DNA of 58,323 bases from Clostridia bacterium (GTDB lineage: Bacteria; Bacillota; Clostridia; Peptostreptococcales; JAAYPU01), in the NCBI GenBank assembly GCA_016278615.1, contig JADQBM010000113.1, positions 1 to 58,323 of the forward strand. The letters run 5' to 3'. This document shows, piece after piece, positions 1-58,323 of this stretch. The translations under genes were made by a program, and so were the position numbers. The notes beneath the pieces are model-generated. The model was not told where the DNA came from and did not search any database. It worked only from the letters and a program-made list of their open reading frames with translations. How positions within the stretch are numbered: the first letter of the stretch is position 1; the number at the start of each line of letters is the position of its first letter.

Positions 1-66
1 GAATAATGTGAAAACCCCATTACTCAGATATGGAATTTCATTTTACAATTAAGGGAGTTGAGAACT

Positions 67-855
67 ATGCAAAACGGAAAAATTATTGCCATTGCCAATC
101 AAAAAGGTGGTGTTGGAAAAACAACAACTGCTTTGAATTTAGCTTATGTATTATCAGAACAAGGTAAAAAAGTACTATTGGTTGATGTAGATCCTCAGTC
201 AAATCTCACCATGTGTTTTGGAGTGGACCGACCAGAAGAATTAGATACTACAATCTATCATTTAATGATGGCTGTTATTGAAGAAAGAGAACTGCCTGAC
301 AAGAATAAATACATTATATCCAACGGAAATATTGATCTTATTCCATGTAGTATTGAATTATCTGCAGTTGAAGTGAACTTGGTTAATGCTATGAGCCGAG
401 AAATTACATTAAGAACAATTTTGCAGAACTTAAGGAAAGATTATGATTACATCATAATAGATTGTATGCCTTCGCTGGGTATGCTTACAATCAATGCTTT
501 GGCTGCTTGTGATAGTGTACTGATAACAGCCACACCTCAGTACTTGTCAGCTAAGGGGTTAGAGCTTTTACTTAGGACAATTATTAAAGTCAAAAAGCGA
601 ATCAATCCTAATATTGAAATAGATGGCATTCTAATTACAATGTTTACAGACAGAACTATACTGTCAAGAGAAATATTGAATCTTATTAATGAAGCTTATG
701 GAAAACAAATAAGAATATTTGAAAACAAGATTCCTTCATCCATCAAAGTAGGAGAATCTAATCTGAAGAGTAAGAGCATTATAGAATATCAGCCCAATAA
801 CAAAGTGGCTATTGCTTACAATGAATTTACAAAGGAGTACATAAAAAATGAATGA
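67..855 (+). CDS. parA: ParA/Soj family partition ATPase
   Basis: A 262-residue ParA family protein that would form an ATP-dependent partition or maintenance system with the overlapping parB gene. The deviant Walker A motif (KGGVGKTTT) is near the N-terminus, followed by Walker A' (LLVDVDPQSN) and Walker B (YIIIDCMPS). The length is typical of Soj-like proteins. I chose the ATG at 67 because AAGGGAG (51-57) lies 9 bases upstream; a TTG at 58 abuts that site with no spacer. In ICEs such genes are thought to stabilise the excised circular form. The stop overlaps the parB start by 8 bases, so the two are probably translationally coupled. Confidence 0.93.
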   Translation: MQNGKIIAIANQKGGVGKTTTALNLAYVLSEQGKKVLLVDVDPQSNLTMCFGVDRPEELDTTIYHLMMAVIEERELPDKNKYIISNGNIDLIPCSIELSAVEVNLVNAMSREITLRTILQNLRKDYDYIIIDCMPSLGMLTINALAACDSVLITATPQYLSAKGLELLLRTIIKVKKRINPNIEIDGILITMFTDRTILSREILNLINEAYGKQIRIFENKIPSSIKVGESNLKSKSIIEYQPNNKVAIAYNEFTKEYIKNE

Positions 856-1822
856 AAAGAAGTTGCAGAGCTTTGAAGATATATTTGGGAAAATCGAAGA
901 ACCAAAAGAAACCGCAGGTGTTTCAGAAATAGAAATTGATTCATTAAAACCATTTCATAATCATCCGTTTAGAATTTATGAAGGACAAAGATTAAATGAT
1001 ATGGTAGAAAGCATTAAAGAAATGGGGGTTATGCTTCCCATCATAGCATTGAAAAAGAGCAATGATGAGTATATGATATTGTCTGGGCATAACAGGGTTA
1101 ATGCTGCAAAACTTGCAGGTCTAAGCAAAGTCCCAACAGTAATAAAAGAAGATCTAAGTGATGAGGAAGCAATGCTTATTGTAACTGAAACTAATCTTAT
1201 GCAGAGGTCGTTTTCGGATATGCTGCCATCAGAAAAAGCAAAAGCATTAAAGGCACATCATGAAGCACTCAGCAAGCAAGGTGCCAGAACAGAGTTGATA
1301 AATGAGATAAAAAATCTTGTTAAAGCCAGCGAAATACAGAGTAAAGGAACTTGTTCGCAAGTTGCGAACAGTAAGAAAACACTCTCGCTTGTTGGAAAAG
1401 AATATGATCTTTCAAAGGACACTGTTGCAAGATACATAAGATTATCATATTTAAATAAAGCGCTGCTTGACAGAGTAGATACCGGTGAGATTCCTTTTAT
1501 ACCTGCTGTTTCAATATCCTATCTGACAGATGAAATGCAGCTAATTATTGAAGCTTTACTTCAGGAATATAATTACAAAATAGATATGAAAAAAGCTGAC
1601 TTATTAAAACAGTATTTAGGCATCAATAAACTTGATGAAGAAAAAATCCGCAAGATACTATCTGCCGAGCTTGAAAAAAGTAAGAAGCCTCAGAAAGCAC
1701 CACCTTTGAAAATTAAACCAAAGATTATTCAACGCTTTTTCACTTCTGATTATAAGAATTCTGAAATAGAAGACGTTATTGAGAAAGCATTGGAGCTATA
1801 TTTTCAATCAGAAAAAAGTTAG
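848..1822 (+). CDS. parB: ParB/Spo0J family partition protein
   Basis: A 324-residue ParB family protein. The N-terminal ParB/Srx domain contains LSGHNRVNAAKLAG, the usual GxxRxxA-like nucleotide-binding box in its G-H-N-R form. It is followed by MQRSFSDMLPSEKAKAL and a central helix-turn-helix (KEYDLSKDTVARYIRL). The C-terminal part after residue ~240 is lysine-rich and less conserved. The gene overlaps parA by 8 bases, and an intrinsic-terminator-like hairpin follows at 1873-1898. Its presumed parS sites are not evident in the window. Confidence 0.9.
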   Translation: MNEKKLQSFEDIFGKIEEPKETAGVSEIEIDSLKPFHNHPFRIYEGQRLNDMVESIKEMGVMLPIIALKKSNDEYMILSGHNRVNAAKLAGLSKVPTVIKEDLSDEEAMLIVTETNLMQRSFSDMLPSEKAKALKAHHEALSKQGARTELINEIKNLVKASEIQSKGTCSQVANSKKTLSLVGKEYDLSKDTVARYIRLSYLNKALLDRVDTGEIPFIPAVSISYLTDEMQLIIEALLQEYNYKIDMKKADLLKQYLGINKLDEEKIRKILSAELEKSKKPQKAPPLKIKPKIIQRFFTSDYKNSEIEDVIEKALELYFQSEKS

Positions 1823-1872
1823 CTATAAAAGAAAATTAAATCACAGATTTAAGATTAATTATTGATAATTAT

Positions 1873-1898
1873 GGTCACTTCATTGTGACTCTTTTTTT
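1873..1898 (+). terminator. Intrinsic-terminator-like hairpin after parB
   Basis: GTCAC (1874-1878) and GTGAC (1885-1889) pair around the loop TTCATT. One flanking G-U pair can form, and a run of seven T follows (1892-1898). It sits just upstream of the ribosome binding site of the next gene, a placement that recurs at many transfer genes in this element. Confidence 0.6.
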
Positions 1899-1930
1899 AT
1901 TACTAAAATTTACGAAAGGTGGAATTTAAA

Positions 1931-2179
1931 ATGGTTCAAAGAGGAAAAGAAGCACATCAGGAGATAGCAGAAGTTATGGCTTGGATATTAGAGTTAGACA
2001 AAGAAACTGAGGGAAAAGTGAAACAGGCGTTTGACATATTAGGTTTTCAAACATTTTTCTCAAATATTGACTCTATGTATTTTACAGAAGATGTTAAAAG
2101 AAAATTTAAAACTTTAAGAATAGTTGTAGATGCTTTTAATGGTGATTTTGATTCAGTAGATTTAGAAGGTGATGAATAG
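1931..2179 (+). CDS. Small conserved-type acidic protein of unknown function
   Basis: An 82-residue acidic protein that I do not recognise. The ATG at 1931 is preceded by AAAGGTGG (1915-1922) at good spacing; an in-frame GTG at 1919 lies inside that site and is unlikely to be used. The predicted fold is mostly helical, with a charged C-terminus (DLEGDE) and no membrane segment. It sits between parB and the radC-like gene, and its stop is only 2 bases before the next ATG. It is therefore cotranscribed with radC and the primase-like gene, a grouping common in accessory regions of Firmicutes ICEs. Confidence 0.75.
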   Translation: MVQRGKEAHQEIAEVMAWILELDKETEGKVKQAFDILGFQTFFSNIDSMYFTEDVKRKFKTLRIVVDAFNGDFDSVDLEGDE

Positions 2180-2181
2180 TA

Positions 2182-2919
2182 ATGGCAAAAGAAATCAAGT
2201 ATTCAGATAGCTTTTTTAAAAGTCTCAACACACTGACTGGTATCCCAATTAAGAAGATTCAGGAATATGCTAAAGAAAATAATCCATTTAACATCTTGGA
2301 GCATCCAATGGTTGTAGAACCAAATACAAAACAGCTTGAAAGAATCGGAAAGCTCAATGAGTTCTTAGCTTCATACAATATTTTAAAAATGCAAGAAGAA
2401 GATAACAAAATTAAATTTAGATCACCTTCAGATGCTGGTCAATATTTTTTATCTCTTTTAGGTGGAATGAAAGACAAAGAACGATTTATGGTAGCCTTTT
2501 TAGATAATGGAAACAATATTATTGAAACAAAAACCGTCTCAGAAGGCAGCATAGATCAGGCTGTTGTTTACCCAAGAGATATCTTGAAGATGGCTATAGT
2601 TAATGATTGTAATGCTATGATCCTCTCTCATAATCATCCTGGTGGTTCAACGAACCCCTCAACGGAAGATAAAAATCTTACACAAAAAATAGTGGATATC
2701 TTCCATCCGTTAAATATAAAAGTACTGGATCATATCATTGTTGGTGCTGGCCGTTATTCATCCATGGCTGAAGAAAGATATCTACCGGAGGTAGGGGTAA
2801 ACAAAGCGTGTTATGATCCGATTGTATTTGATGAAAAAGCTGAAGCTAAAGAAATTGATCTGAATTATGACAGAAATGAATATATAGAGATGGAAGACGA
2901 AGAAATGATGGAATTATAA
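2182..2919 (+). CDS. RadC-like JAB/MPN domain protein
   Basis: A 245-residue protein with a JAB/MPN (RadC-type) metalloprotease-like domain in residues ~80-205. The metal-binding signature is intact: SHNHPGG followed by a downstream Ser and Asp (STED), matching the HxHx(n)SxxD pattern. The first 80 residues and the acidic tail (MEMEDEEMMEL region) are element-specific. Mobile-element RadC homologues are common and of uncertain biochemical role; the historical link to DNA repair is weak. Its start lies 2 bases after the preceding stop. Confidence 0.88.
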   Translation: MAKEIKYSDSFFKSLNTLTGIPIKKIQEYAKENNPFNILEHPMVVEPNTKQLERIGKLNEFLASYNILKMQEEDNKIKFRSPSDAGQYFLSLLGGMKDKERFMVAFLDNGNNIIETKTVSEGSIDQAVVYPRDILKMAIVNDCNAMILSHNHPGGSTNPSTEDKNLTQKIVDIFHPLNIKVLDHIIVGAGRYSSMAEERYLPEVGVNKACYDPIVFDEKAEAKEIDLNYDRNEYIEMEDEEMMEL

Positions 2920-2951
2920 TAGCATCTTTATATTTTGGAGGAGGGGATATT

Positions 2952-3854
2952 ATAAATTCAAATAAATATCACTTTACTGAAGAACAAATAGAACAGGCAA
3001 ATAGCATTAACATTATAAGCTATGCGGAGCAAGCTGGGTATACGATAAAAAAGGTTTCAACAAAATCCTATAAGATTGAAGGCTTTGGTGGACTTTATAT
3101 CAACGCTGATGGTAAACAGTGGCATTGGTTCTCACAGAACAAAGGCGGGGGTCCCATTCAATTTGTTATGGAAATGGAGAATAAAACATGGGTTGAAGCA
3201 ATTAAAGGACTTTTATGTATTGATATTAAAACCATAAGAAATATTCCATATCCTGCTGCAGAAGGAAAAGGTGAATTTATTCTTCCGGAGAAGAACGATA
3301 CCAACAAACATATTATTGCTTATCTCATACAATCAAGAGGGATAAATAAGGATGTTATTTATGACTTTATAAGTAAGAATAAACTTTATGAAAATAAGCA
3401 TAAAAGTTGTGTTTTTGTTGGATATGATACGGAAAGTGAAGCTAAATATGCTAGTGTTCGAAGCACCAATATTGAGGGAGAATCCTTTAGAGGAGATGTT
3501 AAAAAATCTGATAAAATTTATCCATTTTGTTATGAAGGAACAAGTAAAACTCTCTGTGTTTTTGAAGCTCCTATCGATTTAATGAGTTATTTATCTCTTG
3601 CTAAGTGGCATGGTATTAAGCACTTTAATCATCATTTGATTTCACTTGGAGGAGTTGCTGACAAGGCTCTTGACTATTACTTACAACAGCATAAGGATAT
3701 TGAAAGAATAGTGTTCTGCCTTGATAATGATGAAGCAGGGCACTTTGCATGTCAGCAGATAAACGAAAAGTATCATGAGCGTTATAAAATGCTCAGACAC
3801 AGTCCAATAGGCAAGGATTTTAATGAAGACTTGATTGCAGTCAAAAGAAAATAA
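2952..3854 (+). CDS. DUF3991/Toprim primase-like protein with a non-standard start codon (ATA)
   Basis: A DUF3991-type N-terminal domain is followed by a Toprim domain, a layout seen in ICE and plasmid primase-like proteins. The reading frame is open and clearly coding from 2952: residues ~18-70 contain INIISYAEQAG and WHWFSQNKGGGP, the DUF3991 core. No ATG, GTG or TTG occurs before the in-frame ATG at 3168, which lies inside the domain. A very strong ribosome binding site (GGAGGAGGGG, 2937-2946) precedes an ATA at 2952 by an ideal 7 bases counted from AGGAGG. Translation probably starts at ATA (or ATT at 2949), or an ATG was lost. The Toprim acidic residues are visible in VFEAPID and CLDNDEAG. 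A coding-like +1-frame tail continues to 3939. Confidence 0.8.
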   Translation: MNSNKYHFTEEQIEQANSINIISYAEQAGYTIKKVSTKSYKIEGFGGLYINADGKQWHWFSQNKGGGPIQFVMEMENKTWVEAIKGLLCIDIKTIRNIPYPAAEGKGEFILPEKNDTNKHIIAYLIQSRGINKDVIYDFISKNKLYENKHKSCVFVGYDTESEAKYASVRSTNIEGESFRGDVKKSDKIYPFCYEGTSKTLCVFEAPIDLMSYLSLAKWHGIKHFNHHLISLGGVADKALDYYLQQHKDIERIVFCLDNDEAGHFACQQINEKYHERYKMLRHSPIGKDFNEDLIAVKRK

Positions 3855-3952
3855 GCATTGGACGCAGGATAGGGAACCGACGAAAACATATGTAACTGAA
3901 ATGGATATGGAAGAGATGCAGATTGAGGAGTTTATTTGAACTATATTTAAGT

Positions 3953-3967
3953 ACACTATGGTATAAT
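3953..3967 (+). promoter_or_regulatory. Extended -10 promoter at left edge of cargo block
   Basis: TGGTATAAT (3959-3967) is a consensus TGn-extended -10 element. A weak TTGAAC (3936-3941) lies at a poor 20-base spacing, so the extended -10 probably carries recognition. The same TGGTATnAT nonamer occurs at 16129, 30095, 36179, 44796 and 53541, mostly at the start of cargo blocks. Confidence 0.55.
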
Positions 3968-4089
3968 ATGGATGTTGATGAAGAACATATTTAGGATCAA
4001 ACTTGATACTACTTTTTGTCTATCTAATGATTATAAGTAAAACGGTGACTCTAAATATTGAAGTTAAACTCGAAAAAGGAGCTGATTTT

Positions 4090-4206
4090 ATGAAAATTGT
4101 TATGTGTATTATAGGCATGATGGCAGGAGCTGTACTTCTGGAGCAGATGGTCGATGCGACTAAAATCATGAAGGTAGAAAATTGGAATGTAGAGTTTGTC
4201 CATTAA
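4090..4206 (+). CDS. Small membrane peptide, overlaps the tRNA-like element
   Basis: A 38-residue ORF with a hydrophobic N-terminal half (IVMCIIGMMAGAVLL) and a charged second half. The ATG at 4090 follows AAAGGAG (4075-4081) at 8 bases. It is downstream of the extended -10 promoter at 3959. Its 3' half coincides with the 5' half of a tRNA-like structure that starts at 4140, so the same RNA would have to serve both, or only one is real. No homologue is recognised. It ends in a double stop (TAATAA). Confidence 0.4.
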   Translation: MKIVMCIIGMMAGAVLLEQMVDATKIMKVENWNVEFVH

Positions 4207-4253
4207 TAATATGTTAGAGTACACGGGAGGTTCGATTCCTCCCTGCTCCGCCA
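4140..4253 (+). ncRNA. tRNA-like element (perfect acceptor and T arms, no normal anticodon arm)
   Basis: GGAGCAG (4140-4146) pairs perfectly over 7 bp with CTGCTCC (4243-4249), followed by a discriminator G and an encoded CCA (4250-4253). A canonical T arm is present: GGAGG (4226-4230), loop TTCGATT (4231-4237), CCTCC (4238-4242). A D-arm-like hairpin GGTC/GACT (4149-4152 and 4158-4161) follows the acceptor strand. The 64 bases between the D-like and T arms do not form an obvious anticodon arm, and the total length (114 nt) is too long for a normal tRNA. The text GATGCGAC after the acceptor loosely resembles the GGATTCGAC box of tmRNA, but the tmRNA alanine signal (G3-U70) is absent. It may be a tRNA mimic, a miniature tmRNA-like RNA or a decayed tRNA. 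Confidence 0.55.
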
Positions 4254-4539
4254 ATTCAATTTCAATAACCAAACAACCGATTTCATGAGGGCAAGCTTCC
4301 ACATTGTTTAACAATGTGCTTGATGGGATGTATCCCATACCCTCTTAATACTTGGAATAGGTCATCCCAAACCCTCAAGCAGTAATGCATAAAAACTGAC
4401 GTAATTAAAAAGATGCCGAAATAAATTTTAAAAATGTAACTTTGGAATTTGAAGGTTCTTTGGAGATTAAGTTAACATTTTAATGAACAAATTGGATTAC
4501 TAATTTGACAATACAAAGATATTGTGAGGAGGCTACAAA
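4254..4539 (+). other. Non-coding region with nested inverted repeats; oriT candidate
   Basis: No gene is seen. GAGGG (4287-4291) can pair with CCCTC (4340-4344) and enclose two hairpins. The first is CAAG/CTTG plus CACATTG/CAATGTG (4292-4322) with loop TTTAA; the second is ATGGGA/TCCCAT (4323-4338) with loop TGTA. Alternative partners exist downstream: CATCCC (4363-4368) for GGGATG, and a second CCCTC (4372-4376). The mobC-relaxase operon begins at 7372, beyond a cargo pair that could have been inserted between an origin of transfer and mobC. Inverted repeats beside relaxase genes are typical of oriT, so this is a candidate; a regulatory RNA is the alternative. The rest (4380-4525) shows nothing further. 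Confidence 0.4.
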
Positions 4540-5793
4540 TTGAAGGATGATATAAAGGATAGGAGCATTTCAAGTGGAAAACTAACTGTAGTAATTGGAA
4601 TAATAGTGATGAGCTATTTTTCAATAAAACTGAGCAATTTTCTTAATAGTATGGATGCTGAAAAATATTGGGTTGCTATACCATTATTCATTTTTCTAGT
4701 ATTGTATGTAGTACAAGCTTCATTTCAGAAGTATTTGATCTCTTTATTTGACTTACTAATAATAACTATAATCTCGACAATTATTATTGGTCTTGTTACA
4801 AAAACAACGACTCTTCATACTCTTTTTCTCATGTATGAAGAGTTTATAATTGTTGCTATATTTCTTATTTCATTTGTATGCTTGGTGGTGAATCTATACA
4901 GAAAAAGAGATGATTTTAATGAATCAGAGGATAAGGATGAATTGTTTAATTTGTTTTATATTAACACTTCAAAAGTACATGAAATTGCAATGCTAATTGA
5001 TAATAAAATAATGAAAACTGTTGAGAAAGAGAGAAGCACACAGCAAATTTTAAAATCGAACGCTTCCATGAATTTCAATATGTCTGGAGCTGGAGGAACT
5101 TCGGTAAATCATGCTACAGAAAACAGTAATAAGACGAGTGTTTATGAAAGCTTTGATGTTAAAACAACTAAATCAATAATGCTTAGAACAATATACTCGT
5201 CAATAAGAAAACGTGATTTAAACAAAGAAGTTTTAGGAAATATCTTGCTATTTGAAAATGTAGAATTGAAGCAACGTAATACTGATGATACGGTGATGGT
5301 ATTAAATGTTTTGAAAGATGGAAATATGAAACAGCTTTCAAAGGATGACAACTTCGAGTTAAATTTATCTAAAATGATGGATGAGATGTTGGATGATTTT
5401 ACTATTGACTATACATTCGATTATAATAACAATAATTACTTGATTAGAATACCTTATAAGTCTAAAGAGTACTTTGAGAACAGCTACTCTCATAATGATT
5501 TACAGTTAGGTAAACTTAGTGTCATAGGAATATATCGTGGGGAAATTGATTTCTCTAAGATTGATAGCATTTCGTCAAAATTCTTAGAATTATTTTCCGA
5601 ATCATATAAAGATGAAATAAGTCGTAATAATAAGAAAAAACAAGGAGGGTTATTACAAAGTTCAAATGCTGAAGTTGAGAAAGACTATGAGTTTAAAATT
5701 GAACATAATAAGCTTAAAGGCTTACATCATTTGATAGACTTAATAGCCATAATTCAAGAAATCAACGTCAAGGATGGTGGATTTAGTGAGTAA
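4540..5793 (+). CDS. Membrane protein with DUF6414-like cytoplasmic region (cargo, partner of AAA+ ATPase)
   Basis: A 417-residue protein with four hydrophobic segments in roughly residues 10-125, followed by a soluble region. The segment from about residue 140 (LFYINTSKVHEIAMLI, then a Gly/Ser/Asn-rich stretch with FNMSGAGG) resembles DUF6414 proteins, which I recall only from pattern, so this is tentative. I use the TTG at 4540 because GAGGAGG lies 7 bases upstream. The gene overlaps the following AAA+ gene, making a two-gene operon. It is AT-richer than the neighbouring mob genes and sits between the putative oriT region and mobC, as cargo would. A perfect 11-bp hairpin occurs within it (4809-4842). 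The function is unknown; a membrane-linked defence role is inference. Confidence 0.75.
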   Translation: MKDDIKDRSISSGKLTVVIGIIVMSYFSIKLSNFLNSMDAEKYWVAIPLFIFLVLYVVQASFQKYLISLFDLLIITIISTIIIGLVTKTTTLHTLFLMYEEFIIVAIFLISFVCLVVNLYRKRDDFNESEDKDELFNLFYINTSKVHEIAMLIDNKIMKTVEKERSTQQILKSNASMNFNMSGAGGTSVNHATENSNKTSVYESFDVKTTKSIMLRTIYSSIRKRDLNKEVLGNILLFENVELKQRNTDDTVMVLNVLKDGNMKQLSKDDNFELNLSKMMDEMLDDFTIDYTFDYNNNNYLIRIPYKSKEYFENSYSHNDLQLGKLSVIGIYRGEIDFSKIDSISSKFLELFSESYKDEISRNNKKKQGGLLQSSNAEVEKDYEFKIEHNKLKGLHHLIDLIAIIQEINVKDGGFSE

Positions 5794-7339
5794 ACTTCTG
5801 TATATTTATGATGTGGAAAATATATCAGCTTTAAGAGAAGAATTAGCTGATTTTGATTTTATTACTTTGACATCTATAATGAGAGATTGTGATACTGCAA
5901 GCAAAATATATAGATTAGATATATCTAATCATGCAATTGATTTGACTAATTTTTTTTATGATACAAGCAACAATAGATGGTATCGGGGAGTGGGAGAAGA
6001 ATATATTGAGGAGATAAATGAAAAGTTTCCTAGTGTAGTATTTACTTTGGTTTCCAGTGAAAAGGAAAAATTCAGCAATATGTATCCTTTCCTATTCAAC
6101 GACGACGATATACATTATTTCATCGCTGAAAGGGATAACGACCAAGTACCTGACGAAATCATTTATATAAATTCAACAACAAATGAAATCTTAGTATACA
6201 AAGATGTAAGTGAAATTTGTGAAGGTACAAACGAGATGAATATATTCAATTTTTCTCAACTTGTAAAAGACTTCAATGGTATTAATGCCAATTTCAATTT
6301 TGATAAATTAGAGAAGGACACTTCTTATCTGATAGATATAACATCATTAGTTGAATATCTTAAATTCAGAAAAGATCAAGTTTTTGTATACGAATTGATT
6401 TTTTGCGATTTGGCAAAAAGAAAGAATATAAAATACTTGATTCACAAGAAATCAATTGATTTTATGCATGAAATATTCCCGTTCATATTTAGAATCCAAA
6501 AAGACTTTAAATCACAGTCGGCAGATGAATGTACTAATTACGAAAATTTAGAGCGAAATGAAAGTGTTATTGATGATGTCGATCATATTAATAGCTCTTT
6601 AACTGAGCGATTACAAGGGCATGAGGATTTCAAACAGGCCTTTAAAGCAAACTTACTTAAATTTAAATTGTTAAATAGTATAGGACGACGCAAAATTATG
6701 TCGATTTTTATTTGTGGAAAATCAGGGATTGGCAAAACGGAATTTGCAAGATTGCTTTCTGAAATAATGTATCCTAATGAAGCTCAAATAAAGCTTAATT
6801 TTGGTAATTACTCAACAGAAGGTGTATTGAATAGTCTTATTGGATCTCCATTGGGTTATGTTGGTAGTGAAAAAGGTGGAGAATTGATTAACAAAGTAAA
6901 AGAATCGGAGTCTAAAGTAATTTTAATTGATGAGTTTGAAAAAGCTGATGGAACGGTATTTAATTTTTTCTATGAGCTACTTGAAGATGGACAATTTACA
7001 GATAGAGCAGGAAATATTCACGATTTGAATGGATATATCATAGTTTTCACATCAAATCTAAATATGAAAAATTATAACAAACTTATACCTGAACCATTAG
7101 ATTCAAGATTCGATATGAAATATTCTTTTACACCATTAAATAACGCAGAGAAGTTACGTTTTATTCAAGCGTATAGTGAAAGATTAATTCATGATATAAA
7201 AAATGAATTCAATATAACTTTTGATGAGGATGAACTTGATACTCAACTACTAGATTTAGTCGAATGTGATAACTTACGTGAAATAAAGAGAAGCATAGAA
7301 GATGTAGTTATTGAAGGGATAAAGTCGAACTTCAAATAA
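5786..7339 (+). CDS. Clp/HSP100-type AAA+ ATPase (cargo)
   Basis: A 517-residue protein whose first ~270 residues are unrecognised and whose C-terminal part is a ClpA/B-type AAA+ module. Visible are Walker A (GKSGIGKTE), pore-loop-like GYVGSEKGG, Walker B (VILIDEFEK), sensor 1 (FTSN) and an arginine-finger motif (LDSRFD). The GTG at 5786 is preceded by GGTGG at 5 bases; an in-frame ATG at 5774 has no usable ribosome binding site. The gene overlaps the upstream membrane-protein gene, so the two products probably act together. AAA+ ATPases coupled to membrane proteins recur in bacterial immune systems. Here no protease or nuclease domain is visible in either partner, so any effector mechanism is unknown. 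Confidence 0.82.
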   Translation: MSKLLYIYDVENISALREELADFDFITLTSIMRDCDTASKIYRLDISNHAIDLTNFFYDTSNNRWYRGVGEEYIEEINEKFPSVVFTLVSSEKEKFSNMYPFLFNDDDIHYFIAERDNDQVPDEIIYINSTTNEILVYKDVSEICEGTNEMNIFNFSQLVKDFNGINANFNFDKLEKDTSYLIDITSLVEYLKFRKDQVFVYELIFCDLAKRKNIKYLIHKKSIDFMHEIFPFIFRIQKDFKSQSADECTNYENLERNESVIDDVDHINSSLTERLQGHEDFKQAFKANLLKFKLLNSIGRRKIMSIFICGKSGIGKTEFARLLSEIMYPNEAQIKLNFGNYSTEGVLNSLIGSPLGYVGSEKGGELINKVKESESKVILIDEFEKADGTVFNFFYELLEDGQFTDRAGNIHDLNGYIIVFTSNLNMKNYNKLIPEPLDSRFDMKYSFTPLNNAEKLRFIQAYSERLIHDIKNEFNITFDEDELDTQLLDLVECDNLREIKRSIEDVVIEGIKSNFK

Positions 7340-7371
7340 CTTCTAATCGCTAACAGCAAAAGGAGGTCTAC

Positions 7372-7692
7372 ATGAACAAAAATCGTTTCATAGGTTTTCG
7401 AGTTACTGAAAAGGAATATCAGAAGATCGAAAGAAAGGCAAAGAAAGCAAAAATGAATATTAGTCAATATGTATCCCTGTCAGCACTTGGCAGGGATATT
7501 GTTGTTTTTGAAGATCTAAAAGAACTTACCCATCAATTAGCGAAAGTAGGAACTAATCTAAATCAAGTTACGATGTTGGCACATCAGGGAAGAATCAATG
7601 TAGTTGATCTGTCATCTGTGAAAAAGGTGGTTGAAGAGATATGGCAGTTATTGAATTCATTAACGGAGCAAACAAAACGTACGGGGCAATGA
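7372..7692 (+). CDS. mobC: MobC-like relaxosome accessory protein
   Basis: A 106-residue protein of the plasmid mobilization MobC type, which binds oriT DNA and helps the relaxase nick. The N-terminal ribbon-helix-helix pattern (IGFRVTEKEYQKIERKA) and the central LTHQLAKVGTNLNQ are characteristic of the family. The ATG at 7372 follows AAAGGAGG. It overlaps the relaxase gene by 52 bases in another frame, the usual mobC-mobA arrangement. A hairpin TATCCCTG/CAGGGATA (7472-7479 and 7491-7498) followed by a T-rich stretch lies inside the coding region. Confidence 0.9.
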   Translation: MNKNRFIGFRVTEKEYQKIERKAKKAKMNISQYVSLSALGRDIVVFEDLKELTHQLAKVGTNLNQVTMLAHQGRINVVDLSSVKKVVEEIWQLLNSLTEQTKRTGQ

Positions 7693-8591
7693 AAAGAGTC
7701 TTGGATTATATTACGAACCCAGCTAAAACAGAGCATCATTTAATAGATGGCCATAATTGTGATATCAACAATGCCTACCACCAGTTTGTTCTTACTAAAA
7801 GACATTTTGGGAAAGAAACAGGCAGGCAATATATCCATTTTACTCAGAGCTTTGCCCCATACGATAAAGTAACGCCTGAAGATGTTAAAAGCATTGCAGA
7901 TGAATTGATGCAAATGGATGCTTTTAAAGGTTTTCAAATCGCCTATGCCGTGCATACGGATAAAGATCATCTTCATACTCACTTTATTGTTAATACCGTT
8001 AATGCGGAAACAGGGCTCAAATGGAAACAAAGTGCTGAGCAACTACAAGTGATGAAAGACTATTCCGATGAGCTCTGCCAGAGAAGAGGTCTTCTCATCA
8101 CACAGGGAAAGAAAGGCAGCCATATTAATAGAGGTGAATACAGAATCAGGGATAAAGAGCAAAGTTGGAAATATGAATTATTTCTAGCAGTTAAAGAGTG
8201 CATGAAAAATGCCACCGGTAGAGATAAATTCATAAATTTAATGAATAGTCTTGGATATAAAGTGGATTGGAGGGATGAAAGAAAATACATCACCTTTATT
8301 ACACCTGATGGCAAGAAATGCAGAAATAGAAAGCTCTATCCTCCTAATCGATTTACAAAGGAAAACTTAATTAAAACTTTTGAGATGAACAAGAAATACC
8401 AGAATGAAAAATTCCTGAATGAAAGAATGGAATTGTTACTTACAGCAACGAGATTACTATCAGCAAATCATCCTAATTTGAATCAATATCCGCTCACTAC
8501 ACTGGAAGGACAAGCTTGTAAAGAAAAATTCATTGAAAAACAAAAGGGGGAAGGTCTTGAATGGGACAAAGAAAATGAAGCAGAAATATAA
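7641..8591 (+). CDS. MOBP-type relaxase (Rlx/VirD2 family)
   Basis: A 316-residue relaxase that would nick oriT, attach covalently to the 5' end and pilot the strand. The histidine triad is intact (HTDKDHLHTHFIVN, residues ~111-124). A candidate catalytic Tyr lies in the N-terminal 30 residues (YGAMKRVLDYITNP). The C-terminal ~130 residues are basic. The length is short compared with relaxases fused to helicases, but normal for ICE MOBP enzymes. The gene is overlapped by mobC at its 5' end and followed by a small cysteine-rich ORF. Confidence 0.93.
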   Translation: MAVIEFINGANKTYGAMKRVLDYITNPAKTEHHLIDGHNCDINNAYHQFVLTKRHFGKETGRQYIHFTQSFAPYDKVTPEDVKSIADELMQMDAFKGFQIAYAVHTDKDHLHTHFIVNTVNAETGLKWKQSAEQLQVMKDYSDELCQRRGLLITQGKKGSHINRGEYRIRDKEQSWKYELFLAVKECMKNATGRDKFINLMNSLGYKVDWRDERKYITFITPDGKKCRNRKLYPPNRFTKENLIKTFEMNKKYQNEKFLNERMELLLTATRLLSANHPNLNQYPLTTLEGQACKEKFIEKQKGEGLEWDKENEAEI

Positions 8592-8614
8592 CGATACATG
8601 AGGAGGGAGGACAC

Positions 8615-8782
8615 ATGTTGGGAGTGACATTTCAAAATAGTCATATCAAATGTTTAAGCTGTCTTTTCCTTCTTCACTACTATGAAGGCAGAGATGAAAA
8701 TGGAACTATTGACTACAAAGTTTATTGCATGATCAAAGACTGCGTAAAAGAAAGATCAGAATCAAATCTTATTGGCACTTAG
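8615..8782 (+). CDS. Small four-cysteine protein, probable zinc-binding peptide
   Basis: A 55-residue ORF starting with ATG at 8615, 4 bases after AGGAGGGAGG (8601-8610). It contains Cys13-x2-Cys16 and Cys38-x4-Cys43, a pattern suited to a small zinc finger or ribbon. It lies 23 bases downstream of the relaxase in the same direction, so it is probably cotranscribed. No family is recognised. The stop codon lies inside a weak terminator-like hairpin (8774-8795). Confidence 0.65.
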   Translation: MLGVTFQNSHIKCLSCLFLLHYYEGRDENGTIDYKVYCMIKDCVKERSESNLIGT

Positions 8783-8795
8783 ACGTGCTTTTTTT
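8774..8795 (+). terminator. Weak terminator-like hairpin upstream of the SLH protein gene
   Basis: GCAC (8775-8778) and GTGC (8785-8788) pair, with one flanking G-U pair, and are followed by seven T (8789-8795). The stem is short, so confidence is low. It overlaps the end of the small cysteine-rich ORF and precedes the SLH gene. Confidence 0.4.
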
Positions 8796-8834
8796 AATGA
8801 AAAAAATATTATAAATGAAAGGAATGAATATTGA

Positions 8835-11800
8835 ATGAAATTAATGAGGATTGCGCTAGCAATATTGCTTATTCTATCTTTGACTACCCAGGTATTTGCA
8901 GAGAGTAAAAATATAGACTTTTCAGATATAAAAGGGCATTGGGCTGAGGAATATATCGGGGATTTTATAACAAATGGAATTATCAAAGGATATCCGGATG
9001 GAACCTTTAAGCCAGAAAGAAATATTTCAAGGGCTGAATTTGCAAGCTTAATGTTTCGCTTGCTGGGGCTTAAGATACTTCCAGATGGTAAAGAGAGTGT
9101 TCAAATAAAAGAACTTAAAGGCACATGGGCGAAAGGATATTTAGAAGCCCTTGTTGATAATGGGATTATAGATATTACAGAGTATCCTGATGGGTATGAT
9201 GCGAATGGTGCAATAACAAGAATAGAAATTGCTAAGATGATCATTAGGTCTATCGGGAAAGATCGAGAAGCAAAAAACTTAAAAAGCAGCACCGGATTTA
9301 TAGACGACAAAACAATCATGGTTTCAGATAAAGGATATGTGTCATTAGCAAAGAGATATGAAATAATATCAGGTTATGAAGACGGAACATTTAAACCTGA
9401 TAATCCGGCTACAAGAGCAGAAACTGTTAAAATGCTTGTGAAAAGAGATGCAGCAGTTGATCTGATTAAGAAGGAAAATAAAGATTCTTCTTATCCTAAA
9501 GCTCAGATAGAATTTAAGCTGCCGGAGCATACTCATAGTGATAAAATTGTTGCTTTTGACTGGACAGCAAAAAACGTAAAAAGTTTGTCCTGGTTTTTAG
9601 AAAAAGAAAATGAGAATAGCATTATGGATTCGGTTGATATGGAGCACTATGCAGATTTAAAGACAGAAGGGAACACCGGGGAAATTCAATTCAAGGATAA
9701 AGGAACATATGCATTGGTTGCCAGTGCAATAAATGCAGGCAATAAAAAATCGTCTTATTCACAAACAGTAGATGTTTATCCGGTTATGGATATTCAGTTT
9801 GGTCTGTTAAAAACTGCCTATGTAGATACTGAAGTAAATGTTAATGTAAGTACAATAGAAGTTGATGATTCACCAATAGTATGGACACTTGAGAAAGATG
9901 GTCAAGGTGAAACTTTACAAGACTATATAGAGGGCAGCTTGAACAATAATGGTGGTAATATAAGATTCCTGAAAGAAGGAAATTATACTTTGATAGCTAG
10001 CGTCACTGATGCTGTAGGGAGAACCTTTGAACACAGAGATAATATTAAGGTTTATCATCTTATCACTACTGAATTTGATCTCCCGGAAACAGCTCATACC
10101 GATGATACATTAGATATTTTAGTTCATGAGTCTGGCTTAGGTAGTCTTGATATAGAGTGGTCTCTTGAAAAAGAAGGTCAATCAGTAAACTATAGTGATT
10201 TTATTGAAGGCTCATTATCAAAAGATGGCGGTAAAATCCGATTCATAGACAAAGGCGAGTATATACTAACTGCCACTGTTACTGATGAGACTGGAAGAGA
10301 GTTTAAACAACAAGATTCAATCAAAGTATATCCGTTAGTCGAAACAAGCTTTAATATTCCTGATAATGTACATACAGATGAAGAAGTAGAAGTAACAGTA
10401 AATGCAAAAGAGCTTGGTAGTCTTAATATAGAATGGTCTTTAACCAAAGATGATCAGCCGGTTGTGTTGGCTGATTATATCTATGGAACCTTAGATAACA
10501 ACGGTGGAGTGGTTAAATTTAAAGAAAAAGGAGACTATGTATTAAAAGCAGCAGTGATTGATGATCTTGGAAGAGCTTTTGAGTATAGCGAAAGAATAAA
10601 GGCTTTTCCAGTTGTAGAAATAACACTTGATATTCCTTCTGCAACACATACGGATGAACCATTTGAAGTCTCGGTAAGTAATAAGAACTTAGGGGTGCTG
10701 AATATTCAATGGACTCTTGAAAAAGATGGCCAACAAGTTGCTATCAATGAATATCTTGACGATGATTTATCCAATTCAGGTGGACAAATCCGGATTACTA
10801 AAAAAGGAGAATATGAGTTAATATCTAAAGTCACTGATGAACTTGGAAGAACATTTGAGAATAGAAAACACATCAAAGTATATCCGGTAATGAGTATAAG
10901 CTTTGAATTACCTGAATACGTACATACAGATACAAACATTGAAGTAGTTGTAAATACCAGTGAAATTGGAGATTCAGTTATTGCATGGAATTTGGAGAAA
11001 GATGAACAACCAGTTAAATTTTCCGATTATATAGACGGATCGCTTTCAAATACCGGTGGAACAATTAGATTCTTAGACAAAGGAGAATTTAAGATAGTTG
11101 CATCTGCAAGAAATGAAATGGATCGACAGTTCATCTTTTCCGATGACACTACTGCATATCCGGTGGCAAATTTTGAAATACAATTGCCGGCAAATGCACA
11201 TATAGGAGAGGAAATTCCTGTTACAATCATTTCAAATAATACTGAAAACATGAATCTACAATGGAAACTTAAAAAAGATAACCAGTATGTTGATATTCCA
11301 ACGTATGTGACAGGTAATCTTACAAATGAAAGCGAAATCAGTTTTAGTAACATAGGTGATTATGTACTAGAAGCGTATTTAACTGATTCAACAAGTAGAA
11401 CTTTTGTTAATACATCTTCCATCAAAATACTTAATAGTGCACCAACAACGCCAACCATTAGTGCAGATGTTACAAGACAGATAAGTAATGGGAAGTTCTT
11501 AGTAAATATAAATGTTAATTCAATAGATCCTGATGGAGATATAGTCACTTATGAGTATCAGGGAAAAGCATCAGATAATTATTATATTGCCGGAACCCAT
11601 ACTGTAAAGGTTAGAGCAAAAGATCAATATGGTGCTTATTCTAATTGGAGCAATGTTCAATTTAATGTAATCAATAATGCACCATTAACGCCGATAATTA
11701 CAAGAATCCCTAATACAAATAGCGTTACACCGGGAACATCGATAAAAATAACTGCTCTATCAAGTGACCCTGATGGTGATTTATTTAATTATGTTTGGGA

Positions 11801-12248
11801 AGGACGACCATCGGAAAATTCTACATATCCATTAGGTAAAAATGTAGTGAAAGTCAAAGCAGTAGATAAAGCAGGTGCGGAGTCTCCATGGGCTGCTATT
11901 GTATTCTTTGTTGCAGATGCAGAGAATGGTGGAGGGATGACCTTAACCGGACCAAATTCAACCATTATAGAGGATGGAATAGAAGGAGCTACTATCACAG
12001 AGTACACTTTTAATGTTCCAGAAGTAAATGGTCATAGAGGTAACGATTACGGCAGGATTAAAGGATACAATATTCAAACTAAACAATGGGAACAGATTGA
12101 TTACAAGACAACAAAAAATGGAATATACATGGAAGGCACTCTTCCCACCGGTAAATATTCAAAATTAGAATTTTATTACTACACAAATCATACTTGCATG
12201 TATAACAAATCAAATATTACCTATACCGTAAAATATCATTTTGAATAG
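8835..12248 (+). CDS. SLH-anchored surface protein with seven tandem ~92-residue repeats
   Basis: An 1137-residue secreted protein. It has a signal peptide (IALAILLILSLTTQVFA), then three S-layer homology domains in residues ~25-205 (FSDIKGHWAEEYI, ITRIEIAKMI, YEDGTFKPDNPATRAE), which bind secondary cell-wall polymer. Seven Ig-like repeats follow (~215-870), each with an AHTD-like start, an EWSLEKDGQ-like strand, a GGxIRF segment and a VTDExGRxF segment. Two further domains with SxDPDGD motifs and a C-terminal domain complete it. It sits between relaxase and virD4 in the transfer operon. A role in holding donor and recipient cells together is likely but inferred. Confidence 0.9.
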   Translation: MKLMRIALAILLILSLTTQVFAESKNIDFSDIKGHWAEEYIGDFITNGIIKGYPDGTFKPERNISRAEFASLMFRLLGLKILPDGKESVQIKELKGTWAKGYLEALVDNGIIDITEYPDGYDANGAITRIEIAKMIIRSIGKDREAKNLKSSTGFIDDKTIMVSDKGYVSLAKRYEIISGYEDGTFKPDNPATRAETVKMLVKRDAAVDLIKKENKDSSYPKAQIEFKLPEHTHSDKIVAFDWTAKNVKSLSWFLEKENENSIMDSVDMEHYADLKTEGNTGEIQFKDKGTYALVASAINAGNKKSSYSQTVDVYPVMDIQFGLLKTAYVDTEVNVNVSTIEVDDSPIVWTLEKDGQGETLQDYIEGSLNNNGGNIRFLKEGNYTLIASVTDAVGRTFEHRDNIKVYHLITTEFDLPETAHTDDTLDILVHESGLGSLDIEWSLEKEGQSVNYSDFIEGSLSKDGGKIRFIDKGEYILTATVTDETGREFKQQDSIKVYPLVETSFNIPDNVHTDEEVEVTVNAKELGSLNIEWSLTKDDQPVVLADYIYGTLDNNGGVVKFKEKGDYVLKAAVIDDLGRAFEYSERIKAFPVVEITLDIPSATHTDEPFEVSVSNKNLGVLNIQWTLEKDGQQVAINEYLDDDLSNSGGQIRITKKGEYELISKVTDELGRTFENRKHIKVYPVMSISFELPEYVHTDTNIEVVVNTSEIGDSVIAWNLEKDEQPVKFSDYIDGSLSNTGGTIRFLDKGEFKIVASARNEMDRQFIFSDDTTAYPVANFEIQLPANAHIGEEIPVTIISNNTENMNLQWKLKKDNQYVDIPTYVTGNLTNESEISFSNIGDYVLEAYLTDSTSRTFVNTSSIKILNSAPTTPTISADVTRQISNGKFLVNINVNSIDPDGDIVTYEYQGKASDNYYIAGTHTVKVRAKDQYGAYSNWSNVQFNVINNAPLTPIITRIPNTNSVTPGTSIKITALSSDPDGDLFNYVWEGRPSENSTYPLGKNVVKVKAVDKAGAESPWAAIVFFVADAENGGGMTLTGPNSTIIEDGIEGATITEYTFNVPEVNGHRGNDYGRIKGYNIQTKQWEQIDYKTTKNGIYMEGTLPTGKYSKLEFYYYTNHTCMYNKSNITYTVKYHFE

Positions 12249-12263
12249 GAACGGTGGTAATAG

Positions 12264-14387
12264 TTGAAAAATAAAATAAATCTACTAATTTCTTTAATAA
12301 CTTTTATAATAGGAATATTGTTAAATGTGTTTTTTTCTACAAATGCACACTATCTTTTATTAAAAAGAATAAGGGTTATAAAATTCATACCTTTTATAGA
12401 AGGCATAAAAAGTATTGTGTCAGATCAACAGCATCTGGCACTTTTTTTATGCTTTGAAGGATTCGTAATTCTTGCTTCGATTTATATATTACTGATGAAC
12501 AGCAAGCCATACCAGAGTGAATTAATAACAATCACACCAAACATATCAACACCGGTATCTGCCGGACAAAAACAATTCGGTTCGGCAGAATGGCTTGCTG
12601 AAAAAGAAAAGGATAGGGCTTTTGATTTTTACGTATTAAACAAAAATAACCCACTGATTAGAAAACTTATTCAAAGTAGTGATGAAGATTTGAAAAATGG
12701 AGGTTGTAAGCAAAGCTATGGGAAAAAAGAAAACATATCAAAAATATTTAAGGCGGAACCAGATTCAGAAACTACCCATAAAACCTCAATGTATGATGAT
12801 GAGAAAGATTCGTATATACCGAAAGGTGGCATCACATTAGGGGCCAAGATAGAAGGAAATAAAGAAAAAATATACTTTGAGGGTGATGATGTCCACACTC
12901 TTTGTATCGGAGCTACAAGGAGTGGTAAATCAAGAACTGTTGTACTTCAAACCATCGGTACCTTGGCACTTGCCGGTGAAAGTATGATTCTCAGTGATCC
13001 AAAGGGTGAACTTTATCAATATACCTATCCTTTTCTTGGAAAAATGGGATATGAAGTGATATGCATTGATTTTAAAAATCCACTTAAGAGTCATCGATAT
13101 AATTTCCTTCAGCCTATTATTGATGCAGTGGATGAGGACGATGTTGCTAAAGCAATTGAAGCTACCTGGGATTTAACTTCACAGCTGGTGGGTGAGCCGA
13201 CAGGAGAACGAATCTGGAGGGATGGTGAAGCCAGTATTATCGCCAGCTCTATCATGTCAGTAGTTTATGACAATAAAGAAAAGGCTAATAGAAAATATCA
13301 GAACATGACCAATGTCTATTATTTCATTAGTGAAATGTGCAAGACGATTAACGGAAAAATGCCGATTCTTGAATATGTTAAGAAATTAAGTCCTTCTCAT
13401 CCGGCAAGAGCGTTATTGGCTATTTCTGAGGTAGCACCCAGCAAGACAAGGGGCAGCTTCTATACTGCTGCACTGACTACACTACGGTTATTCACCAGTC
13501 CATATATAAACTCTATGACCAATCATAGTGATTATAATTCCGTTGATATAGGAAACAAGAAAACGGCAGTTTTTATAATTCTTCCGGATGAAAAGACCAC
13601 TTATTATAGCTTGGCCAGCTTATTTATTTCACAGCATTATGAGCAGCTTGTTAAAGCAGCAGATGAAAGAGGTGGCAGACTATTTAGGCGTGTCAATTTT
13701 CTCTGTGATGAGTTTGGAAACTTTGCGCAGATTCCGGATTTTGCTACAAAATTGACTGTAGGAGGTGGACGAGGGATTAGATTCAATCTATTTCTACAAT
13801 CCTTTGCTCAATTATATGAAAAGTATGGAAAGGAGATAGCAAAAACAATCAAGGGTAACTGCGAGAATTGGATTTATCTTCAAACAGATGATCTTGAAAC
13901 CCTTGAAGAAATAAGCAAAAAACTTGGGAACTATACTGTGAGTACTTATTCTTTAAGTGCATCTCATACAAGATTTACGACACCTTCCAGTTCTCATAGT
14001 ATCAACCTTACAGCAAGAGCCTTACTTACAGTTGATGAAGTAAGGCTTATTTCACGCCCATATTCACTCGTCACATCCAGGAATAATCCGGTTATGATGT
14101 ATGCACCCGATTTGTCTGAATGGACCTTTAATAAAATCTATGGGCTAGGTGGTGAAGATCATAATCGAAAAATCAGAGAAGTGAGAGAAAACAGAAGGAA
14201 ACAAAGAACTACTAAAAACAATGAGATGGATCTTTGGAATATTTGGACCTATTATACAGCAATCTGTGAAGAGCAATCTCTACAAAGACCATTAAATAAT
14301 GAAATGCGTTCAAAGCACTCAAAAGATAGATTTCTTTATGAACAGGAAGGAGGAGAAGCGATTGAAGACAATAAAGATTTCATTTAG
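12264..14387 (+). CDS. virD4: VirD4/TraG-type coupling protein
   Basis: A 707-residue T4SS coupling protein that links the relaxosome to the secretion channel and powers DNA transfer. Two N-terminal membrane segments (LLISLITFIIGILLNVFF and LALFLCFEGFVILASIYILL) precede the ATPase domain with Walker A (GATRSGKSR) and Walker B (VNFLCDEFGNFAQIPDF). It resembles the CD1115 group of clostridial ICEs. The TTG at 12264 follows CGGTGG. A strong terminator-like hairpin lies inside the coding region at 12417-12448. The last 26 bases overlap the next gene. Confidence 0.93.
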   Translation: MKNKINLLISLITFIIGILLNVFFSTNAHYLLLKRIRVIKFIPFIEGIKSIVSDQQHLALFLCFEGFVILASIYILLMNSKPYQSELITITPNISTPVSAGQKQFGSAEWLAEKEKDRAFDFYVLNKNNPLIRKLIQSSDEDLKNGGCKQSYGKKENISKIFKAEPDSETTHKTSMYDDEKDSYIPKGGITLGAKIEGNKEKIYFEGDDVHTLCIGATRSGKSRTVVLQTIGTLALAGESMILSDPKGELYQYTYPFLGKMGYEVICIDFKNPLKSHRYNFLQPIIDAVDEDDVAKAIEATWDLTSQLVGEPTGERIWRDGEASIIASSIMSVVYDNKEKANRKYQNMTNVYYFISEMCKTINGKMPILEYVKKLSPSHPARALLAISEVAPSKTRGSFYTAALTTLRLFTSPYINSMTNHSDYNSVDIGNKKTAVFIILPDEKTTYYSLASLFISQHYEQLVKAADERGGRLFRRVNFLCDEFGNFAQIPDFATKLTVGGGRGIRFNLFLQSFAQLYEKYGKEIAKTIKGNCENWIYLQTDDLETLEEISKKLGNYTVSTYSLSASHTRFTTPSSSHSINLTARALLTVDEVRLISRPYSLVTSRNNPVMMYAPDLSEWTFNKIYGLGGEDHNRKIREVRENRRKQRTTKNNEMDLWNIWTYYTAICEEQSLQRPLNNEMRSKHSKDRFLYEQEGGEAIEDNKDFI
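12417..12448 (+). terminator. Intragenic terminator-like hairpin in virD4
   Basis: GTGTCAGAT (12417-12425) pairs over 9 bp, with one G-U pair, with ATCTGGCAC (12433-12441) around the loop CAACAGC. Seven T follow (12442-12448). It lies about 150 bases after the virD4 start and within its coding frame. Confidence 0.6.
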
Positions 14388-14712
14388 TCAAGTTAAACAT
14401 AAAGCAAGAATATTCCTTATAATTATCTGCACATTTTTCATGCATTTAAACAATGCTTATGCTTCGAATGTAAAGAAGAGCAAGTTAGCTAAGGGCACAG
14501 AAGCATTAATCAATGACGTTACTATTTGGCTTATGATTCTTGCACCAATTGTTGCAGCTCTCTTAATAATCTATTTCTTTATTCGCAGATCTGCAGCCGA
14601 TGAACTTGATCAAAAAAAATGGAACAATCGTATTGTTGTAGCAATAGTATCATGTGTCGGAGCTGTATTAACTTCTGCAACACTCAACCTGATCATAGGA
14701 TACTATATTTAA
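14362..14712 (+). CDS. VirB2/TrbC-like pilin candidate
   Basis: A 116-residue protein with an N-terminal signal sequence ending in a plausible cleavage site (NNAYA, residue ~34). Two further hydrophobic segments follow (IWLMILAPIVAALLIIYFF and IVVAIVSCVGAVLTSATL) separated by a charged loop. This layout matches VirB2/TrbC-type pilin subunits of conjugative T4SS. I use the TTG at 14362 because AAGGAGGAG lies just upstream; the frame is open further 5' but only inside virD4. Its position between virD4 and the virB6-like gene supports the assignment. Confidence 0.72.
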   Translation: MKTIKISFSQVKHKARIFLIIICTFFMHLNNAYASNVKKSKLAKGTEALINDVTIWLMILAPIVAALLIIYFFIRRSAADELDQKKWNNRIVVAIVSCVGAVLTSATLNLIIGYYI

Positions 14713-14740
14713 AAATTAGGATAAGATGGAGGTTTATATA

Positions 14741-14971
14741 ATGAGAAATATTATTATGAAAGTACATATTAAAACTATAGAGATAACCTATAGAACCATA
14801 GGGGCTCTGAGAAATAATAAAGGTGAAAGTTTTATAGATACAGCTGTGAAAATACTCATAAGTGTTGTTATAGGCGGATTGATTCTTTCCGGGCTTTATA
14901 TGCTTTTTAAAGATACCATCTTACCAACTTTAGAAGATCGAATTATAGATATGTTTGATTTTCAAGGATGA
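14741..14971 (+). CDS. DUF6133-type small membrane protein with a prepilin-like cleavage motif
   Basis: A 76-residue protein with a basic N-terminal leader, then NNKGESFIDTAVKILI and one long hydrophobic segment. This matches DUF6133 proteins of clostridial conjugation operons. The Gly-Glu junction followed by a hydrophobic helix is also what Flp/Tad prepilins show at the A24 peptidase cleavage site. Since this element encodes such a peptidase at 20410, this protein may be its pilin substrate (inference). The ATG at 14741 follows TGGAGG; an earlier ATG at 14726 overlaps that site. Confidence 0.78.
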   Translation: MRNIIMKVHIKTIEITYRTIGALRNNKGESFIDTAVKILISVVIGGLILSGLYMLFKDTILPTLEDRIIDMFDFQG

Positions 14972-14976
14972 CTTGG

Positions 14977-15011
14977 AAACGGTCTATGAAAAGAGTTTTT
15001 ATGGACCGTTT
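14977..15011 (+). terminator. Long hairpin between the DUF6133 and virB6-like genes
   Basis: Bases 14977-14992 and 14996-15011 pair without interruption over 16 bp (two G-U pairs) around the loop GAG. An AT-rich stretch (ATTTTAT) follows rather than a pure T run. The structure could act as attenuator, processing site or terminator immediately ahead of the virB6-like gene. Confidence 0.55.
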
Positions 15012-15038
15012 ATTTTATCTAACGGGAGGTGGTGATGG

Positions 15039-15872
15039 TTGGAAGTATTATTGGTTTTACTTATTGCAGGACTTCTAAGTGGGTGTTTAGTATACGTTAA
15101 CCCTCTTTTGAACGATTTAGTCCCTATTGCACTCCATACAGAATGGTATATGGATACGTTACTTGGTACCGATGGGCTCAGTCAGATATTTGATATTTTC
15201 TTTGGATTTGGAGTATCGCTAATTATTTTAAAATTCTTGAGAAAAGGTTTCGATCAATATATTCTTTGGACAGAAGGCGATGCAGACTCAGATCCATTAA
15301 TACTTCTTACAGGTTTCTTTAAAGCCTTGGCAATTGCAGTGTCATTTCCAACTCTATATGGATGGTTGGCTGAAATCATTGAAGATCTGACAAGTCAACT
15401 GATTACAGTTATTAGCCATGATATGCAAACAGATTTTACAGCTATAATAACCGGAATTTCTTCTGCAGGATTATTCACAGCAATAGTAACCTTAATATTT
15501 TTTATATGTTTTTTTCTTTTATATCTTCAGTTTCTTACACGAGGACTGGAGATTTTCATTTTAAGAGTGGGATTACCGCTTGCATGTGTTGGATTGATGG
15601 ATGCAGATAAAGGTGTTTTTCGTACTTATATTCAAAAGTTTTTTCAATCAACTTTAGCAGTTTTGGTTCAGATAGTGTTAGCAAAAATGGGAGTAGCTTT
15701 GATGCTTAACACACATGTTTTTTGGGGACTGGCAGCACTATTGCTTGCACTTAGAACACCAAGATTCTTACAGGAATTTATCATCGTATCCGGGGGTCAA
15801 GGCGGTGGCATGGGAGCAGTGTATCAATCAGTAAGACTGGTTCAGATAGCTAAAGGTGCATTCAGGAGATAG
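15039..15872 (+). CDS. VirB6/TrbL-like integral membrane channel protein
   Basis: A 277-residue protein with five to six membrane segments, including TAIVTLIFFICFFLLYLQFL. Its size and topology match the VirB6/TrbL-like proteins (CD1112 group) of clostridial ICEs, which form the inner-membrane channel of the T4SS. The TTG at 15039 follows GGGAGGTGG at suitable spacing. The glycine-rich end (GGQGGGMG) is followed by a short basic tail. Neighbours are the pilin-like genes upstream and a small membrane protein downstream. Confidence 0.85.
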   Translation: MEVLLVLLIAGLLSGCLVYVNPLLNDLVPIALHTEWYMDTLLGTDGLSQIFDIFFGFGVSLIILKFLRKGFDQYILWTEGDADSDPLILLTGFFKALAIAVSFPTLYGWLAEIIEDLTSQLITVISHDMQTDFTAIITGISSAGLFTAIVTLIFFICFFLLYLQFLTRGLEIFILRVGLPLACVGLMDADKGVFRTYIQKFFQSTLAVLVQIVLAKMGVALMLNTHVFWGLAALLLALRTPRFLQEFIIVSGGQGGGMGAVYQSVRLVQIAKGAFRR

Positions 15873-15884
15873 AGGTGAGCGTAT

Positions 15885-16094
15885 ATGGATTTAATCAAAG
15901 AAATGTCGGATTCTTTTATTATACTTATTAGGGTTGGAGCAGTGATGAGAGTTGTATATTGCCTGGTCAAGATAGGAGCAAATGATGAAGAAGCAGGAGC
16001 ATATAAAAAGAGGGCTTGGAATACGGTGGGGTTTTATGTGTTCGCTGAGATGATATGGGAGATTAAGGAAATGGTACTGGTATATTATGGTTGA
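15885..16094 (+). CDS. Small membrane-associated protein of the transfer operon
   Basis: A 69-residue protein with a hydrophobic first half (FIILIRVGAVMRVVYCLV) and an amphipathic second half. It is 12 bases downstream of the virB6-like gene and has AGAGGTGAG before its ATG, so it is the last gene of this transfer block before cargo. Similar ~70-residue membrane proteins occur at this position in related ICEs; the function is unknown. Confidence 0.7.
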   Translation: MDLIKEMSDSFIILIRVGAVMRVVYCLVKIGANDEEAGAYKKRAWNTVGFYVFAEMIWEIKEMVLVYYG

Positions 16095-16128
16095 ATTTTG
16101 ATTAATAATATTTTTTAATGTCATACTA

Positions 16129-16137
16129 TGGTATAAT
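16129..16137 (+). promoter_or_regulatory. Extended -10 promoter of the DUF262 cargo pair
   Basis: TGGTATAAT at 16129-16137 with no good -35 element, 75 bases upstream of the first cargo gene. It is the same nonamer as at 3959, 44796 and 53541. Confidence 0.55.
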
Positions 16138-16211
16138 TTGTAATTAGAAGCAATATATGAAATGGGTAAGCAAAAGTAGTATGATCTAATAGTAAATGGT
16201 GGGAGAAATAA

Positions 16212-17735
16212 ATGATGAAAGATAGAACATATACACAAATTCAAAAGAATAAAGTTCGTCATGAATCTTTATTTCATGCAGTAAATGTTCTTACAACCAA
16301 TAGAAATAGTTCATGTTGCGTAGATAGAAATTACGTTAGAAAACTTTATGATTATTTTATGGAGCTAGATGAATGTAATGATAAAAAAGAAGTATTAAAA
16401 ATGGATCTTAAATATATCAGAAGTTGGGAGCAGCTTCATGATTCATATTTAGGACATAAGAAACCAGAAGACCTTATTGTTTGTTATTTATCTGGGCCGG
16501 AGCCTCAGAATGATTTTAATGAATTAGTTTCACTTGGGATTCATCCACAAAATATATGGGCTTTTGAAAATAATAATTATACGTATTTACAAGCAATAAA
16601 TAATTATAATAGTTTACCATTTCCACAGCCAAAAATTGTAAAAGGATCAATTGAAAATTTCTTTAAATACACTCCAAAGAAATTTGATATTATTTATATT
16701 GATGCGTGTGGAACTATTGTGTCAAATCAACACGCATTAAGAATTATTTCTTCATTATTTAAATTTCATAGATTAAATTCACCCGGGATTGTCATTACAA
16801 ATTTTGCTTCTACAGATGAAATAGATGATTTTTCAAAACTAATTGCTCAATATTTGTTCTTTAAAGATAATTTATTTACTAGAAATGAAAAAGAATTAGT
16901 TAACTTTGAAATACTAGAAGATCAAATAGTCAATTTTAAAGAATTGATAAATAAAAATTTTGAAGAATATTATGGTGAATTTATTACACGTGTACTAATG
17001 GATTTATCAACTTCAATTATTCCTGGGCAAAGATTTGCTAATTCACAATATTATAATTCAATTGCTCTTGATGAAATGAAATCTAATAGTATTAAGGTGG
17101 ATTTACACTGGTTTGATAAAGCTCAAAACAACGCTATTTTACAGTTTTTACTGTTAAATTATTTGCTCGATAGTGATGTTTATAAGTTTAATAGAATTAA
17201 AACTGATAAATCTAAAGTATTAATTAATGAATTTTCAGGGTTAGATAAGTGCTCTGTGAATATTTATAATTCTTTGTGGAGTTTAGCAGGACTGAAAACT
17301 GACATGGTTTCTTTAAGACCGGAAATAGATGAAATAAAAAAACATTTCAATAATAAATCAATTTATCAATTTTTAGATGCGCCAAATAGTAATTTATTCT
17401 TCGATTTAATTATAAATCAATTATCTTTCCCGATGCATTATAATACAGGTCAAATAAAACGTTTTAAGTACAAAGCTAAAAAAACGATAATGTATACGGA
17501 TGTTTTTGTAGTAGATGAGTGTCGATATATTTATGAATGGTTGCCTACACTTCATCTTGTTGAAAATGCCTTCAAAGATTTAAGCTGGCAATATACATTT
17601 AGATTTGCACTTGATGGATTGGTTAAACAAAGATTAAATTATAATAACGAATATTTTTTTCAAGGCTCTGTAGTTAATAAAAACAATGAATATTTCAAGA
17701 AAAAAGAATTAAGCAATCGTATTTTTATAAAGTGA
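16212..17735 (+). CDS. Methyltransferase-fold protein of unknown function (cargo, partner of double DUF262)
   Basis: A 507-residue protein of no named family known to me. Residues ~87-200 read like a Rossmann methyltransferase core: YLSGPEPQNDF at the motif I position, IWAFENNN with an acidic residue at the end of strand 2, KIVKGSIENFF, and FDIIYIDACGT at the motif IV position. The glycine loop is degenerate, so catalysis is uncertain. The C-terminal 300 residues are unrecognised. It is markedly AT-rich, has its own extended -10 promoter and lies 10 bases upstream of the double-DUF262 gene, so the two form an operon. Defence or modification sensing is inferred only from the partner. Confidence 0.72.
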   Translation: MMKDRTYTQIQKNKVRHESLFHAVNVLTTNRNSSCCVDRNYVRKLYDYFMELDECNDKKEVLKMDLKYIRSWEQLHDSYLGHKKPEDLIVCYLSGPEPQNDFNELVSLGIHPQNIWAFENNNYTYLQAINNYNSLPFPQPKIVKGSIENFFKYTPKKFDIIYIDACGTIVSNQHALRIISSLFKFHRLNSPGIVITNFASTDEIDDFSKLIAQYLFFKDNLFTRNEKELVNFEILEDQIVNFKELINKNFEEYYGEFITRVLMDLSTSIIPGQRFANSQYYNSIALDEMKSNSIKVDLHWFDKAQNNAILQFLLLNYLLDSDVYKFNRIKTDKSKVLINEFSGLDKCSVNIYNSLWSLAGLKTDMVSLRPEIDEIKKHFNNKSIYQFLDAPNSNLFFDLIINQLSFPMHYNTGQIKRFKYKAKKTIMYTDVFVVDECRYIYEWLPTLHLVENAFKDLSWQYTFRFALDGLVKQRLNYNNEYFFQGSVVNKNNEYFKKKELSNRIFIK

Positions 17736-17745
17736 GGGGTTAAAA

Positions 17746-20031
17746 ATGGCAGATAAAGTATTAGATTATAAAGATATTACAGGTATTTTTAAAAACAATT
17801 TAAAAATAGAAAATATGGTTAAATCAATTTCTTCAATATTTCTAAATGAAAGATTTTCAAGCAAGGTGGATTATGCACCATACTTTCAGAGACATTATGT
17901 TTGGGATGCAGATAAGGCTACATATTTTGTTGAGAGTATTTTCTTGGGTACAGAAATACCACCAATAGTTTTATTTGATAATGGGAACAAAAATGAAGTT
18001 ATTGATGGTCGCCAAAGGTATGAAACTATACTTAAATTTCTAAATAATGATCTGATATTAACTAATGAAGGTTTAAAGTCACTTAAATCTTTTTCTGGAA
18101 TGCGATATTGTGATTTGTCAGAGGATATTAGAGATGAATTTGAGGACACAAAACTAAGAATATTGCAGTGTAGTGTTGTTAATGAACCGTCGCTTGACGA
18201 ATACAAAGAAGATAAAATAAAAAAAGAAATATTTAGAAGATATAATTCCGGAATTATTCCGTTGAAAAAAGAAGAAATACAACGAGCAGAATTTATTCAT
18301 GATGATGTAACAAAAGCATTTTCTAATTTGTTTAATGGAAACCCTAACTTGTTTAAAAACTCGTGTATTCTTTTCTTGTCAAAACGACAATCTAAATCAC
18401 AAAAAAGAGATAAGACAAATATAATGTTGTCAAAAATTCGAGTCTTAATTACTTTGCCATTAATTCCTATTAATAACTATGCAAATAGCAGTACTAAGAG
18501 TGATAATATTGGCATCTATTATAGGACAAAAGTAACTTCAATGAAAATTGAATTATTGATACAAGAATATGAGGAGATAATTACTATTCTACTTGAGCTG
18601 AAAAGTATTTTAGTAAATAAAAAAGAATTATTAGCAGATAATATATTATTTTTTGAATCATGTTACTGGATACTTACAATAATCAGACGTGATTTTAATG
18701 AAGATTTCAATAATATTGATTTACATAAATTAGTAGATTTTATGATTGAAAAAGAAGATATTGATACAATTTTTGATTCTACTGGTAGTCATTATCATAA
18801 AGCTATAAAAGATAGATATACATTTATTTCAAATTATTTTGTGGAGAAATCACAATTGAATTTAGACATTTATTTTAAGAATTCAACTGAGTTTATATCT
18901 ACTACTAATATAAAGAGTAATCAAATAAATGAAATAAAAAAACTTAAGCTTAATAAACCTGAACCAACATCAATGACCATAGAAGATATATGTAAAGATA
19001 TAAATAAATCACGTTTTATGATTCGCCCTGATTATCAAAGATCTGAAGTAACAAATACAATTAAGTCTTCATATTTATTAGAAAGTATAATGCTTGGTAT
19101 GAAGATTCCACCTATATTTGTGTATAAACGTAATGACAAGGTTTATGAAGTGGTTGATGGACAGCAAAGATTACTTTCTATTATTGGATTTCTCGGTAAA
19201 GAATATCTTAATGAAAATAACAAAAAAGAAATATCAAATAAACATAAATTTAAATTAAAAAAATTAAAAATTTTAAAAGAACTAAATGAAAAAGATAGTG
19301 ATAACATAGATCCAAAATATAAAAATAAATTATTAGATTTTCAACTTGAAGTCATTGAAATAGATGCTACACTTAATCCATCATTTGAAAGTATAGACTT
19401 ATTTTTAAGATTAAATACTAAACCTTATCCAATAGGTGAGAATACATTTGAAATGTGGAACTCATATGTTGATAAAAAATTAATCTTGTCAATAAGAAAA
19501 CTTGCAGAAGAATACTCTGATAAAATTTTTAGAGCTAATAATACCAGAATGGCGAATGAAGAACTTATAGCATCGTTAGCATATATTGATTATAAAAAAA
19601 GAATTAGTAATAGTAATACAAAAAACATACTGAATATTTATGTTAAAGCAAACAGGATAAATGCAAGAATTAAAAGTAAATCAGATATAACCAAAGTATT
19701 AAGTGAAATTACACAAGATGATATTAATCCATTTATTGATTCAATCAATAATGTAATTATCTTCATTGATAAAATTAATAAATTAATATCAGATGACTAT
19801 ACATTATTATATAAAATTTTTGATCCTATAAATCAACGAAAAACAAGTCGTACTAATCAAAATTTTTATATGTTTTGGTTGATCTTAGGAAAATTTTCAA
19901 TGGCTCAATTAGAAGAGTCTCGTAATGAAATAATTCATAAAATATCTGATTTATATCAACTAATGCAAAAATATCCTCAAGATAAAACGGTAGATGATTT
20001 GATGGAGAAAATTGAAAATATCAACAACTAG
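17746..20031 (+). CDS. Tandem DUF262 protein (GmrSD/SspE-like nucleotide-binding domains, no HNH seen)
   Basis: A 761-residue protein with two DUF262 domains. The first (~residues 30-130) has YFQRHYVWDADKAT, GTEIPPIVLF and VIDGRQRYETI. The second (~420-530) has IRPDYQRSEVT, GMKIPPIFVY and VVDGQQRLLSI. The DGQR/DGRQR motifs are the ParB-like NTP-binding signature shared with GmrS/GmrD-type IV restriction enzymes and SspE. I see no DUF1524 HNH motif after either domain, so it may be a regulator or NTPase whose effector is the neighbouring protein. Two fused DUF262 units in one chain is unusual. The ATG at 17746 follows GAGGGG. Confidence 0.85.
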   Translation: MADKVLDYKDITGIFKNNLKIENMVKSISSIFLNERFSSKVDYAPYFQRHYVWDADKATYFVESIFLGTEIPPIVLFDNGNKNEVIDGRQRYETILKFLNNDLILTNEGLKSLKSFSGMRYCDLSEDIRDEFEDTKLRILQCSVVNEPSLDEYKEDKIKKEIFRRYNSGIIPLKKEEIQRAEFIHDDVTKAFSNLFNGNPNLFKNSCILFLSKRQSKSQKRDKTNIMLSKIRVLITLPLIPINNYANSSTKSDNIGIYYRTKVTSMKIELLIQEYEEIITILLELKSILVNKKELLADNILFFESCYWILTIIRRDFNEDFNNIDLHKLVDFMIEKEDIDTIFDSTGSHYHKAIKDRYTFISNYFVEKSQLNLDIYFKNSTEFISTTNIKSNQINEIKKLKLNKPEPTSMTIEDICKDINKSRFMIRPDYQRSEVTNTIKSSYLLESIMLGMKIPPIFVYKRNDKVYEVVDGQQRLLSIIGFLGKEYLNENNKKEISNKHKFKLKKLKILKELNEKDSDNIDPKYKNKLLDFQLEVIEIDATLNPSFESIDLFLRLNTKPYPIGENTFEMWNSYVDKKLILSIRKLAEEYSDKIFRANNTRMANEELIASLAYIDYKKRISNSNTKNILNIYVKANRINARIKSKSDITKVLSEITQDDINPFIDSINNVIIFIDKINKLISDDYTLLYKIFDPINQRKTSRTNQNFYMFWLILGKFSMAQLEESRNEIIHKISDLYQLMQKYPQDKTVDDLMEKIENINN

Positions 20032-20085
20032 ATAAGCATATAATAATAATAATAAATTCGATTATATTTTTTTAAGGAGGTGCCT

Positions 20086-20403
20086 ATGGAAGAAAAAGAA
20101 ACTCTTTACATCCCACAAGGCCTCAAGCCTCGAACTGAACTATTTGATGACTACGGGACAGAAGAATTATTTCAGTCAATCATAATTACCATCATAGCTG
20201 GTATCATTGACATATTAATATATACATTCACCAAAAACACTGCGATTTGCGTAGTGTTTTTTTTATCTTCAATTGCAGGCTCAGTAATGATGTTAACAAA
20301 AGACAGGATAAATATTTCAGTAGTTGATCAAGTTAAGTTTATGGTTCGGTTTGCGAGGTCTCAGAAAGTTTATAAGTACAAATATTATGATGAATGGAGG
20401 TAG
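20086..20403 (+). CDS. prgI: PrgI/VirB3-like T4SS membrane protein
   Basis: A 105-residue protein with a short polar N-terminus (YIPQGLKPRTELF), two closely spaced membrane segments and a basic C-terminus (VRFARSQKVYKYKYYDEWR), the pattern of PrgI proteins of Gram-positive T4SS, which are VirB3-like partners of VirB4. The ATG at 20086 follows AAGGAGGTG; a GTG at 20080 lies inside that site. In related ICEs virB4 follows directly, but here it lies 14 kb further on at 34328. A terminator-like hairpin (20236-20264) lies inside the gene. Confidence 0.82.
   Translation: MEEKETLYIPQGLKPRTELFDDYGTEELFQSIIITIIAGIIDILIYTFTKNTAICVVFFLSSIAGSVMMLTKDRINISVVDQVKFMVRFARSQKVYKYKYYDEWR
20236..20264 (+). terminator. 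Intragenic terminator-like hairpin in prgI
   Basis: AACACTGCG (20236-20244) pairs with CGTAGTGTT (20250-20258) over 9 bp including one G-U pair, loop ATTTG. The run of eight T (20257-20264) starts at the last two stem bases. Confidence 0.6.
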
Positions 20404-20409
20404 ATATAG

Positions 20410-20841
20410 TTGAATGCTTTTAGTGACTGGTTATGGATCATTAAAGGCTTTTTTTATGTTGTGATATTGATATTTACTAGCTTTTACGATCTTAGAACAA
20501 AAACCATACCGGATATTATACATTTGCTTATATTCCTAATTGCCTTAATTAAAGTAGATTTAGCACCTTCAATATTAGGGTTTATATTTGTTCCACTTCC
20601 GTTTCTAATTCCGGCACTTATGAAAGAAAACAGTATAGGAGGAGGAGATATCAAATTCATGGCAGTATCCGGATTTCTATTAGGATTCAAAAGAGGTGTC
20701 TTGGCAAGTATTATAGGACTAATATTAGCGGTGATTGTTAGTTCGATCTATTATAAAGTGAATAAAATTGATAAATCTGAGTCATTTCCTTTAGCACCTT
20801 TTCTTAGTATTGGGTGCTTTGTTTCATATTTAATTATGTAA
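20410..20841 (+). CDS. A24 family prepilin peptidase (CpaA/TadV-like)
   Basis: A 143-residue polytopic membrane protein with the two aspartates of A24 peptidases: FYDLRTKTIPD near the N-terminus and GGGDIKFM (residues ~77-84). It lacks the N-terminal methyltransferase part of PilD, as in CpaA/TadV. It would remove leader peptides from Flp-like prepilins and pseudopilins such as those encoded at 14741, 25586 and 25990. The TTG at 20410 follows TGGAGG. A 10-bp hairpin with seven T lies in the first 50 bases of the gene. Confidence 0.88.
   Translation: MNAFSDWLWIIKGFFYVVILIFTSFYDLRTKTIPDIIHLLIFLIALIKVDLAPSILGFIFVPLPFLIPALMKENSIGGGDIKFMAVSGFLLGFKRGVLASIIGLILAVIVSSIYYKVNKIDKSESFPLAPFLSIGCFVSYLIM
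20416..20455 (+). terminator. Intragenic terminator-like hairpin at the start of the A24 peptidase gene
   Basis: GCTTTTAGTG (20416-20425) pairs with CATTAAAGGC (20439-20448) over 10 bp including two G-U pairs. The loop is 13 bases and seven T follow (20449-20455). Confidence 0.5.
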
Positions 20842-20858
20842 AGATAGGAGAGGTATGA

Positions 20859-21668
20859 ATGAAAAAAGTATTATTAAAAAAAATTTCCATCAAGAATATT
20901 TTAAAAGACAGAACCATATTAGGGCTTATGTGTATTGTATTAGCTTTACTAATTTGTTTTGTGTTAACACCACTATTTAGTAAAGCTATACAGGAAAAAA
21001 CTGAAATTGTTAGAGTAGTAAAAGATATTAAAAGGGGTGAGGTCATCAGTGGGGATATGCTCCAAACAATTAGTGTTGGAGGATATAATCTTCCAGCGAA
21101 TGTTTTAAAGAACAAGGAGCACATCATTGGTAAATATGCTTCTGCTGATTTGTTTCAGGGAGATTATATTTTAAAAGCAAAGATCTCTGAAACACCTCTT
21201 ACTGAATATGGATATCTTTATGGTTTAGATGGTACTAAGAGAGCCATATCTGTATCTATTAAAAGTTTTGCAGCCGGTTTATCAGGCAAGCTTGAATCTG
21301 GAGATATCGTTTCTATCATTGCATCGGATTATGGTGAATTTAGAGATACTATTGTGCCGATACAGCTTCAATATGTTGAAGTTTTAGCTGTTACCACAGG
21401 AAAAGGGGAAGATAGAGTATACCAAGGAAACACAGAGGGAGATCAGGAACTACCTTCAACAGTTACACTGCTTGTCAATAAGGAACAAGCCAAACTTTTA
21501 GCAGAGCTGGAAGAGAAGAGTAAGATTCATGTTGTGTTGGTTTATCGCGGAGAGAAAAATATTGCAAATAAATTTCTCAAAGAACAAGCAAAAATCTTTT
21601 ATTATGAATCAGAATTTCCTGAAGAAGTAATTGCTGATAGTGATGTGGAGGAAACATATGATGAATAG
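20859..21668 (+). CDS. cpaB: CpaB/RcpC-like pilus assembly protein (SAF domain)
   Basis: A 269-residue protein with one N-terminal membrane segment and a SAF domain in residues ~45-110 (VVKDIKRGEVISGDML, GKYASADLFQGDYIL). An RcpC-type domain with LAVTTGKGE and TVTLLVNKEQAKLLAELEE follows. In Tad systems CpaB is a periplasm-facing assembly factor; in a Gram-positive cell it would act outside the membrane. It overlaps the next gene by 11 bases. Confidence 0.85.
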   Translation: MKKVLLKKISIKNILKDRTILGLMCIVLALLICFVLTPLFSKAIQEKTEIVRVVKDIKRGEVISGDMLQTISVGGYNLPANVLKNKEHIIGKYASADLFQGDYILKAKISETPLTEYGYLYGLDGTKRAISVSIKSFAAGLSGKLESGDIVSIIASDYGEFRDTIVPIQLQYVEVLAVTTGKGEDRVYQGNTEGDQELPSTVTLLVNKEQAKLLAELEEKSKIHVVLVYRGEKNIANKFLKEQAKIFYYESEFPEEVIADSDVEETYDE

Positions 21669-22401
21669 CCAAATTATTGCTATATGGGGGAGTCCTTCTA
21701 GTGGAAAAACTACAACCAGTGTTAAACTTGCAAAAGCTCTTTCGGAAAAGAAGAAAAATGTGATTGTTGTGTTTGCAGATATCATAGTACCAACGCTTTT
21801 GACAATTCTTCCTACAGTAGATTCTGAAGGTAAATCTTTGGGAAGACTGCTGGCAGAACCGGAGTTAACACAGGAAACCATACTAAAAAATCTTATTACT
21901 ATGAGAAAAAATGATTATATTTCCTTTCTTGGCTATGGTAAAGCTGAAAATAAATTTACTTATGCAAAATATTCAAAGGATAAAATAATTGATTTTATGG
22001 TGCTTCTTAGACATCTTTCAGATTATGTTATTATTGACTGCTCCAGTATTATCACGGATGATCTTTTTACAGCAATGACATTAGAGATAGCAGACAAGGT
22101 TTTAAGACTCAGCTCATGTGATATAAAAGGCTTATCCTATATGAGCTCATATTTACCATTATTGTCAGAAAGGCGATTCGGGATTGAGAAACATATTAAA
22201 ATTTTATCCAATACAAATGATTCAATGCTCAAGAGTGAAATGACGGAAAGTTTATCAGGGATTGATTTATATATTCCTTATGTAAAGGAACTCTCAGACC
22301 AATATTTATATGGAGAGTTATTTCAAACATTAACAACAAAAGGATCTAAGGCATACTCCAATGCAATAGATAAGCTAATGAAAGGAGTATTCAATGAATA
22401 A
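21658..22401 (+). CDS. TadZ/CpaE-like MinD/ParA family ATPase
   Basis: A 247-residue P-loop ATPase of the MinD/ParA class placed directly between cpaB and tadA, as TadZ/CpaE is in Tad loci. Walker A is GSPSSGKTTTS (the first signature lysine is absent), and Walker B is YVIIDCSS. TadZ proteins localise the pilus machine at a pole. The ATG pair at 21658/21661 follows GTGGAGG. It overlaps cpaB by 11 and tadA by 8 bases. A second, more degenerate member lies at 37662. Confidence 0.82.
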   Translation: MMNSQIIAIWGSPSSGKTTTSVKLAKALSEKKKNVIVVFADIIVPTLLTILPTVDSEGKSLGRLLAEPELTQETILKNLITMRKNDYISFLGYGKAENKFTYAKYSKDKIIDFMVLLRHLSDYVIIDCSSIITDDLFTAMTLEIADKVLRLSSCDIKGLSYMSSYLPLLSERRFGIEKHIKILSNTNDSMLKSEMTESLSGIDLYIPYVKELSDQYLYGELFQTLTTKGSKAYSNAIDKLMKGVFNE

Positions 22402-23731
22402 TATTTTCAATACAAAATCAAATGAAAAAATATTCTCAGACATACTTAAAGAAGTGCAAGAGCATGTCTCGAATAAATATTCCACTCTGATATCTAATCA
22501 TCCAGATAAACAGAAAGATCAGCTAAAATCATATATTAATAAATATCTTCAGGACAATGGGCTAAGCTGCTCAGGATTTGATTTTGATGAACTTGTTGAA
22601 AAGCTCTACTCAGAAATGGCAGAGTTTTCTTTTTTAACAGAATATCTTTTTTCAAATGATGTTGAAGAAATCAATGTTAATCAATGGAACGATATTAAAA
22701 TCACATATACAAACGGACAAGTTATTCCAACAAAGGAGATTTTTAATTCACCTGACCATGCAATGGATGTGATTAGAAGGCTATTACATCATTCAGGTAT
22801 GATACTGGATTATTCTCAGCCGGTAATCGTCGGGCACCTTTCAAATAAGATCAGGATTACTGTTTTTGGACCTCCGGTTATTGATAAGGATAAGGGAATA
22901 GCAGTTTCAATAAGAATTGTAAATCCTCAAAAGCTTTCTAAAGATGAGTTCATCAAATATAGTACTGCGACAGAAGAAATGCTGGATTTCCTAAGCCTGT
23001 GTTTAAGATATGGGATAAGTGAATGTATTACCGGATCAACTAGCTCCGGAAAGACAACCATCATGAGCTGGCTTCTATCTACAATACCATGTGATAAAAG
23101 AGTCTTCACAATCGAAAATGGTTGCCGTGAATTTGATTTAGTAAAGGTTGACGAAAATTGTAATATTGTAAACAATATAGTACATACAGTAACAAGATAT
23201 AGTGACGATAGAACACAAAATGTAGATCAGGAGATTCTCTTGGAAAAGGCACTGACAGCAAATCCGGATGTCATTTGTGTAGGAGAGATGAAATCAGCAG
23301 AAGCATTTGCAGCACAAGAAGCAGCTAGAACGGGGCATGCCGTAATAACTACAACTCACGCGAATTCCTGCATTGCAACTTACTCACGTATGACGACCCA
23401 ATGTAAAATGAAGTATGATATTGATTATGAAACATTAAATAACCTTGTTACCGAAGCATTCCCAATAGTTGCATTTACAAAGAAACTAGAGGACAACTCC
23501 AGAAAAATTATGGAGATAACTGAATGTGAGATATTCCCAGATGGGAGTAGAGAAATAAGAACGTTATATAGATATGTGGTTAGAGAAAATCAATTTATAA
23601 ATGGAAAATTAAAGATTATTGGAGAATTTGAAAAGGTTAATATTATTTCAGAGAGTCTTCAAAAAAGGCTCTTGGAAAACGGCGTGCCTATGGATTCCCT
23701 TGAAAAATTCTTAAAAGAAGGTGAAAATTAA
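22394..23731 (+). CDS. tadA: TadA/CpaF-type secretion ATPase
   Basis: A 445-residue type II/IV secretion ATPase of the CpaF/TadA class. It has Walker A (GSTSSGKTTIMSW), an Asp box region with RYSDDRTQNVDQE, Walker B (PDVICVGEMKS) and the His box (VITTTHANS). It would power assembly of the Tad-like pilus, not DNA transfer, which uses VirB4 and VirD4. Overlaps with tadZ and tadB (1 base) indicate one operon. Confidence 0.92.
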   Translation: MNNIFNTKSNEKIFSDILKEVQEHVSNKYSTLISNHPDKQKDQLKSYINKYLQDNGLSCSGFDFDELVEKLYSEMAEFSFLTEYLFSNDVEEINVNQWNDIKITYTNGQVIPTKEIFNSPDHAMDVIRRLLHHSGMILDYSQPVIVGHLSNKIRITVFGPPVIDKDKGIAVSIRIVNPQKLSKDEFIKYSTATEEMLDFLSLCLRYGISECITGSTSSGKTTIMSWLLSTIPCDKRVFTIENGCREFDLVKVDENCNIVNNIVHTVTRYSDDRTQNVDQEILLEKALTANPDVICVGEMKSAEAFAAQEAARTGHAVITTTHANSCIATYSRMTTQCKMKYDIDYETLNNLVTEAFPIVAFTKKLEDNSRKIMEITECEIFPDGSREIRTLYRYVVRENQFINGKLKIIGEFEKVNIISESLQKRLLENGVPMDSLEKFLKEGEN

Positions 23732-24660
23732 TGACAGGAATGATTTTGATTGCCTTTGTTCTGATGATTTTAGGTAGTTTTATTTTATTTGATATTAATC
23801 CTTTTGATTTTGCAGATCAATTAATAAAGCCATTTCAAAAGAAAAATACCAGCATAAAATTAAAGATTCATGAAATAACAAAAGAGAAAAAGGTTAAAGG
23901 GATTAAAAAAATCATATTGGAAAACAAAGACGTTCTCGAAGCTACTGATAAAGAAGATAAATTTTCTTTGCTTTGCGTTTCATCCTTTTTTCTATTTATT
24001 CTGGGAGCACTTATCGCGATTGTGATAAATAATCCATTTGTTGTACCGGTTCTCGCAGTTGGATTTGCTCTTTTTCCATTTGCTTATGTTATGCTCTTAG
24101 CTAACAAATGGAAAAAAGAACTGAATGCCGAATTGGAAACAGCTCTATCTATTATTACTACTTCATACTTAAGAAGCGAAAATATTATATATGCAATTGA
24201 AGAAAATATAAGCTATATTAATCCCCCGGTAGCAGATGTATTTAAAAGCTTTCTCTCGCAGACAAAGCTAATCAATTCAAATATTAAATTAGCTATAGAA
24301 AATCTAAAACCAAAGATTGATCAAGCAGTATTTCATGAATGGTGTGATGCTTTGATTGCATGCCAGGAAGATAAGAATATAAAGGTAACATTAGTCCCGA
24401 TAGTGACGAAGCTATCAGATCTGAGAGTTGTCAGTGCTGAACTTGATTTCATGCTATATGAGCCCATGAAAGAATTTATCACAATGGCGATTCTTCTTGT
24501 TGGAAATATTCCTTTAATGTATTTCTTGAATCGTTCATGGTATGAGTCTTTGATGTTTACTATAGTAGGGAAAATAGTATTATCTATATGCGCTTTGGTG
24601 ATTTTTATTTCTCTTATTGCAGTGATTAGGTTGACAAAACCGATAGAGTATAAAAGGTGA
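23731..24660 (+). CDS. tadB: TadB-like type II secretion F family membrane protein
   Basis: A 309-residue membrane protein with a single N-terminal helix, a pair of helices in residues ~80-125 and two near the C-terminus, flanking cytoplasmic T2SSF-like regions. It follows tadA with a 1-base overlap and precedes a second F-family protein. In Tad systems TadB and TadC form the inner-membrane platform for the ATPase. Confidence 0.82.
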   Translation: MTGMILIAFVLMILGSFILFDINPFDFADQLIKPFQKKNTSIKLKIHEITKEKKVKGIKKIILENKDVLEATDKEDKFSLLCVSSFFLFILGALIAIVINNPFVVPVLAVGFALFPFAYVMLLANKWKKELNAELETALSIITTSYLRSENIIYAIEENISYINPPVADVFKSFLSQTKLINSNIKLAIENLKPKIDQAVFHEWCDALIACQEDKNIKVTLVPIVTKLSDLRVVSAELDFMLYEPMKEFITMAILLVGNIPLMYFLNRSWYESLMFTIVGKIVLSICALVIFISLIAVIRLTKPIEYKR

Positions 24661-24698
24661 AATATGGTGCATGAAAATAGAATGCTTGGAGGTAAAAA

Positions 24699-25571
24699 AT
24701 GATTATCATTATAACCTTATTTATGTGCTCCTTTTCATTAGGAGTTTTTTTAATTTTGTCAGACTATTTAAAAATACCCAAACTGAAAACTTCAAGAGCA
24801 ATACTTAGTATCAGTAAAAGAGAAAAGAAAAGGATCAAGAACTTAGAGGTTTTCATCTTGGATCTATCAAGTAAGTTTTCAAAATACATTAAACTTGATG
24901 ACTACAAAAAAAGAAAGCTAACAGCAACATTAAAATCAGCTGATATCAAACTTTCACCAGAAACCTATATTTCAAAAGCTTGGATAAAAGCAGGTCTTGT
25001 ACTAATAAGTATAATTCCTGCTTTATTTATTTTTCCGATTCTTTCTCCTCTAATATTATTTTTATCAATAGCTGTCTACTTCAAAGAAATTCGTAGTGCA
25101 GACAAAATCTTAAAAGCAAGGAGAGAAGAAATAGAGTGGGAGTTACCCAGATTTGTTTCAACACTTACTCAGGAACTTAAAGCCAGTCGTGATGTATTAT
25201 CAATGCTTGAAACTTATAAAAAGAGTGCTGGTAGAGGTCTAAAGAAAGAACTTGATATTACAATTGCAGATATGAAAAGTGGGAGCTATGAATCTGCACT
25301 AACACGATTTGAGACAAGGCTTGGATGTTCAAGCCTTTCGGAAGTAATAAGAGGACTAATTGGAGTCCTACGTGGTGATAATGGGGTAATGTATTTTCAA
25401 ATGCTTTCTCATGACTTAAAGCAACTCGAGTTTCAACGATTAAAGACCATTGCTCAAAAGAGGCCAGGTAAGATCAGAAAGTATTCTTTCATGATGTTAG
25501 GATGTTTTATACTGATGTACCTGGTAGTGATGGCTATAGAAATTATTAAGTCAGTAGATCAAATGTTTTGA
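24699..25571 (+). CDS. tadC: TadC-like type II secretion F family membrane protein
   Basis: A 290-residue membrane protein with an N-terminal helix, a central double helix (GLVLISIIPALFIFPILSPL) and a C-terminal helix (MMLGCFILMYLVVMAIEI). The cytoplasmic part holds the T2SSF pattern ELPRFVSTLTQELKASRD. It is the second platform protein of the Tad-like set. GGAGG precedes the ATG at 24699. A terminator-like hairpin (24728-24751) lies 30 bases into the gene. Confidence 0.85.
   Translation: MIIIITLFMCSFSLGVFLILSDYLKIPKLKTSRAILSISKREKKRIKNLEVFILDLSSKFSKYIKLDDYKKRKLTATLKSADIKLSPETYISKAWIKAGLVLISIIPALFIFPILSPLILFLSIAVYFKEIRSADKILKARREEIEWELPRFVSTLTQELKASRDVLSMLETYKKSAGRGLKKELDITIADMKSGSYESALTRFETRLGCSSLSEVIRGLIGVLRGDNGVMYFQMLSHDLKQLEFQRLKTIAQKRPGKIRKYSFMMLGCFILMYLVVMAIEIIKSVDQMF
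24728..24751 (+). terminator. Intragenic terminator-like hairpin at the start of tadC
   Basis: CTCCT (24728-24732) and AGGAG (24740-24744) pair around TTTCATT. A run of seven T follows (24745-24751), and one flanking G-U pair can extend the stem. Confidence 0.5.
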
Positions 25572-25585
25572 GGGGGTGATGTGAG

Positions 25586-25993
25586 TTGATAAAAATCTTA
25601 AAATCAAAACGTGGGGAAGGATACATAGATACAGTTGTTATTGTCATGGTAGCCATGCTTGTAATTGCTTTTACAGTAAGAATATTCCCGATATTCTTAG
25701 CTAAGAATCAGTTGAATATTTTTGCTAATGAACTATGCCGAGAAGCAGAATTATCCGGGAGAATAGGAGCTGAAGTTACATTAGCGATACAAAGATTGGA
25801 GGATGATACTGGACTGAAGCCAACAATAGCTTGGACAGCACGATATATTTCTGGAACGAATCGAATCCAGTTGGGTAATGAATTTACTGTAACTGTATCT
25901 CAAGAAGTGGATATCGGATTCTTTACATTCGGCTCTTTTCCAATAAACTTGACTTCAAAAGCATCGGGTAAGTCGGAGGTGTACTGGAAATGA
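25586..25993 (+). CDS. DUF4320/TadE-like pseudopilin
   Basis: A 135-residue protein with a short basic leader ending in KRGEG, then one hydrophobic helix (YIDTVVIVMVAMLVIAFTV) and an extracellular domain. This matches DUF4320 proteins and the TadE layout, in which the A24 peptidase cuts after the Gly before Glu. The TTG start at 25586 follows GGGGGTGATG. The stop overlaps the next ATG by 4 bases. It is likely a minor pilin or pseudopilin. Confidence 0.8.
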   Translation: MIKILKSKRGEGYIDTVVIVMVAMLVIAFTVRIFPIFLAKNQLNIFANELCREAELSGRIGAEVTLAIQRLEDDTGLKPTIAWTARYISGTNRIQLGNEFTVTVSQEVDIGFFTFGSFPINLTSKASGKSEVYWK

Positions 25994-26538
25994 TAAAATT
26001 AAGTAAAATCCTTCATCAGAAGAATGGGAATGGAGTAATATTAGCTTGTGTTATTGTTTTATCGTTAATTCTTACCTTTTCTGTAATTTCTGAGTATTTA
26101 AGATTACAAATGATAGCTAAAGGTATAAGAGATGCTCTTCAATCTTCTATAATATCCGTTGCAACTATTAATTATGATGATGTTTACAATGGCCTTATAG
26201 AGGGATATTCAGGGGGCTACACCTTGTCATCCCAAGATCAATGGCAAGAGAAAATAGATAAAGGGAGTATTTATTTTCAATTAGATCAGCTATTAGGTTT
26301 AAAGAATGAAGGTGGATATCACATAAAACATACTACGAATGCATATGAATATCGGCTTTCAGACCTAAAAGTAAGTATCATTAATGCTTCTTTAGCACCC
26401 AGTAAATCTTCGAATACAAATAACTTTAAAGCGGAGGCATACATCAAACTTGAAGTACCTATAGGTTTTGGGTTTGATATGCTGCCACCACTTGTAATCA
26501 ATCTTCGTGTCAACGCCGGATATACACCAAAGTTTTGA
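25990..26538 (+). CDS. TadE/TadF-like exported membrane protein
   Basis: A 182-residue protein with an N-terminal leader (HQKNGNG), one hydrophobic helix (VILACVIVLSLILTFSVI) and an extracellular remainder of ~150 residues. It is coupled to the DUF4320 gene by a 4-base overlap. Position and layout suggest a second minor pilin (TadE/F class); sequence identity to a named family is not recognised. Confidence 0.72.
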   Translation: MIKLSKILHQKNGNGVILACVIVLSLILTFSVISEYLRLQMIAKGIRDALQSSIISVATINYDDVYNGLIEGYSGGYTLSSQDQWQEKIDKGSIYFQLDQLLGLKNEGGYHIKHTTNAYEYRLSDLKVSIINASLAPSKSSNTNNFKAEAYIKLEVPIGFGFDMLPPLVINLRVNAGYTPKF

Positions 26539-26540
26539 CA

Positions 26541-26569
26541 TTGAAAAATTTTCCAAATAGTAGTATGAT
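26541..26569 (+). promoter_or_regulatory. Sigma-A-type promoter inside the Tad region
   Basis: TTGAAA (26541-26546) and TATGAT (26564-26569) are separated by 17 bases, a near-consensus promoter immediately upstream of the gene at 26601. Confidence 0.6.
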
Positions 26570-26600
26570 TTAATAAGACGAAAAAAGAGGTGAGCTTAAG

Positions 26601-27083
26601 ATGAAACGAAAGAATATAGGAGTTATCCTATTATTAGTCATTTGTGTGGTGCTGGGGAGCCTGATAATCTCCTCAATTAATGATAAAGATAAAGAATTGG
26701 TAGGAAATGAAAAAAATGATCAAGAAAATGCTTTGATTAACCCAGATGAGATGGCTGGAAATATTGAAAATAATGATGATGAGTTGCAAGAAAATAGCAT
26801 AGAGAATATATCATTTGATGAGGTTGATACAGATGATGAAACCTCAGATTTAGGAAACGATCAAAATAAAGATATAAATCAACTTGATAATAATAAACAA
26901 GAAGATAATAAAAATGTAACAGAGCCACAATCCGAGCAGACTAATGATGATATAAATGATGAAGTACAGATTGTGCCTGATTCAGAAAATCCATTTATAA
27001 ATGCTGGGAATCAAGGGGAAACAGAAGAGATTGATGGATCAGATCTTGGAGAAGGAGAATGGGGTAGTGGAGATAAGTTTTAA
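26601..27083 (+). CDS. Membrane-anchored acidic low-complexity protein (DUF6550-like)
   Basis: A 160-residue protein with one N-terminal membrane segment (IGVILLLVICVVLGSLII), then a very acidic Asn/Asp/Glu/Gln-rich stalk of ~120 residues and a conserved-looking C-terminal tail (GEGEWGSGDKF). The tail recalls DUF6550 proteins of conjugation operons, a tentative assignment. Its own promoter (26541) and a terminator-like hairpin (27103) flank it. Confidence 0.7.
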   Translation: MKRKNIGVILLLVICVVLGSLIISSINDKDKELVGNEKNDQENALINPDEMAGNIENNDDELQENSIENISFDEVDTDDETSDLGNDQNKDINQLDNNKQEDNKNVTEPQSEQTNDDINDEVQIVPDSENPFINAGNQGETEEIDGSDLGEGEWGSGDKF

Positions 27084-27102
27084 AATTTAAAGAAATTTTG
27101 AG

Positions 27103-27125
27103 TAGCCTTAAGGGGCTATTTTTTT
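27103..27125 (+). terminator. Terminator-like hairpin before the secreted 608-residue protein
   Basis: TAGCC (27103-27107) pairs with GGCTA (27114-27118), with G-U extension possible, and is followed by seven T (27119-27125). It lies 12 bases before the next ribosome binding site. Confidence 0.65.
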
Positions 27126-27147
27126 ATTGTTTAAAAGGAGGTTATTT

Positions 27148-28974
27148 ATGAGTATAGTAAAAAAATCATTACTATTTTTCATTACTATTTTATTATTTAC
27201 ATCAACACTTGTTTTTGCAGATGATAATGCTACAAGTGGTGATGGTGGGACAAGTAATGCGAAAAACGATAAAGGTTTTTACCGTGGCAGTGAATATATG
27301 TATAAAGTTTCAGTGTATATTGGATTATCGGATCAAGCTGGAAAGAATGGAGAATTAGATTCAGATTTCATGATGATTGGAAATTCGCCAGTTTATATTA
27401 AACCTGAACACTTTAGCTTACAAAGTAACATTTCTTATGCGGTTTATTCAAAAATAAACTATCAAAATGGTGCTCCGTTAGTGTCTAATAATAACAGGAT
27501 TGTAATAACAGATAATCCACCTCCAATACCAATAACTAATGGTGGAAATATAGGAAGCGTTAAATCATATTTTGGAGACACAAAAACACTAATTGGTTTA
27601 ATTGATGCATTTGCAATTCAAAAAGGCACTTCTCGTGAAGGATCAGTATCTAATATTCATTTTACAATCAATGGAGAAAAGAAAAAACTTCCACCAGAAG
27701 AAGTGCTGCCAATAAAAACTGATGGAATATACCAAAACAAAGTTCCTTGGGTAATCGTTTATGAACCGGTTATCATTTCATATTTAAAGGATAAAACAAC
27801 TTCATTAGCGTTCACAGCTTCAGAATATGCCTTAGCTCAAAAGCTGGGGTATTTTAATTTTAAAGCAGGATCAGATGGACAATACATCTCAGGAATGACC
27901 CATTCAGATTTACCAAACTCTATTGTCTTGGAAGAGAGTTGGTTTGGTTATCCTGTCATCTCTGCTTTACCCGATAATGTCAAATGGAGTGAAGATCGAA
28001 TCATTCAAGGCGGTGGCTGGGGAATGAGGATGTTAAAAGCAAACACTTCTAACGATACCATGTATGACTATAACTATCGTGTGGATACAGATGTTATCAC
28101 ATCCGTAAGGGTTTATGCAAAGGGTGATCGCATCACACCGGATAATAAAGCATATATTGCTTTTAATATCAACGGTAAAACAACATCAAAATCAATAACA
28201 ATACCTGAAGGTAGCTCTCAACTTGTCTTTATTAAATGGCCTACACCAACGTCCCCTCAAATGGTTAATATATCAGTTGAAATAAGTGGAAATGCTGCAG
28301 CCAAATTTGATAACAATGCAAGATCAGCAAGTTTTACAGCAAAAGTAGAAGATCTAAATAAAAACATACCACCAAATCCAACCGCTAACGATAAAAAACC
28401 TTATGATTACAGTATTCTTTCTGTACCAGAAAAAACTCAAAAGGAAACAGCAACTTGGGGAGAATGGGAATGTGAATGGGTGGAGAGCAATGGGGGTCAT
28501 GGTGGAGATTGGAAGTATACATGGAATTCTTATACTGCAAGCCTATCAGCATCAATGACTATCAAACCTGATGCTAAAGTACCAACAGCAACATCAACTA
28601 CAATGAAGTCGGGTTATGGTATTAATCAGAAGGTTTCAGTCAATCTTAATTCCAATGCACCGAACTCCAATATCACGCCAGCACAAACTTCAATAGCATA
28701 TTACCCTGAATTCAACTACATAGGTTATTGTCGAGTGATGGATCTCATAAAATCAGGATATTCGGCATCTTTTGAACTAAAAGAAAATAAATACTCAACC
28801 TATAACAGTAGAGTGCATTTTACGCCGGTATGGTTTCCAAATGGGACATATCAGGCTTATGCAGAGGTTATTGATGTATGGACACCGGCAGGAATGTTAT
28901 CTTGTAGTCTAACAGATTCTATAAACATTCAAGGCAGTTTGTATGATGATTGGCATATCGGACCAAGAAATTAG
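27148..28974 (+). CDS. Large secreted protein of the transfer region, unknown function
   Basis: A 608-residue secreted protein with a clear signal peptide (LLFFITILLFTSTLVFA). No family is recognised. It is rich in beta-type sequence, with a tryptophan-rich segment near residue ~435 (WGEWECEWVES) and a cysteine pair near the C-terminus. There is no LPxTG, SLH or transmembrane anchor, so it may associate with the pilus or cell surface non-covalently. The ATG at 27148 follows AAAGGAGG. Its position between the Tad-like genes and DUF3846 suggests a surface role in mating. Confidence 0.75.
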   Translation: MSIVKKSLLFFITILLFTSTLVFADDNATSGDGGTSNAKNDKGFYRGSEYMYKVSVYIGLSDQAGKNGELDSDFMMIGNSPVYIKPEHFSLQSNISYAVYSKINYQNGAPLVSNNNRIVITDNPPPIPITNGGNIGSVKSYFGDTKTLIGLIDAFAIQKGTSREGSVSNIHFTINGEKKKLPPEEVLPIKTDGIYQNKVPWVIVYEPVIISYLKDKTTSLAFTASEYALAQKLGYFNFKAGSDGQYISGMTHSDLPNSIVLEESWFGYPVISALPDNVKWSEDRIIQGGGWGMRMLKANTSNDTMYDYNYRVDTDVITSVRVYAKGDRITPDNKAYIAFNINGKTTSKSITIPEGSSQLVFIKWPTPTSPQMVNISVEISGNAAAKFDNNARSASFTAKVEDLNKNIPPNPTANDKKPYDYSILSVPEKTQKETATWGEWECEWVESNGGHGGDWKYTWNSYTASLSASMTIKPDAKVPTATSTTMKSGYGINQKVSVNLNSNAPNSNITPAQTSIAYYPEFNYIGYCRVMDLIKSGYSASFELKENKYSTYNSRVHFTPVWFPNGTYQAYAEVIDVWTPAGMLSCSLTDSINIQGSLYDDWHIGPRN

Positions 28975-28988
28975 AAGGGAGAATTTAA

Positions 28989-29369
28989 ATGAAAGTATTA
29001 ATTGTAGAACCTCATAAAGAGCCTTATGAAAAGGATATTGATAAAAGTCTAAGTAGTATGCAAAAAGTTGTAGGAGGTTTGATTGAACCGGTAGATTTGG
29101 ATGAAAATGCTACAATCGTTTGTAATGAAGAAGGAAAATTGATGGGATTAGAAGGAAATAGACGTGTCGGAAGAGATATTATTGCAGGCACGTTTTTTAT
29201 TGCCGGAACTAATGATGAAGGTGAATTTGTATCACTTACTGATGAACAATTGAAAGCTTGTAAAGAACGATTCAATAAACCTGAAGAAATATTACCTGAA
29301 GAAGTGGAAGATTCCATTTTTATTGAATTTTACTCTTGTGAAGGTGATGATGAAGAAATGGAATTTTGA
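28989..29369 (+). CDS. DUF3846 domain protein
   Basis: A 126-residue acidic cytosolic protein with the DUF3846 pattern: VGGLIEPVDL, IVCNEEGKLMGLEGNR and DIIAGTFFIAG. This small family is frequent in Firmicutes plasmids and ICEs but has no established function. It is 14 bases downstream of the secreted protein gene and 12 bases upstream of the next gene. Confidence 0.85.
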   Translation: MKVLIVEPHKEPYEKDIDKSLSSMQKVVGGLIEPVDLDENATIVCNEEGKLMGLEGNRRVGRDIIAGTFFIAGTNDEGEFVSLTDEQLKACKERFNKPEEILPEEVEDSIFIEFYSCEGDDEEMEF

Positions 29370-29381
29370 AAGGGGAAGAAC

Positions 29382-30056
29382 ATGAATCCTAAAATATTAA
29401 TCATAATTATTTCAATATGCATAGTGGCTATAGTTGTCGCTATGCTTTTTTTTAAGAAAGAAGAAAAGAAAAATAGCAAAATAAATCCAGAGAAAAAGAC
29501 GGCCAATGAATTTGTGAATGTTAAAGATATTAGAGATAAATTCTTATATACCTTAGATGGCAATGTTATTACTTATATTAAGATTCATTCTATAAGTATT
29601 GATTTACTTAGTGACCGTGAAAAAAGGCAGCTGTCAAGAACCTTAACTGCTGAACTTTCCAGTGAAAGAAAGATGTTTAAATTTCTTGCAGTTTCAAGAC
29701 CTGTAGATATTTCACCATTGATTAATGAGTATATAGAAATCTTGTCAAATATAAATAATCAAAAACAAAAAGAACTATTGAGAAATGAAATGATGGTGAT
29801 GAGCAATTATGCTTTATCTGGTGAAGTGGTTGAAAGACAATTTTATATTATGCTTTGGGAAAAAATCGAATCAGATATTGAACAGGATTTAGCAAAGAGA
29901 GCTAATGAGATGGTATCAAAGTTTGAGAACAGTAACATTCGATGTGAAATATTAAAACAGCAAGAAATTGTTAGACTTTGCAATCTTATTAATAATCCTA
30001 CTTATACGTATATTGAGGATGTTGAGTTTGCAAGAACTTTTCCGATATTGAATTAA
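29382..30056 (+). CDS. Membrane-anchored protein of the transfer region (TraC-like domain)
   Basis: A 224-residue protein with one N-terminal helix (ILIIIISICIVAIVVAMLFF) and a cytoplasmic domain containing FLYTLDGNVITYIKI and REKRQLSRTLTAELSSERKMFKFLAVSRPVDI. The latter resembles the N-terminal part of VirB4/TraC ATPases, so it could be a detached N-terminal partner of the VirB4 at 34328, from which it is now separated by the cassette array. A strong terminator-like hairpin (29419-29453) sits in the membrane-helix codons. Confidence 0.7.
   Translation: MNPKILIIIISICIVAIVVAMLFFKKEEKKNSKINPEKKTANEFVNVKDIRDKFLYTLDGNVITYIKIHSISIDLLSDREKRQLSRTLTAELSSERKMFKFLAVSRPVDISPLINEYIEILSNINNQKQKELLRNEMMVMSNYALSGEVVERQFYIMLWEKIESDIEQDLAKRANEMVSKFENSNIRCEILKQQEIVRLCNLINNPTYTYIEDVEFARTFPILN
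29419..29453 (+). terminator. Intragenic terminator-like hairpin
   Basis: GCATAGTG (29419-29426) pairs with CGCTATGC (29438-29445) over 8 bp including one G-U pair, and is followed by eight T (29446-29453). It lies 37 bases after the start codon of the host gene. Confidence 0.6.
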
Positions 30057-30494
30057 AAATGCAGATATTTATTATTAGAAATATTGGAAATGTATGGTAT
30101 TATATAAATGGAGATTAAGTAGATATTTTGTCTAATTGTGGAAAGTTAAATATGATTTATATAAGGCGGATAATCAGAAATTAAATTATGTATTGATTAA
30201 GTAAATAAAAGTTGCGGCAACAAATAAGAAAATTGAGGCGAAAAGAATAAGGTCAAAAAAGGGGTAGGGGAACTATCAAATTTCGATGAGTATAGAGTGA
30301 AATATATGTGCAAATAGTCAGCGGTCCCTTTACATTACTAGATCATTACAGATAATAACCCCTTTAGACTCATTATAAAGTTATTGCCGACATAAGTCGC
30401 AAACACCTTAAAAAAGGAAGTATTGACGACATACGTCGTGAATATATAAGATAGACAAAACTTTTCCTATTAAAAAGAAAGAGAGAGAGTGTTT
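30057..30494 (+). other. Non-coding region at the left edge of the cassette array
   Basis: No gene is seen. TGGTATTAT (30095-30103) is an extended -10 candidate. Two similar small hairpins follow: CGAC/GTCG with loop ATAA near 30390-30405, and ACGAC/GTCGT with loop ATAC at about 30426-30439. The second is followed by AATATATAAGATAGAC (30441-30456), which aligns with the right arms of the attC-like repeats at 31113 and 32607. It is interpreted as a shortened left-end copy. Confidence 0.45.
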
Positions 30495-31046
30495 ATGGGG
30501 CAATCAAATTTAAATCCATTCTTAAGAGAAGGTTTAGATATCATTTTTGTAGGATTAAACCCAGCAAAAGGATCTAGTGATAAAAGACATTATTTTTCCG
30601 TTAATCAAGCATTTTGGAATCAATTATTTGATAGTGGACTAATTTCTGCAAGGGTTGATAAGAATTATGCTGATGAAGTCGTATTCGGAACAAGTGAAAT
30701 CAATTATTGTAATTGGTCATATGGTATTACAGATTTAATTACATCTATTGCTGAGAGTAATAGTAATTTAATTTCAGTTAGTGAAGATGATTGCAATAGA
30801 TTATCTGATTTGATATGTGCATTTAAACCTAGAGCTGTAATTTTATTGCACCAAAAGGTAGTTAAACATTTTTTAGAATCACTTAAGATGGATGTACCTA
30901 AAGCTAATGTTGGTCAGTTAGGTAATTTGATTGATGGCTGCAACTCTATGTTTTTTGCAATTGGGTTTCCTCATGGTAATACAATACCGTCTAAAGATAA
31001 AGTGGATAATTATATTCAAGTTAAAGAATTTCTTTTGAATAGATAA
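30495..31046 (+). CDS. Uracil-DNA glycosylase superfamily protein (cassette 1)
   Basis: A 183-residue protein of the UDG superfamily, mismatch-specific/SMUG-like branch. Visible are motif A (FVGLNPAKGSS), an aromatic segment NQAFWNQLFDSGL and the late motif GFPHGNTIPSKDKVDNY. It would excise a damaged or modified base; the substrate cannot be inferred. I prefer the ATG at 30495 to the GTG at 30489; both have only a weak GAGAG site. UDG-superfamily enzymes have been linked to phage defence as well as repair. It is the first gene of the cassette array. Confidence 0.78.
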   Translation: MGQSNLNPFLREGLDIIFVGLNPAKGSSDKRHYFSVNQAFWNQLFDSGLISARVDKNYADEVVFGTSEINYCNWSYGITDLITSIAESNSNLISVSEDDCNRLSDLICAFKPRAVILLHQKVVKHFLESLKMDVPKANVGQLGNLIDGCNSMFFAIGFPHGNTIPSKDKVDNYIQVKEFLLNR

Positions 31047-31068
31047 ATAGAGGTCCGCGGTAAAAGCT

Positions 31069-31142
31069 TCGTCTAACAGCGTATTTCCAACACAACGGAT
31101 AGCGGTAGAATTGTTGCGTCGTAAATATGTGGAACGTTATGA
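31069..31142 (+). repeat. attC-like imperfect inverted repeat B (after cassette 1)
   Basis: TCGTCTAAC (31069-31077) faces GTTATGA (31136-31142). An internal imperfect stem pairs 31081-31096 with 31113-31128 (12 of 16 positions Watson-Crick, further G-U pairs), loop 31097-31112. The arrangement of core, imperfect stem with unpaired bases and core is that of integron attC sites. Confidence 0.5.
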
Positions 31143-31166
31143 TAAATTCAATTTAGGAGGTATGAC

Positions 31167-32453
31167 ATGCTAGAAAGTTTAGAAAAGTGTCCTAGTAAAA
31201 CAGAGGAATTAAGTGCAGAGCTAATTGAGAAGTACGTATTGCCGCTTTTTAGTGGGGCAGAACTATCGGGCTTTAAAGAATCTAATAGAAGAGAAAAATG
31301 TGTATCTTCTGGGAATGGGTATAAATATCTGTTTATTAAGTTGAAAAGCAATGATTCATATAGGCTAAAAGTTATGCGAGCTCAGCCATTTTTAAAAGAC
31401 GACAAAAAACTACTTGAGCTAATAATAGACGAGTTTGCCAAAATATCTGATCTGGATATTGAAAATATATATAAGGAAAAGCTTTATCTTAATGCATTGG
31501 AAATAGCTATTAGTAAAAATCTTGCAGATGGTTTTAGCGAAGTCCTGTCAAGAATTATTAATAAACTATCAAATTGGTCGGAACGTACTTATGAAGGTGG
31601 AAGAGTTTCGTTTGGGTTTATTGTTGATTTTGAGAAAGAAAGTACTGAATCTCCAAAAAGGAAAAAATTTTTAGACTTTGATGAGATTCTTGGAGATGAT
31701 TTTTCAGCAGTATTAACAGATGGAGTACTATCATGGATGGTTTTTGATAAGAATGGAGTTGCACTTAGTCATGAAGTTCACCAGCCACTAACTGATCAGG
31801 ATATTCTATGTCCTTTACGATTTGGAAGTTTGGCAAACACTACGTCTGAGAAAAGGGTTGGTATTGTTTTGCTTTCGAATGGTGAAATTCTTTTGATCAA
31901 AAATAAGGAATTGAAGTTAGCTAAGAGAAGAGGTGCATGGAGAAGTTTTCATCACGAAGCCACAATGAAGCAAATGACCGCTAACTCGAGTTATACCAAC
32001 GATGACATAATCAAAGCGATTTATTTGACTTCATTGGATGTTTCCTTTGGAAGGAGTGGAGGGTGTATTTGTTATACTAGAAAATCTTCCGAAACAAAAC
32101 TATATCAAGCAAAAGTTATAGACGATAAAGATTTATTGGTAAGAGAAGAAAGCATCAAATCAACTACGATTTGGAAAATTGTAGATGGGCAGAAATTTAA
32201 CCATTTAGAAAGAAAGTTAAGACAAGAAATTATGGGCATTGATGGAGCAACTATAATTGATCACGAAGGAAAGGTTATAACTTCTGGTTCAATAATAAGC
32301 ATACCTTCTGGAAGTACAGGCGGAGGTCGTCTCGCAGCAACAAAAGCACTATCTAAGTATGGAATAGCAATTAAAATATCGGAAGACGGAATGATACAGG
32401 GGTTCCGTCATCCGGAACATAAGGATGTCATCAAGTTATTCTCCATAGCCTAA
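31167..32453 (+). CDS. Protein with two DAC/DisA_N-like domains, candidate nucleotide cyclase (cassette 2)
   Basis: A 428-residue protein. The C-terminal part (~residues 345-428) reads like a diadenylate cyclase (DAC/DisA_N) domain: GIDGATIIDHEGKVITSG keeps the DGA motif, then GSTGGGRLAATKALSKYG replaces the usual RHR-containing segment, then IKISEDGMI. A related but more degenerate copy precedes it (~190-270: LTDGVLSWMVFDKNG, RFGSLANTTSEKRVGIVLLS). The missing RHR makes catalysis uncertain; it could bind nucleotides instead. The N-terminal 180 residues are unrecognised. AGGAGG precedes the ATG. The assignment comes from motif reading only. Confidence 0.55.
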   Translation: MLESLEKCPSKTEELSAELIEKYVLPLFSGAELSGFKESNRREKCVSSGNGYKYLFIKLKSNDSYRLKVMRAQPFLKDDKKLLELIIDEFAKISDLDIENIYKEKLYLNALEIAISKNLADGFSEVLSRIINKLSNWSERTYEGGRVSFGFIVDFEKESTESPKRKKFLDFDEILGDDFSAVLTDGVLSWMVFDKNGVALSHEVHQPLTDQDILCPLRFGSLANTTSEKRVGIVLLSNGEILLIKNKELKLAKRRGAWRSFHHEATMKQMTANSSYTNDDIIKAIYLTSLDVSFGRSGGCICYTRKSSETKLYQAKVIDDKDLLVREESIKSTTIWKIVDGQKFNHLERKLRQEIMGIDGATIIDHEGKVITSGSIISIPSGSTGGGRLAATKALSKYGIAIKISEDGMIQGFRHPEHKDVIKLFSIA

Positions 32454-32463
32454 ATTGAACATC

Positions 32464-32632
32464 TCATAACACGAGTATTCACGTAAAGGTGCGGTAGGGA
32501 TAGTTTTTAAGGTCACGCCGCACCACATGCCCCCAGTCACAAGACTTGCAATTAGGGATGTTAAATAGGATGAGCAAGTTTGCGTCAGCCATAGAACGGA
32601 CGGGCACGTCGGGAATACCGGGAACGTTAGAC
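32464..32632 (+). repeat. attC-like repeat C (after cassette 2), long form
   Basis: TCATAAC (32464-32470) and GTTAGAC (32626-32632) bound the element. GTATTCACG (32475-32483) pairs with CGGGAATAC (32610-32618) with one mismatch. Between them are two further perfect hairpins: GGTGCGG/CCGCACC (32488-32494, 32518-32524) and ACTTGC/GCAAGT (32544-32549, 32574-32579). At ~170 bases it resembles long attC variants. Confidence 0.5.
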
Positions 32633-32676
32633 AAAAAGCAACTATTGTTGCAAGAAGGAGGAAGGAGGAACATTAT

Positions 32677-34020
32677 TTGGTAAAGAAAGCAATTGAAAAG
32701 TTAAATACAAGAATAGATAGACTTATTAAAGATGGAGAATTTGAGAGGGATAAAAATAAAATCAAATACAAAAACAAACTTATGTTTTCATTTAATAATA
32801 AATATATATGGTATAACAATTGGAGATATTATCCAGATAGAATTGAATCAATTGTGAAAGACACTTTGAAAGTTACAATATTCATGGAAGGTAAAAACTT
32901 TGAGATACTTGGTAGCAATATTGTTAATCCGCCCAAATCAGCTAAAATGATTGCAAAAACATTTGAGAAACTTACGGGCATTGGAATTAATCATATTTCT
33001 ATTGGTGTACAAAAGGATAACTTGAGAGATAGTACATTAAAAATTACTAAAAAAACATATGATATGCTTAATGAAATTCTTAAAGAAGAAGGTAATGATA
33101 AGGCTGTTCGAATTAATAATAGAGTGTCTCCGATTATTAGGAATATATTTAATGTACATACTGAGCATGAAAACTCAAACAGAAATTACTCTTTATTACT
33201 GAAAGAAATAATTGAAAGTGGTAATTATACGCAAGAAGATGTAGTTGCATTTGCAGATAAAATTAGCAGTGGTTATAAAAATACGATTGTAATTGAAAAG
33301 CAGATTAAAAAGCAAACTCAGTGGTTGATTGATACTATGCAGTTAATTGTAGATGAGGCAGTTCTGGATAAATCGAAAGCTCAAGAATTAGGAAGTATCC
33401 ATTTTATGTACACTAAAAATAGTATTAGCGGACCAGAAGAACTGATGGAAAAAATTTTAACAGATTACGGTAGAAATATTTTTTTTGGATCTCCATTTTT
33501 GATAAATACAAATAAGTACGTTACAAGTAGAAAGCAAATATCGAACTCCCAATTTGATATTTTACTTGTAAATCAATTTAATGACCTGGAAGTAGTAGAA
33601 CTTAAAAGACCAGATAAACCAGTATTAAGTTATGATCCGAGTAGAGGTAAATTTTACGCTTCTAGAGACTTATCTATAGCTATATCTCAAGCCGAACGAT
33701 ATTTATCTGCGGTTATTAGAGATAATGATGACGAATATTTGATATGCGGAAAAAAAATTAGAGAATATTTGAATGATATTATTGGTGGTACTACTAGCAT
33801 TGAGATTGTTAGACCAACAGCATTGATAATTTTAGGAAGTCACCAGACTGTTACAGAACCTTATGATAAGCTAAACTCAAAAATAAGAGAAAAGGTTGCT
33901 GAAGAAGAATATATTCTAAATGGATTATTAGCATATAAAGAGTTGAAGAATGCTCTGAAAAATATTCAAATAATGACTTATTCAGAATTAATTGAAAATG
34001 CAAGATTAAGGTTGTCATAA
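32677..34020 (+). CDS. Shedu-type (SduA, DUF4263) defence nuclease (cassette 3)
   Basis: A 447-residue protein whose C-terminal ~180 residues show the Shedu/DUF4263 nuclease core: QFDILLVNQFNDLEVVELKRP supplies the D and ExK of a PD-(D/E)xK active site, followed by SQAERYLSAVIRD. The N-terminal ~250 residues are a variable region, as is usual in Shedu proteins. Single-gene Shedu systems protect against phages by DNA cleavage. The TTG at 32677 follows GGAGGAAGGAGG. It is the last gene of the cassette array. Confidence 0.8.
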   Translation: MVKKAIEKLNTRIDRLIKDGEFERDKNKIKYKNKLMFSFNNKYIWYNNWRYYPDRIESIVKDTLKVTIFMEGKNFEILGSNIVNPPKSAKMIAKTFEKLTGIGINHISIGVQKDNLRDSTLKITKKTYDMLNEILKEEGNDKAVRINNRVSPIIRNIFNVHTEHENSNRNYSLLLKEIIESGNYTQEDVVAFADKISSGYKNTIVIEKQIKKQTQWLIDTMQLIVDEAVLDKSKAQELGSIHFMYTKNSISGPEELMEKILTDYGRNIFFGSPFLINTNKYVTSRKQISNSQFDILLVNQFNDLEVVELKRPDKPVLSYDPSRGKFYASRDLSIAISQAERYLSAVIRDNDDEYLICGKKIREYLNDIIGGTTSIEIVRPTALIILGSHQTVTEPYDKLNSKIREKVAEEEYILNGLLAYKELKNALKNIQIMTYSELIENARLRLS

Positions 34021-34327
34021 TTGCTCATCGTCTAACAGCTTATTTTCACACCAGAGCTGCCATGATGCTTTGAAGAAAATGATAGATAATGAACGCGTAA
34101 TACAGGATCTGACAACTTGAAACTTTGTTTAGCTGATTTCGTCGACAAATAGATAATTTTCTAGATTTGGAGAATTATATTATTTAGAGAAATAAGAGGG
34201 GTTGCGATGAAGTGGGATTGAAGGGATGTTAATGCTTGTTAAACAAAAATTATTTAGTTTATAATACAAAGAACTGTGAACCGTAGTGAAAACTGCGGTT
34301 TTTTTAAGTTGAAAAGGAGGATTTTAT
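34021..34327 (+). other. Right edge of cassette array (repeat D) and virB4 leader
   Basis: TCGTCTAAC (34028-34036) and the following bases repeat the left arm of repeat B. The right arm is degenerate or lost; a weak match (CGTCGACAAATA) lies near 34140-34152. A promoter, TTGTTA and TATAAT separated by about 18 bases, ends near 34265. It is followed at once by a terminator-like hairpin, AACCGTAG (34279-34286) with CTGCGGTT (34293-34300) and seven T (34299-34305), just before the virB4 ribosome binding site. Confidence 0.5.
34279..34305 (+). terminator. Terminator-like hairpin in the virB4 leader
   Basis: An 8-bp stem including one G-U pair, with loop TGAAAA, runs directly into seven T. A promoter ends about 15 bases upstream, so transcripts starting there would meet this structure first. 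Confidence 0.7.
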
Positions 34328-36157
34328 ATGAGAAAAAGGCAAGACCAAAGTTCAGATATCAACAATACATTGTTAAACATTATCACACCTATGGGTTTGG
34401 AAATTAAAAGAAATAGCCTTGTTATTGGGGAAAATTCCGGAAAAATCTATGGGATGGTAAAATATCCTCAAAAGGTAGATTATGGTTGGTTATGCAAACT
34501 AACTAATATACCGGGAACGATTGTCAGTGTTACGTTTAAACCCATTGATCATAGTACATTTATTGAAAGCCTTTCCAAAAGTGTTATTCAAAATCGTGGG
34601 GCATCAGAAAGTGCAAGAGATCCTTTGATCCAGAAAAGAGCAGAGAGAGCTGCTATTGATGGAGAAAGAATAATGGTGCAGATTGATCAGCATGGAGAAA
34701 CAGTAGGACTTATGAGCATCAATATTATGCCAATTGCAAAAGATGAAGAAGCTCTTCAGAAGTTAAGCGGAAAAACGGAAAGCATCTGTGCAATGATTAA
34801 ATGTAAACCCAGGTTGTTGGCAAATCTTCAAGAAGAAGCATTCAAAATGATTTCTCCTTTTTATACAAGTGAAGAAAGTATTGCACAGATCTGTGAAAGA
34901 ATTGTTCCGTTGTCTACTTTTGTAGGTGGCTTTCCATATTCAAGTTCCGGTTACAATGACGGTACCGGTTATTTTTTTGGAAGGGATTTAGGTGGTGGAT
35001 TAGTTATATTAGATCCATGGAAGAGAGGTAACGATCGAACCAATACCAACATTGTTATTATGGGGGTAGCTGGAGTTGGTAAATCTACTGCTGTCAAACA
35101 TATAGCTTTATCAGAATACATGAAAGGAACAAAGATCATCTTTATAGATCCAGAAAGGGAGTATAAAGAACTCTGTGAGGCTTTAAATGGAGATTGGATC
35201 AATGCAGGTGGTGGATCAAATGGTAGAATTAATCCATTGCAGATTAGACCGACACCTACAGATGAAAATGATGAAGTATACAGAGATGAAGGGCATGGAA
35301 TGGGTGATATGGCTCTCTATATAAAAAATGTTGAGATATTCTTCAATCTCTATCTTCCATCTTTAACGGATATTCAAAGAGCAATACTAAAGGATACACT
35401 TATTGAGCTATATCATAATTTTAATATTACATGGGATACGGATATAACAAAACTTAATAGTAAGGATTTCCCAGTGTTTAAGGATTTATATGATCTGATT
35501 ATAAAGAAGGCTGAAGAAAAAGAGAAATTAAGAAAAGAAGTAGAACAAAATGTATATTCTGATTTAGCTTTGCTATTAAAGGATATCGCACTTGGATCTG
35601 ACAGCTTTCTTTGGAATGGATATAGTACTATTCAGACAAATACAAGATGTGTTTGTTTAGACACACATGATCTTCAAAATACTTCAGATAACATTAAAAG
35701 AACTCAATACTTTAATCTTCTGACTTGGTGTTGGCAGCAAATGAGTAAAGATAGAAATGAAAGAGTTTTATTAATTTGTGATGAAGCCTATCTGATGATT
35801 GATTCAAATGTGCCTCAAAGTTTAGTGTTTCTCAGAAATGTAGAAAAGAGAGCAAGAAAGTATGAAGCTGGAATTGCGATTATAAGCCATTCTGTAGTAG
35901 ACTTCTTAGATCCTAATATCAAGATGTATGGTCAAGCTCTTTTAGATATTCCATGCTTCAAAATTCTAATGGGATGTGATGGTAAAAATCTAATTGAAAC
36001 TAAGGAACTTTACAATCTTACAGATGCTGAAGAAGAATTGTTAGCAAGCAAGAAAAGGGGTAATGCTCTTGTCATGATTGGCTCTAAAAGGTTGCATGTT
36101 ATCTTTGAGATCCCGGAATATAAGTTTGAGTATATGGGTAAGGCTGGGGGGAGGTAA
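34328..36157 (+). CDS. virB4: VirB4-type conjugation ATPase
   Basis: A 609-residue VirB4 ATPase that energises the T4SS. Walker A is MGVAGVGKSTAVKH (residues ~242-255), Walker B is VLLICDEAYLMID (~472-484), and the KRARKYEAGIAIISHS segment is typical. It belongs to the CD1110-like group of clostridial ICEs. AAAGGAGG precedes the ATG. It lies 14 kb from prgI, its usual immediate neighbour, because Tad-like and cassette genes lie between. Confidence 0.93.
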   Translation: MRKRQDQSSDINNTLLNIITPMGLEIKRNSLVIGENSGKIYGMVKYPQKVDYGWLCKLTNIPGTIVSVTFKPIDHSTFIESLSKSVIQNRGASESARDPLIQKRAERAAIDGERIMVQIDQHGETVGLMSINIMPIAKDEEALQKLSGKTESICAMIKCKPRLLANLQEEAFKMISPFYTSEESIAQICERIVPLSTFVGGFPYSSSGYNDGTGYFFGRDLGGGLVILDPWKRGNDRTNTNIVIMGVAGVGKSTAVKHIALSEYMKGTKIIFIDPEREYKELCEALNGDWINAGGGSNGRINPLQIRPTPTDENDEVYRDEGHGMGDMALYIKNVEIFFNLYLPSLTDIQRAILKDTLIELYHNFNITWDTDITKLNSKDFPVFKDLYDLIIKKAEEKEKLRKEVEQNVYSDLALLLKDIALGSDSFLWNGYSTIQTNTRCVCLDTHDLQNTSDNIKRTQYFNLLTWCWQQMSKDRNERVLLICDEAYLMIDSNVPQSLVFLRNVEKRARKYEAGIAIISHSVVDFLDPNIKMYGQALLDIPCFKILMGCDGKNLIETKELYNLTDAEEELLASKKRGNALVMIGSKRLHVIFEIPEYKFEYMGKAGGR

Positions 36158-36178
36158 ATATACTACTATGGCAATTTA

Positions 36179-36187
36179 TGGTATGAT
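36179..36187 (+). promoter_or_regulatory. Extended -10 promoter of the DUF6998-like gene
   Basis: TGGTATGAT (36179-36187), a variant of the nonamer seen at other cargo starts, lies 45 bases before the gene at 36232. Confidence 0.45.
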
Positions 36188-36231
36188 GATATAAGTAACA
36201 ATTATGATTAAAATAAAAAAATAAATTTTTA

Positions 36232-36735
36232 TTGTTAGATAGTGTGAAAAGAGATTATATTATTTTGAGGTTTGAAAATATGCTAAGTAAAAAAGGAATA
36301 GACAGTATACCAACTCTAATTAAAGAATTATATTCTATTGTAGATTCTTTGGAAGAACATTTTCCTGATAAAAAATTCACTCCGGATGGGCATTTGGTAG
36401 GCAGCATAGGAGAAGTGTTGGTAGCATACCATTATAATTTGGAGTTATTGAAATCTTCATACGAAACACATGATGCAATTACTAAAGATGGGAAGATGGT
36501 TCAAATAAAGGCAACTCAAGGCAATACAATTGGTATAAGGAGTAACCCCGATTATTTAATAGTAATTAAGATTTTACCTGATGGTAATTTTGAAGAATAT
36601 TACAATGGTATCGGTGATTTAGCATGGAATGAATGTGGCAAAATGCAAAAAAATGGACAACGAAGTATATCGTTAAGTAAACTAAGAAAGCTTATGAATA
36701 AAATGGATAAAACTATGATTAAAAAGTGTTTATAA
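36232..36735 (+). CDS. DUF6998-like orphan PD-(D/E)xK nuclease-fold protein (cargo)
   Basis: A protein of up to 167 residues inserted between virB4 and the M23 gene. The core FTPDGHLVGSIGEVLVAYHY, then THDAITKDGKMVQIKATQG and SNPDYLIVIKI, matches DUF6998 proteins as I recall them. It has a PD-(D/E)xK-like layout (Glu of GEV, Asp of HDA, QxK). It has its own promoter and no partner gene. Start choice is uncertain: the TTG at 36232 has no ribosome binding site, while the ATG at 36280 follows GAGG at 9 bases. A defence or restriction role is inferred from the fold. Confidence 0.68.
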   Translation: MLDSVKRDYIILRFENMLSKKGIDSIPTLIKELYSIVDSLEEHFPDKKFTPDGHLVGSIGEVLVAYHYNLELLKSSYETHDAITKDGKMVQIKATQGNTIGIRSNPDYLIVIKILPDGNFEEYYNGIGDLAWNECGKMQKNGQRSISLSKLRKLMNKMDKTMIKKCL

Positions 36736-36788
36736 TAAGTAAATTGAGAGTACATTAATGTAATCTTTATTATAATTGGAGGTGATGG

Positions 36789-37526
36789 GTGATAATTCAT
36801 CTAAAAATAGTCTCAATGGTTACTCAAGGAACAATAGATTTAATTAAAGACGAAGAATCAAGAAAAAGAATAATGATCATCACTATGGCACCGCTAATAA
36901 CGGTGCTTTTAATTTTAACTTTTTTTGTATATATCCTATCTAGTCCAGTATCTTTCATTATGGAATTTTTTATGGATGATGCAACCAGAGCAGCGGTAAA
37001 AGAGTTTAAAGCGGCTAATGATGCGATTGTTGAATTACAGATAGGAACATTAGTCTTTAATGGGGACTATCCTATGCCGGTGACAGGAGAAATGACGAGT
37101 CCTTATGGCTATAGGATTCATCCGGTAACAGGAGAATATAAAATGCATACAGGTATAGATATTCGTCCTGAATGGCATACCCAAGTAAAATCAATAGCAT
37201 ATGGAAGAGTAGTTAAGATTGGAATTGATAATGGCTATGGGCAGTACGTGATTATATTTCATGATACTGAAGAAGATCCATTTTATTCAGTATATGCTCA
37301 TTTATCGAAAGTCTATGCTATTCAAGATCAAGAAGTTAATCAAGGCAGCATCATCGGACTTGAAGGCGGTGATCCAGAGTTAGACCCTATGCCAGGATTA
37401 TCAACCGGTCATCATTTGCATTTTGAAATTAGAAAAAAATTAAGTAAACAAAGTCACGTTGACCCAATGGGATATTTAATTGATACATGTACCGATACAG
37501 AAGGAAAGGAGAATCAGTTGAAATGA
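36789..37526 (+). CDS. Membrane-anchored M23 peptidase (VirB1-like cell-wall hydrolase)
   Basis: A 245-residue protein with one membrane segment (LITVLLILTFFVYILS) and a C-terminal M23/LytM domain. The zinc ligands appear in SPYGYRIHPVTGEYKMHTGID (first H and D), the YAHL motif and HHLHFEIR. It would open peptidoglycan locally for the T4SS, the job of CwlT/VirB1 proteins elsewhere. The GTG at 36789 follows GGAGGTG. A GC-rich hairpin with T-rich tail lies inside the gene (36887-36910). Confidence 0.88.
   Translation: MIIHLKIVSMVTQGTIDLIKDEESRKRIMIITMAPLITVLLILTFFVYILSSPVSFIMEFFMDDATRAAVKEFKAANDAIVELQIGTLVFNGDYPMPVTGEMTSPYGYRIHPVTGEYKMHTGIDIRPEWHTQVKSIAYGRVVKIGIDNGYGQYVIIFHDTEEDPFYSVYAHLSKVYAIQDQEVNQGSIIGLEGGDPELDPMPGLSTGHHLHFEIRKKLSKQSHVDPMGYLIDTCTDTEGKENQLK
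36887..36910 (+). terminator. Intragenic terminator-like hairpin in the M23 gene
   Basis: GCACCG (36888-36893) pairs with CGGTGC (36901-36906) around CTAATAA. TTTTAATTTT follows, and one flanking G-U pair can extend the stem. Confidence 0.5.
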
Positions 37527-37684
37527 AGAAGATGTTAATAATAGAATTGGTAATTTATGCGGTTATTACAATAGCTGGAATCATTCTTATGTTTACTTAT
37601 AAAGAGGAAAGAATTGAATTCACTATTCCTTCAGATTTTACGGTACAGGAGGAATCACAAGATGCTTTTATACCTATCCAGTAA
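37523..37684 (+). CDS. Small single-span membrane protein
   Basis: A 53-residue protein with one membrane helix (MLIIELVIYAVITIAGIILM) and a short extracellular tail. The ATG at 37523 overlaps the M23 stop (ATGA) and follows AAAGGAG. The 3' end overlaps the next gene by 23 bases. It belongs to the transfer operon; the function is unknown. Confidence 0.7.
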   Translation: MKKMLIIELVIYAVITIAGIILMFTYKEERIEFTIPSDFTVQEESQDAFIPIQ

Positions 37685-38678
37685 TCAAAATATTGGAATA
37701 TTTGACTTTATAGCTAAAGAACAAGGTATTCTAATTAAGAAATTATCAGGTGAATTTAATCTAAAGCAATTTGTACTACGAGATATGAGAAATCTAAGTC
37801 ATTGCACATATATTGCGATAGACCTTAGGGCATTAAAAGATACTGAAGATGAGCTTATAGAAGCAATAACTGCTTTCAAGTCCATGTACGATTCAAGAAT
37901 AATTATTTATGCTGAAGGTTTCAAACAAGGAAATTTTCTTCTTGAAAAGCTTGTTGAGAATGATATTTATAATATTGTAACAGCTATATCCATAGATAAA
38001 ATACAATCTGAAATATTAAAATGTTTAAGCTCTGAAGGAATGAATAGACAAGATGCCATGAGATTTAGAAATGAAATTTCAGGTGAAGAGCTAATTAATA
38101 AATACACATTCATATGTGAGAACATTCAGATAGCAGTTTTTGGTGTTGCCTCAAAAGTTGGAACCACCACAACTGCTATTAATTTAGCCAATTATCTTGC
38201 ATTTATTGGTGCTAAAGTTTGCTATGTAGAAGCAAATAAGAATAATCATTTGGATGAGATAGCATCATTCTATAAATCGATGGTTAGAAATGATGATTCA
38301 TATAAGTATATGGGGGTAACGTATTACAATACCTCAGCTCAATTTTCTAGGGATTATCATTGTATCATCTATGACATAGGGGAGTTGACTAAGGAAAAAA
38401 GAAGTATTCTGAGATCATGTAATATTAATATTTTATGTGGAACATCAAAGCCTTATGAGATAAGCACAGTGAAAGATATGCTTGGTATAATTGAAGGATT
38501 ACCAGTAAATATATTCCTTTCTTTTGTACCAGAAAACTCAAAGCTTATATTGAAAAATATGTTTGATAGTAAAAGTAAAAAAGTCTATTTTCCTAATTAT
38601 ACACCGGATCTATTCGATTCAAAGAATAACGAAAATATCTATAAGGAAACTCTAAAAGACTATATTAATGAAAACTAA
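37662..38678 (+). CDS. Second TadZ/CpaE-like ATPase-fold protein with a degenerate P-loop
   Basis: A 338-residue protein with an N-terminal receiver-like region (~residues 1-130) and a C-terminal MinD/ParA fold, the CpaE/TadZ architecture. The P-loop reads ASKVGTTTTAINLANYLA: both the signature lysine and the phosphate-binding lysine (GKT in active enzymes) are replaced, so it may not hydrolyse ATP. The ATG at 37662 follows CAGGAGG at 9 bases. A catalytic paralogue is at 21658. It may be a pseudo-ATPase that localises the secretion machine. Confidence 0.75.
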   Translation: MLLYLSSNQNIGIFDFIAKEQGILIKKLSGEFNLKQFVLRDMRNLSHCTYIAIDLRALKDTEDELIEAITAFKSMYDSRIIIYAEGFKQGNFLLEKLVENDIYNIVTAISIDKIQSEILKCLSSEGMNRQDAMRFRNEISGEELINKYTFICENIQIAVFGVASKVGTTTTAINLANYLAFIGAKVCYVEANKNNHLDEIASFYKSMVRNDDSYKYMGVTYYNTSAQFSRDYHCIIYDIGELTKEKRSILRSCNINILCGTSKPYEISTVKDMLGIIEGLPVNIFLSFVPENSKLILKNMFDSKSKKVYFPNYTPDLFDSKNNENIYKETLKDYINEN

Positions 38679-38700
38679 AGGAAGGAAGGAGGCTGCTATA

Positions 38701-39258
38701 ATGACAAAAGCACAACTATTAAATCAGCTATACAATTCAGACTTGACAATGAGAGCAACACTTGTGATGAATTATCTTATCAATAGATCCAATGCAGAAA
38801 TGACTTGCTTCCCAGCTATTAAAACCATTGCTAATGATTGCAATATATCAACAAGAACAGTTCAAAGAGCATTAAAAGATCATCTTGAATCTGAGCTAAT
38901 TAAGAAAGATTCAAGATACAGAATAAATGGTGGTCAGAGTTCAAATCTTTATACTCTATGCATTATTGAAGAAATAGAAAAAGAGCAGCCTTCTTCCGGA
39001 CAGAGAAAAAATACCGTTGATTCATCTTATTTAGAGAAGCAACTTGAAATAGATAATATTACTTTTGAAGATTACTATGAAGAGATAGTAGAAGAAGCTC
39101 CAATTGCAATTGATATGAATGTTTTTAAAGATAAAGAAGTTGGACAAATAATAAATTCAGGAATAATTTGTTTTAATGTAGCAAACATAAATACCCACTT
39201 AAATTCAGTTCTCTTAAATGTATGTCATAGGGAGGGTGACACTTTGGTGCCTCCATAG
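38701..39258 (+). CDS. Helix-turn-helix protein (HTH_36/replication-initiator-like)
   Basis: A 185-residue protein with an N-terminal winged helix: MNYLINRSNAEMTCFPAIKT, then IANDCNISTRTVQRALKDH. This is the HTH_36 pattern found in plasmid and ICE replication or regulatory proteins. AAGGAGG precedes the ATG. The last ~25 residues (after INSGIICFN) do not look conserved and lead into a junction with the compositionally different island at ~39260-39330, so the C-terminus may have been altered there. Confidence 0.75.
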   Translation: MTKAQLLNQLYNSDLTMRATLVMNYLINRSNAEMTCFPAIKTIANDCNISTRTVQRALKDHLESELIKKDSRYRINGGQSSNLYTLCIIEEIEKEQPSSGQRKNTVDSSYLEKQLEIDNITFEDYYEEIVEEAPIAIDMNVFKDKEVGQIINSGIICFNVANINTHLNSVLLNVCHREGDTLVPP

Positions 39259-39327
39259 AACTATACAGTTTAAGGAATTGGTTATTGAAAGAAAGAGTAT
39301 AATTATTCCTTAACCGGTCAAGAACTT

Positions 39328-40083
39328 TTGGTCAGCCTGTGTAATCTTTATGGCAAAATAAATAACCCAGATAGCACTGTACCGATTACAGATGCCATCT
39401 GGGATTGGTGTAGAAACAATATTCATCCTTATGATATTGACAGCCTTTGTGAAATGCTTGAAAGTGAGAAGTTAGCACACATCACTTACATGGATTTGAT
39501 TCAGGACGATGCTACTTTCAGCATTAAGCGATTTATTAGGGACTTGTGCGATCTGGGGACTGTATTTGAATTATACTTCGCCTTATATAGATTGAAGTAT
39601 TATGGTAATGTTGATTACGCAAGAAATCTATACTATGAAGGCAGGCTTTGCGACAGTCTCGCTTTTCTTGAACGATATTGGCAATACGTGGATGAGGGGG
39701 GAGTACAAAGCTCATATTTTAGAAGACTACAACGAGATTATGTTCAAAGTCATATGTTCCCGGATTTTCGTATGAGGTTAAAATTAGACAGAAAAAAAGG
39801 TAAAATCATGTATGGAGCCGACATTCAATCGGTTTTTGATATTTGTTGGTACACCTTTTCCAGAATGGTAGCTGACGTTGCACCGCCGGTTGATGAAGAC
39901 CTTGACTATTTTGAATCGCAAGGCTCCATACTTTCCTGCCTTGTCTGTGGAAAATACTTTGTACGCCATTCGAGCCGTCAACTATATTGCGATAATCCAA
40001 ATTGCCAAGCGGAGCGTAACAGAAAGAACAGACGAGCATGTTATGCTCGGAAGAAGTCTTCTGAAGCAGAAAACAAAGAATAA
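39328..40083 (+). CDS. DUF6076-type protein, probably 5'-truncated
   Basis: A 251-residue frame from TTG 39328, ending in the DUF6076 zinc-ribbon-like tail: CLVCGKYFVRHSSRQLYCDNP followed by CQAERNRKNRRACYARKK. The frame is open back to 39289 and looks coding (YSLTGQELLVS), but no good start or ribosome binding site exists. The 5' end was therefore probably lost at the junction with the upstream transfer module. GC content and codon use are higher than in the transfer genes. The family is common in Firmicutes mobile elements; the function is unknown. Confidence 0.65.
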   Translation: MVSLCNLYGKINNPDSTVPITDAIWDWCRNNIHPYDIDSLCEMLESEKLAHITYMDLIQDDATFSIKRFIRDLCDLGTVFELYFALYRLKYYGNVDYARNLYYEGRLCDSLAFLERYWQYVDEGGVQSSYFRRLQRDYVQSHMFPDFRMRLKLDRKKGKIMYGADIQSVFDICWYTFSRMVADVAPPVDEDLDYFESQGSILSCLVCGKYFVRHSSRQLYCDNPNCQAERNRKNRRACYARKKSSEAENKE

Positions 40084-40084
40084 A

Positions 40085-40139
40085 AAACAGACCGCGCTAC
40101 CTTACCCTGTTTTGGGGTAGCAACGAGGTCTGTTTTAAT
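40085..40139. terminator. Bidirectional terminator between convergent genes
   Basis: ACAGACC and GGTCTGT flank a second stem GCTACC/GGTAGC, giving a long hairpin with A-rich and T-rich flanks on either side. It serves the DUF6076 gene (+) and the hypothetical gene at 40146 (-). Confidence 0.7.
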
Positions 40140-40145
40140 ATGTGG

Positions 40146-40421
40146 TTATCCAAGTGCTTCTTTTATAAATACAATATCTTCCTCGGATAACACTGTAATT
40201 ACTTTTAAGTGGCAGAAATGTTCCTGCAGTTGCTTTTCTAATTCTTCTTTGCGGCTATATGGGCCACTGATTTTAATAAGGTTATTATCTGCATCCTTGC
40301 AGAAGGCTGAGAAAATGGTCTTGTTCAATTGATCGCAGAACTCTTCATAGCCCAAATGTCCTTCTGTTTTAATAACTTGGCTTGCGGTATGTAATTCTTC
40401 CACTGTCCAGTCTCTAATCAT
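40146..40421 (-). CDS. Hypothetical protein, minus strand
   Basis: A 91-residue protein on the minus strand, preceded on that strand by AAGGAGGTG at 5 bases from its ATG. It is soluble and of mixed charge, with two short hydrophobic strands (LKVITVL, DIVFIKEAL). No family is recognised. It is divergent from the XRE regulator and may be controlled by the same operator region. Confidence 0.72.
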   Translation of the reverse strand: MIRDWTVEELHTASQVIKTEGHLGYEEFCDQLNKTIFSAFCKDADNNLIKISGPYSRKEELEKQLQEHFCHLKVITVLSEEDIVFIKEALG

Positions 40422-40518
40422 GAGGCACCTCCTTCAGTAGCACATATATTGCGCTGATAGAAGAAATTAGCAAGCAAATAATCATTATTTCGTGATTGAT
40501 TTGTGTGTCAGTAACAAG

Positions 40519-40556
40519 GCAATTATATTGCTACTTGCCATAGCAAATGCTATAAT
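40519..40556 (+). promoter_or_regulatory. Promoter with two operator-like palindromes for the XRE/RM operon
   Basis: TTGCTA (40528-40533) and TATAAT (40551-40556) are separated by 17 bases. GCAAT-TAT-ATTGC (40519-40531) overlaps the -35, and TTGC-CATA-GCAA (40535-40546) lies in the spacer. The location suits autoregulation by the XRE protein encoded just downstream. Confidence 0.6.
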
Positions 40557-40579
40557 GAGAAAAATGGAGGTATGAGCAA

Positions 40580-40843
40580 ATGACCTTTGATGAAATTCTT
40601 AAAAAAATCCGCAAGGAACTTAATATAACTCAGGAACAGCTTGCCCGTGAGTTAAACGTCAGCTTTTCCACTCTAAATCGTTGGGAAAACAATCGAAACA
40701 CACCAAGCAAGCTTGCACGAATGAGGCTTGCTGAATACTGTACTAAGAAAGGCATTTCCTCGGATATTATCTCCGAGCTAGAGCGCGCTCAATATACTAT
40801 CAAAGGAACAGGAGTAATAAATTATGATGATAACAACCAGTAA
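40580..40843 (+). CDS. XRE-family regulator of the restriction-modification gene
   Basis: An 87-residue XRE/Cro helix-turn-helix protein: TQEQLARELNVSFSTLNRWE is a canonical HTH. It overlaps the following restriction-modification gene by 20 bases, so it is likely a controller protein timing restriction against methylation. TGGAGG precedes the ATG. Candidate operators lie at 40519-40546. Confidence 0.88.
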   Translation: MTFDEILKKIRKELNITQEQLARELNVSFSTLNRWENNRNTPSKLARMRLAEYCTKKGISSDIISELERAQYTIKGTGVINYDDNNQ

Positions 40844-43800
40844 CTTCAAAGAAGTACTAAAACATATTGGCTTCGAACAGCTTAAAGGTAAGGATAAAGA
40901 TATTTGGCTTAAGTCGTACCCGGCATGTGAACTTCGGGTTGACTTTAAAAGCAGCTTACTAATTTATCCTGAAGATAAAGGGTTTATCGTCAATGAGCGG
41001 CAGACCTGTAATTTTAGTGCGCTTGAAAACTTTGTTGTATTCGAGTGTGTCGACCGCTTATTTTCTAAAGGATATAAACCGGAACATATAGAGTTAGAAC
41101 CGAAGTGGAAACTCGGTCATGGTGCAAGCGGTGGCAGAGCCGATATTCTCGTCAAAGATAACAACGCTAATGCACTACTCATCATAGAGTGCAAGACTTG
41201 GGGCGGTGAATTTGAAGCTGAATGGAAGAACATGAACCTTAATGGCGGACAGCTATTTAGCTATGCCCAACAGATTAAAAGTACTCAATTTTTGTGTTTA
41301 TATACTGCAGGCTACAATGACGAAGTGACCTTATACAATAATCATATCATCACACTTAACGATAATAATGAGTATTTAAAAACCCTCAAAGAGCCTTTAG
41401 TGTTTGCAGATGCGACTGATGTTCAGACACTCTATAAGGCATGGTATGTCACCTATAATCATGAATATGAAACTACAGGGATATTTGAGGATACTCACCC
41501 AGCCTACGAAATCGGCAAGGCAAAACGCACCGCTTCTGATCTGCAAGACATCAATCATGATGATATACAGAAGAAGTATCATGGATTTGCGACAATTCTT
41601 CGCCAGCACAATGTATCAGGACGTGAAAACGCTTTTGATAAACTTGTTAATTTATTTCTCGCAAAAATAGTTGATGAGATGCAAAATCCGGAAGAATTGA
41701 TGTTTTCTTGGCGTGGTGTAGCATTCGATAACTATTTCGACCTTCAAGACCGCATACAGAGGCTTTACCGTGACGGAATGCAAAAATTCCTTAATGAAGA
41801 AGTAACTTACATTGATAACGAGGATATTAAAAAAGCGTTTCGGCTTTTCAAAAATGACCCAGATGCAACACGTGACCAGATAGAGGAATATTTTCGCCAA
41901 CTGAAATTTTACACTAACAACGACTTTGCGTTCCTCGATGTACATAACCAGCATCTTTTTTTACAAAATGCGGTTATATTGTTAAAAATCGTGCGGATGA
42001 TTCAAGATATTAAGCTAAAAACTGAGGAGCAGAATCAATTTCTCGGTGACTTGTTTGAAGGATTCCTCGACCAAGGTATAAAACAGAGCGAAGGGCAGTT
42101 TTTCACTCCTACACCAATTGTAAAGTTCCTTGTATCCTCGCTACCACTTAAGACGCTTATTGAAGATAGCGTTGAACCATTGAATGTTATTGACTATGCT
42201 TGCGGCGCAGGGCATTTTCTAAACGAGTATGCCACTCAAATACGCGATTTTGTATCTGGTGAAAATCTGTCTGATTATTATGGACGAATTGTTGGAATTG
42301 AGAAGGAGTACCGTCTTTCAAAAGTAGCGAAAGTATCAGCATTTATGTACGGACAAGACGAGATACAAATCGTATATGCTGATGCACTTGCTGAGAATCC
42401 AATTATTCATAATGGTACATATAATTTGCTTATTTCAAACCCGCCCTACAGCGTCAAAGGATTTCTTGAAACGCTCACACCTGAAGAACGTGCTACATTT
42501 GAGATATTCAAAGTAATTGACAGTAAAAGTATCTACTCAAACAACTCAATTGAGGTATTTTTTGTTGAGAGAGCAAAACAATTGCTTGCTCCAGGTGGTG
42601 TTGCGGCGATAATTCTTCCGTATTCGCTCCTATCCAACAGTGGAGCGGTGTACACCAAGGCTCGAGAGACAATTTTACAGTATTTTGATATCGTGGCAAT
42701 CACTGAGTTTGGAAGTGGAACGTTCGGCAAAACGGGTACGAATACTATCACATTATTTTTGCGCCGCAAAGAAGAAAACCCTGCCCTCGCAGAGCATTAC
42801 CACAACCGCGTTAATGCATGGTTCAATGGAGATTTTGAGAAGGACGGGATATTTGTTGATTCTGATTTGCTGGAGGCTTACTGTCAACACATTGGCTACG
42901 ACATAGATGACTATAAAGAATTGCTATGTTCTATACCCAGTGATGAGTTGCTTGATATGGATGAGTTCAAGACGTATCTCACTGCTTTTGATAATCTTGC
43001 AGAAACAAAAAAACGCAAAAAACAAAAAACGTTTAAAGCATTAAAAGCTGAAGAGCAACAAGCAGAATTAATGAAACGCTTTACATCATACATCCGTGAA
43101 ATAGAAAAGGACAAGTTGTATTATTTTTTGCTCGCGTATAGCAATCCCCAAAACGTAGTTGTTGTAAAATCACCCTCTGGCACAAATGAAAGTAAGCTTT
43201 TTCTTGGATATGAGTGGAGTACCCGTAAAGGTTCGGAGGGTATAAAATACCTTGGGACTGCTACAAGTGATGATAACGATGACGAGACGCTTTCTCGACT
43301 AAAGGGTATTAAGAGTATACGGACACCTCTATTCAACCCTTCTGACCTTGCAGACATAAGCAAAATCAACACAATTATACGAGAAAATTTTAATGGCATA
43401 ACTCAGGTTGAGAGCGAATTTGTGCAGCATTACCGTCTTGTTGATATGCTCGACTTTTCAGGTATCAAATTCGAAAAACAGATTTCTCTTTCAGCAGTAA
43501 AAATGAATGATATGGAGATAATTGAAAACTTTGATAGGTATCGGTTGAGTGATAAAAATCTATTTTCGCTCTCTATCGGAAAGCGTATTCTTAACACGCA
43601 GCTTGTACCTGACGGTGAGGTGCCCGTTTACAGCGCTAATGTATTCGAACCATTTGGGCGGATTAATGAACGACTAATAACAGACTTTAGCATTCCATCC
43701 ATACTATGGGGAGTTGATGGAGATTGGCAAGTAAAATATCTTCCTGCTAATCAAGAGTTTTATCCTACTGACCATTGCGGCGTGTTGCGTGTGTTAACGG

Positions 43801-44066
43801 ATAAGGTTCACCCACGTTGTTTAGCATGGGTATTGGACAATGCAGGTAAAAAGTACGGTTTCACGCGAACGCTCCGTGCCTCTATGCAAAGAATAGGACA
43901 ATTAATCGTGCAGTTACCTAAAATTGATATACAGCTCGAAATTGTTGCTGCTTGGGAAGTCGTAGATACAGAGTATGAAAGAACACGTATGAGCGATGAT
44001 GAGTATCGTCAGCGGATAGAGCAGTTGTTTAATGAGATTTCCGGCAAAGTGGAACGGCCAAAGTGA
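40824..44066 (+). CDS. One-polypeptide restriction-modification enzyme (N6-adenine MTase with nuclease and specificity regions)
   Basis: A 1080-residue type IIG/type I-like fusion. Residues ~100-125 hold a PD-(D/E)xK core (RADILVKD, then IIECK). Residues ~455-545 hold the gamma-class N6-adenine methyltransferase motifs: VIDYACGAGHF (motif I) and SNPPYSVKG (motif IV). The C-terminal ~250 residues look like a single target recognition domain of HsdS type (YRLSDKNLFSLSIGKRIL, then GWQVKYLP-like and DHCGVLRV). One chain would cleave and methylate. A decayed copy of part of the recognition domain follows the gene (44070-44300). Confidence 0.88.
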   Translation: MMITTSNFKEVLKHIGFEQLKGKDKDIWLKSYPACELRVDFKSSLLIYPEDKGFIVNERQTCNFSALENFVVFECVDRLFSKGYKPEHIELEPKWKLGHGASGGRADILVKDNNANALLIIECKTWGGEFEAEWKNMNLNGGQLFSYAQQIKSTQFLCLYTAGYNDEVTLYNNHIITLNDNNEYLKTLKEPLVFADATDVQTLYKAWYVTYNHEYETTGIFEDTHPAYEIGKAKRTASDLQDINHDDIQKKYHGFATILRQHNVSGRENAFDKLVNLFLAKIVDEMQNPEELMFSWRGVAFDNYFDLQDRIQRLYRDGMQKFLNEEVTYIDNEDIKKAFRLFKNDPDATRDQIEEYFRQLKFYTNNDFAFLDVHNQHLFLQNAVILLKIVRMIQDIKLKTEEQNQFLGDLFEGFLDQGIKQSEGQFFTPTPIVKFLVSSLPLKTLIEDSVEPLNVIDYACGAGHFLNEYATQIRDFVSGENLSDYYGRIVGIEKEYRLSKVAKVSAFMYGQDEIQIVYADALAENPIIHNGTYNLLISNPPYSVKGFLETLTPEERATFEIFKVIDSKSIYSNNSIEVFFVERAKQLLAPGGVAAIILPYSLLSNSGAVYTKARETILQYFDIVAITEFGSGTFGKTGTNTITLFLRRKEENPALAEHYHNRVNAWFNGDFEKDGIFVDSDLLEAYCQHIGYDIDDYKELLCSIPSDELLDMDEFKTYLTAFDNLAETKKRKKQKTFKALKAEEQQAELMKRFTSYIREIEKDKLYYFLLAYSNPQNVVVVKSPSGTNESKLFLGYEWSTRKGSEGIKYLGTATSDDNDDETLSRLKGIKSIRTPLFNPSDLADISKINTIIRENFNGITQVESEFVQHYRLVDMLDFSGIKFEKQISLSAVKMNDMEIIENFDRYRLSDKNLFSLSIGKRILNTQLVPDGEVPVYSANVFEPFGRINERLITDFSIPSILWGVDGDWQVKYLPANQEFYPTDHCGVLRVLTDKVHPRCLAWVLDNAGKKYGFTRTLRASMQRIGQLIVQLPKIDIQLEIVAAWEVVDTEYERTRMSDDEYRQRIEQLFNEISGKVERPK

Positions 44067-44069
44067 TAA

Positions 44070-44300
44070 GCGGTTTCGCTGTTTCAATCGGAAAACGCAT
44101 ACTTGATACTCAGCTTTTCCCTGATGGTGAGTTAGCGCAAACGTATTTAACCCGTTCGGTTATATTAACAAACGCCTTATTGCTGATTTCAATATCCATG
44201 CCGGTATAGAGAGTCAACAGATCATTGCGGACTTTTACGTGTACTGATCTATGATACAGTTGCCCCTATTGTAAAGAATAGCCTGACTCTCATCATTCTA
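44070..44300 (+). pseudogene. Decayed fragment of a second target recognition domain
   Basis: Translation in shifting frames gives SIGKRILDTQLFPDGEL, then GYINKRLIADFNI, then DHCGLLRVL. These align in order with SIGKRILNTQLVPDGEV, GRINERLITDFSI and DHCGVLRVL of the intact upstream gene. The fragment is frameshifted with internal deletions, so it is not expressed as a domain. It suggests past duplication or replacement of the specificity region. Confidence 0.75.
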
Positions 44301-44795
44301 AAAGTAGAGGTGTATATGTGCCTATAAAGAAAGACTGCACAAAAGGTTTTATCCTTCGGTGCTGTCTTTACTTTCGAGTCTCCGCTTGAAGAGAGTCGGT
44401 CAAAAATTAACTTGTTTTCGTAAATCCCTTAGTTGAACTCCCTTTCAAGCGGCATCTTTTTTGACCTTTCGAGGTATCCGTTGAACTATGATTCGGATTA
44501 ATTGTAAGAATCAAAAAAATATAAATGAGAAAACAAAAATCGATATGTCACTAACATATTATATATTCATAACAAAATAAAGAAGAATAGAGATAAAAAC
44601 TCTGATAATAATTGACCAAGGTAAAACCTATCGAAAAAGGAAGAAGCTAAGAGGCTTGTTTTTTTTATTTTATATTAAAGTTAGGCAACGCATACAAAAA
44701 TTATATATTCTTTTTTATATTGGCCTAAATTAATACAATAAAGCAACCATAAGCTCGGGAAATGCAGAATTATCTACAAATTTACCCTTGAATTA
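44301..44795 (+). other. Non-coding region with hairpin, pseudoknot-capable repeats and terminator
   Basis: No gene is seen. An 11-bp stem with one mismatch (AAAGACTGCAC with GTGCTGTCTTT, about 44329-44369) could terminate the upstream operon. CCGCTTGAA (44382-44390) pairs with TTCAAGCGG (44444-44452), and GGTCAAAAA (44398-44406) pairs with TTTTTGACC (44458-44466). The order is interleaved, as in an H-type pseudoknot. TTTCGAG...CCG...TTGAA occurs twice (from ~44372 and ~44467). AAGC/GCTT with eight T near 44646-44668 is a weak terminator. The remainder is AT-rich. Confidence 0.45.
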
Positions 44796-44804
44796 TGGTA
44801 TAAT
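44796..44804 (+). promoter_or_regulatory. Extended -10 promoter of the four-gene operon
   Basis: TGGTATAAT (44796-44804), in the context TTATGGTATAATAT, lies 80 bases before the first gene of the 44884-51372 operon. Confidence 0.55.
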
Positions 44805-44883
44805 ATAGCAAATTATTATTTTAAAGAGCGTTATTAATACAGGAGAAATAAAAAAGATAACTGGTCGCAGGGGGATAAAGATT

Positions 44884-45069
44884 ATGGATGAACAGACTAT
44901 TCAAGAAAAAATCAAAACAACCTTCATTAATGTAGTATCTGAATCCTTGAAATTTTCAGATGAGGAAGTTAACGAGATTGCGATAACAATATCATCGACT
45001 CAAAAGTCTGATAAGTTGGCGGAGAGTTTGTTAAAAAGTATTGGAGGTACTGCCGATGAAGATACTTAA
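44884..45069 (+). CDS. Small helical protein, first gene of the Rad50-like operon
   Basis: A 61-residue acidic, mostly helical protein that I do not recognise. It begins with ATG at 44884 after a GGGGGA site and overlaps the ATPase start by 14 bases, so translation is coupled. It may be a subunit or adaptor of the Rad50-like ATPase; nothing in its sequence identifies a catalytic role. Confidence 0.65.
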   Translation: MDEQTIQEKIKTTFINVVSESLKFSDEEVNEIAITISSTQKSDKLAESLLKSIGGTADEDT

Positions 45070-47485
45070 CCTACATATCCAAAAATTCCGCGGAATCGTG
45101 GATCTCAAATTAAATCTCAATGGAGAAAACGCCGTTATCTTTGGCCCAAATGGCGTGGGTAAAAGCGCTGTTGTTGATGCGGTGGATTTCCTTTTGCGTG
45201 GCGAAGTTTCGAGGTTAACCGGAGAAGGTACTGGCGACGTGTCAACAGCAAAGCACGGTCCCCACATTGGCAATCAACCTGAAGAAGCAAAAATTACGGC
45301 TACAATTCAGAGCATAACCGGTAAGACGTTTACTGTTGAACGTACAGTCGCTCAAAAAGACAGGGTAACAATCGATCCCGCGTACTCCTCCGATTTTAAC
45401 GATATGGTTGCCTATGCTCAAAGTGGGGCTCATTGCCTTGCAAGACGTGAATTGTTGCGCTATATATTAACGACTCCTGCAACGAGATCACAACAAATTC
45501 AAATGTTACTTGATATTGCTGATACAAAAACCGTTCGCGACGCATTTACAAAACTTAAAAAGACTGCGGCAAGTAACTTAAAAGATGCGATAGATTCGAT
45601 TAAACGTCATTCCACCGATTTTCGTACAAAGGTTAACGTAAACGCCGACGATCAGTTACTTGGAAATATAAATTCGCTACGAGCTGTCTTAGGAGGCTGT
45701 CCCCTTGCGTCTCTTGATGAAAGCTCTTTTACGAATGGCTTATTATATAGCGATACGAAGGAAAATACCGAGATAGCCAGTTGCATCCGCAACTTAGAAG
45801 AACTTGATAAGTATATACCAACGCTACGACCTGCACTTCAGGAAAAATTGCAAAATGTGCAGGATATTATACAAAAGGTTAAAAATGAATATACATCAAT
45901 TGAAAATATAAATTATATTTCGCTTATAAAATCAGGGCTTGCACTACTTGACGGTACAGGCCGGTGTCCGCTATGTTTGCATGAATGGGCGTCCGAAGCC
46001 GAATTGCGCCAAATATTACAGGAACGAAAAGAAAAGAGTGAATCTCTATCCACTCTTCTTGATACATATCAAAATTCAGTTACAACTTTGTTAAATGAAA
46101 TTTCAGCATACAGATCTAAAATCAATACGCTTCCTCAACAGCTAACAAAGTGGGACAATGGTTGCGCTGCTGAATTAGAAAATGAACTAAAGTCAATTGC
46201 AGCCGTATCTTTTCAAGATAATAATGCATATAAGAATTTCAGCAAAGTCCAGGAACTCATTATCGCTATCATAAATCAGAATTCGGATATACTTTTAGAC
46301 CTTATTCAAAAGCAACTGGCGGTTTTACGTCCTTTAATTGATGAAAACAGTAAAATAAAAAGCGATGCATGGCAGGCTCTTAATGCGGCGAATGAGTTAT
46401 TTACAAAAATTGGAGAGCTTAATAAGAAGTTGCCGACTATGAAGTTGGCGGCTGAGAAAGCTGCATTTTTGCTTGAAACGTATGACAATTCTCAAGCAAT
46501 TGTACTGAATGAATTATTTGCTTCTATAAGTGACCGATTCACAGAATATTATAAAGCGATGCATATTGACGATGAGAAGGATTTCTCGGCTGTATTGAAT
46601 AATGATGGCGCAGCCGTTAATATGAGCGTTGATTTTTATGGGCAAGGTCAATTCCCGCCAATGGCGTTTCACAGCGAGGGACATCAGGACAGTATGGGCA
46701 TTGCCTTGTTTTTTGCTCTGATGGAAAAGCTGACAACATCAGAATCAGGATTGGTAGTTTTGGACGACGTCGTGATGTCTGTAGATATTGAGCACAGAAA
46801 GAACTTCTGCAGACTGCTAAAAAGGTTTTTCCCTGAACGGCAATTTATTATTACTACGCATGATACGGTATGGGCAAAAAATCTCGTTAATGAAGGCGTT
46901 GTTGAACGCAAAAACAGTATTCAATTTTTGTATTGGAATGTTACGGAAGGCCCCGTAATGGTAGTTGGACAAGATGTATGGAATACGAGTCGCGCGAAGG
47001 CTGATATTGATCTTCACGGAGCATCCGCTTTCTTCAGGAGAGAAATGGAATGCTTCTTTGAAAACATCTGTGATAAATTGCACGCACGCGTTCGTTATAA
47101 TAACGTTCATAAATGGGATTACGGTCAATATATGAACGCAGCTTATAATGAACTACAAAATCTGATAAAAAAAGCGGAGAAGCAAGCACGAGATTTTAAG
47201 AACACAGAGGCGCTTGATCAACTCGGCTCTCTTTCCAACACATTAAAGACTCAAATCGCAGCAGTTACGGCAGACAACTGGGTAACAAATGCGCTTATAC
47301 ACTACAATCCAGCTTATGAAATATCAAAAACAGAGTTTTTAGCAGCGGTGGACGCATTGGAACAATTCTGCCATAGCTTTGAATGTTCTAAATGTAACGC
47401 CACAATAAAAGCTACATATACCGGTGAGAACCCGATTGCGTTAATGTGCAAATGCGGTAGTTATGCATATCCTCTCAAACAATAA
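45056..47485 (+). CDS. Rad50/SMC-like ABC ATPase with zinc hook and C-terminal zinc ribbon
   Basis: An 809-residue ABC-type ATPase. It has an N-terminal LHIQKFRGI strand and Walker A (FGPNGVGKSAVVD), then coiled-coil arms on either side of a Rad50-type hook (CPLC, residue ~302). The C-lobe has a signature-like segment (SEGHQDSMGIALF), Walker B with D-loop (LVVLDDVVMSVD) and H-loop (IITTHD). The last ~40 residues form a zinc ribbon (CSKC...CKCG). The ATG at 45056 follows GGAGG. Such ATPases sense or process DNA ends and act in several defence systems. Here it is operonic with an HD-GHKL protein and a PD-(D/E)xK protein. Confidence 0.85.
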   Translation: MKILNLHIQKFRGIVDLKLNLNGENAVIFGPNGVGKSAVVDAVDFLLRGEVSRLTGEGTGDVSTAKHGPHIGNQPEEAKITATIQSITGKTFTVERTVAQKDRVTIDPAYSSDFNDMVAYAQSGAHCLARRELLRYILTTPATRSQQIQMLLDIADTKTVRDAFTKLKKTAASNLKDAIDSIKRHSTDFRTKVNVNADDQLLGNINSLRAVLGGCPLASLDESSFTNGLLYSDTKENTEIASCIRNLEELDKYIPTLRPALQEKLQNVQDIIQKVKNEYTSIENINYISLIKSGLALLDGTGRCPLCLHEWASEAELRQILQERKEKSESLSTLLDTYQNSVTTLLNEISAYRSKINTLPQQLTKWDNGCAAELENELKSIAAVSFQDNNAYKNFSKVQELIIAIINQNSDILLDLIQKQLAVLRPLIDENSKIKSDAWQALNAANELFTKIGELNKKLPTMKLAAEKAAFLLETYDNSQAIVLNELFASISDRFTEYYKAMHIDDEKDFSAVLNNDGAAVNMSVDFYGQGQFPPMAFHSEGHQDSMGIALFFALMEKLTTSESGLVVLDDVVMSVDIEHRKNFCRLLKRFFPERQFIITTHDTVWAKNLVNEGVVERKNSIQFLYWNVTEGPVMVVGQDVWNTSRAKADIDLHGASAFFRREMECFFENICDKLHARVRYNNVHKWDYGQYMNAAYNELQNLIKKAEKQARDFKNTEALDQLGSLSNTLKTQIAAVTADNWVTNALIHYNPAYEISKTEFLAAVDALEQFCHSFECSKCNATIKATYTGENPIALMCKCGSYAYPLKQ

Positions 47486-47531
47486 AATCAGAGGATGTTA
47501 CCAAATCAAATGAAACTAGAAGGAGCCTGGC

Positions 47532-50000
47532 ATGGATATAAATGATTCGAAACTATATAAAATCCTTGTTGAAAGGAATAGCGACTTCCTACCGAATATA
47601 AAAAAGGTATTTGATTATGTAAAAGACTTATTGCCTTTAGTGACAAAAGTCTTTTCTGACTATACTCAGCATGATGTAGACCATTCAATTATGATAACAA
47701 ATTATATTTATGAAATTATAGATGATGTTGCTCAGATGAATGATTTGGAAATATCAATGATAATATATTCCGCTTTACTACATGATATTGGAATGGTCGT
47801 CACCGGTAACGAAATCGAAGGAATCAGGCAGGATGACCCTAATATAATTGAATGTAAATATTCGGTTGTTTTACAGGCTTTAAAGGATGATAAGCTGGCA
47901 TTGCAGGAATGTATTAGACCTATCCATGCTAAAAGATCAGCTTATCATATTGCAAATATGGACAAAGAGCAAAGTTGGTTTGTACTTCCCGACAGCACAA
48001 ATAATAGTATTGCTGAAGATATACAGAAAATTTGCCAATCGCATAATGAGTCATTTCAATGGTTAAAAGCTGAACTGAAGCAAGATGATTGTAGAGGTAA
48101 TTATTCATATAATGCACAGTATATCGCATTGCTTTTAAGGCTGGCTGACTTATTGGATATTGATGAAAACAGAACCCCCATGCACCTTTACCAGTTAATC
48201 AATCCCGAAGGAATCGGCGATTTAGAATGGCGTCAACATTTTGAAATTAAAAATGCTCAAAAAATATATATCAATAAGACTACTAAACAAAAAGTTATTA
48301 GACTATATGGTGAAAGCAAAGATCCAAAAGTACATAGAAAATTATTAAAATACATTGATTATGTTAACCAAGAATTGCTGGATTCTATTAATTTATCTGA
48401 TACATTCCAGAATAAAAAGTATGCAATCATATTCAAACCAAATATTGAAAACATGATTCAGACAAAAACATTTACATTTTCTGATTTCAGGCTTGATTTG
48501 GATTATAATGCCGTCACTAAACTCTTAATGGGCGAGCATATATATGGTGATAAAAAGTATGGGTTAAGGGAACTCGTACAAAATTCAATAGACGCTTGCA
48601 TGTTGATGAGAGAAATATCGCAAAACCATAAGGATTATCAATATAGAAAATATGAGCCTTATATTAATGTGATCTTTAATAGGGATAAAAAAGAGGTAAT
48701 GATTACAGACAATGGCGTTGGCATGTCTTTGGATATACTTAAGAAGTATTTCTTAAATGTCGGCGTTTCTTATTATTCTTCAAATGAATATAAGTATAAA
48801 GGGTATGCTTATGATCCTATCGGTAATTATGGGATAGGTTTTCTTTCATGCTTTATGTTATCAAGTGATGTGAATATAGAATCAAAACGGTATGACGACC
48901 AAAAACTCAACAAAATCGAACTTGAGCGAAACAGCGAATACATTTGCTTGACACAAGAGCAATCCACCAGAATGCAAGGAACAGATATAATATTAGATTT
49001 AGATCAGTTCACTGAAGTATTTCCCGATGTTCAGAAAACAAAAAAATTTTTAGAGTTTAATTTTGTTGATTGCTGCATCCCGATAAAGATACTGAATTAT
49101 GAAAATGGCAATACATCAGAAACTGCTTGCGAATTAATCGGTTTAAAAGATAATTCGGATTCAATAGCAAGGTTAGATAAATACCTGAATAATGTCGAGG
49201 GCTATATTGAACTGAATTGCAGAACAATCGGCTGCATAGAATCTTTGCAGGATTTTGAAGGCGATACGAGCTATGTATATTTAAATGATAAAGAAATCCT
49301 CGTTGAAGAATCTGAAGCTAAAGTCGATATAAACGATTTCGTCCATGACGGACAAGTAGCCTATCTTAAAATCCCTATTATTTCAAGCGATGTTTCAGAT
49401 AGGTTTAATAATTATTTGGATGTTCTTGATGATTTTGACGATGCAATAAACAAGTTGAATGATGTTGAATTTATAGAAATATTTTGCACTAATGAAAATG
49501 AGCTTATAGAGGACACGTTTAATAACTCTGGTGAACAAATTATCGGAGAATATGACTTCGATGATTTTTGTAGAGATCACGGTCATTCCTCCGACGCGCC
49601 AACACGTACCCAAAGAATCAAGTGTTTCGCAATCAATGATAATATTAATAAAGTGCTGCTATATGAAAAATCAAAAGGCTTTGGGAAATACTCTTGGGAA
49701 AGAACAGATAAGATATTTATTAAAAATGTGCTTATACCTGAATTTTCTATTTCAATTCCCTGTATTATTAACGGAATAAGTTTGAAGTCTGCGCTTTTTA
49801 ATATTAAGAACAAAGCGATCGTACCCAATGTTTCCAGGAATAACGTGCAAAAGAACGATGCTGAAAGGTATTCATATGCTATCGGTAAAGCTATTCATCT
49901 ATGGGTTTTGGAGAATGTAAAACTTGATCCGAGCGAAAAAAATCTTTTGAATAAATTTATAAGTATATGTTATCGAGATAGCAATGAATACTTAGCATAA
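47532..50000 (+). CDS. HD domain plus GHKL (Hsp90-like) ATPase fusion
   Basis: An 822-residue protein. An HD-type region in residues ~50-220 (TQHDVDHS, ALLHDIGMV) resembles metal-dependent phosphohydrolases. A GHKL ATPase follows at ~330-450 with N-box (LRELVQNSIDACML), G1 (DNGVGMS) and a glycine-rich lid (GNYGIGFLS), as in Hsp90/HtpG and MutL. The C-terminal ~350 residues are unrecognised. AAGGAG precedes the ATG. A fusion of HD and GHKL domains points to a regulated phosphohydrolase or nucleotide signalling device. The operon context suggests defence. Confidence 0.82.
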   Translation: MDINDSKLYKILVERNSDFLPNIKKVFDYVKDLLPLVTKVFSDYTQHDVDHSIMITNYIYEIIDDVAQMNDLEISMIIYSALLHDIGMVVTGNEIEGIRQDDPNIIECKYSVVLQALKDDKLALQECIRPIHAKRSAYHIANMDKEQSWFVLPDSTNNSIAEDIQKICQSHNESFQWLKAELKQDDCRGNYSYNAQYIALLLRLADLLDIDENRTPMHLYQLINPEGIGDLEWRQHFEIKNAQKIYINKTTKQKVIRLYGESKDPKVHRKLLKYIDYVNQELLDSINLSDTFQNKKYAIIFKPNIENMIQTKTFTFSDFRLDLDYNAVTKLLMGEHIYGDKKYGLRELVQNSIDACMLMREISQNHKDYQYRKYEPYINVIFNRDKKEVMITDNGVGMSLDILKKYFLNVGVSYYSSNEYKYKGYAYDPIGNYGIGFLSCFMLSSDVNIESKRYDDQKLNKIELERNSEYICLTQEQSTRMQGTDIILDLDQFTEVFPDVQKTKKFLEFNFVDCCIPIKILNYENGNTSETACELIGLKDNSDSIARLDKYLNNVEGYIELNCRTIGCIESLQDFEGDTSYVYLNDKEILVEESEAKVDINDFVHDGQVAYLKIPIISSDVSDRFNNYLDVLDDFDDAINKLNDVEFIEIFCTNENELIEDTFNNSGEQIIGEYDFDDFCRDHGHSSDAPTRTQRIKCFAINDNINKVLLYEKSKGFGKYSWERTDKIFIKNVLIPEFSISIPCIINGISLKSALFNIKNKAIVPNVSRNNVQKNDAERYSYAIGKAIHLWVLENVKLDPSEKNLLNKFISICYRDSNEYLA

Positions 50001-50013
50001 GGGAGATAAGTTC

Positions 50014-51372
50014 ATGTTTAACAATAACAGACACCTTAATATATTTGAGCATTACACACAAAAAGGGTCGTTGCCAATTGAAAATAATGTGTCCAGAGGG
50101 CTGGCAATACTATTAAATCAAAACAGCTTAGTCCTTGACAGATTAATTGATTATATAAATGCCAAATGCTCGGACAAAAAATCAACCTGCTCTGTTCCGA
50201 AGCCTCAAAAGCTAAGCGACAAGGAGATCGGGATTCAACAGCAGATAACAAAAATAGTACAAAGCTATCCCAACCCTCAGAATATTATCGGCATGACATT
50301 GACTACATCATCTCCCATCAGCATGGTCGAGAATAAGTACGATGACAATAACGGTCTGATAACAGATATCGTGATAAGCTGCAAGGATACGCTTGTTATT
50401 ATTGAGGTTAAAAGGAATGCTAATGATGCCAGGCTCCAATTAAAACAGCAGGTGAAAAGCATCGCTGCAGAGGTTGTCAGACAAGGAGGAAATCTTCCGG
50501 ATACCGTACTGCTTGATGGTACATGGGAGGATATAATTTCAATCCTGCAGGATGTTTATAATATTTCTGGGAGCAATGAGGACAGCGTTTTAGGACATTA
50601 CCTTAACCATTTAGAAAATCATTATCAGCAGTGGTTCCCCATATCGTTACTGACCGACATTCTGATTGATCGCGAAAATGAGTCAGGCATTGATAAACGG
50701 ATATTAAGTCTCATCAAAAATTGTTGTGAAAATGAAAGCGATGCGGAGAAATACTCCGGCAGGTACATAATTCCGCTAGATTATGACTTTTGTACCGAAG
50801 CCCAGCTCAGCATGGATTATGAATTAAAGAGATTGATGATCACAATTTGGAGTGGTGATACAAAATGGCAAGGCTATTGCCTGTTCAATAAAACGACAAA
50901 CGACTTATCATGGGTTTATGAAAATTCATTGATTATAGATGGGCTGAAGCTTGATTTATTGACAGAGCCTTATTTACGGCTTGCTCATTTTCAATCCACT
51001 ATCATCGCTGAGTATTTTGATAAAGCATATTACCAAAAGCACTTTGGAGTTAGGAACGATAAGTGTATAGACTTGTATAACGATATTACGAGGGACTGGA
51101 AAAAGCCTGATTGGCCTGAATTAAAGGCCTTATTAAGGAATAAGTATAAAGGCTTGATAGACATGAGCAGCTTTGATACTGATTTTCAGAGTAATTTTGA
51201 AAACTCAAACAGGAGCTATGCGCATGTTTCATTTGGTTATGAAACGACTGTTTATCTGCCAATGGACGTAATAAGCAAATATGAAAAAAACAATTCTACA
51301 TTAAGAAAAAATGATAAATTGGCCGGTTTCATATCTAAGGTTATTGACCAGTTGACGAAGAAAATAGTGTAG
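50014..51372 (+). CDS. PD-(D/E)xK nuclease-like protein, last gene of the operon
   Basis: A 452-residue protein with a central nuclease-like core: NGLITDIVISCKD followed by LVIIEVKRN gives the D and ExK of the PD-(D/E)xK superfamily (residues ~113-135). The remainder is unrecognised. AGGGAG precedes the ATG, 13 bases after the HD-GHKL stop. It is the most likely effector of the operon. The terminator at 51427-51451 closes the unit. Confidence 0.78.
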   Translation: MFNNNRHLNIFEHYTQKGSLPIENNVSRGLAILLNQNSLVLDRLIDYINAKCSDKKSTCSVPKPQKLSDKEIGIQQQITKIVQSYPNPQNIIGMTLTTSSPISMVENKYDDNNGLITDIVISCKDTLVIIEVKRNANDARLQLKQQVKSIAAEVVRQGGNLPDTVLLDGTWEDIISILQDVYNISGSNEDSVLGHYLNHLENHYQQWFPISLLTDILIDRENESGIDKRILSLIKNCCENESDAEKYSGRYIIPLDYDFCTEAQLSMDYELKRLMITIWSGDTKWQGYCLFNKTTNDLSWVYENSLIIDGLKLDLLTEPYLRLAHFQSTIIAEYFDKAYYQKHFGVRNDKCIDLYNDITRDWKKPDWPELKALLRNKYKGLIDMSSFDTDFQSNFENSNRSYAHVSFGYETTVYLPMDVISKYEKNNSTLRKNDKLAGFISKVIDQLTKKIV

Positions 51373-51426
51373 TAATTGGGAATTAATCCAAAACGCATCA
51401 GACTCCTAAGCCAAAAAAAGTGAAAA

Positions 51427-51450
51427 AATTAGGACCTAATTTTTTTTATA
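51427..51450 (+). terminator. Intrinsic terminator after the nuclease gene
   Basis: AAATTA and TAATTT pair around GGACC (the outer palindrome is AAATTAGG/CCTAATTT), followed by eight T. Confidence 0.6.
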
Positions 51451-51479
51451 TTGACACACGAACGTATGTTCTGTAAAAT
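51451..51479 (+). promoter_or_regulatory. Promoter with a LexA (SOS) box in its spacer
   Basis: TTGACA (51451-51456) and TAAAAT (51474-51479) are exactly 17 bases apart. The spacer holds CGAACGTATGTTCT (51459-51472), which fits the Gram-positive LexA box CGAAC-N4-GTTCG except at the last base. This arrangement predicts LexA repression and DNA-damage induction of the genes that follow. Confidence 0.75.
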
Positions 51480-51604
51480 ATATACAAGCCTTTCTTTTGG
51501 TCCTAATATTGGTAGCGGATAGCATAAAGTTTAAATTATAGCGGAATATGTTGGAATACAATGATTTAAGAAACAAATTATGATATGAAATGAAGGTGAG
51601 GGTA

Positions 51605-52171
51605 TTGGGGAATAGTTTAAGTACGTTAGAGAGATTAGAAAGAATATATAATTTTGAAAATGAGAATGACGATAAGATTTACCATAATTCAAAACTTATA
51701 TTAAAGTTGTATTCCAAAGTTTCATGGCGAATGAGTAATTGCATTAGGGAAATGAATGAGGAGTGTTATTTAGCTAATAAAAATAGTTTATTTGATGTTG
51801 TGGATTCGCTTATTGATGTTGATCCAAGGGTAGATAAGATTAGGATTGAAAGTCGGCTAAGAAGTATTGAGGACAGCAAAAGCATATTGGTGTTAATTGA
51901 TCAAGCTTTGCTGCTACTCAAAAGTTATCCAAAGGATGGAGAGCGGTATTTTGAAATTCTCAAGAGGTCTTATATGGATCTCAATAAATATAATGAGAAT
52001 GAGATCTTGGAGTATCTAAATGTTTCAAGAACTACTTTCTATCGAGACAAGAAAAAAGCTACTACATTACTTGGCATAATTCTCTGGGGATTTGTGATTC
52101 CCGATGTGAAAAAACAGGAAATTGAAAAGAAAAATATGGTGGAACAAAATCGATACTTTTTTGGTACATAA
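51605..52171 (+). CDS. HTH regulator (sigma-like/ArpU-like), likely SOS-controlled
   Basis: A 188-residue protein with a long helical N-terminal region and a C-terminal helix-turn-helix (ENEILEYLNVSRTTFYRDKKKA). The layout recalls small sigma-factor-like or ArpU-type regulators in mobile elements. I prefer the TTG at 51605 because AAGGTGAGG lies just upstream; the in-frame ATG at 51590 lacks a ribosome binding site. It is the first gene after the LexA-box promoter and would be made after DNA damage, perhaps to turn on excision or transfer. Confidence 0.68.
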   Translation: MGNSLSTLERLERIYNFENENDDKIYHNSKLILKLYSKVSWRMSNCIREMNEECYLANKNSLFDVVDSLIDVDPRVDKIRIESRLRSIEDSKSILVLIDQALLLLKSYPKDGERYFEILKRSYMDLNKYNENEILEYLNVSRTTFYRDKKKATTLLGIILWGFVIPDVKKQEIEKKNMVEQNRYFFGT

Positions 52172-52306
52172 TTAATACTTGATTAGGACAAAGAAAGAAC
52201 TGAAAAGCTACTGACTGTGTATTTTGCGCCTGTTATAATTGCTATACTGGATAAAATAGGAGTTATTTTAAGCCCTGAAACGTTTATAACGTGGAGGGGT
52301 TTTTTA

Positions 52307-52333
52307 ATGCCTATTTTTCTTAAAAAATTATAA
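52307..52333 (+). CDS. Putative 8-residue leader peptide (MPIFLKKL)
   Basis: ATG at 52307 follows GGAGGGG (52293-52299) at 7 bases, and the ORF ends at TAA 52331-52333. The terminator stem starts 10 bases later, so a ribosome on the ORF would cover or approach the terminator's left arm. It resembles leader peptides of attenuation systems, but expression is unproven. Confidence 0.45.
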   Translation: MPIFLKKL

Positions 52334-52343
52334 CACCGACCCG

Positions 52344-52382
52344 AAAAGGAGTCACACGAGAAAATCGTGTGGCTCCTTTTTT
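52344..52382 (+). terminator. Strong intrinsic terminator in the leader
   Basis: A stem of 16 bp (52344-52359 with 52365-52380) has one G-U pair and the loop GAAAA. The stem ends inside a run of six T (52377-52382). Confidence 0.85.
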
Positions 52383-52447
52383 CGTTTCCGGAAAAAAGGG
52401 GTAAGGGATGCATAGCTATACGGAACATCATATTAGAAGTCCTTAGA

Positions 52448-52486
52448 CCTCTGTTTTTAAATGCTTAACAAATTTAAAAACGGAGG
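52448..52486 (+). promoter_or_regulatory. Hairpin sequestering the ribosome binding site of the sigma-like gene
   Basis: CCTCTGTTTTTAAAT (52448-52462) pairs over 15 bp, one of them G-U, with the right arm 52472-52486. That arm contains the CGGAGG ribosome binding site of the ATG at 52494. Translation should need melting or alternative folding. Confidence 0.65.
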
Positions 52487-52493
52487 ATATGAG

Positions 52494-52910
52494 ATGAAAG
52501 TTAAAATTAATTATGAAGGTAAAGAGATTTTGGTAGATGAGGCAGTTAAAAGCTGCTTAGATGAATTAAAGCGGCAAGAAGAGGTTTTGGATCGCAAGAA
52601 CAGAAGACATGAAATTCTTTGGGATTCGATACTTCTTGGAGGGATAGATGCAGTTAAGGAATCGATTTTGTCCGGTGATATAGTTGAAGATCAAGTGATT
52701 AATGAGATGTATATGAAAGCGCTGGAACAAATTATTGAAGGCTTAGAAGAACTTGATCGTGTAATTATTATTGACCGTTATATGAATAGCTTGAAATACA
52801 AGGATTTGTCCAGTAAATATAATATGCCAATTACATCCGTCCAATACCGTATAGAGAGAGCTTTATCAGATATGAGTATAAAGTTTGACGCTATTTTGAA
52901 AAAACTTTAA
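52494..52910 (+). CDS. Sigma-70 region 4-like regulator
   Basis: A 138-residue protein whose C-terminal half matches sigma-70 region 4: LDRVIIIDRYMNSLKYKDLSSKY, then NMPITSVQYRIERAL as the recognition HTH. Small proteins of this kind occur near the integrase or recombinase of many Firmicutes ICEs and regulate excision genes. The ATG at 52494 uses GGAGG at 52482-52486; the in-frame ATG at 52461 lies in the loop of the hairpin and lacks a site. A terminator follows at 52924. Confidence 0.82.
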   Translation: MKVKINYEGKEILVDEAVKSCLDELKRQEEVLDRKNRRHEILWDSILLGGIDAVKESILSGDIVEDQVINEMYMKALEQIIEGLEELDRVIIIDRYMNSLKYKDLSSKYNMPITSVQYRIERALSDMSIKFDAILKKL

Positions 52911-52923
52911 TAATTTTCCGTAA

Positions 52924-53008
52924 AAACACGTCCTGACTGACCTAAAGGGTGAAGGGGTCATTAACTCCTTCATATGAACTTTGAAAAATGTCAGGACGTG
53001 TTTGTTTT
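52924..53008 (+). terminator. Large branched terminator after the sigma-like gene
   Basis: AAACACGTCCTGAC (52924-52937) pairs perfectly over 14 bp with GTCAGGACGTGTTT (52990-53003), enclosing smaller stems (GACC/GGTC, GAAGG/CCTTC). TGTTTTG follows. Confidence 0.8.
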
Positions 53009-53029
53009 GTCCATAAAGTTAATATTTCA

Positions 53030-53290
53030 AGTACGTTACTCTTGTAAGCAGCAAAACTGCTAGCGGCACGGCAGATACGCCATGACCTACCTGAATGGTA
53101 GCAAGCGATTCTTATCGGGTCTTAATTGCATATGGTTATGTAAACCGCCAGAATCTGCAAGGGAGATAATGATACTTCTGCTTAGTCCTAACTATCGTAT
53201 GGAGAGTAGCTCGCTCGGTGGAGGGAGAGGTGAGAAACCTATGATATCTGCTAACCACAGATAGCTTGAAATATTACCCTGGATTGGGGT
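53030..53290 (+). ncRNA. GC-richer structured non-coding region, candidate RNA of unknown class
   Basis: The stretch is visibly GC-richer than its surroundings and carries several short stems: GCAG/CTGC, CTACC/GGTAG, CGAT/ATCG and TATCTG/CAGATA (the last within 53240-53265). A 60-codon frame (53082-53264) overlaps it but has no ribosome binding site and an unprotein-like composition. It sits between the sigma-like gene and the recombinase. It does not match the riboswitch or group II intron features I know. The rest to 53400 is AT-rich with nothing further seen. Confidence 0.45.
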
Positions 53291-53401
53291 CTGTACATAT
53301 GAATAAATTTATACCTTGTATTGTTTTAATGAAACTCATGAAAAAGTAATGAATAAATAATTTATCACATATATATGTAGAAATATAAAGGGGTGGGGTA
53401 T

Positions 53402-53515
53402 TTGGTTAAATTAATTCTGGAAGAAACATTTAAAACAGATAGTGATAAGGAAAGAACGAAAGTTTTAGAGGAAGAGTTTATAAATATAATTTTAAAATTA
53501 GAAGGTGAACTTTAA
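53402..53515 (+). CDS. 37-residue charged peptide upstream of the recombinase
   Basis: A TTG-started ORF (53402) following AGGGGTGGGG, encoding a highly charged helical peptide with no membrane segment. Small genes at this position are sometimes recombination directionality or regulatory factors, but nothing in the sequence proves this. A hairpin with an internal promoter separates it from the recombinase. Confidence 0.5.
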   Translation: MVKLILEETFKTDSDKERTKVLEEEFINIILKLEGEL

Positions 53516-53525
53516 AAAATATAAC

Positions 53526-53581
53526 TATAACTAGCTGCTGTGGTATAATAATTACAGGTTAAGCAGGTAGTTATATTTTTT
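53526..53581 (+). promoter_or_regulatory. Recombinase promoter inside the loop of a terminator-like hairpin
   Basis: TATAACTAGCTGCT (53526-53539) pairs with AGCAGGTAGTTATA (53562-53575) with one mismatch in 14, followed by six T (53576-53581). The loop contains the extended -10 element TGGTATAAT (53541-53549). Read-through transcripts from upstream would form the terminator, while transcripts starting at this promoter would lack its left arm. Confidence 0.6.
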
Positions 53582-53597
53582 AGGAGGTATAACTGCC

Positions 53598-55158
53598 GTG
53601 GATAAAGTTGCAATTTACTGCAGATTAAGTGACGAGGATAGAAACAAATCTAATAAATTTGATGAAAGTGAAAGTATTCAAAATCAAAAAAATATTTTAA
53701 CGAAGTATGCAATTGAACAAGGTTGGAATATTTATAATATTTATTCTGATGATGATTTTTCAGGACTTGATTCAGAGAGACCTGAATTTAATCGTATGAT
53801 TAAAGATGCCCAAATGGGTAGAATTAATATTATTTTAGCTAAAACCCAAGCCAGATTTACGAGAGATATGGAGCTCGTTGAAAAATATCTTCATAAAGAT
53901 TTTGTTGAATGGGGAATAAGGTTTGTTGGTTTTGCTGACTTTGTTGATACCAATCAAAAGGGTAATAAAAAGGCAAGGCAAATCAATGGATTAGTAAATG
54001 AATGGTATTGTGAAGATATAAGTGCAAGTATTAGAACTGTCTTTAATTCCAAAAGAGAAGATGGGGATTTCATAGGTTCTTTTGCGACATATGGTTATAA
54101 AAAAGATCCTGATAATAAACATAAATTAATTATTGATGAAGATGCAGCAGAAGTTGTTAAACTAATATTTGATTTGTATTTGCAAGGCAATGGAACGCAA
54201 CATATAGCTTATATACTTAATGAGAGAGGGATACCGAATCCTTCAAAGTATAAGCAATTAAATGGAGAAAAATTTGTTAATTCCTCACAGAAAGATAGTT
54301 ATGGATTATGGAATAAAACGACTGTAAAACGTATGCTGACAAATGAAATGTATTTAGGCCATATGCAGCAGCGGAAAAGAGAAAAGGTAAGCTATAAGAC
54401 TAAAAAAATAAGAAGTATACCAAAAGAACAATGGATTGTTGTGAAAAATACTCATGAGCCTATTATTGACGAAAAAACTTTTTTTACAGTTCAAAATAGA
54501 TTAAGAAGCAGAGCCAGAAGTACCGGTACAGGGAACACATATATTTGCCACCAAATTGAAATGCATGGATTGCGGAGCTACAATGAGCCGTGTTAAAGCA
54601 AGCAATGGATATGCTTATTTAAGGTGTCAAACGTATGCTAGATTTGCAAATAAGAATCTCTGCAGTTCACATTCAATCAGATTTGATATGCTTGAAGAGT
54701 TTGTCTTAGAAAATTTAAAAAGACATTTTGAAAATTTGGATGAAGATAATATTTCATACGAATTAGAATTTAAAGAAAACAACCAAAAAAAGAACACTCT
54801 ACTTGAAAAGCAATTAAAACAAATAGAAAAGCAGATAGATGAAATAGATAATACAGTTCGAAGTCTATATTTGGATAAAGTAAAAGAGATCATTCAGGAA
54901 TCTCAATTTATAGAACTTAATGAACAGTTTATTAATGAAAAAGAAGATCTTATTAAGAAACAAAAAAATATACAAGTACAAATTAATACAACTACAGATA
55001 AAGATAAAATATTTAAAAACTGGAAGGAAATAACCAGTAAATATAAAAATATTGATGCTCTAAATCATGTAATAGTTACAGAATTAATTAATAATATAGA
55101 AATTGGAGAAAAAAATCAAAAAGGCGAACAAAAAATCAAAATTCATTGGCTGTTCTAG
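53598..55158 (+). pseudogene. Large serine recombinase of the ICE, interrupted by a frameshift
   Basis: A large serine recombinase (TnpX/TndX class). The N-terminal catalytic domain has the nucleophile context AIYCRLSDED and the ARFTRDMELVEKYL arginine helix. The recombinase domain (SFATYGYKKDPDN, WNKTTVKRMLTNEMYLG) follows, then a zinc ribbon (CMDCGATMS...) and a C-terminal coiled coil. The frame breaks near 54533-54545. Reading one base further gives NTxIFATKLKCMDCG, the usual link into the zinc ribbon, so a single-base insertion (or a sequencing error) explains it. The GTG at 53598 follows AGGAGGT at 9 bases. If the frameshift is real, the ICE could not excise unaided. Confidence 0.85.
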
Positions 55159-55187
55159 CATGCAACCATTGAAATTACTGACATGCA

Positions 55188-55223
55188 GCGCTTACGCATT
55201 GAGTGTAGGTGTTGTTTTTTTAT
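55188..55223 (+). terminator. Terminator after the recombinase
   Basis: CTTACGC and GTGTAGG pair over 7 bp with two G-U pairs around ATTGA. A T-rich tail (TGTTGTTTTTTT) follows. Confidence 0.5.
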
Positions 55224-55249
55224 TGAAATATTTAACCGAATTTTATGTT

Positions 55250-55276
55250 TAGTTGACCACTTGACATGTTGTGGAC
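55250..55276 (+). other. Right attachment junction (attR) of the ICE
   Basis: The host reading frame becomes recognisable at CATGTTGTGGACCC (55265-55278, encoding HVVDP); a stop (TGA, 55262-55264) lies directly upstream in that frame. CCAC/GTGG lie symmetrically around the site (55256-55259 and 55271-55274), as is common at serine recombinase sites. The exact core dinucleotide cannot be fixed without the left junction. Confidence 0.7.
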
Positions 55277-56086
55277 CCAAAAAACCCAGGTGCCGTGGAT
55301 ATGATTGTTAATTTGGGGGATTATTGGAATGAGGAAGGGATTCGGGTTAATAAGGTAGACATACTTAGATGTAATAGAAGAATAAAATTCAATTTTGAAA
55401 AGGCCTATAATTATTTTGGAGCTGCCAGAAAGATGTATGATAATCTGAATTCTATTTATGAAAATGCATTGGATGAGGCTGAAATTCATAAAGAAGCTGC
55501 TAAATTGGTAAATATAGAATTATCTCATAAAGAGCTTTCTAAAAGGATGGGAAAATCAAGTAAATTTTTTGCAAGCGCTTTAACGCCACAAGGAAATGTG
55601 AATTATATTGACAGTCTTATTGAGGGATATGAAAAGATTTATGTTATAAAAGGTCCTGTTGGTATTGGAGGCGGGAAAATATTTGACATTATAAAGGAAA
55701 GTGCCAGATACAGAGGATTTGATGTGGAAAGTTATTACTGTCCAATGGTTCCAGATACTAAAATTGAGCATTTATTAATACCAGATCTGAAAATAGCTTT
55801 TGTATCCTCCAATTACTATCATAAATTAAAAGTGGACGCTTATGAAATGATTAATCTTAATGATTACATACATTGGGATGGGATCTGTAAGTATAAAGAA
55901 ATGATTAATGACAGTCAAAGGCTTATGGAAGAGCTTATTAATAAAGGAATTGAATGTATTCAGGGTGCAAAAAAAATGCACGATGACCTTGAAACCAATT
56001 ATATTCCAAATATGAATTTTGAAGCTGTGGAGAATTGTCGTAAAAGTATTGTTGAAAAATACTTGCTAAAAAATGATACAAAATAA
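55265..56086 (+). pseudogene. Host ATPase gene (PRK06851-like), 3' part, split by the ICE
   Basis: The first residues (HVVDPKNPGAVD, then IVNLGDYWNEEGI) match the middle of PRK06851-type ATPases, in which a P-loop half precedes a segment PHxVDPKNPGAVD. The N-terminal half, with the main Walker A motif, is missing and should lie at the left end of the ICE. The remaining ~270 residues include a second, degenerate P-loop (IKGPVGIGGGKIFDI). A GTG at 55271 could start a truncated product, but no ribosome binding site is present. A terminator follows at 56096. Confidence 0.82.
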
Positions 56087-56095
56087 TGAAGAACT

Positions 56096-56125
56096 AAATG
56101 GGCGTAAAAACGTCCATTTTTTAAT
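56096..56125 (+). terminator. Intrinsic terminator of the ATPase gene
   Basis: AAATGGGCGT pairs with ACGTCCATTT (one G-U pair) around AAAA, followed by T-rich sequence. Confidence 0.8.
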
Positions 56126-56257
56126 TTTTTTTTAAAAAGAATTAAATAGCATAAAGTCTTATTGAAAAACAGAAGAAATTTTAAGAGGATTCTATTTAAA
56201 AGAATATTTTTAGACTTTATTCAAAAAATAGAACTAATAAAGAAAGGAGACTTATAC

Positions 56258-56659
56258 ATGCAAGAAATTATTGATTTTTTGGGACAGCATAAATATGGAA
56301 GTCTTGCAACTTCAGTAGATGGTCAACCTTATATAAGACCATTCGAATTCGGATTTGCAACAGACGAAGGTATGTTTTTTTATACTTCAGATGATAAAGC
56401 TGTTTATTCTCAGCTAAAATCAAATCCAAGGGCGAGTTTTTGTAGCACTGATGAAGATTTGACGTATGTACAGTTGACAGGAAACATTGAATTTACTGAG
56501 AAGGAAGAATATAAAGACACGATGATTCATAAAAGTGTGAATGCACAGAAGATATATAAAACACCAGACAATCATCTCTTTAAGGTTTTTTACATGCCAC
56601 ATGGCAGAGCGATGATGCACAGATATGAAAAAGGGTATATAAAGGATGAAAAGTTTTAG
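56258..56659 (+). CDS. Pyridoxamine 5'-phosphate oxidase-like (FMN-binding split barrel) protein
   Basis: A 133-residue protein of the PNPOx-like flavin-binding family: YGSLATSVDGQPYIRPFEF and FYTSDDKAVYSQLKSNPRAS are the typical segments. These short single-domain members bind FMN, F420 or heme and their substrates are usually unknown. The ATG at 56258 follows AAAGGAG; the frame is open 96 bases further upstream without a start signal. It is a host gene outside the ICE. Confidence 0.85.
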   Translation: MQEIIDFLGQHKYGSLATSVDGQPYIRPFEFGFATDEGMFFYTSDDKAVYSQLKSNPRASFCSTDEDLTYVQLTGNIEFTEKEEYKDTMIHKSVNAQKIYKTPDNHLFKVFYMPHGRAMMHRYEKGYIKDEKF

Positions 56660-56666
56660 TTAGACC

Positions 56667-56700
56667 ATAAAAAAAAGAGAGGAACGACCTCTCTTTTGTT
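56667..56700. terminator. Bidirectional terminator
   Basis: AAAAGAGAGG pairs with CCTCTCTTTT around AACGA, with A and T tracts on both sides. It lies between the PNPOx-like gene (+) and rpsT (-). Confidence 0.85.
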
Positions 56701-56744
56701 GCATACTGAACTTGTACGCTTTTGTGGGGAATTACGGGTGATGG

Positions 56745-57020
56745 CTAACCTGCATTTTTTACCGCTGAATTAAACTTTTTAGTCAGTCTGGAAACTTTTC
56801 TTGAAGCATTCTTTTTGTGTATAACACCTTTAGAAGCTGCTTTTCTAAGTTTCTTTTCTGCTAAGTTAAGCTTTTCTTTTGCAAGTTCAAGATTTCCTTG
56901 TACAATTGCTGATTCAAAATTCTTCAGAATTGCTTTAAGATGGTCTTTAACTCTTCTGTTTCTTGCGGTTTTTTTGTTAATAATAAGAATTCTTTTCTTT
57001 GCAGATTTAATATTTGCCAT
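56745..57020 (-). CDS. rpsT: 30S ribosomal protein S20
   Basis: A 91-residue, strongly basic protein with the S20 pattern: MANIKSAKKRI at the start, ARNRRVKDHLKAIL and KGVIHKKNASRKVSRLTKK towards the end. The start on the minus strand (57020) follows AGAGGGGTGA. Divergent rpsT and gpr are a common arrangement in Clostridia. Confidence 0.97.
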   Translation of the reverse strand: MANIKSAKKRILIINKKTARNRRVKDHLKAILKNFESAIVQGNLELAKEKLNLAEKKLRKAASKGVIHKKNASRKVSRLTKKFNSAVKNAG

Positions 57021-57281
57021 TGTTTCACCCCTCTCACGTTTGAATACTGCATGGACTATATTATCACTTAAACCAAAATTAATCAAGAAAAATTTTCTAA
57101 TCCCAATCCCGAATCACTATTCTTTAATTATTATGCTGACTCTCTTTTCTTTTATTCAAAAAGAGATTGTTCGTATATTTATAGGTCCATTGGAAAAGCT
57201 TAGAGTGAGACATGTGATGTTTAGGAAAAAATAATGGAGACTGCGCTCTTTTTTCAAATAATTTGAATGGAGGTTTTGGAT

Positions 57282-58241
57282 TTGTTTAGAACGGATTTGG
57301 CTTTAGAAAGCAAAGAAATGTATGATGAGAATAAAAATGTGGAGATTAGTGGTGTTGTGGTAGATAAGGCGCGTAAAGGAAGTGTTGATATCACAAGAAT
57401 AGAGATTACGGATGAGCATGGTAGCCAGGCTTTGGGAAAACCTAAAGGAAATTATGTTACTTTGGAGGTTCCTGGCTTAAGAAATGCAGATTCTGAGCTC
57501 AAGGATGAAGTGAGCTTAGCTTTAGCGGAAGAATTGCGCAAAATGGTAGGATTCAAGGATGATTTAAAGGTTTTAGTGGTAGGTCTTGGCAATCAACAAA
57601 TAACACCCGATGCTTTAGGCCCCATGACCGTATCAAAAGTGAAAGTGACGCGGCAGTTTTTTTTAGCCTACAAAAAAGAGCGTGATGACTCTATGGCCTG
57701 CGTCAGTGCACTTATCCCTGGAGTAATGGGAACTACGGGAATTGAAACCGTTGAGATCATTAGAGGTACGGTGGAAAAGGTAAAACCTGATTTGATTATC
57801 GCTATTGATGCTTTGGCAGCAAGAAGGATTGAAAGGATTAATACTACCATTCAAATTACAGATTCCGGCATTAATCCAGGAGCAGGTGTTGGAAACAGAA
57901 GGTTACAGCTCAACAGTGAGAGTTTGGGCACACGTGTGGTTGCCATTGGGGTCCCAACCGTTATCGATTCTTATACAGTTGTTTTTGACACCATAGAAGA
58001 ATTGGGACAATGTAATGGTGATGAAAAAATAGGAGGTTATTTCAATCAATTAACGCAAGTGCTTCAAAACAATGGTAATACAGTGGATCAAATGTTAAAT
58101 GATTGCAGTAGACAAATGATAGTGACAGCTAATGATATTGATAGTCTCGTACAAGATTTTTCACAGATCATCTCCAATTCTTTAAATATGTCTTTACACC
58201 CTGGACTGAAGCTGGAAGATGTAAATAGATATATGAATTAG
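57282..58241 (+). CDS. gpr: Spore germination protease GPR
   Basis: A 319-residue GPR endopeptidase, which degrades small acid-soluble spore proteins at germination and is made as a zymogen. It starts FRTDLALES and contains the family segments NYVTLEVPGLR, VVGLGNQQITPDALGP, ALIPGVMGTTG and IDALAARRIERINTTIQI. I prefer the TTG at 57282 because GGAGG (57268-57272) lies 9 bases upstream; the in-frame ATG at 57267 overlaps that site. It shows the host is an endospore former. The next gene appears to start with TTG at 58317 after GAGGTG, but only 7 bases are in the window (spoIIP is the usual neighbour). Confidence 0.95.
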   Translation: MFRTDLALESKEMYDENKNVEISGVVVDKARKGSVDITRIEITDEHGSQALGKPKGNYVTLEVPGLRNADSELKDEVSLALAEELRKMVGFKDDLKVLVVGLGNQQITPDALGPMTVSKVKVTRQFFLAYKKERDDSMACVSALIPGVMGTTGIETVEIIRGTVEKVKPDLIIAIDALAARRIERINTTIQITDSGINPGAGVGNRRLQLNSESLGTRVVAIGVPTVIDSYTVVFDTIEELGQCNGDEKIGGYFNQLTQVLQNNGNTVDQMLNDCSRQMIVTANDIDSLVQDFSQIISNSLNMSLHPGLKLEDVNRYMN

Positions 58242-58323
58242 AAAGAGTTAATCATAACAAATACCGTCATTTCATATACTTTATATGATGAAAGACTTAT
58301 GAAATGAGGTGCAATTTTGAAAA

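Follow-up and report, generated by a model that had tools for sequence, protein, structure and literature searches.

How did three unrelated single genes come to lie between two transfer genes of an ICE in a Clostridia bacterium, and which enzyme could have put them there? The window (58,323 nucleotides, the whole stretch of DNA analysed here) is the entire contig C55 of a draft genome of 128 contigs, 3.5 Mb and 99% completeness. A first-pass annotation had proposed integron-like cassettes inside a clostridial ICE, an interpretation that is supported by the present analysis. The explanation we favor, and consider likely as a whole, is that an integron-type platform, consisting of an attI-like leader and three single-gene cassettes, would have lodged between trsD and virB4 of the ICE, a site-specific recombinase having joined the cassettes by acting at the G^TT core of attI and of the hairpin attC-like sites. 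The most likely candidate would be an array-associated tyrosine recombinase (hereinafter designated HInt, a name given here), whose gene in relatives lies immediately 5' of attI and has the same direction as the cassettes.

The insertion is flanked on the left by a trsD-like transfer gene (29382..30056; NF041427 TrsD, 40.1 bits; NF045975 positions 80-285) and on the right by a virB4-like transfer ATPase gene (34328..36157; NF045975 positions 289-879, 363 bits), both on the forward strand, as are all features of the array. We compared this setting with 48 related ICE loci taken from public Clostridia and Paenibacillus genomes, in which the trsD-virB4 gap is mostly 14-70 bp and is otherwise filled by other genes or cargo; in the nearest relative (89% identical) it measures 59 bp. 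A search for attC-like sites returned none in any of the 48 loci, and the array is therefore an insertion rather than a fixed component of this family of ICEs. The trsD-virB4 junction is a place where the family also accepts other cargo, and the window array is one insertion there. No similar DNA was found in phage and plasmid collections, and matches to the segment 34035-34330 in two other genomes (G001 and G123) were dismissed, as they looked like chance similarity.

In some relatives (loci L016-L063) the trsD-virB4 cargo is defence-like, including an AAA ATPase pair (L033) and a 1269-aa P-loop-like protein (L032), and locus L013 (G000:C53) is a relic of a related ICE in which the beginning of virB4 survives, preceded by an AraC-type regulator as cargo. 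Inside the ICE, the window also carries a gene for a 1137-aa protein with S-layer homology domains (8835-12248). Other features of the window are a GmrSD-like gene (17746-20031), a pemK RNA motif (53166-53244; RF02913, 55.8 bits) and a defence cluster (40824-51372), whose genes include one for a type IIG restriction enzyme-methyltransferase (1428 bits) and one for an LmuB/PtuA-like ATPase. At 53598-55158, a gene for a large serine recombinase precedes and overlaps a 200-aa ORF in a different frame; the two may be a single frameshifted gene.

The array opens with an attI-like leader (30330..30449) containing two direct repeats (TATTGCCGACATAAGTCGCAAACA / TATTGACGACATACGTCGTGAATA), which recurs elsewhere in the genome and aligns with the sequence just 3' of HInt genes in relatives; because this leader belongs to the array, the array begins further left than position 30422, where the first-pass annotation had started it. 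The leader runs into the core shared by attI and cassette 1 (GATAGAC, 30450..30456), in which GTT has apparently mutated to GAT. Cassette 1 (30451..31136), limited by this core and by attC-like site B, encodes a 185-aa uracil-DNA-glycosylase/Mug-like protein (30489..31046; PF03167, 26.3 bits against a cut-off of 24.3). Site B (31071..31142) shares 77% identity with site E and 73% with site F of contig C125 and scores 51.8 bits with R2, a covariance model described below. Cassette 2 (31137..32626), with ends GTTATGA/TCATAAC, carries an ORF for a 428-aa protein of unknown family (31167..32453), which has no relatives among viral contigs and a distant homologue in G004, whose gene stops 40 bp before an attC-like site. 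Site C (32464..32632) has a long variable loop; it scores 33.8 bits with the covariance model R1 but was among the six sites from which R1 was built, and R2 does not report it at E<=1. Cassette 3 (32627..34152, right end approximate; ends GTTAGAC/GTCTAAC) encodes a 447-aa Shedu SduA-like protein (32677..34020; PF14082, 43.8 bits; PADLOC SduA) and closes with site D (34030..34157), which folds weakly and has a degenerate 3' arm, leaving its 3' end uncertain (~34150).

The description of three single genes separated by imperfect inverted repeats thus held, with B, C and the 5' arm of D present as described. So did the shared arms, which had been given as 18/23 and 20/25 identical; we find that B and C share a 3' arm (18/23) and B and D a 5' arm (19/21). 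The uracil-DNA-glycosylase-like and Shedu assignments are supported by the matches above, but the label 'double-DAC-like' for the cassette-2 gene rests on motif resemblance only, without support from Pfam, NCBIfam or PADLOC. The claim that outer heptamers pair within a cassette rather than within a repeat also held: the match is exact for cassette 2 (GTTATGA at 31136-31142, TCATAAC at 32464-32470) and cassette 3 (GTTAGAC at 32626-32632, GTCTAAC at 34030-34036), and 6/7 for cassette 1 (GATAGAC at 30450-30456, GTCTAAC at 31071-31077).

Three cassettes alone are weak evidence for such a pattern, and the test was therefore extended to the further arrays in this genome. Copies of the leader occur outside the window on contigs C122, C71 and C28 (86-88% identity) and C125 (76%), making five places in the genome when the window is counted. 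The C122 leader is apparently empty. On C125, to which a pattern scan had pointed, the leader is 76% identical to window positions 30330-30447, stops 2 bp short of the first cassette core and is followed by two B-like sites; this array adjoins a tRNA-Lys gene. The first cassette on C71 carries a VOC-fold gene and is bounded by GTTATACGA / TCGTATAAC. Searching with R1 revealed a further array on C114, with about 17 attC-like sites on one strand, each between ORFs. An R1 match on C126 was discarded since it sits inside an adenylate kinase gene, and a fixed 3'-arm pattern had no match in viral contigs. At locus L064 (3304-3789) a cassette gene encodes a 161-aa protein of STARGG-like repeats.

Recombination at G^TT implies that the heptamer opening a cassette complements the one closing it. 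Opening and closing heptamers match exactly in 14 of the 26 cassettes in this genome, a number never reached in 100,000 random re-pairings of the ends (mean 1.19 exact matches, maximum 7), whereas the two heptamers within a single site match exactly in only 1/23. A cassette with the mutated opening core GATATGT has an equally mutated close, ACATATC. The sites in this genome were partly delimited by eye; in other genomes, where sites were called by the model, exact matches are seen in 18/32 neighbouring pairs, where 1.8 would be expected. It is very likely that these are integron-type cassettes whose boundaries were exchanged at the G^TT core, and the cassettes, their cores and the attI copies themselves are directly visible in the sequence. 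The rival that would have refuted the first-pass annotation, namely that the repeats act as gene-specific terminators or represent REP-like elements, without shared boundaries or any part in recombination, has in its favor that they are hairpins between genes. However, the heptamers match across genes and not within hairpins, which terminators do not predict, nor do they predict a common leader at five loci. With boundaries exchanged at the G^TT core both here and in other genomes, this alternative is contradicted and all but excluded.

To follow the system beyond this genome, we built the second covariance model, R2, from 19 sites and searched 394 genomes of the order at a threshold of E 1e-3. 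Matches were found in 26 genomes, i.e., this one and 25 others, often several on one strand. As a count of genomes with arrays this is a lower bound because locus L173 (G044) has an HInt gene, an attI and a matching first-cassette core yet no R2 match at E 1e-3. Two checks suggested by the first-pass annotation are therefore positive: repeats of the same type flank different single genes (on C114, C125, C28 and C71 and in the 25 other genomes), and a custom covariance model built from the repeats finds arrays in this genome and its relatives. A plain DNA search did not detect the leader of this genome in the rest of the order, so that its tie to the HInt loci rests on architecture and alignment only.

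The absence of an IntI-type integrase from the window, as claimed by the first-pass annotation, was confirmed and extends to the whole genome, none of whose contigs encodes a protein above the TIGR02249 cut-off. Across the order, a single genome in 394 passes; this sole canonical IntI lies, together with canonical attC, on a foreign-looking 4.5-kb contig of an 81%-complete MAG. One alternative is that the window array is an ordinary CALIN, with cassettes captured by a canonical IntI that has since been lost or lies in an assembly gap. The assembly is indeed a 128-contig draft, and CALINs are known from a few Firmicutes (PMC9024848); these resemble the present arrays in lacking IntI. But TIGR02249 is nearly absent from the order, the arrays accompany HInt, the integrase remnant beside an attI of this genome is HInt-like, and the site geometry is unlike that of canonical attC, which make a CALIN origin unlikely. 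The clostridial system further differs from a CALIN in having an attI and, in relatives, a candidate integrase in cis.

HInt was found near the arrays of five relatives (G122, G085, G060, G084 and G102), upstream of attI and the cassettes and co-oriented with them, and an intact HInt gene lies ~20 kb upstream of the array in G130. At E 1e-60 or better, HInt is present in 16/25 array genomes compared with 2/55 others (Fisher P 9e-9); this test is not corrected for phylogeny, and the 55 comparison genomes are assumed to be part of the R2 sample. At HInt loci, a conserved attI, with a GTTA core preceded by two repeats, lies about 75-125 bp (~90 bp) after the HInt stop codon. In 8/16 of these loci the reverse complement of the 8-bp attI core is found again 0.6-1.3 kb further on, as expected for the end of a first cassette, and the attI sites align with all five leaders of the present genome. 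The association of HInt with attI and with arrays is shown; the identity of the leader as an attI at the array head rests on sequence and position only. A similar placement, with attI immediately downstream of the integrase gene, has been reported for archaeal integrons (PMC9668308).

The remaining check, for a tyrosine recombinase in the same strain, is positive with a qualification: a linked enzyme exists that is not a canonical IntI, and this strain has only a remnant of it. No intact HInt was found in the genome and no integrase gene in the window; on C71, a 34-aa HInt-like remnant (56% identity, E 6e-4) ends ~30 bp before attI. We infer that HInt is likely to be the recombining enzyme, in the absence of recombination data and with the case for this strain resting on relatives and on those 34 residues. 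Because only this remnant remains beside one attI, the arrays of the strain would now be idle, and we consider it likely, again by inference, that they are immobile at present. Alternatively, HInt might be a bystander and cassette movement the work of XerC/XerD of the host or of some other resident recombinase. Proteins resembling XerC and XerD are present, and folded phage DNA in single-stranded form can serve as a Xer substrate (PMC4792948). However, Xer is expected in all genomes and so does not account for arrays that track HInt, nor does it account for an attI that follows the HInt stop codon; we regard this alternative as very unlikely.

If HInt is the enzyme, the sites it would act on resemble canonical attC in part. 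The clostridial sites carry R''/R' cores (RYYYAAC/GTTRRRY) with hairpin pairing, and covariation of the core-proximal stem is shown: 36 cells changed on both sides compared with 22.1 in shuffles, a value reached in 0/500. In 22/23 sites of this genome the bottom strand forms the better fold of the two, although the sign-test P value for this bias is only indicative because the sites are not independent, and in the best-paired sites the arms differ by A versus G, which pair as G.T on the bottom strand only. A mechanism acting on the folded bottom strand would fit these sites and is one toward which we lean slightly; it is inferred and only the folding bias supports it.

A marked difference concerns the extra 5'-arm bases (EHBs, L''). 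Canonical controls, an IntI array on a Thiodictyon plasmid and a G363 contig, were put through the same scan as the clostridial sites; 7/8 control sites have such bases, with spacers mostly 4-5 and 5-6, compared with 0/9 sites of this genome and G122, with spacers mostly 1 and 5. The clearest clostridial hairpins thus lack the canonical 5'-arm extrahelical bases, which is shown for the best-paired sites only, as the scan recovers no others (8 of ~17 on C114). When sites are aligned one by one, which gives a less clear picture for long sites, about 10/23 in this genome show some arm asymmetry, and a functional equivalent of extrahelical bases is therefore not excluded.

HInt is related to XerA and IntI. 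The 363-aa HInt of G122 passes the NF040815 model ('site-specific tyrosine recombinase/integron integrase', XerA; 231.2 bits, cut-off 220) but reaches only 221.5 bits, in two pieces, on TIGR02249 (cut-off 265). Membership in NF040815 implies neither attI nor cassettes. In the alignment, residues 186-241 of IntI4 (2a3v) have no counterpart in HInt, and the I2 insertion has left no trace in any of 17 aligned HInts; the absence of I2 is shown. The same 17 sequences share with IntI a C-terminal SPLDRL (SPLD-like) tail, and long forms carry an N-terminal HARP-like extension whose HARP match is below threshold.

The system therefore has in common with canonical integrons an attI, an integrase of the tyrosine family, RYYYAAC/GTTRRRY cores, single-gene cassettes whose heptamers match cassette-wise, and hairpin sites in which the bottom strand is the more stable. 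It differs in an HInt without I2 and, in long forms, with the HARP-like extension, in the placement of the HInt gene, which precedes attI in the same orientation, and in sites with spacers of mostly 1/5 rather than 4-5/5, the clearest of which have no extra 5'-arm bases. Published work describes I2 as required for cassette capture and as restricted to IntI (PMC4792948; PMC7790495), and Escudero et al. (PMC4792948) described a chicken-and-egg problem in which I2 and the attC extrahelical bases each seem useless alone. XerCD integration of the CTX phage also combines a folded single-stranded site without extrahelical bases with a recombinase without I2 (PMC4792948), but there the substrate is a phage genome and not single-gene cassettes.

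The lack of I2 could be ancestral or secondary. In the secondary-loss scenario, a rival account of origin rather than of mechanism, HInt derives from a canonical IntI that lost I2, after which the sites lost their extrahelical bases. The tail common to HInt and IntI favors it, and the tree does not resolve the question; against it, the insertion is traceless in the 17 HInts, and the XerA model gives HInt a slightly better score than TIGR02249 does. We think this scenario somewhat the weaker of the two, yet tree support for HInt versus IntI is low (56-60), so that ancestral absence and loss of I2 are indistinguishable and the choice between HInt as ancestral to IntI and HInt as a derivative that lost I2 remains undecided. 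A bolder reading, a clostridial integron lineage whose integrase lacks I2 and whose attC-like hairpins have no extrahelical bases in the 5' arm, could in our judgement equally well prove right or wrong; if true, it would be a living counterpart of the missing intermediate in IntI/attC co-evolution.

An integron-like system apparently lacking both I2 and extrahelical bases makes the chicken-and-egg question testable, and an I2-less cassette system could help explain how integrons evolved. HInt is also a candidate integrase for Firmicutes arrays that would otherwise be scored as integrase-less. In the IntegronFinder 2.0 survey, the sole complete Firmicutes integron was that of Limnochorda pilosa, alongside a few CALINs (PMC9024848). 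We found no description of clostridial integrons in the open-access literature searched; one elsewhere is not excluded. In the window, integron-style cassettes, including a Shedu-like gene, ride on a conjugative element. HInt-like recombinases were also seen among plasmid matches (H31-H55), nearly full length and with ~40% identity on Chryseobacterium plasmids, and as a 'TnpF' 52% identical to HInt on Acinetobacter plasmids.

Follow-up and report, generated by a model that had tools for sequence, protein, structure and literature searches.

A predicted host LexA operator in the promoter of a regulator gene on a clostridial integrative and conjugative element

Integrative and conjugative elements (ICEs) that are induced by the SOS response are already known, and a 2016 review by Fornelos reportedly deals with LexA and mobile elements. 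The locus described here, from a Clostridia bacterium (assembly GCA_016278615.1), raises the question of whether such an element can be silenced by the LexA protein of its host, through an operator placed directly in the promoter of its regulator gene. The window, by which we mean the whole stretch of DNA that was analyzed (58,323 nucleotides), is one entire contig (C55) of a 3.5-Mb draft genome. The original prediction held that a LexA box fills the spacer of a near-consensus promoter, that repression would be tight, and that DNA damage would thereby be linked to a helix-turn-helix regulator gene, here termed REG, and possibly to the excision genes downstream. The promoter and its box have the sequence and positions that were claimed for them, and the features at the start of the regulatory module are as follows.

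51451–51479, + strand: REG promoter, TTGACA (51451–51456), 17 bp, TAAAAT (51474–51479), by direct reading; the host dinB promoter shares its layout
51459–51472, no strand assigned: predicted LexA operator CGAACGTATGTTCT filling the promoter spacer, core GAAC-N4-GTTC at 51460–51471, from the host-box matrix score and relatives
51605–52171, + strand: REG, 188 aa when read from TTG 51605, in a frame open from ATG 51590, a phrog_1558 relative with a C-terminal sigma-region-4-like helix-turn-helix

Each considered alone, the promoter parts and the loose operator patterns are weak evidence. The TTGACA-17-TAAAAT pair is the top promoter-like site of the region 51300–53700, with 11 of 12 consensus bases, in a region that holds 12 such sites against 10.5 in shuffles. 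A loose LexA pattern allowing up to two mismatches matched the window seven times against 5.2 expected, and CGAACNNNNGTTC occurred six times in the 3.5-Mb genome against seven and ten for its reversed-pattern control, so that neither was enriched. The window box has T as its last base, and the strict form CGAACRNRYGTTYG therefore had no exact match genome-wide.

The host's own SOS genes provide a second comparison. According to the available text of two reports, GAAC-N4-GTTC is the consensus of Bacillus/Clostridium-type LexA operators (PMC4234289, PMC4551915); the window box contains this palindrome and the host SOS genes carry the same motif. The genome has one clear lexA, whose product combines a LexA DNA-binding domain with an S24 protease domain, and CGAACATATGTTTA lies upstream of its start. 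Genome-wide, GAACRNRYGTTC was found at 10 distinct places, compared with two forward and one reverse for the reversed control. These places include recA, dinB (DNA polymerase IV), yneA (two boxes), a repair-linked radical-SAM gene, the window regulator and a paralog on contig C99, the second copy of the regulator in this genome, which likewise has its box upstream; three others lie within a gene (C26), before a small gene (C33) and before a homing-endonuclease-like frame. The radical-SAM gene has two SOS-type boxes. On a scoring matrix built from seven host SOS boxes (recA, dinB, two each from yneA and the radical-SAM gene, and lexA), the window box scores 19.5 bits, the highest in the window, where the runner-up site reaches 11.9. 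The host lexA box (16.1) and the C99 paralog box (16.4) both score below it on the same matrix. Furthermore, the host dinB promoter, TTGATA-17-TAAAAT, has its box inside the spacer in the layout of the window promoter.

The claim of a LexA-type box in the REG promoter is thus borne out by its agreement with the host LexA boxes and by its conservation upstream of REG relatives (below), and we are confident in predicting that the 14-bp box is a genuine LexA operator. It overlaps the promoter such that binding would block polymerase. Damage induction of REG is predicted as likely, and the 'tight' repression originally envisaged is a plausible prediction.

As a whole, the explanation that we consider best, and judge likely, is that a host LexA operator silences REG, that damage releases it and that REG then acts in trans. 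LexA would occupy the promoter spacer at 51451–51479, block RNA polymerase and keep REG silent; upon DNA damage, RecA filaments would trigger LexA self-cleavage and REG would be turned on. The REG product, which is sigma-region-4-like, would then raise the expression of other element genes in trans, probably together with the product of a second gene, SIG (52494). For this element and the relatives nearest to it, the lock would be host LexA in place of the ImmR/ImmA-type pair that several other relatives possess.

The DNA that carries this promoter is an ICE by content, given its genes for ParA, ParB, a relaxase, a coupling protein, TrbL, a VirB4-like ATPase and others, and as a site-specific insertion it interrupts a host gene.

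1–55270, + strand: right-hand part of the ICE (Pfam), with ParA/ParB, relaxase, coupling protein, TrbL, VirB4-like ATPase, defence cargo, regulatory module and recombinase
55271–56086, + strand: remainder of a host gene for a PRK06851-like ATPase (model positions 96–358 of 363), the right edge of the element lying just before it

The relaxase, coupling protein and VirB4-like ATPase score over the cut-offs of PF03432, PF02534 and P-loop_TraG/AAA_10, and a NikA/MobC-like protein, a type II/IV secretion ATPase and an M23 peptidase are also encoded. The left edge of the element is on contig C53, where the N-terminal part of the interrupted PRK06851-like gene is found (C53:4781–5068), and the insertion junctions have no common word of at least six bases beyond a T/A run. 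A second element, in genome G056 (contig C33), ends adjoining a homologous PRK06851-like gene. Defence-like cargo was noted at 40580–51372, 17746–20031 and 32677–34020, including a type IIG restriction enzyme and LmuB-like, NsnA-like, SduA-like DUF4263 and HD-CE/HSP90-like ATPase proteins.

What the promoter could control depends on the module that follows REG.

52211–52239, + strand: promoter-like CTGACT-17-TATAAT with TG before the second hexamer, a possible SIG promoter; 10 of 12 consensus bases, the regional count of such sites being no higher than chance
52343–52381, + strand: strong terminator hairpin between REG and SIG (55-nt stretch, −28.4 kcal/mol, z −6.7)
52494–52910, + strand: SIG, a second regulator-like gene, ATG after GGAGG (open frame from 52461); sigma-70 region 4, PF08281, 1.2e-07, over cut-off
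52924–53003, + strand: downstream of SIG, a long and stable hairpin with a T-rich tail behind it (106-nt stretch, −37.6 kcal/mol, z −5.6)
53166–53244, + strand: pemK RNA motif RF02913 (55.8 bits, gathering score 34.8)
53598–54596, + strand: first part of a large serine recombinase, Resolvase and Recombinase domains
54556–55158, + strand: remainder of the recombinase in a different frame, zinc ribbon and DUF4368
L018 9719–9822, L020 8345–8447, L059 7909–8012, L060 8617–8719 and L064 9079–9181: dinG RNA (RF03082) in relatives

All 20 loci that were folded have a hairpin with a T tail in the gap between REG and SIG, and in no locus did more than one of 20 shuffles give a stronger one; an Rfam search of the gap gave no RNA. 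On account of this strong terminator, control through a single transcript of REG and the excision genes was dropped. The suggested direct control of the downstream excision genes is not supported, given this terminator, the missing helicase gene and the split recombinase frame, and any link from promoter to excision would have to work in trans or through polymerase reading past the terminator.

In many relatives, SIG is followed by dinG RNA and a DinG-like helicase gene and then by an integrase, and the window has no such helicase gene but a pemK RNA, lying where relatives have the dinG RNA and helicase gene, and a large serine recombinase. Five relatives have the dinG RNA ahead of their DinG-like gene within this module, and the RNA may belong to a mobile-element module and not to a host dinG. 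The overlap of the two recombinase frames at 54556–54596 marks either a pseudogene or an assembly error, and because the recombinase is split, SOS-driven excision is not to be assumed in this copy. For intact relatives, which do exist, we put the predicted effect on excision or transfer at roughly an even chance. When a relative's recombinase was compared with that of the window at the protein level, the first half aligned with 27% identity and the second half did not; a local tblastn search of the window with the relative's recombinase gave no match.

These defects raise the alternative of a LexA operator that is genuine but a relic in this copy, with an element that cannot excise and a promoter that yields one protein only. 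Both the split recombinase and the lack in the window of the DinG-like helicase gene common in relatives would fit such decay. However, box and promoter are intact and near-optimal, a split frame in a draft assembly may be an error, and the helicase gene is missing from other loci of the family too. We regard a relic as unlikely, although it is the strongest of the alternatives.

On the preferred reading, release from LexA would let REG act on other element genes. Translation from the TTG at 51605, as originally placed, is the likelier start because a ribosome site (aaggtgagg) precedes it and the product then begins like that of the second copy in the same genome. REG matches phrog_1558, a family of unknown function, at 1.3e-16, and a phage transcriptional activator family more weakly. 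Like the ArpU, RinA and DUF1492 phage late regulators, which are small helical proteins of phages and related elements, it has a sigma-region-4-like C-terminal domain; however, REG scores below the curated cut-offs of those families (20.5 bits against 21.5 for DUF1492, PF07374, and 17.3 against 43.1 for the ArpU family, TIGR01637), and phrog_1558 is the better match. A structural model derived from six sequences has a mean pLDDT of 72, and its C-terminal part resembles sigma region 4 with good overlap (Z up to 7.7). Foldseek returned no PDB or viral match at E ≤ 0.001, and the sole match of note in a PDB sequence search was Listeria Lin0861 (E 0.0024). The natural reading is that REG is a transcription factor, either activator or antiterminator, and the proposed role of activator comes from its fold and family resemblance.

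As an antiterminator of the lambda N, Q or AlpA sort, REG would, once LexA is released, carry polymerase through its own terminator into the module. The hairpin after REG in 20 of 20 loci and the position of REG as first gene would suit this, as would weak fold matches to the loading complexes of AlpA (Z 6.6) and Q21 (Z 6.4), although such values are commonplace for the tool and sigma region 4 equals or exceeds them. A parallel exists in the alpR/alpA system of Pseudomonas aeruginosa, where, in the available parts of the reports, a damage-cleaved repressor frees a small regulator that acts positively and has its helix-turn-helix at the C-terminus (PMC7969949, PMC9371919); AlpR is, however, an element-like protein of its own and not LexA, and AlpA is a proven antiterminator, which for REG is a guess. 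Furthermore, genes after such terminators often have promoters of their own, a promoter-like site precedes SIG, and the PDB sequence search gave no AlpA or Q match. We consider an antiterminator role for REG doubtful.

Whether a LexA-controlled REG is a wider trait was assessed in relatives of the regulator. A search of 60 relatives yielded matches in four genomes, and an alignment-based search of 393 genomes of the order yielded 38 places in 30 genomes; three further loci came from viral contigs, and 32 of 391 genomes of the class had a match. The main set of 38 loci, which includes the window and its paralog, consists of 36 of the 38 order places and two viral loci with upstream sequence. 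L057, which is without upstream sequence, and a second fragment in L079 were excluded from the counts, L015–L017 were substituted by their duplicates L061, L060 and L059, and the class set excludes the short fragments L053 and L055 as well as G449:C17, G567 and G677, for which there was no fetched locus.

An exact GAAC-N4-GTTC box lies within 300 bases upstream in 17 of the 38 loci and an N5 version in four, and every other spacing from 0 to 12 was found in none of the 38. In 200 rounds of dinucleotide shuffling, the mean count was 0.11 and the maximum 2, compared with the 17 observed. The remaining 21 of these nearer loci are without an exact N4 box. The box becomes less frequent across the wider class sample (4 of 29), again with no other spacing. 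Twelve of 21 box sites lie within a −35/−10 pair that agrees with the consensus at no fewer than 10 of its 12 bases, compared with 4% of positions drawn at random from these upstream regions. Because the box has been inherited together with the gene, the 17 box loci do not amount to 17 independent events. On a tree built from 61 regulator proteins, which omits nine loci that are truncated or without upstream sequence, the box label needs seven changes, compared with a mean of 15.7 for shuffled labels; the box is therefore a clustered, inherited and sometimes lost trait.

In 25 of 30 genomes examined, lexA has GAAC-N4-GTTY upstream. Two genomes, G263 and G350, have elements that carry the box and a lexA of their own without such a box in the stretch examined, which counts against the LexA reading for those two. 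Relatives of the regulator also occur in four phage and three plasmid records; five of these seven were examined, and the 350 bases ahead of the match contain no exact N4 box in any of the five. On the viral contig L056 (389–6922), the same box, regulator and SIG stand ahead of phage replication genes, namely those for a DUF2800 nuclease, an Enc34-like ssDNA-binding protein and DNA polymerase A. The arrangement is therefore not confined to conjugative elements, and prophages may use the same LexA switch. For the relatives with the same lock, the conserved box suggests that their elements, too, would wake upon host DNA damage.

Several relatives have genes for an XRE repressor and an M78 protease divergent from the regulator, and the box could accordingly be read as the operator of an element-borne ImmR-like repressor, its likeness to LexA sites resulting from shared GAAC half sites. 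Four ImmR-type loci do have ATGAAC-N5-GTTCAT, with similar half sites, in the promoter spacer. However, their N4 box is a separate site 31 bases downstream, and ImmR-type promoters without an N4 box have, by eye, other and unlike repeats; the N4 box is therefore not simply the ImmR operator. The N4 box was found in 8 of 20 loci with an ImmR-type neighbor and persists in 13 of 47 without an adjacent one, the window included. This candidate was put aside on the separate N5 repeats and this persistence; given also the agreement of the box with host SOS boxes and the lack of an accompanying ImmA-type gene, we hold it to be very unlikely. The window encodes no ImmA-type M78 protease, the only ImmA-family protein of the genome is on C99, away from this element, and neither the window element nor its nearest relatives have an ImmR/ImmA-type pair adjoining the regulator. 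The gap that separates contig C53 from the window might conceal a repressor gene; a second ImmA was not found genome-wide. Because no ImmR/ImmA-type pair is detectable for the element, host LexA seems to fill that job. One further pair of loci, and only this one, looks like a second exchange of locks: in L065 the box is present and the stretch covered contains no ImmR-type gene, whereas its sister in the tree, L023, carries ImmR/ImmA but lacks the box.

The unenriched loose patterns in the window and the unenriched CGAACNNNNGTTC in the genome might speak for a chance likeness within AT-rich intergenic DNA, but this is rejected as next to impossible by the spacing control and shuffles, the match to host SOS boxes and the recurrence of the box in the promoters of relatives. 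At the other extreme, the loci can be drawn together as one widespread clostridial switch, common to conjugative elements and phages, in which host LexA gates a sigma-4-like antiterminator or activator, ImmR/ImmA and LexA locks are swapped in both directions at one promoter, and REG carries polymerase through the conserved terminator; so broad a scheme is, in our judgment, improbable.

Known systems place the LexA-silenced REG promoter in context. Coliphage 186 Tum is a LexA-controlled antirepressor. The Gifsy prophage antirepressors are comparable in that LexA represses a small phage regulator that starts induction, as the consulted portion of the report describes (PMC3121763); Gifsy and Tum antirepressors, however, inactivate a phage repressor, whereas REG resembles a positive transcription factor, and our analysis revealed no repressor that it might disarm. 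ICEBs1 of Bacillus subtilis and TnSmu1 of Streptococcus mutans are damage-switched ICEs under ImmR/ImmA control, in the sections available to us (PMC11841131, PMC10233336), and resemble those relatives that carry an XRE repressor and an M78-type protease. They differ from the window element in that their own repressor is cut by their own protease, whereas here a host LexA box is predicted in the element promoter and no ImmA is nearby. LexA-silenced mobile elements are likewise known, for example GIL01, a Bacillus thuringiensis phage that, in the accessible text, depends on host LexA and GAAC-N4-GTTC boxes for silence (PMC4551915). In GIL01, however, the boxes are downstream of the start site and the phage protein gp7 is required, whereas the element described here is conjugative and has one box in the −35/−10 spacer and no known co-repressor.

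A literature search by titles and the beginnings of abstracts, with subscription papers mostly outside its coverage, revealed no recognized precedent for a LexA operator in the promoter of an ICE activator. A predicted host LexA box directly in an ICE regulator promoter, in place of ImmR/ImmA, thus appears to be new within that search. If true, antibiotics and other DNA-damaging agents would wake these elements through the host SOS response with no element-borne sensor, and the promoter would show how a mobile element trades its own repressor-protease lock for that of its host. The timing with which large clostridial conjugative elements move, including this one with its several defence genes, would also become open to test, and the phrog_1558 protein family would be given a role.

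Three minor observations were made on other loci. The hairpin after SIG recurs with a similar loop (CCCCCTC...CGGCTTA...GAGGGGG) in L059, L060, L061, L018, L020 and L067, a likeness greater than a plain terminator requires. At L127 (300), by eye, an exact SOS-type box lies 20-odd bases before a LAGLIDADG-homing-endonuclease-like frame that has no Pfam match. Finally, in three genomes of one family (L165, L166 and L167), box and regulator stand, outside any obvious conjugative element, beside genes that by eye look XRE-type and M78-like, with a sigma-factor-like gene next in L165 and L167.
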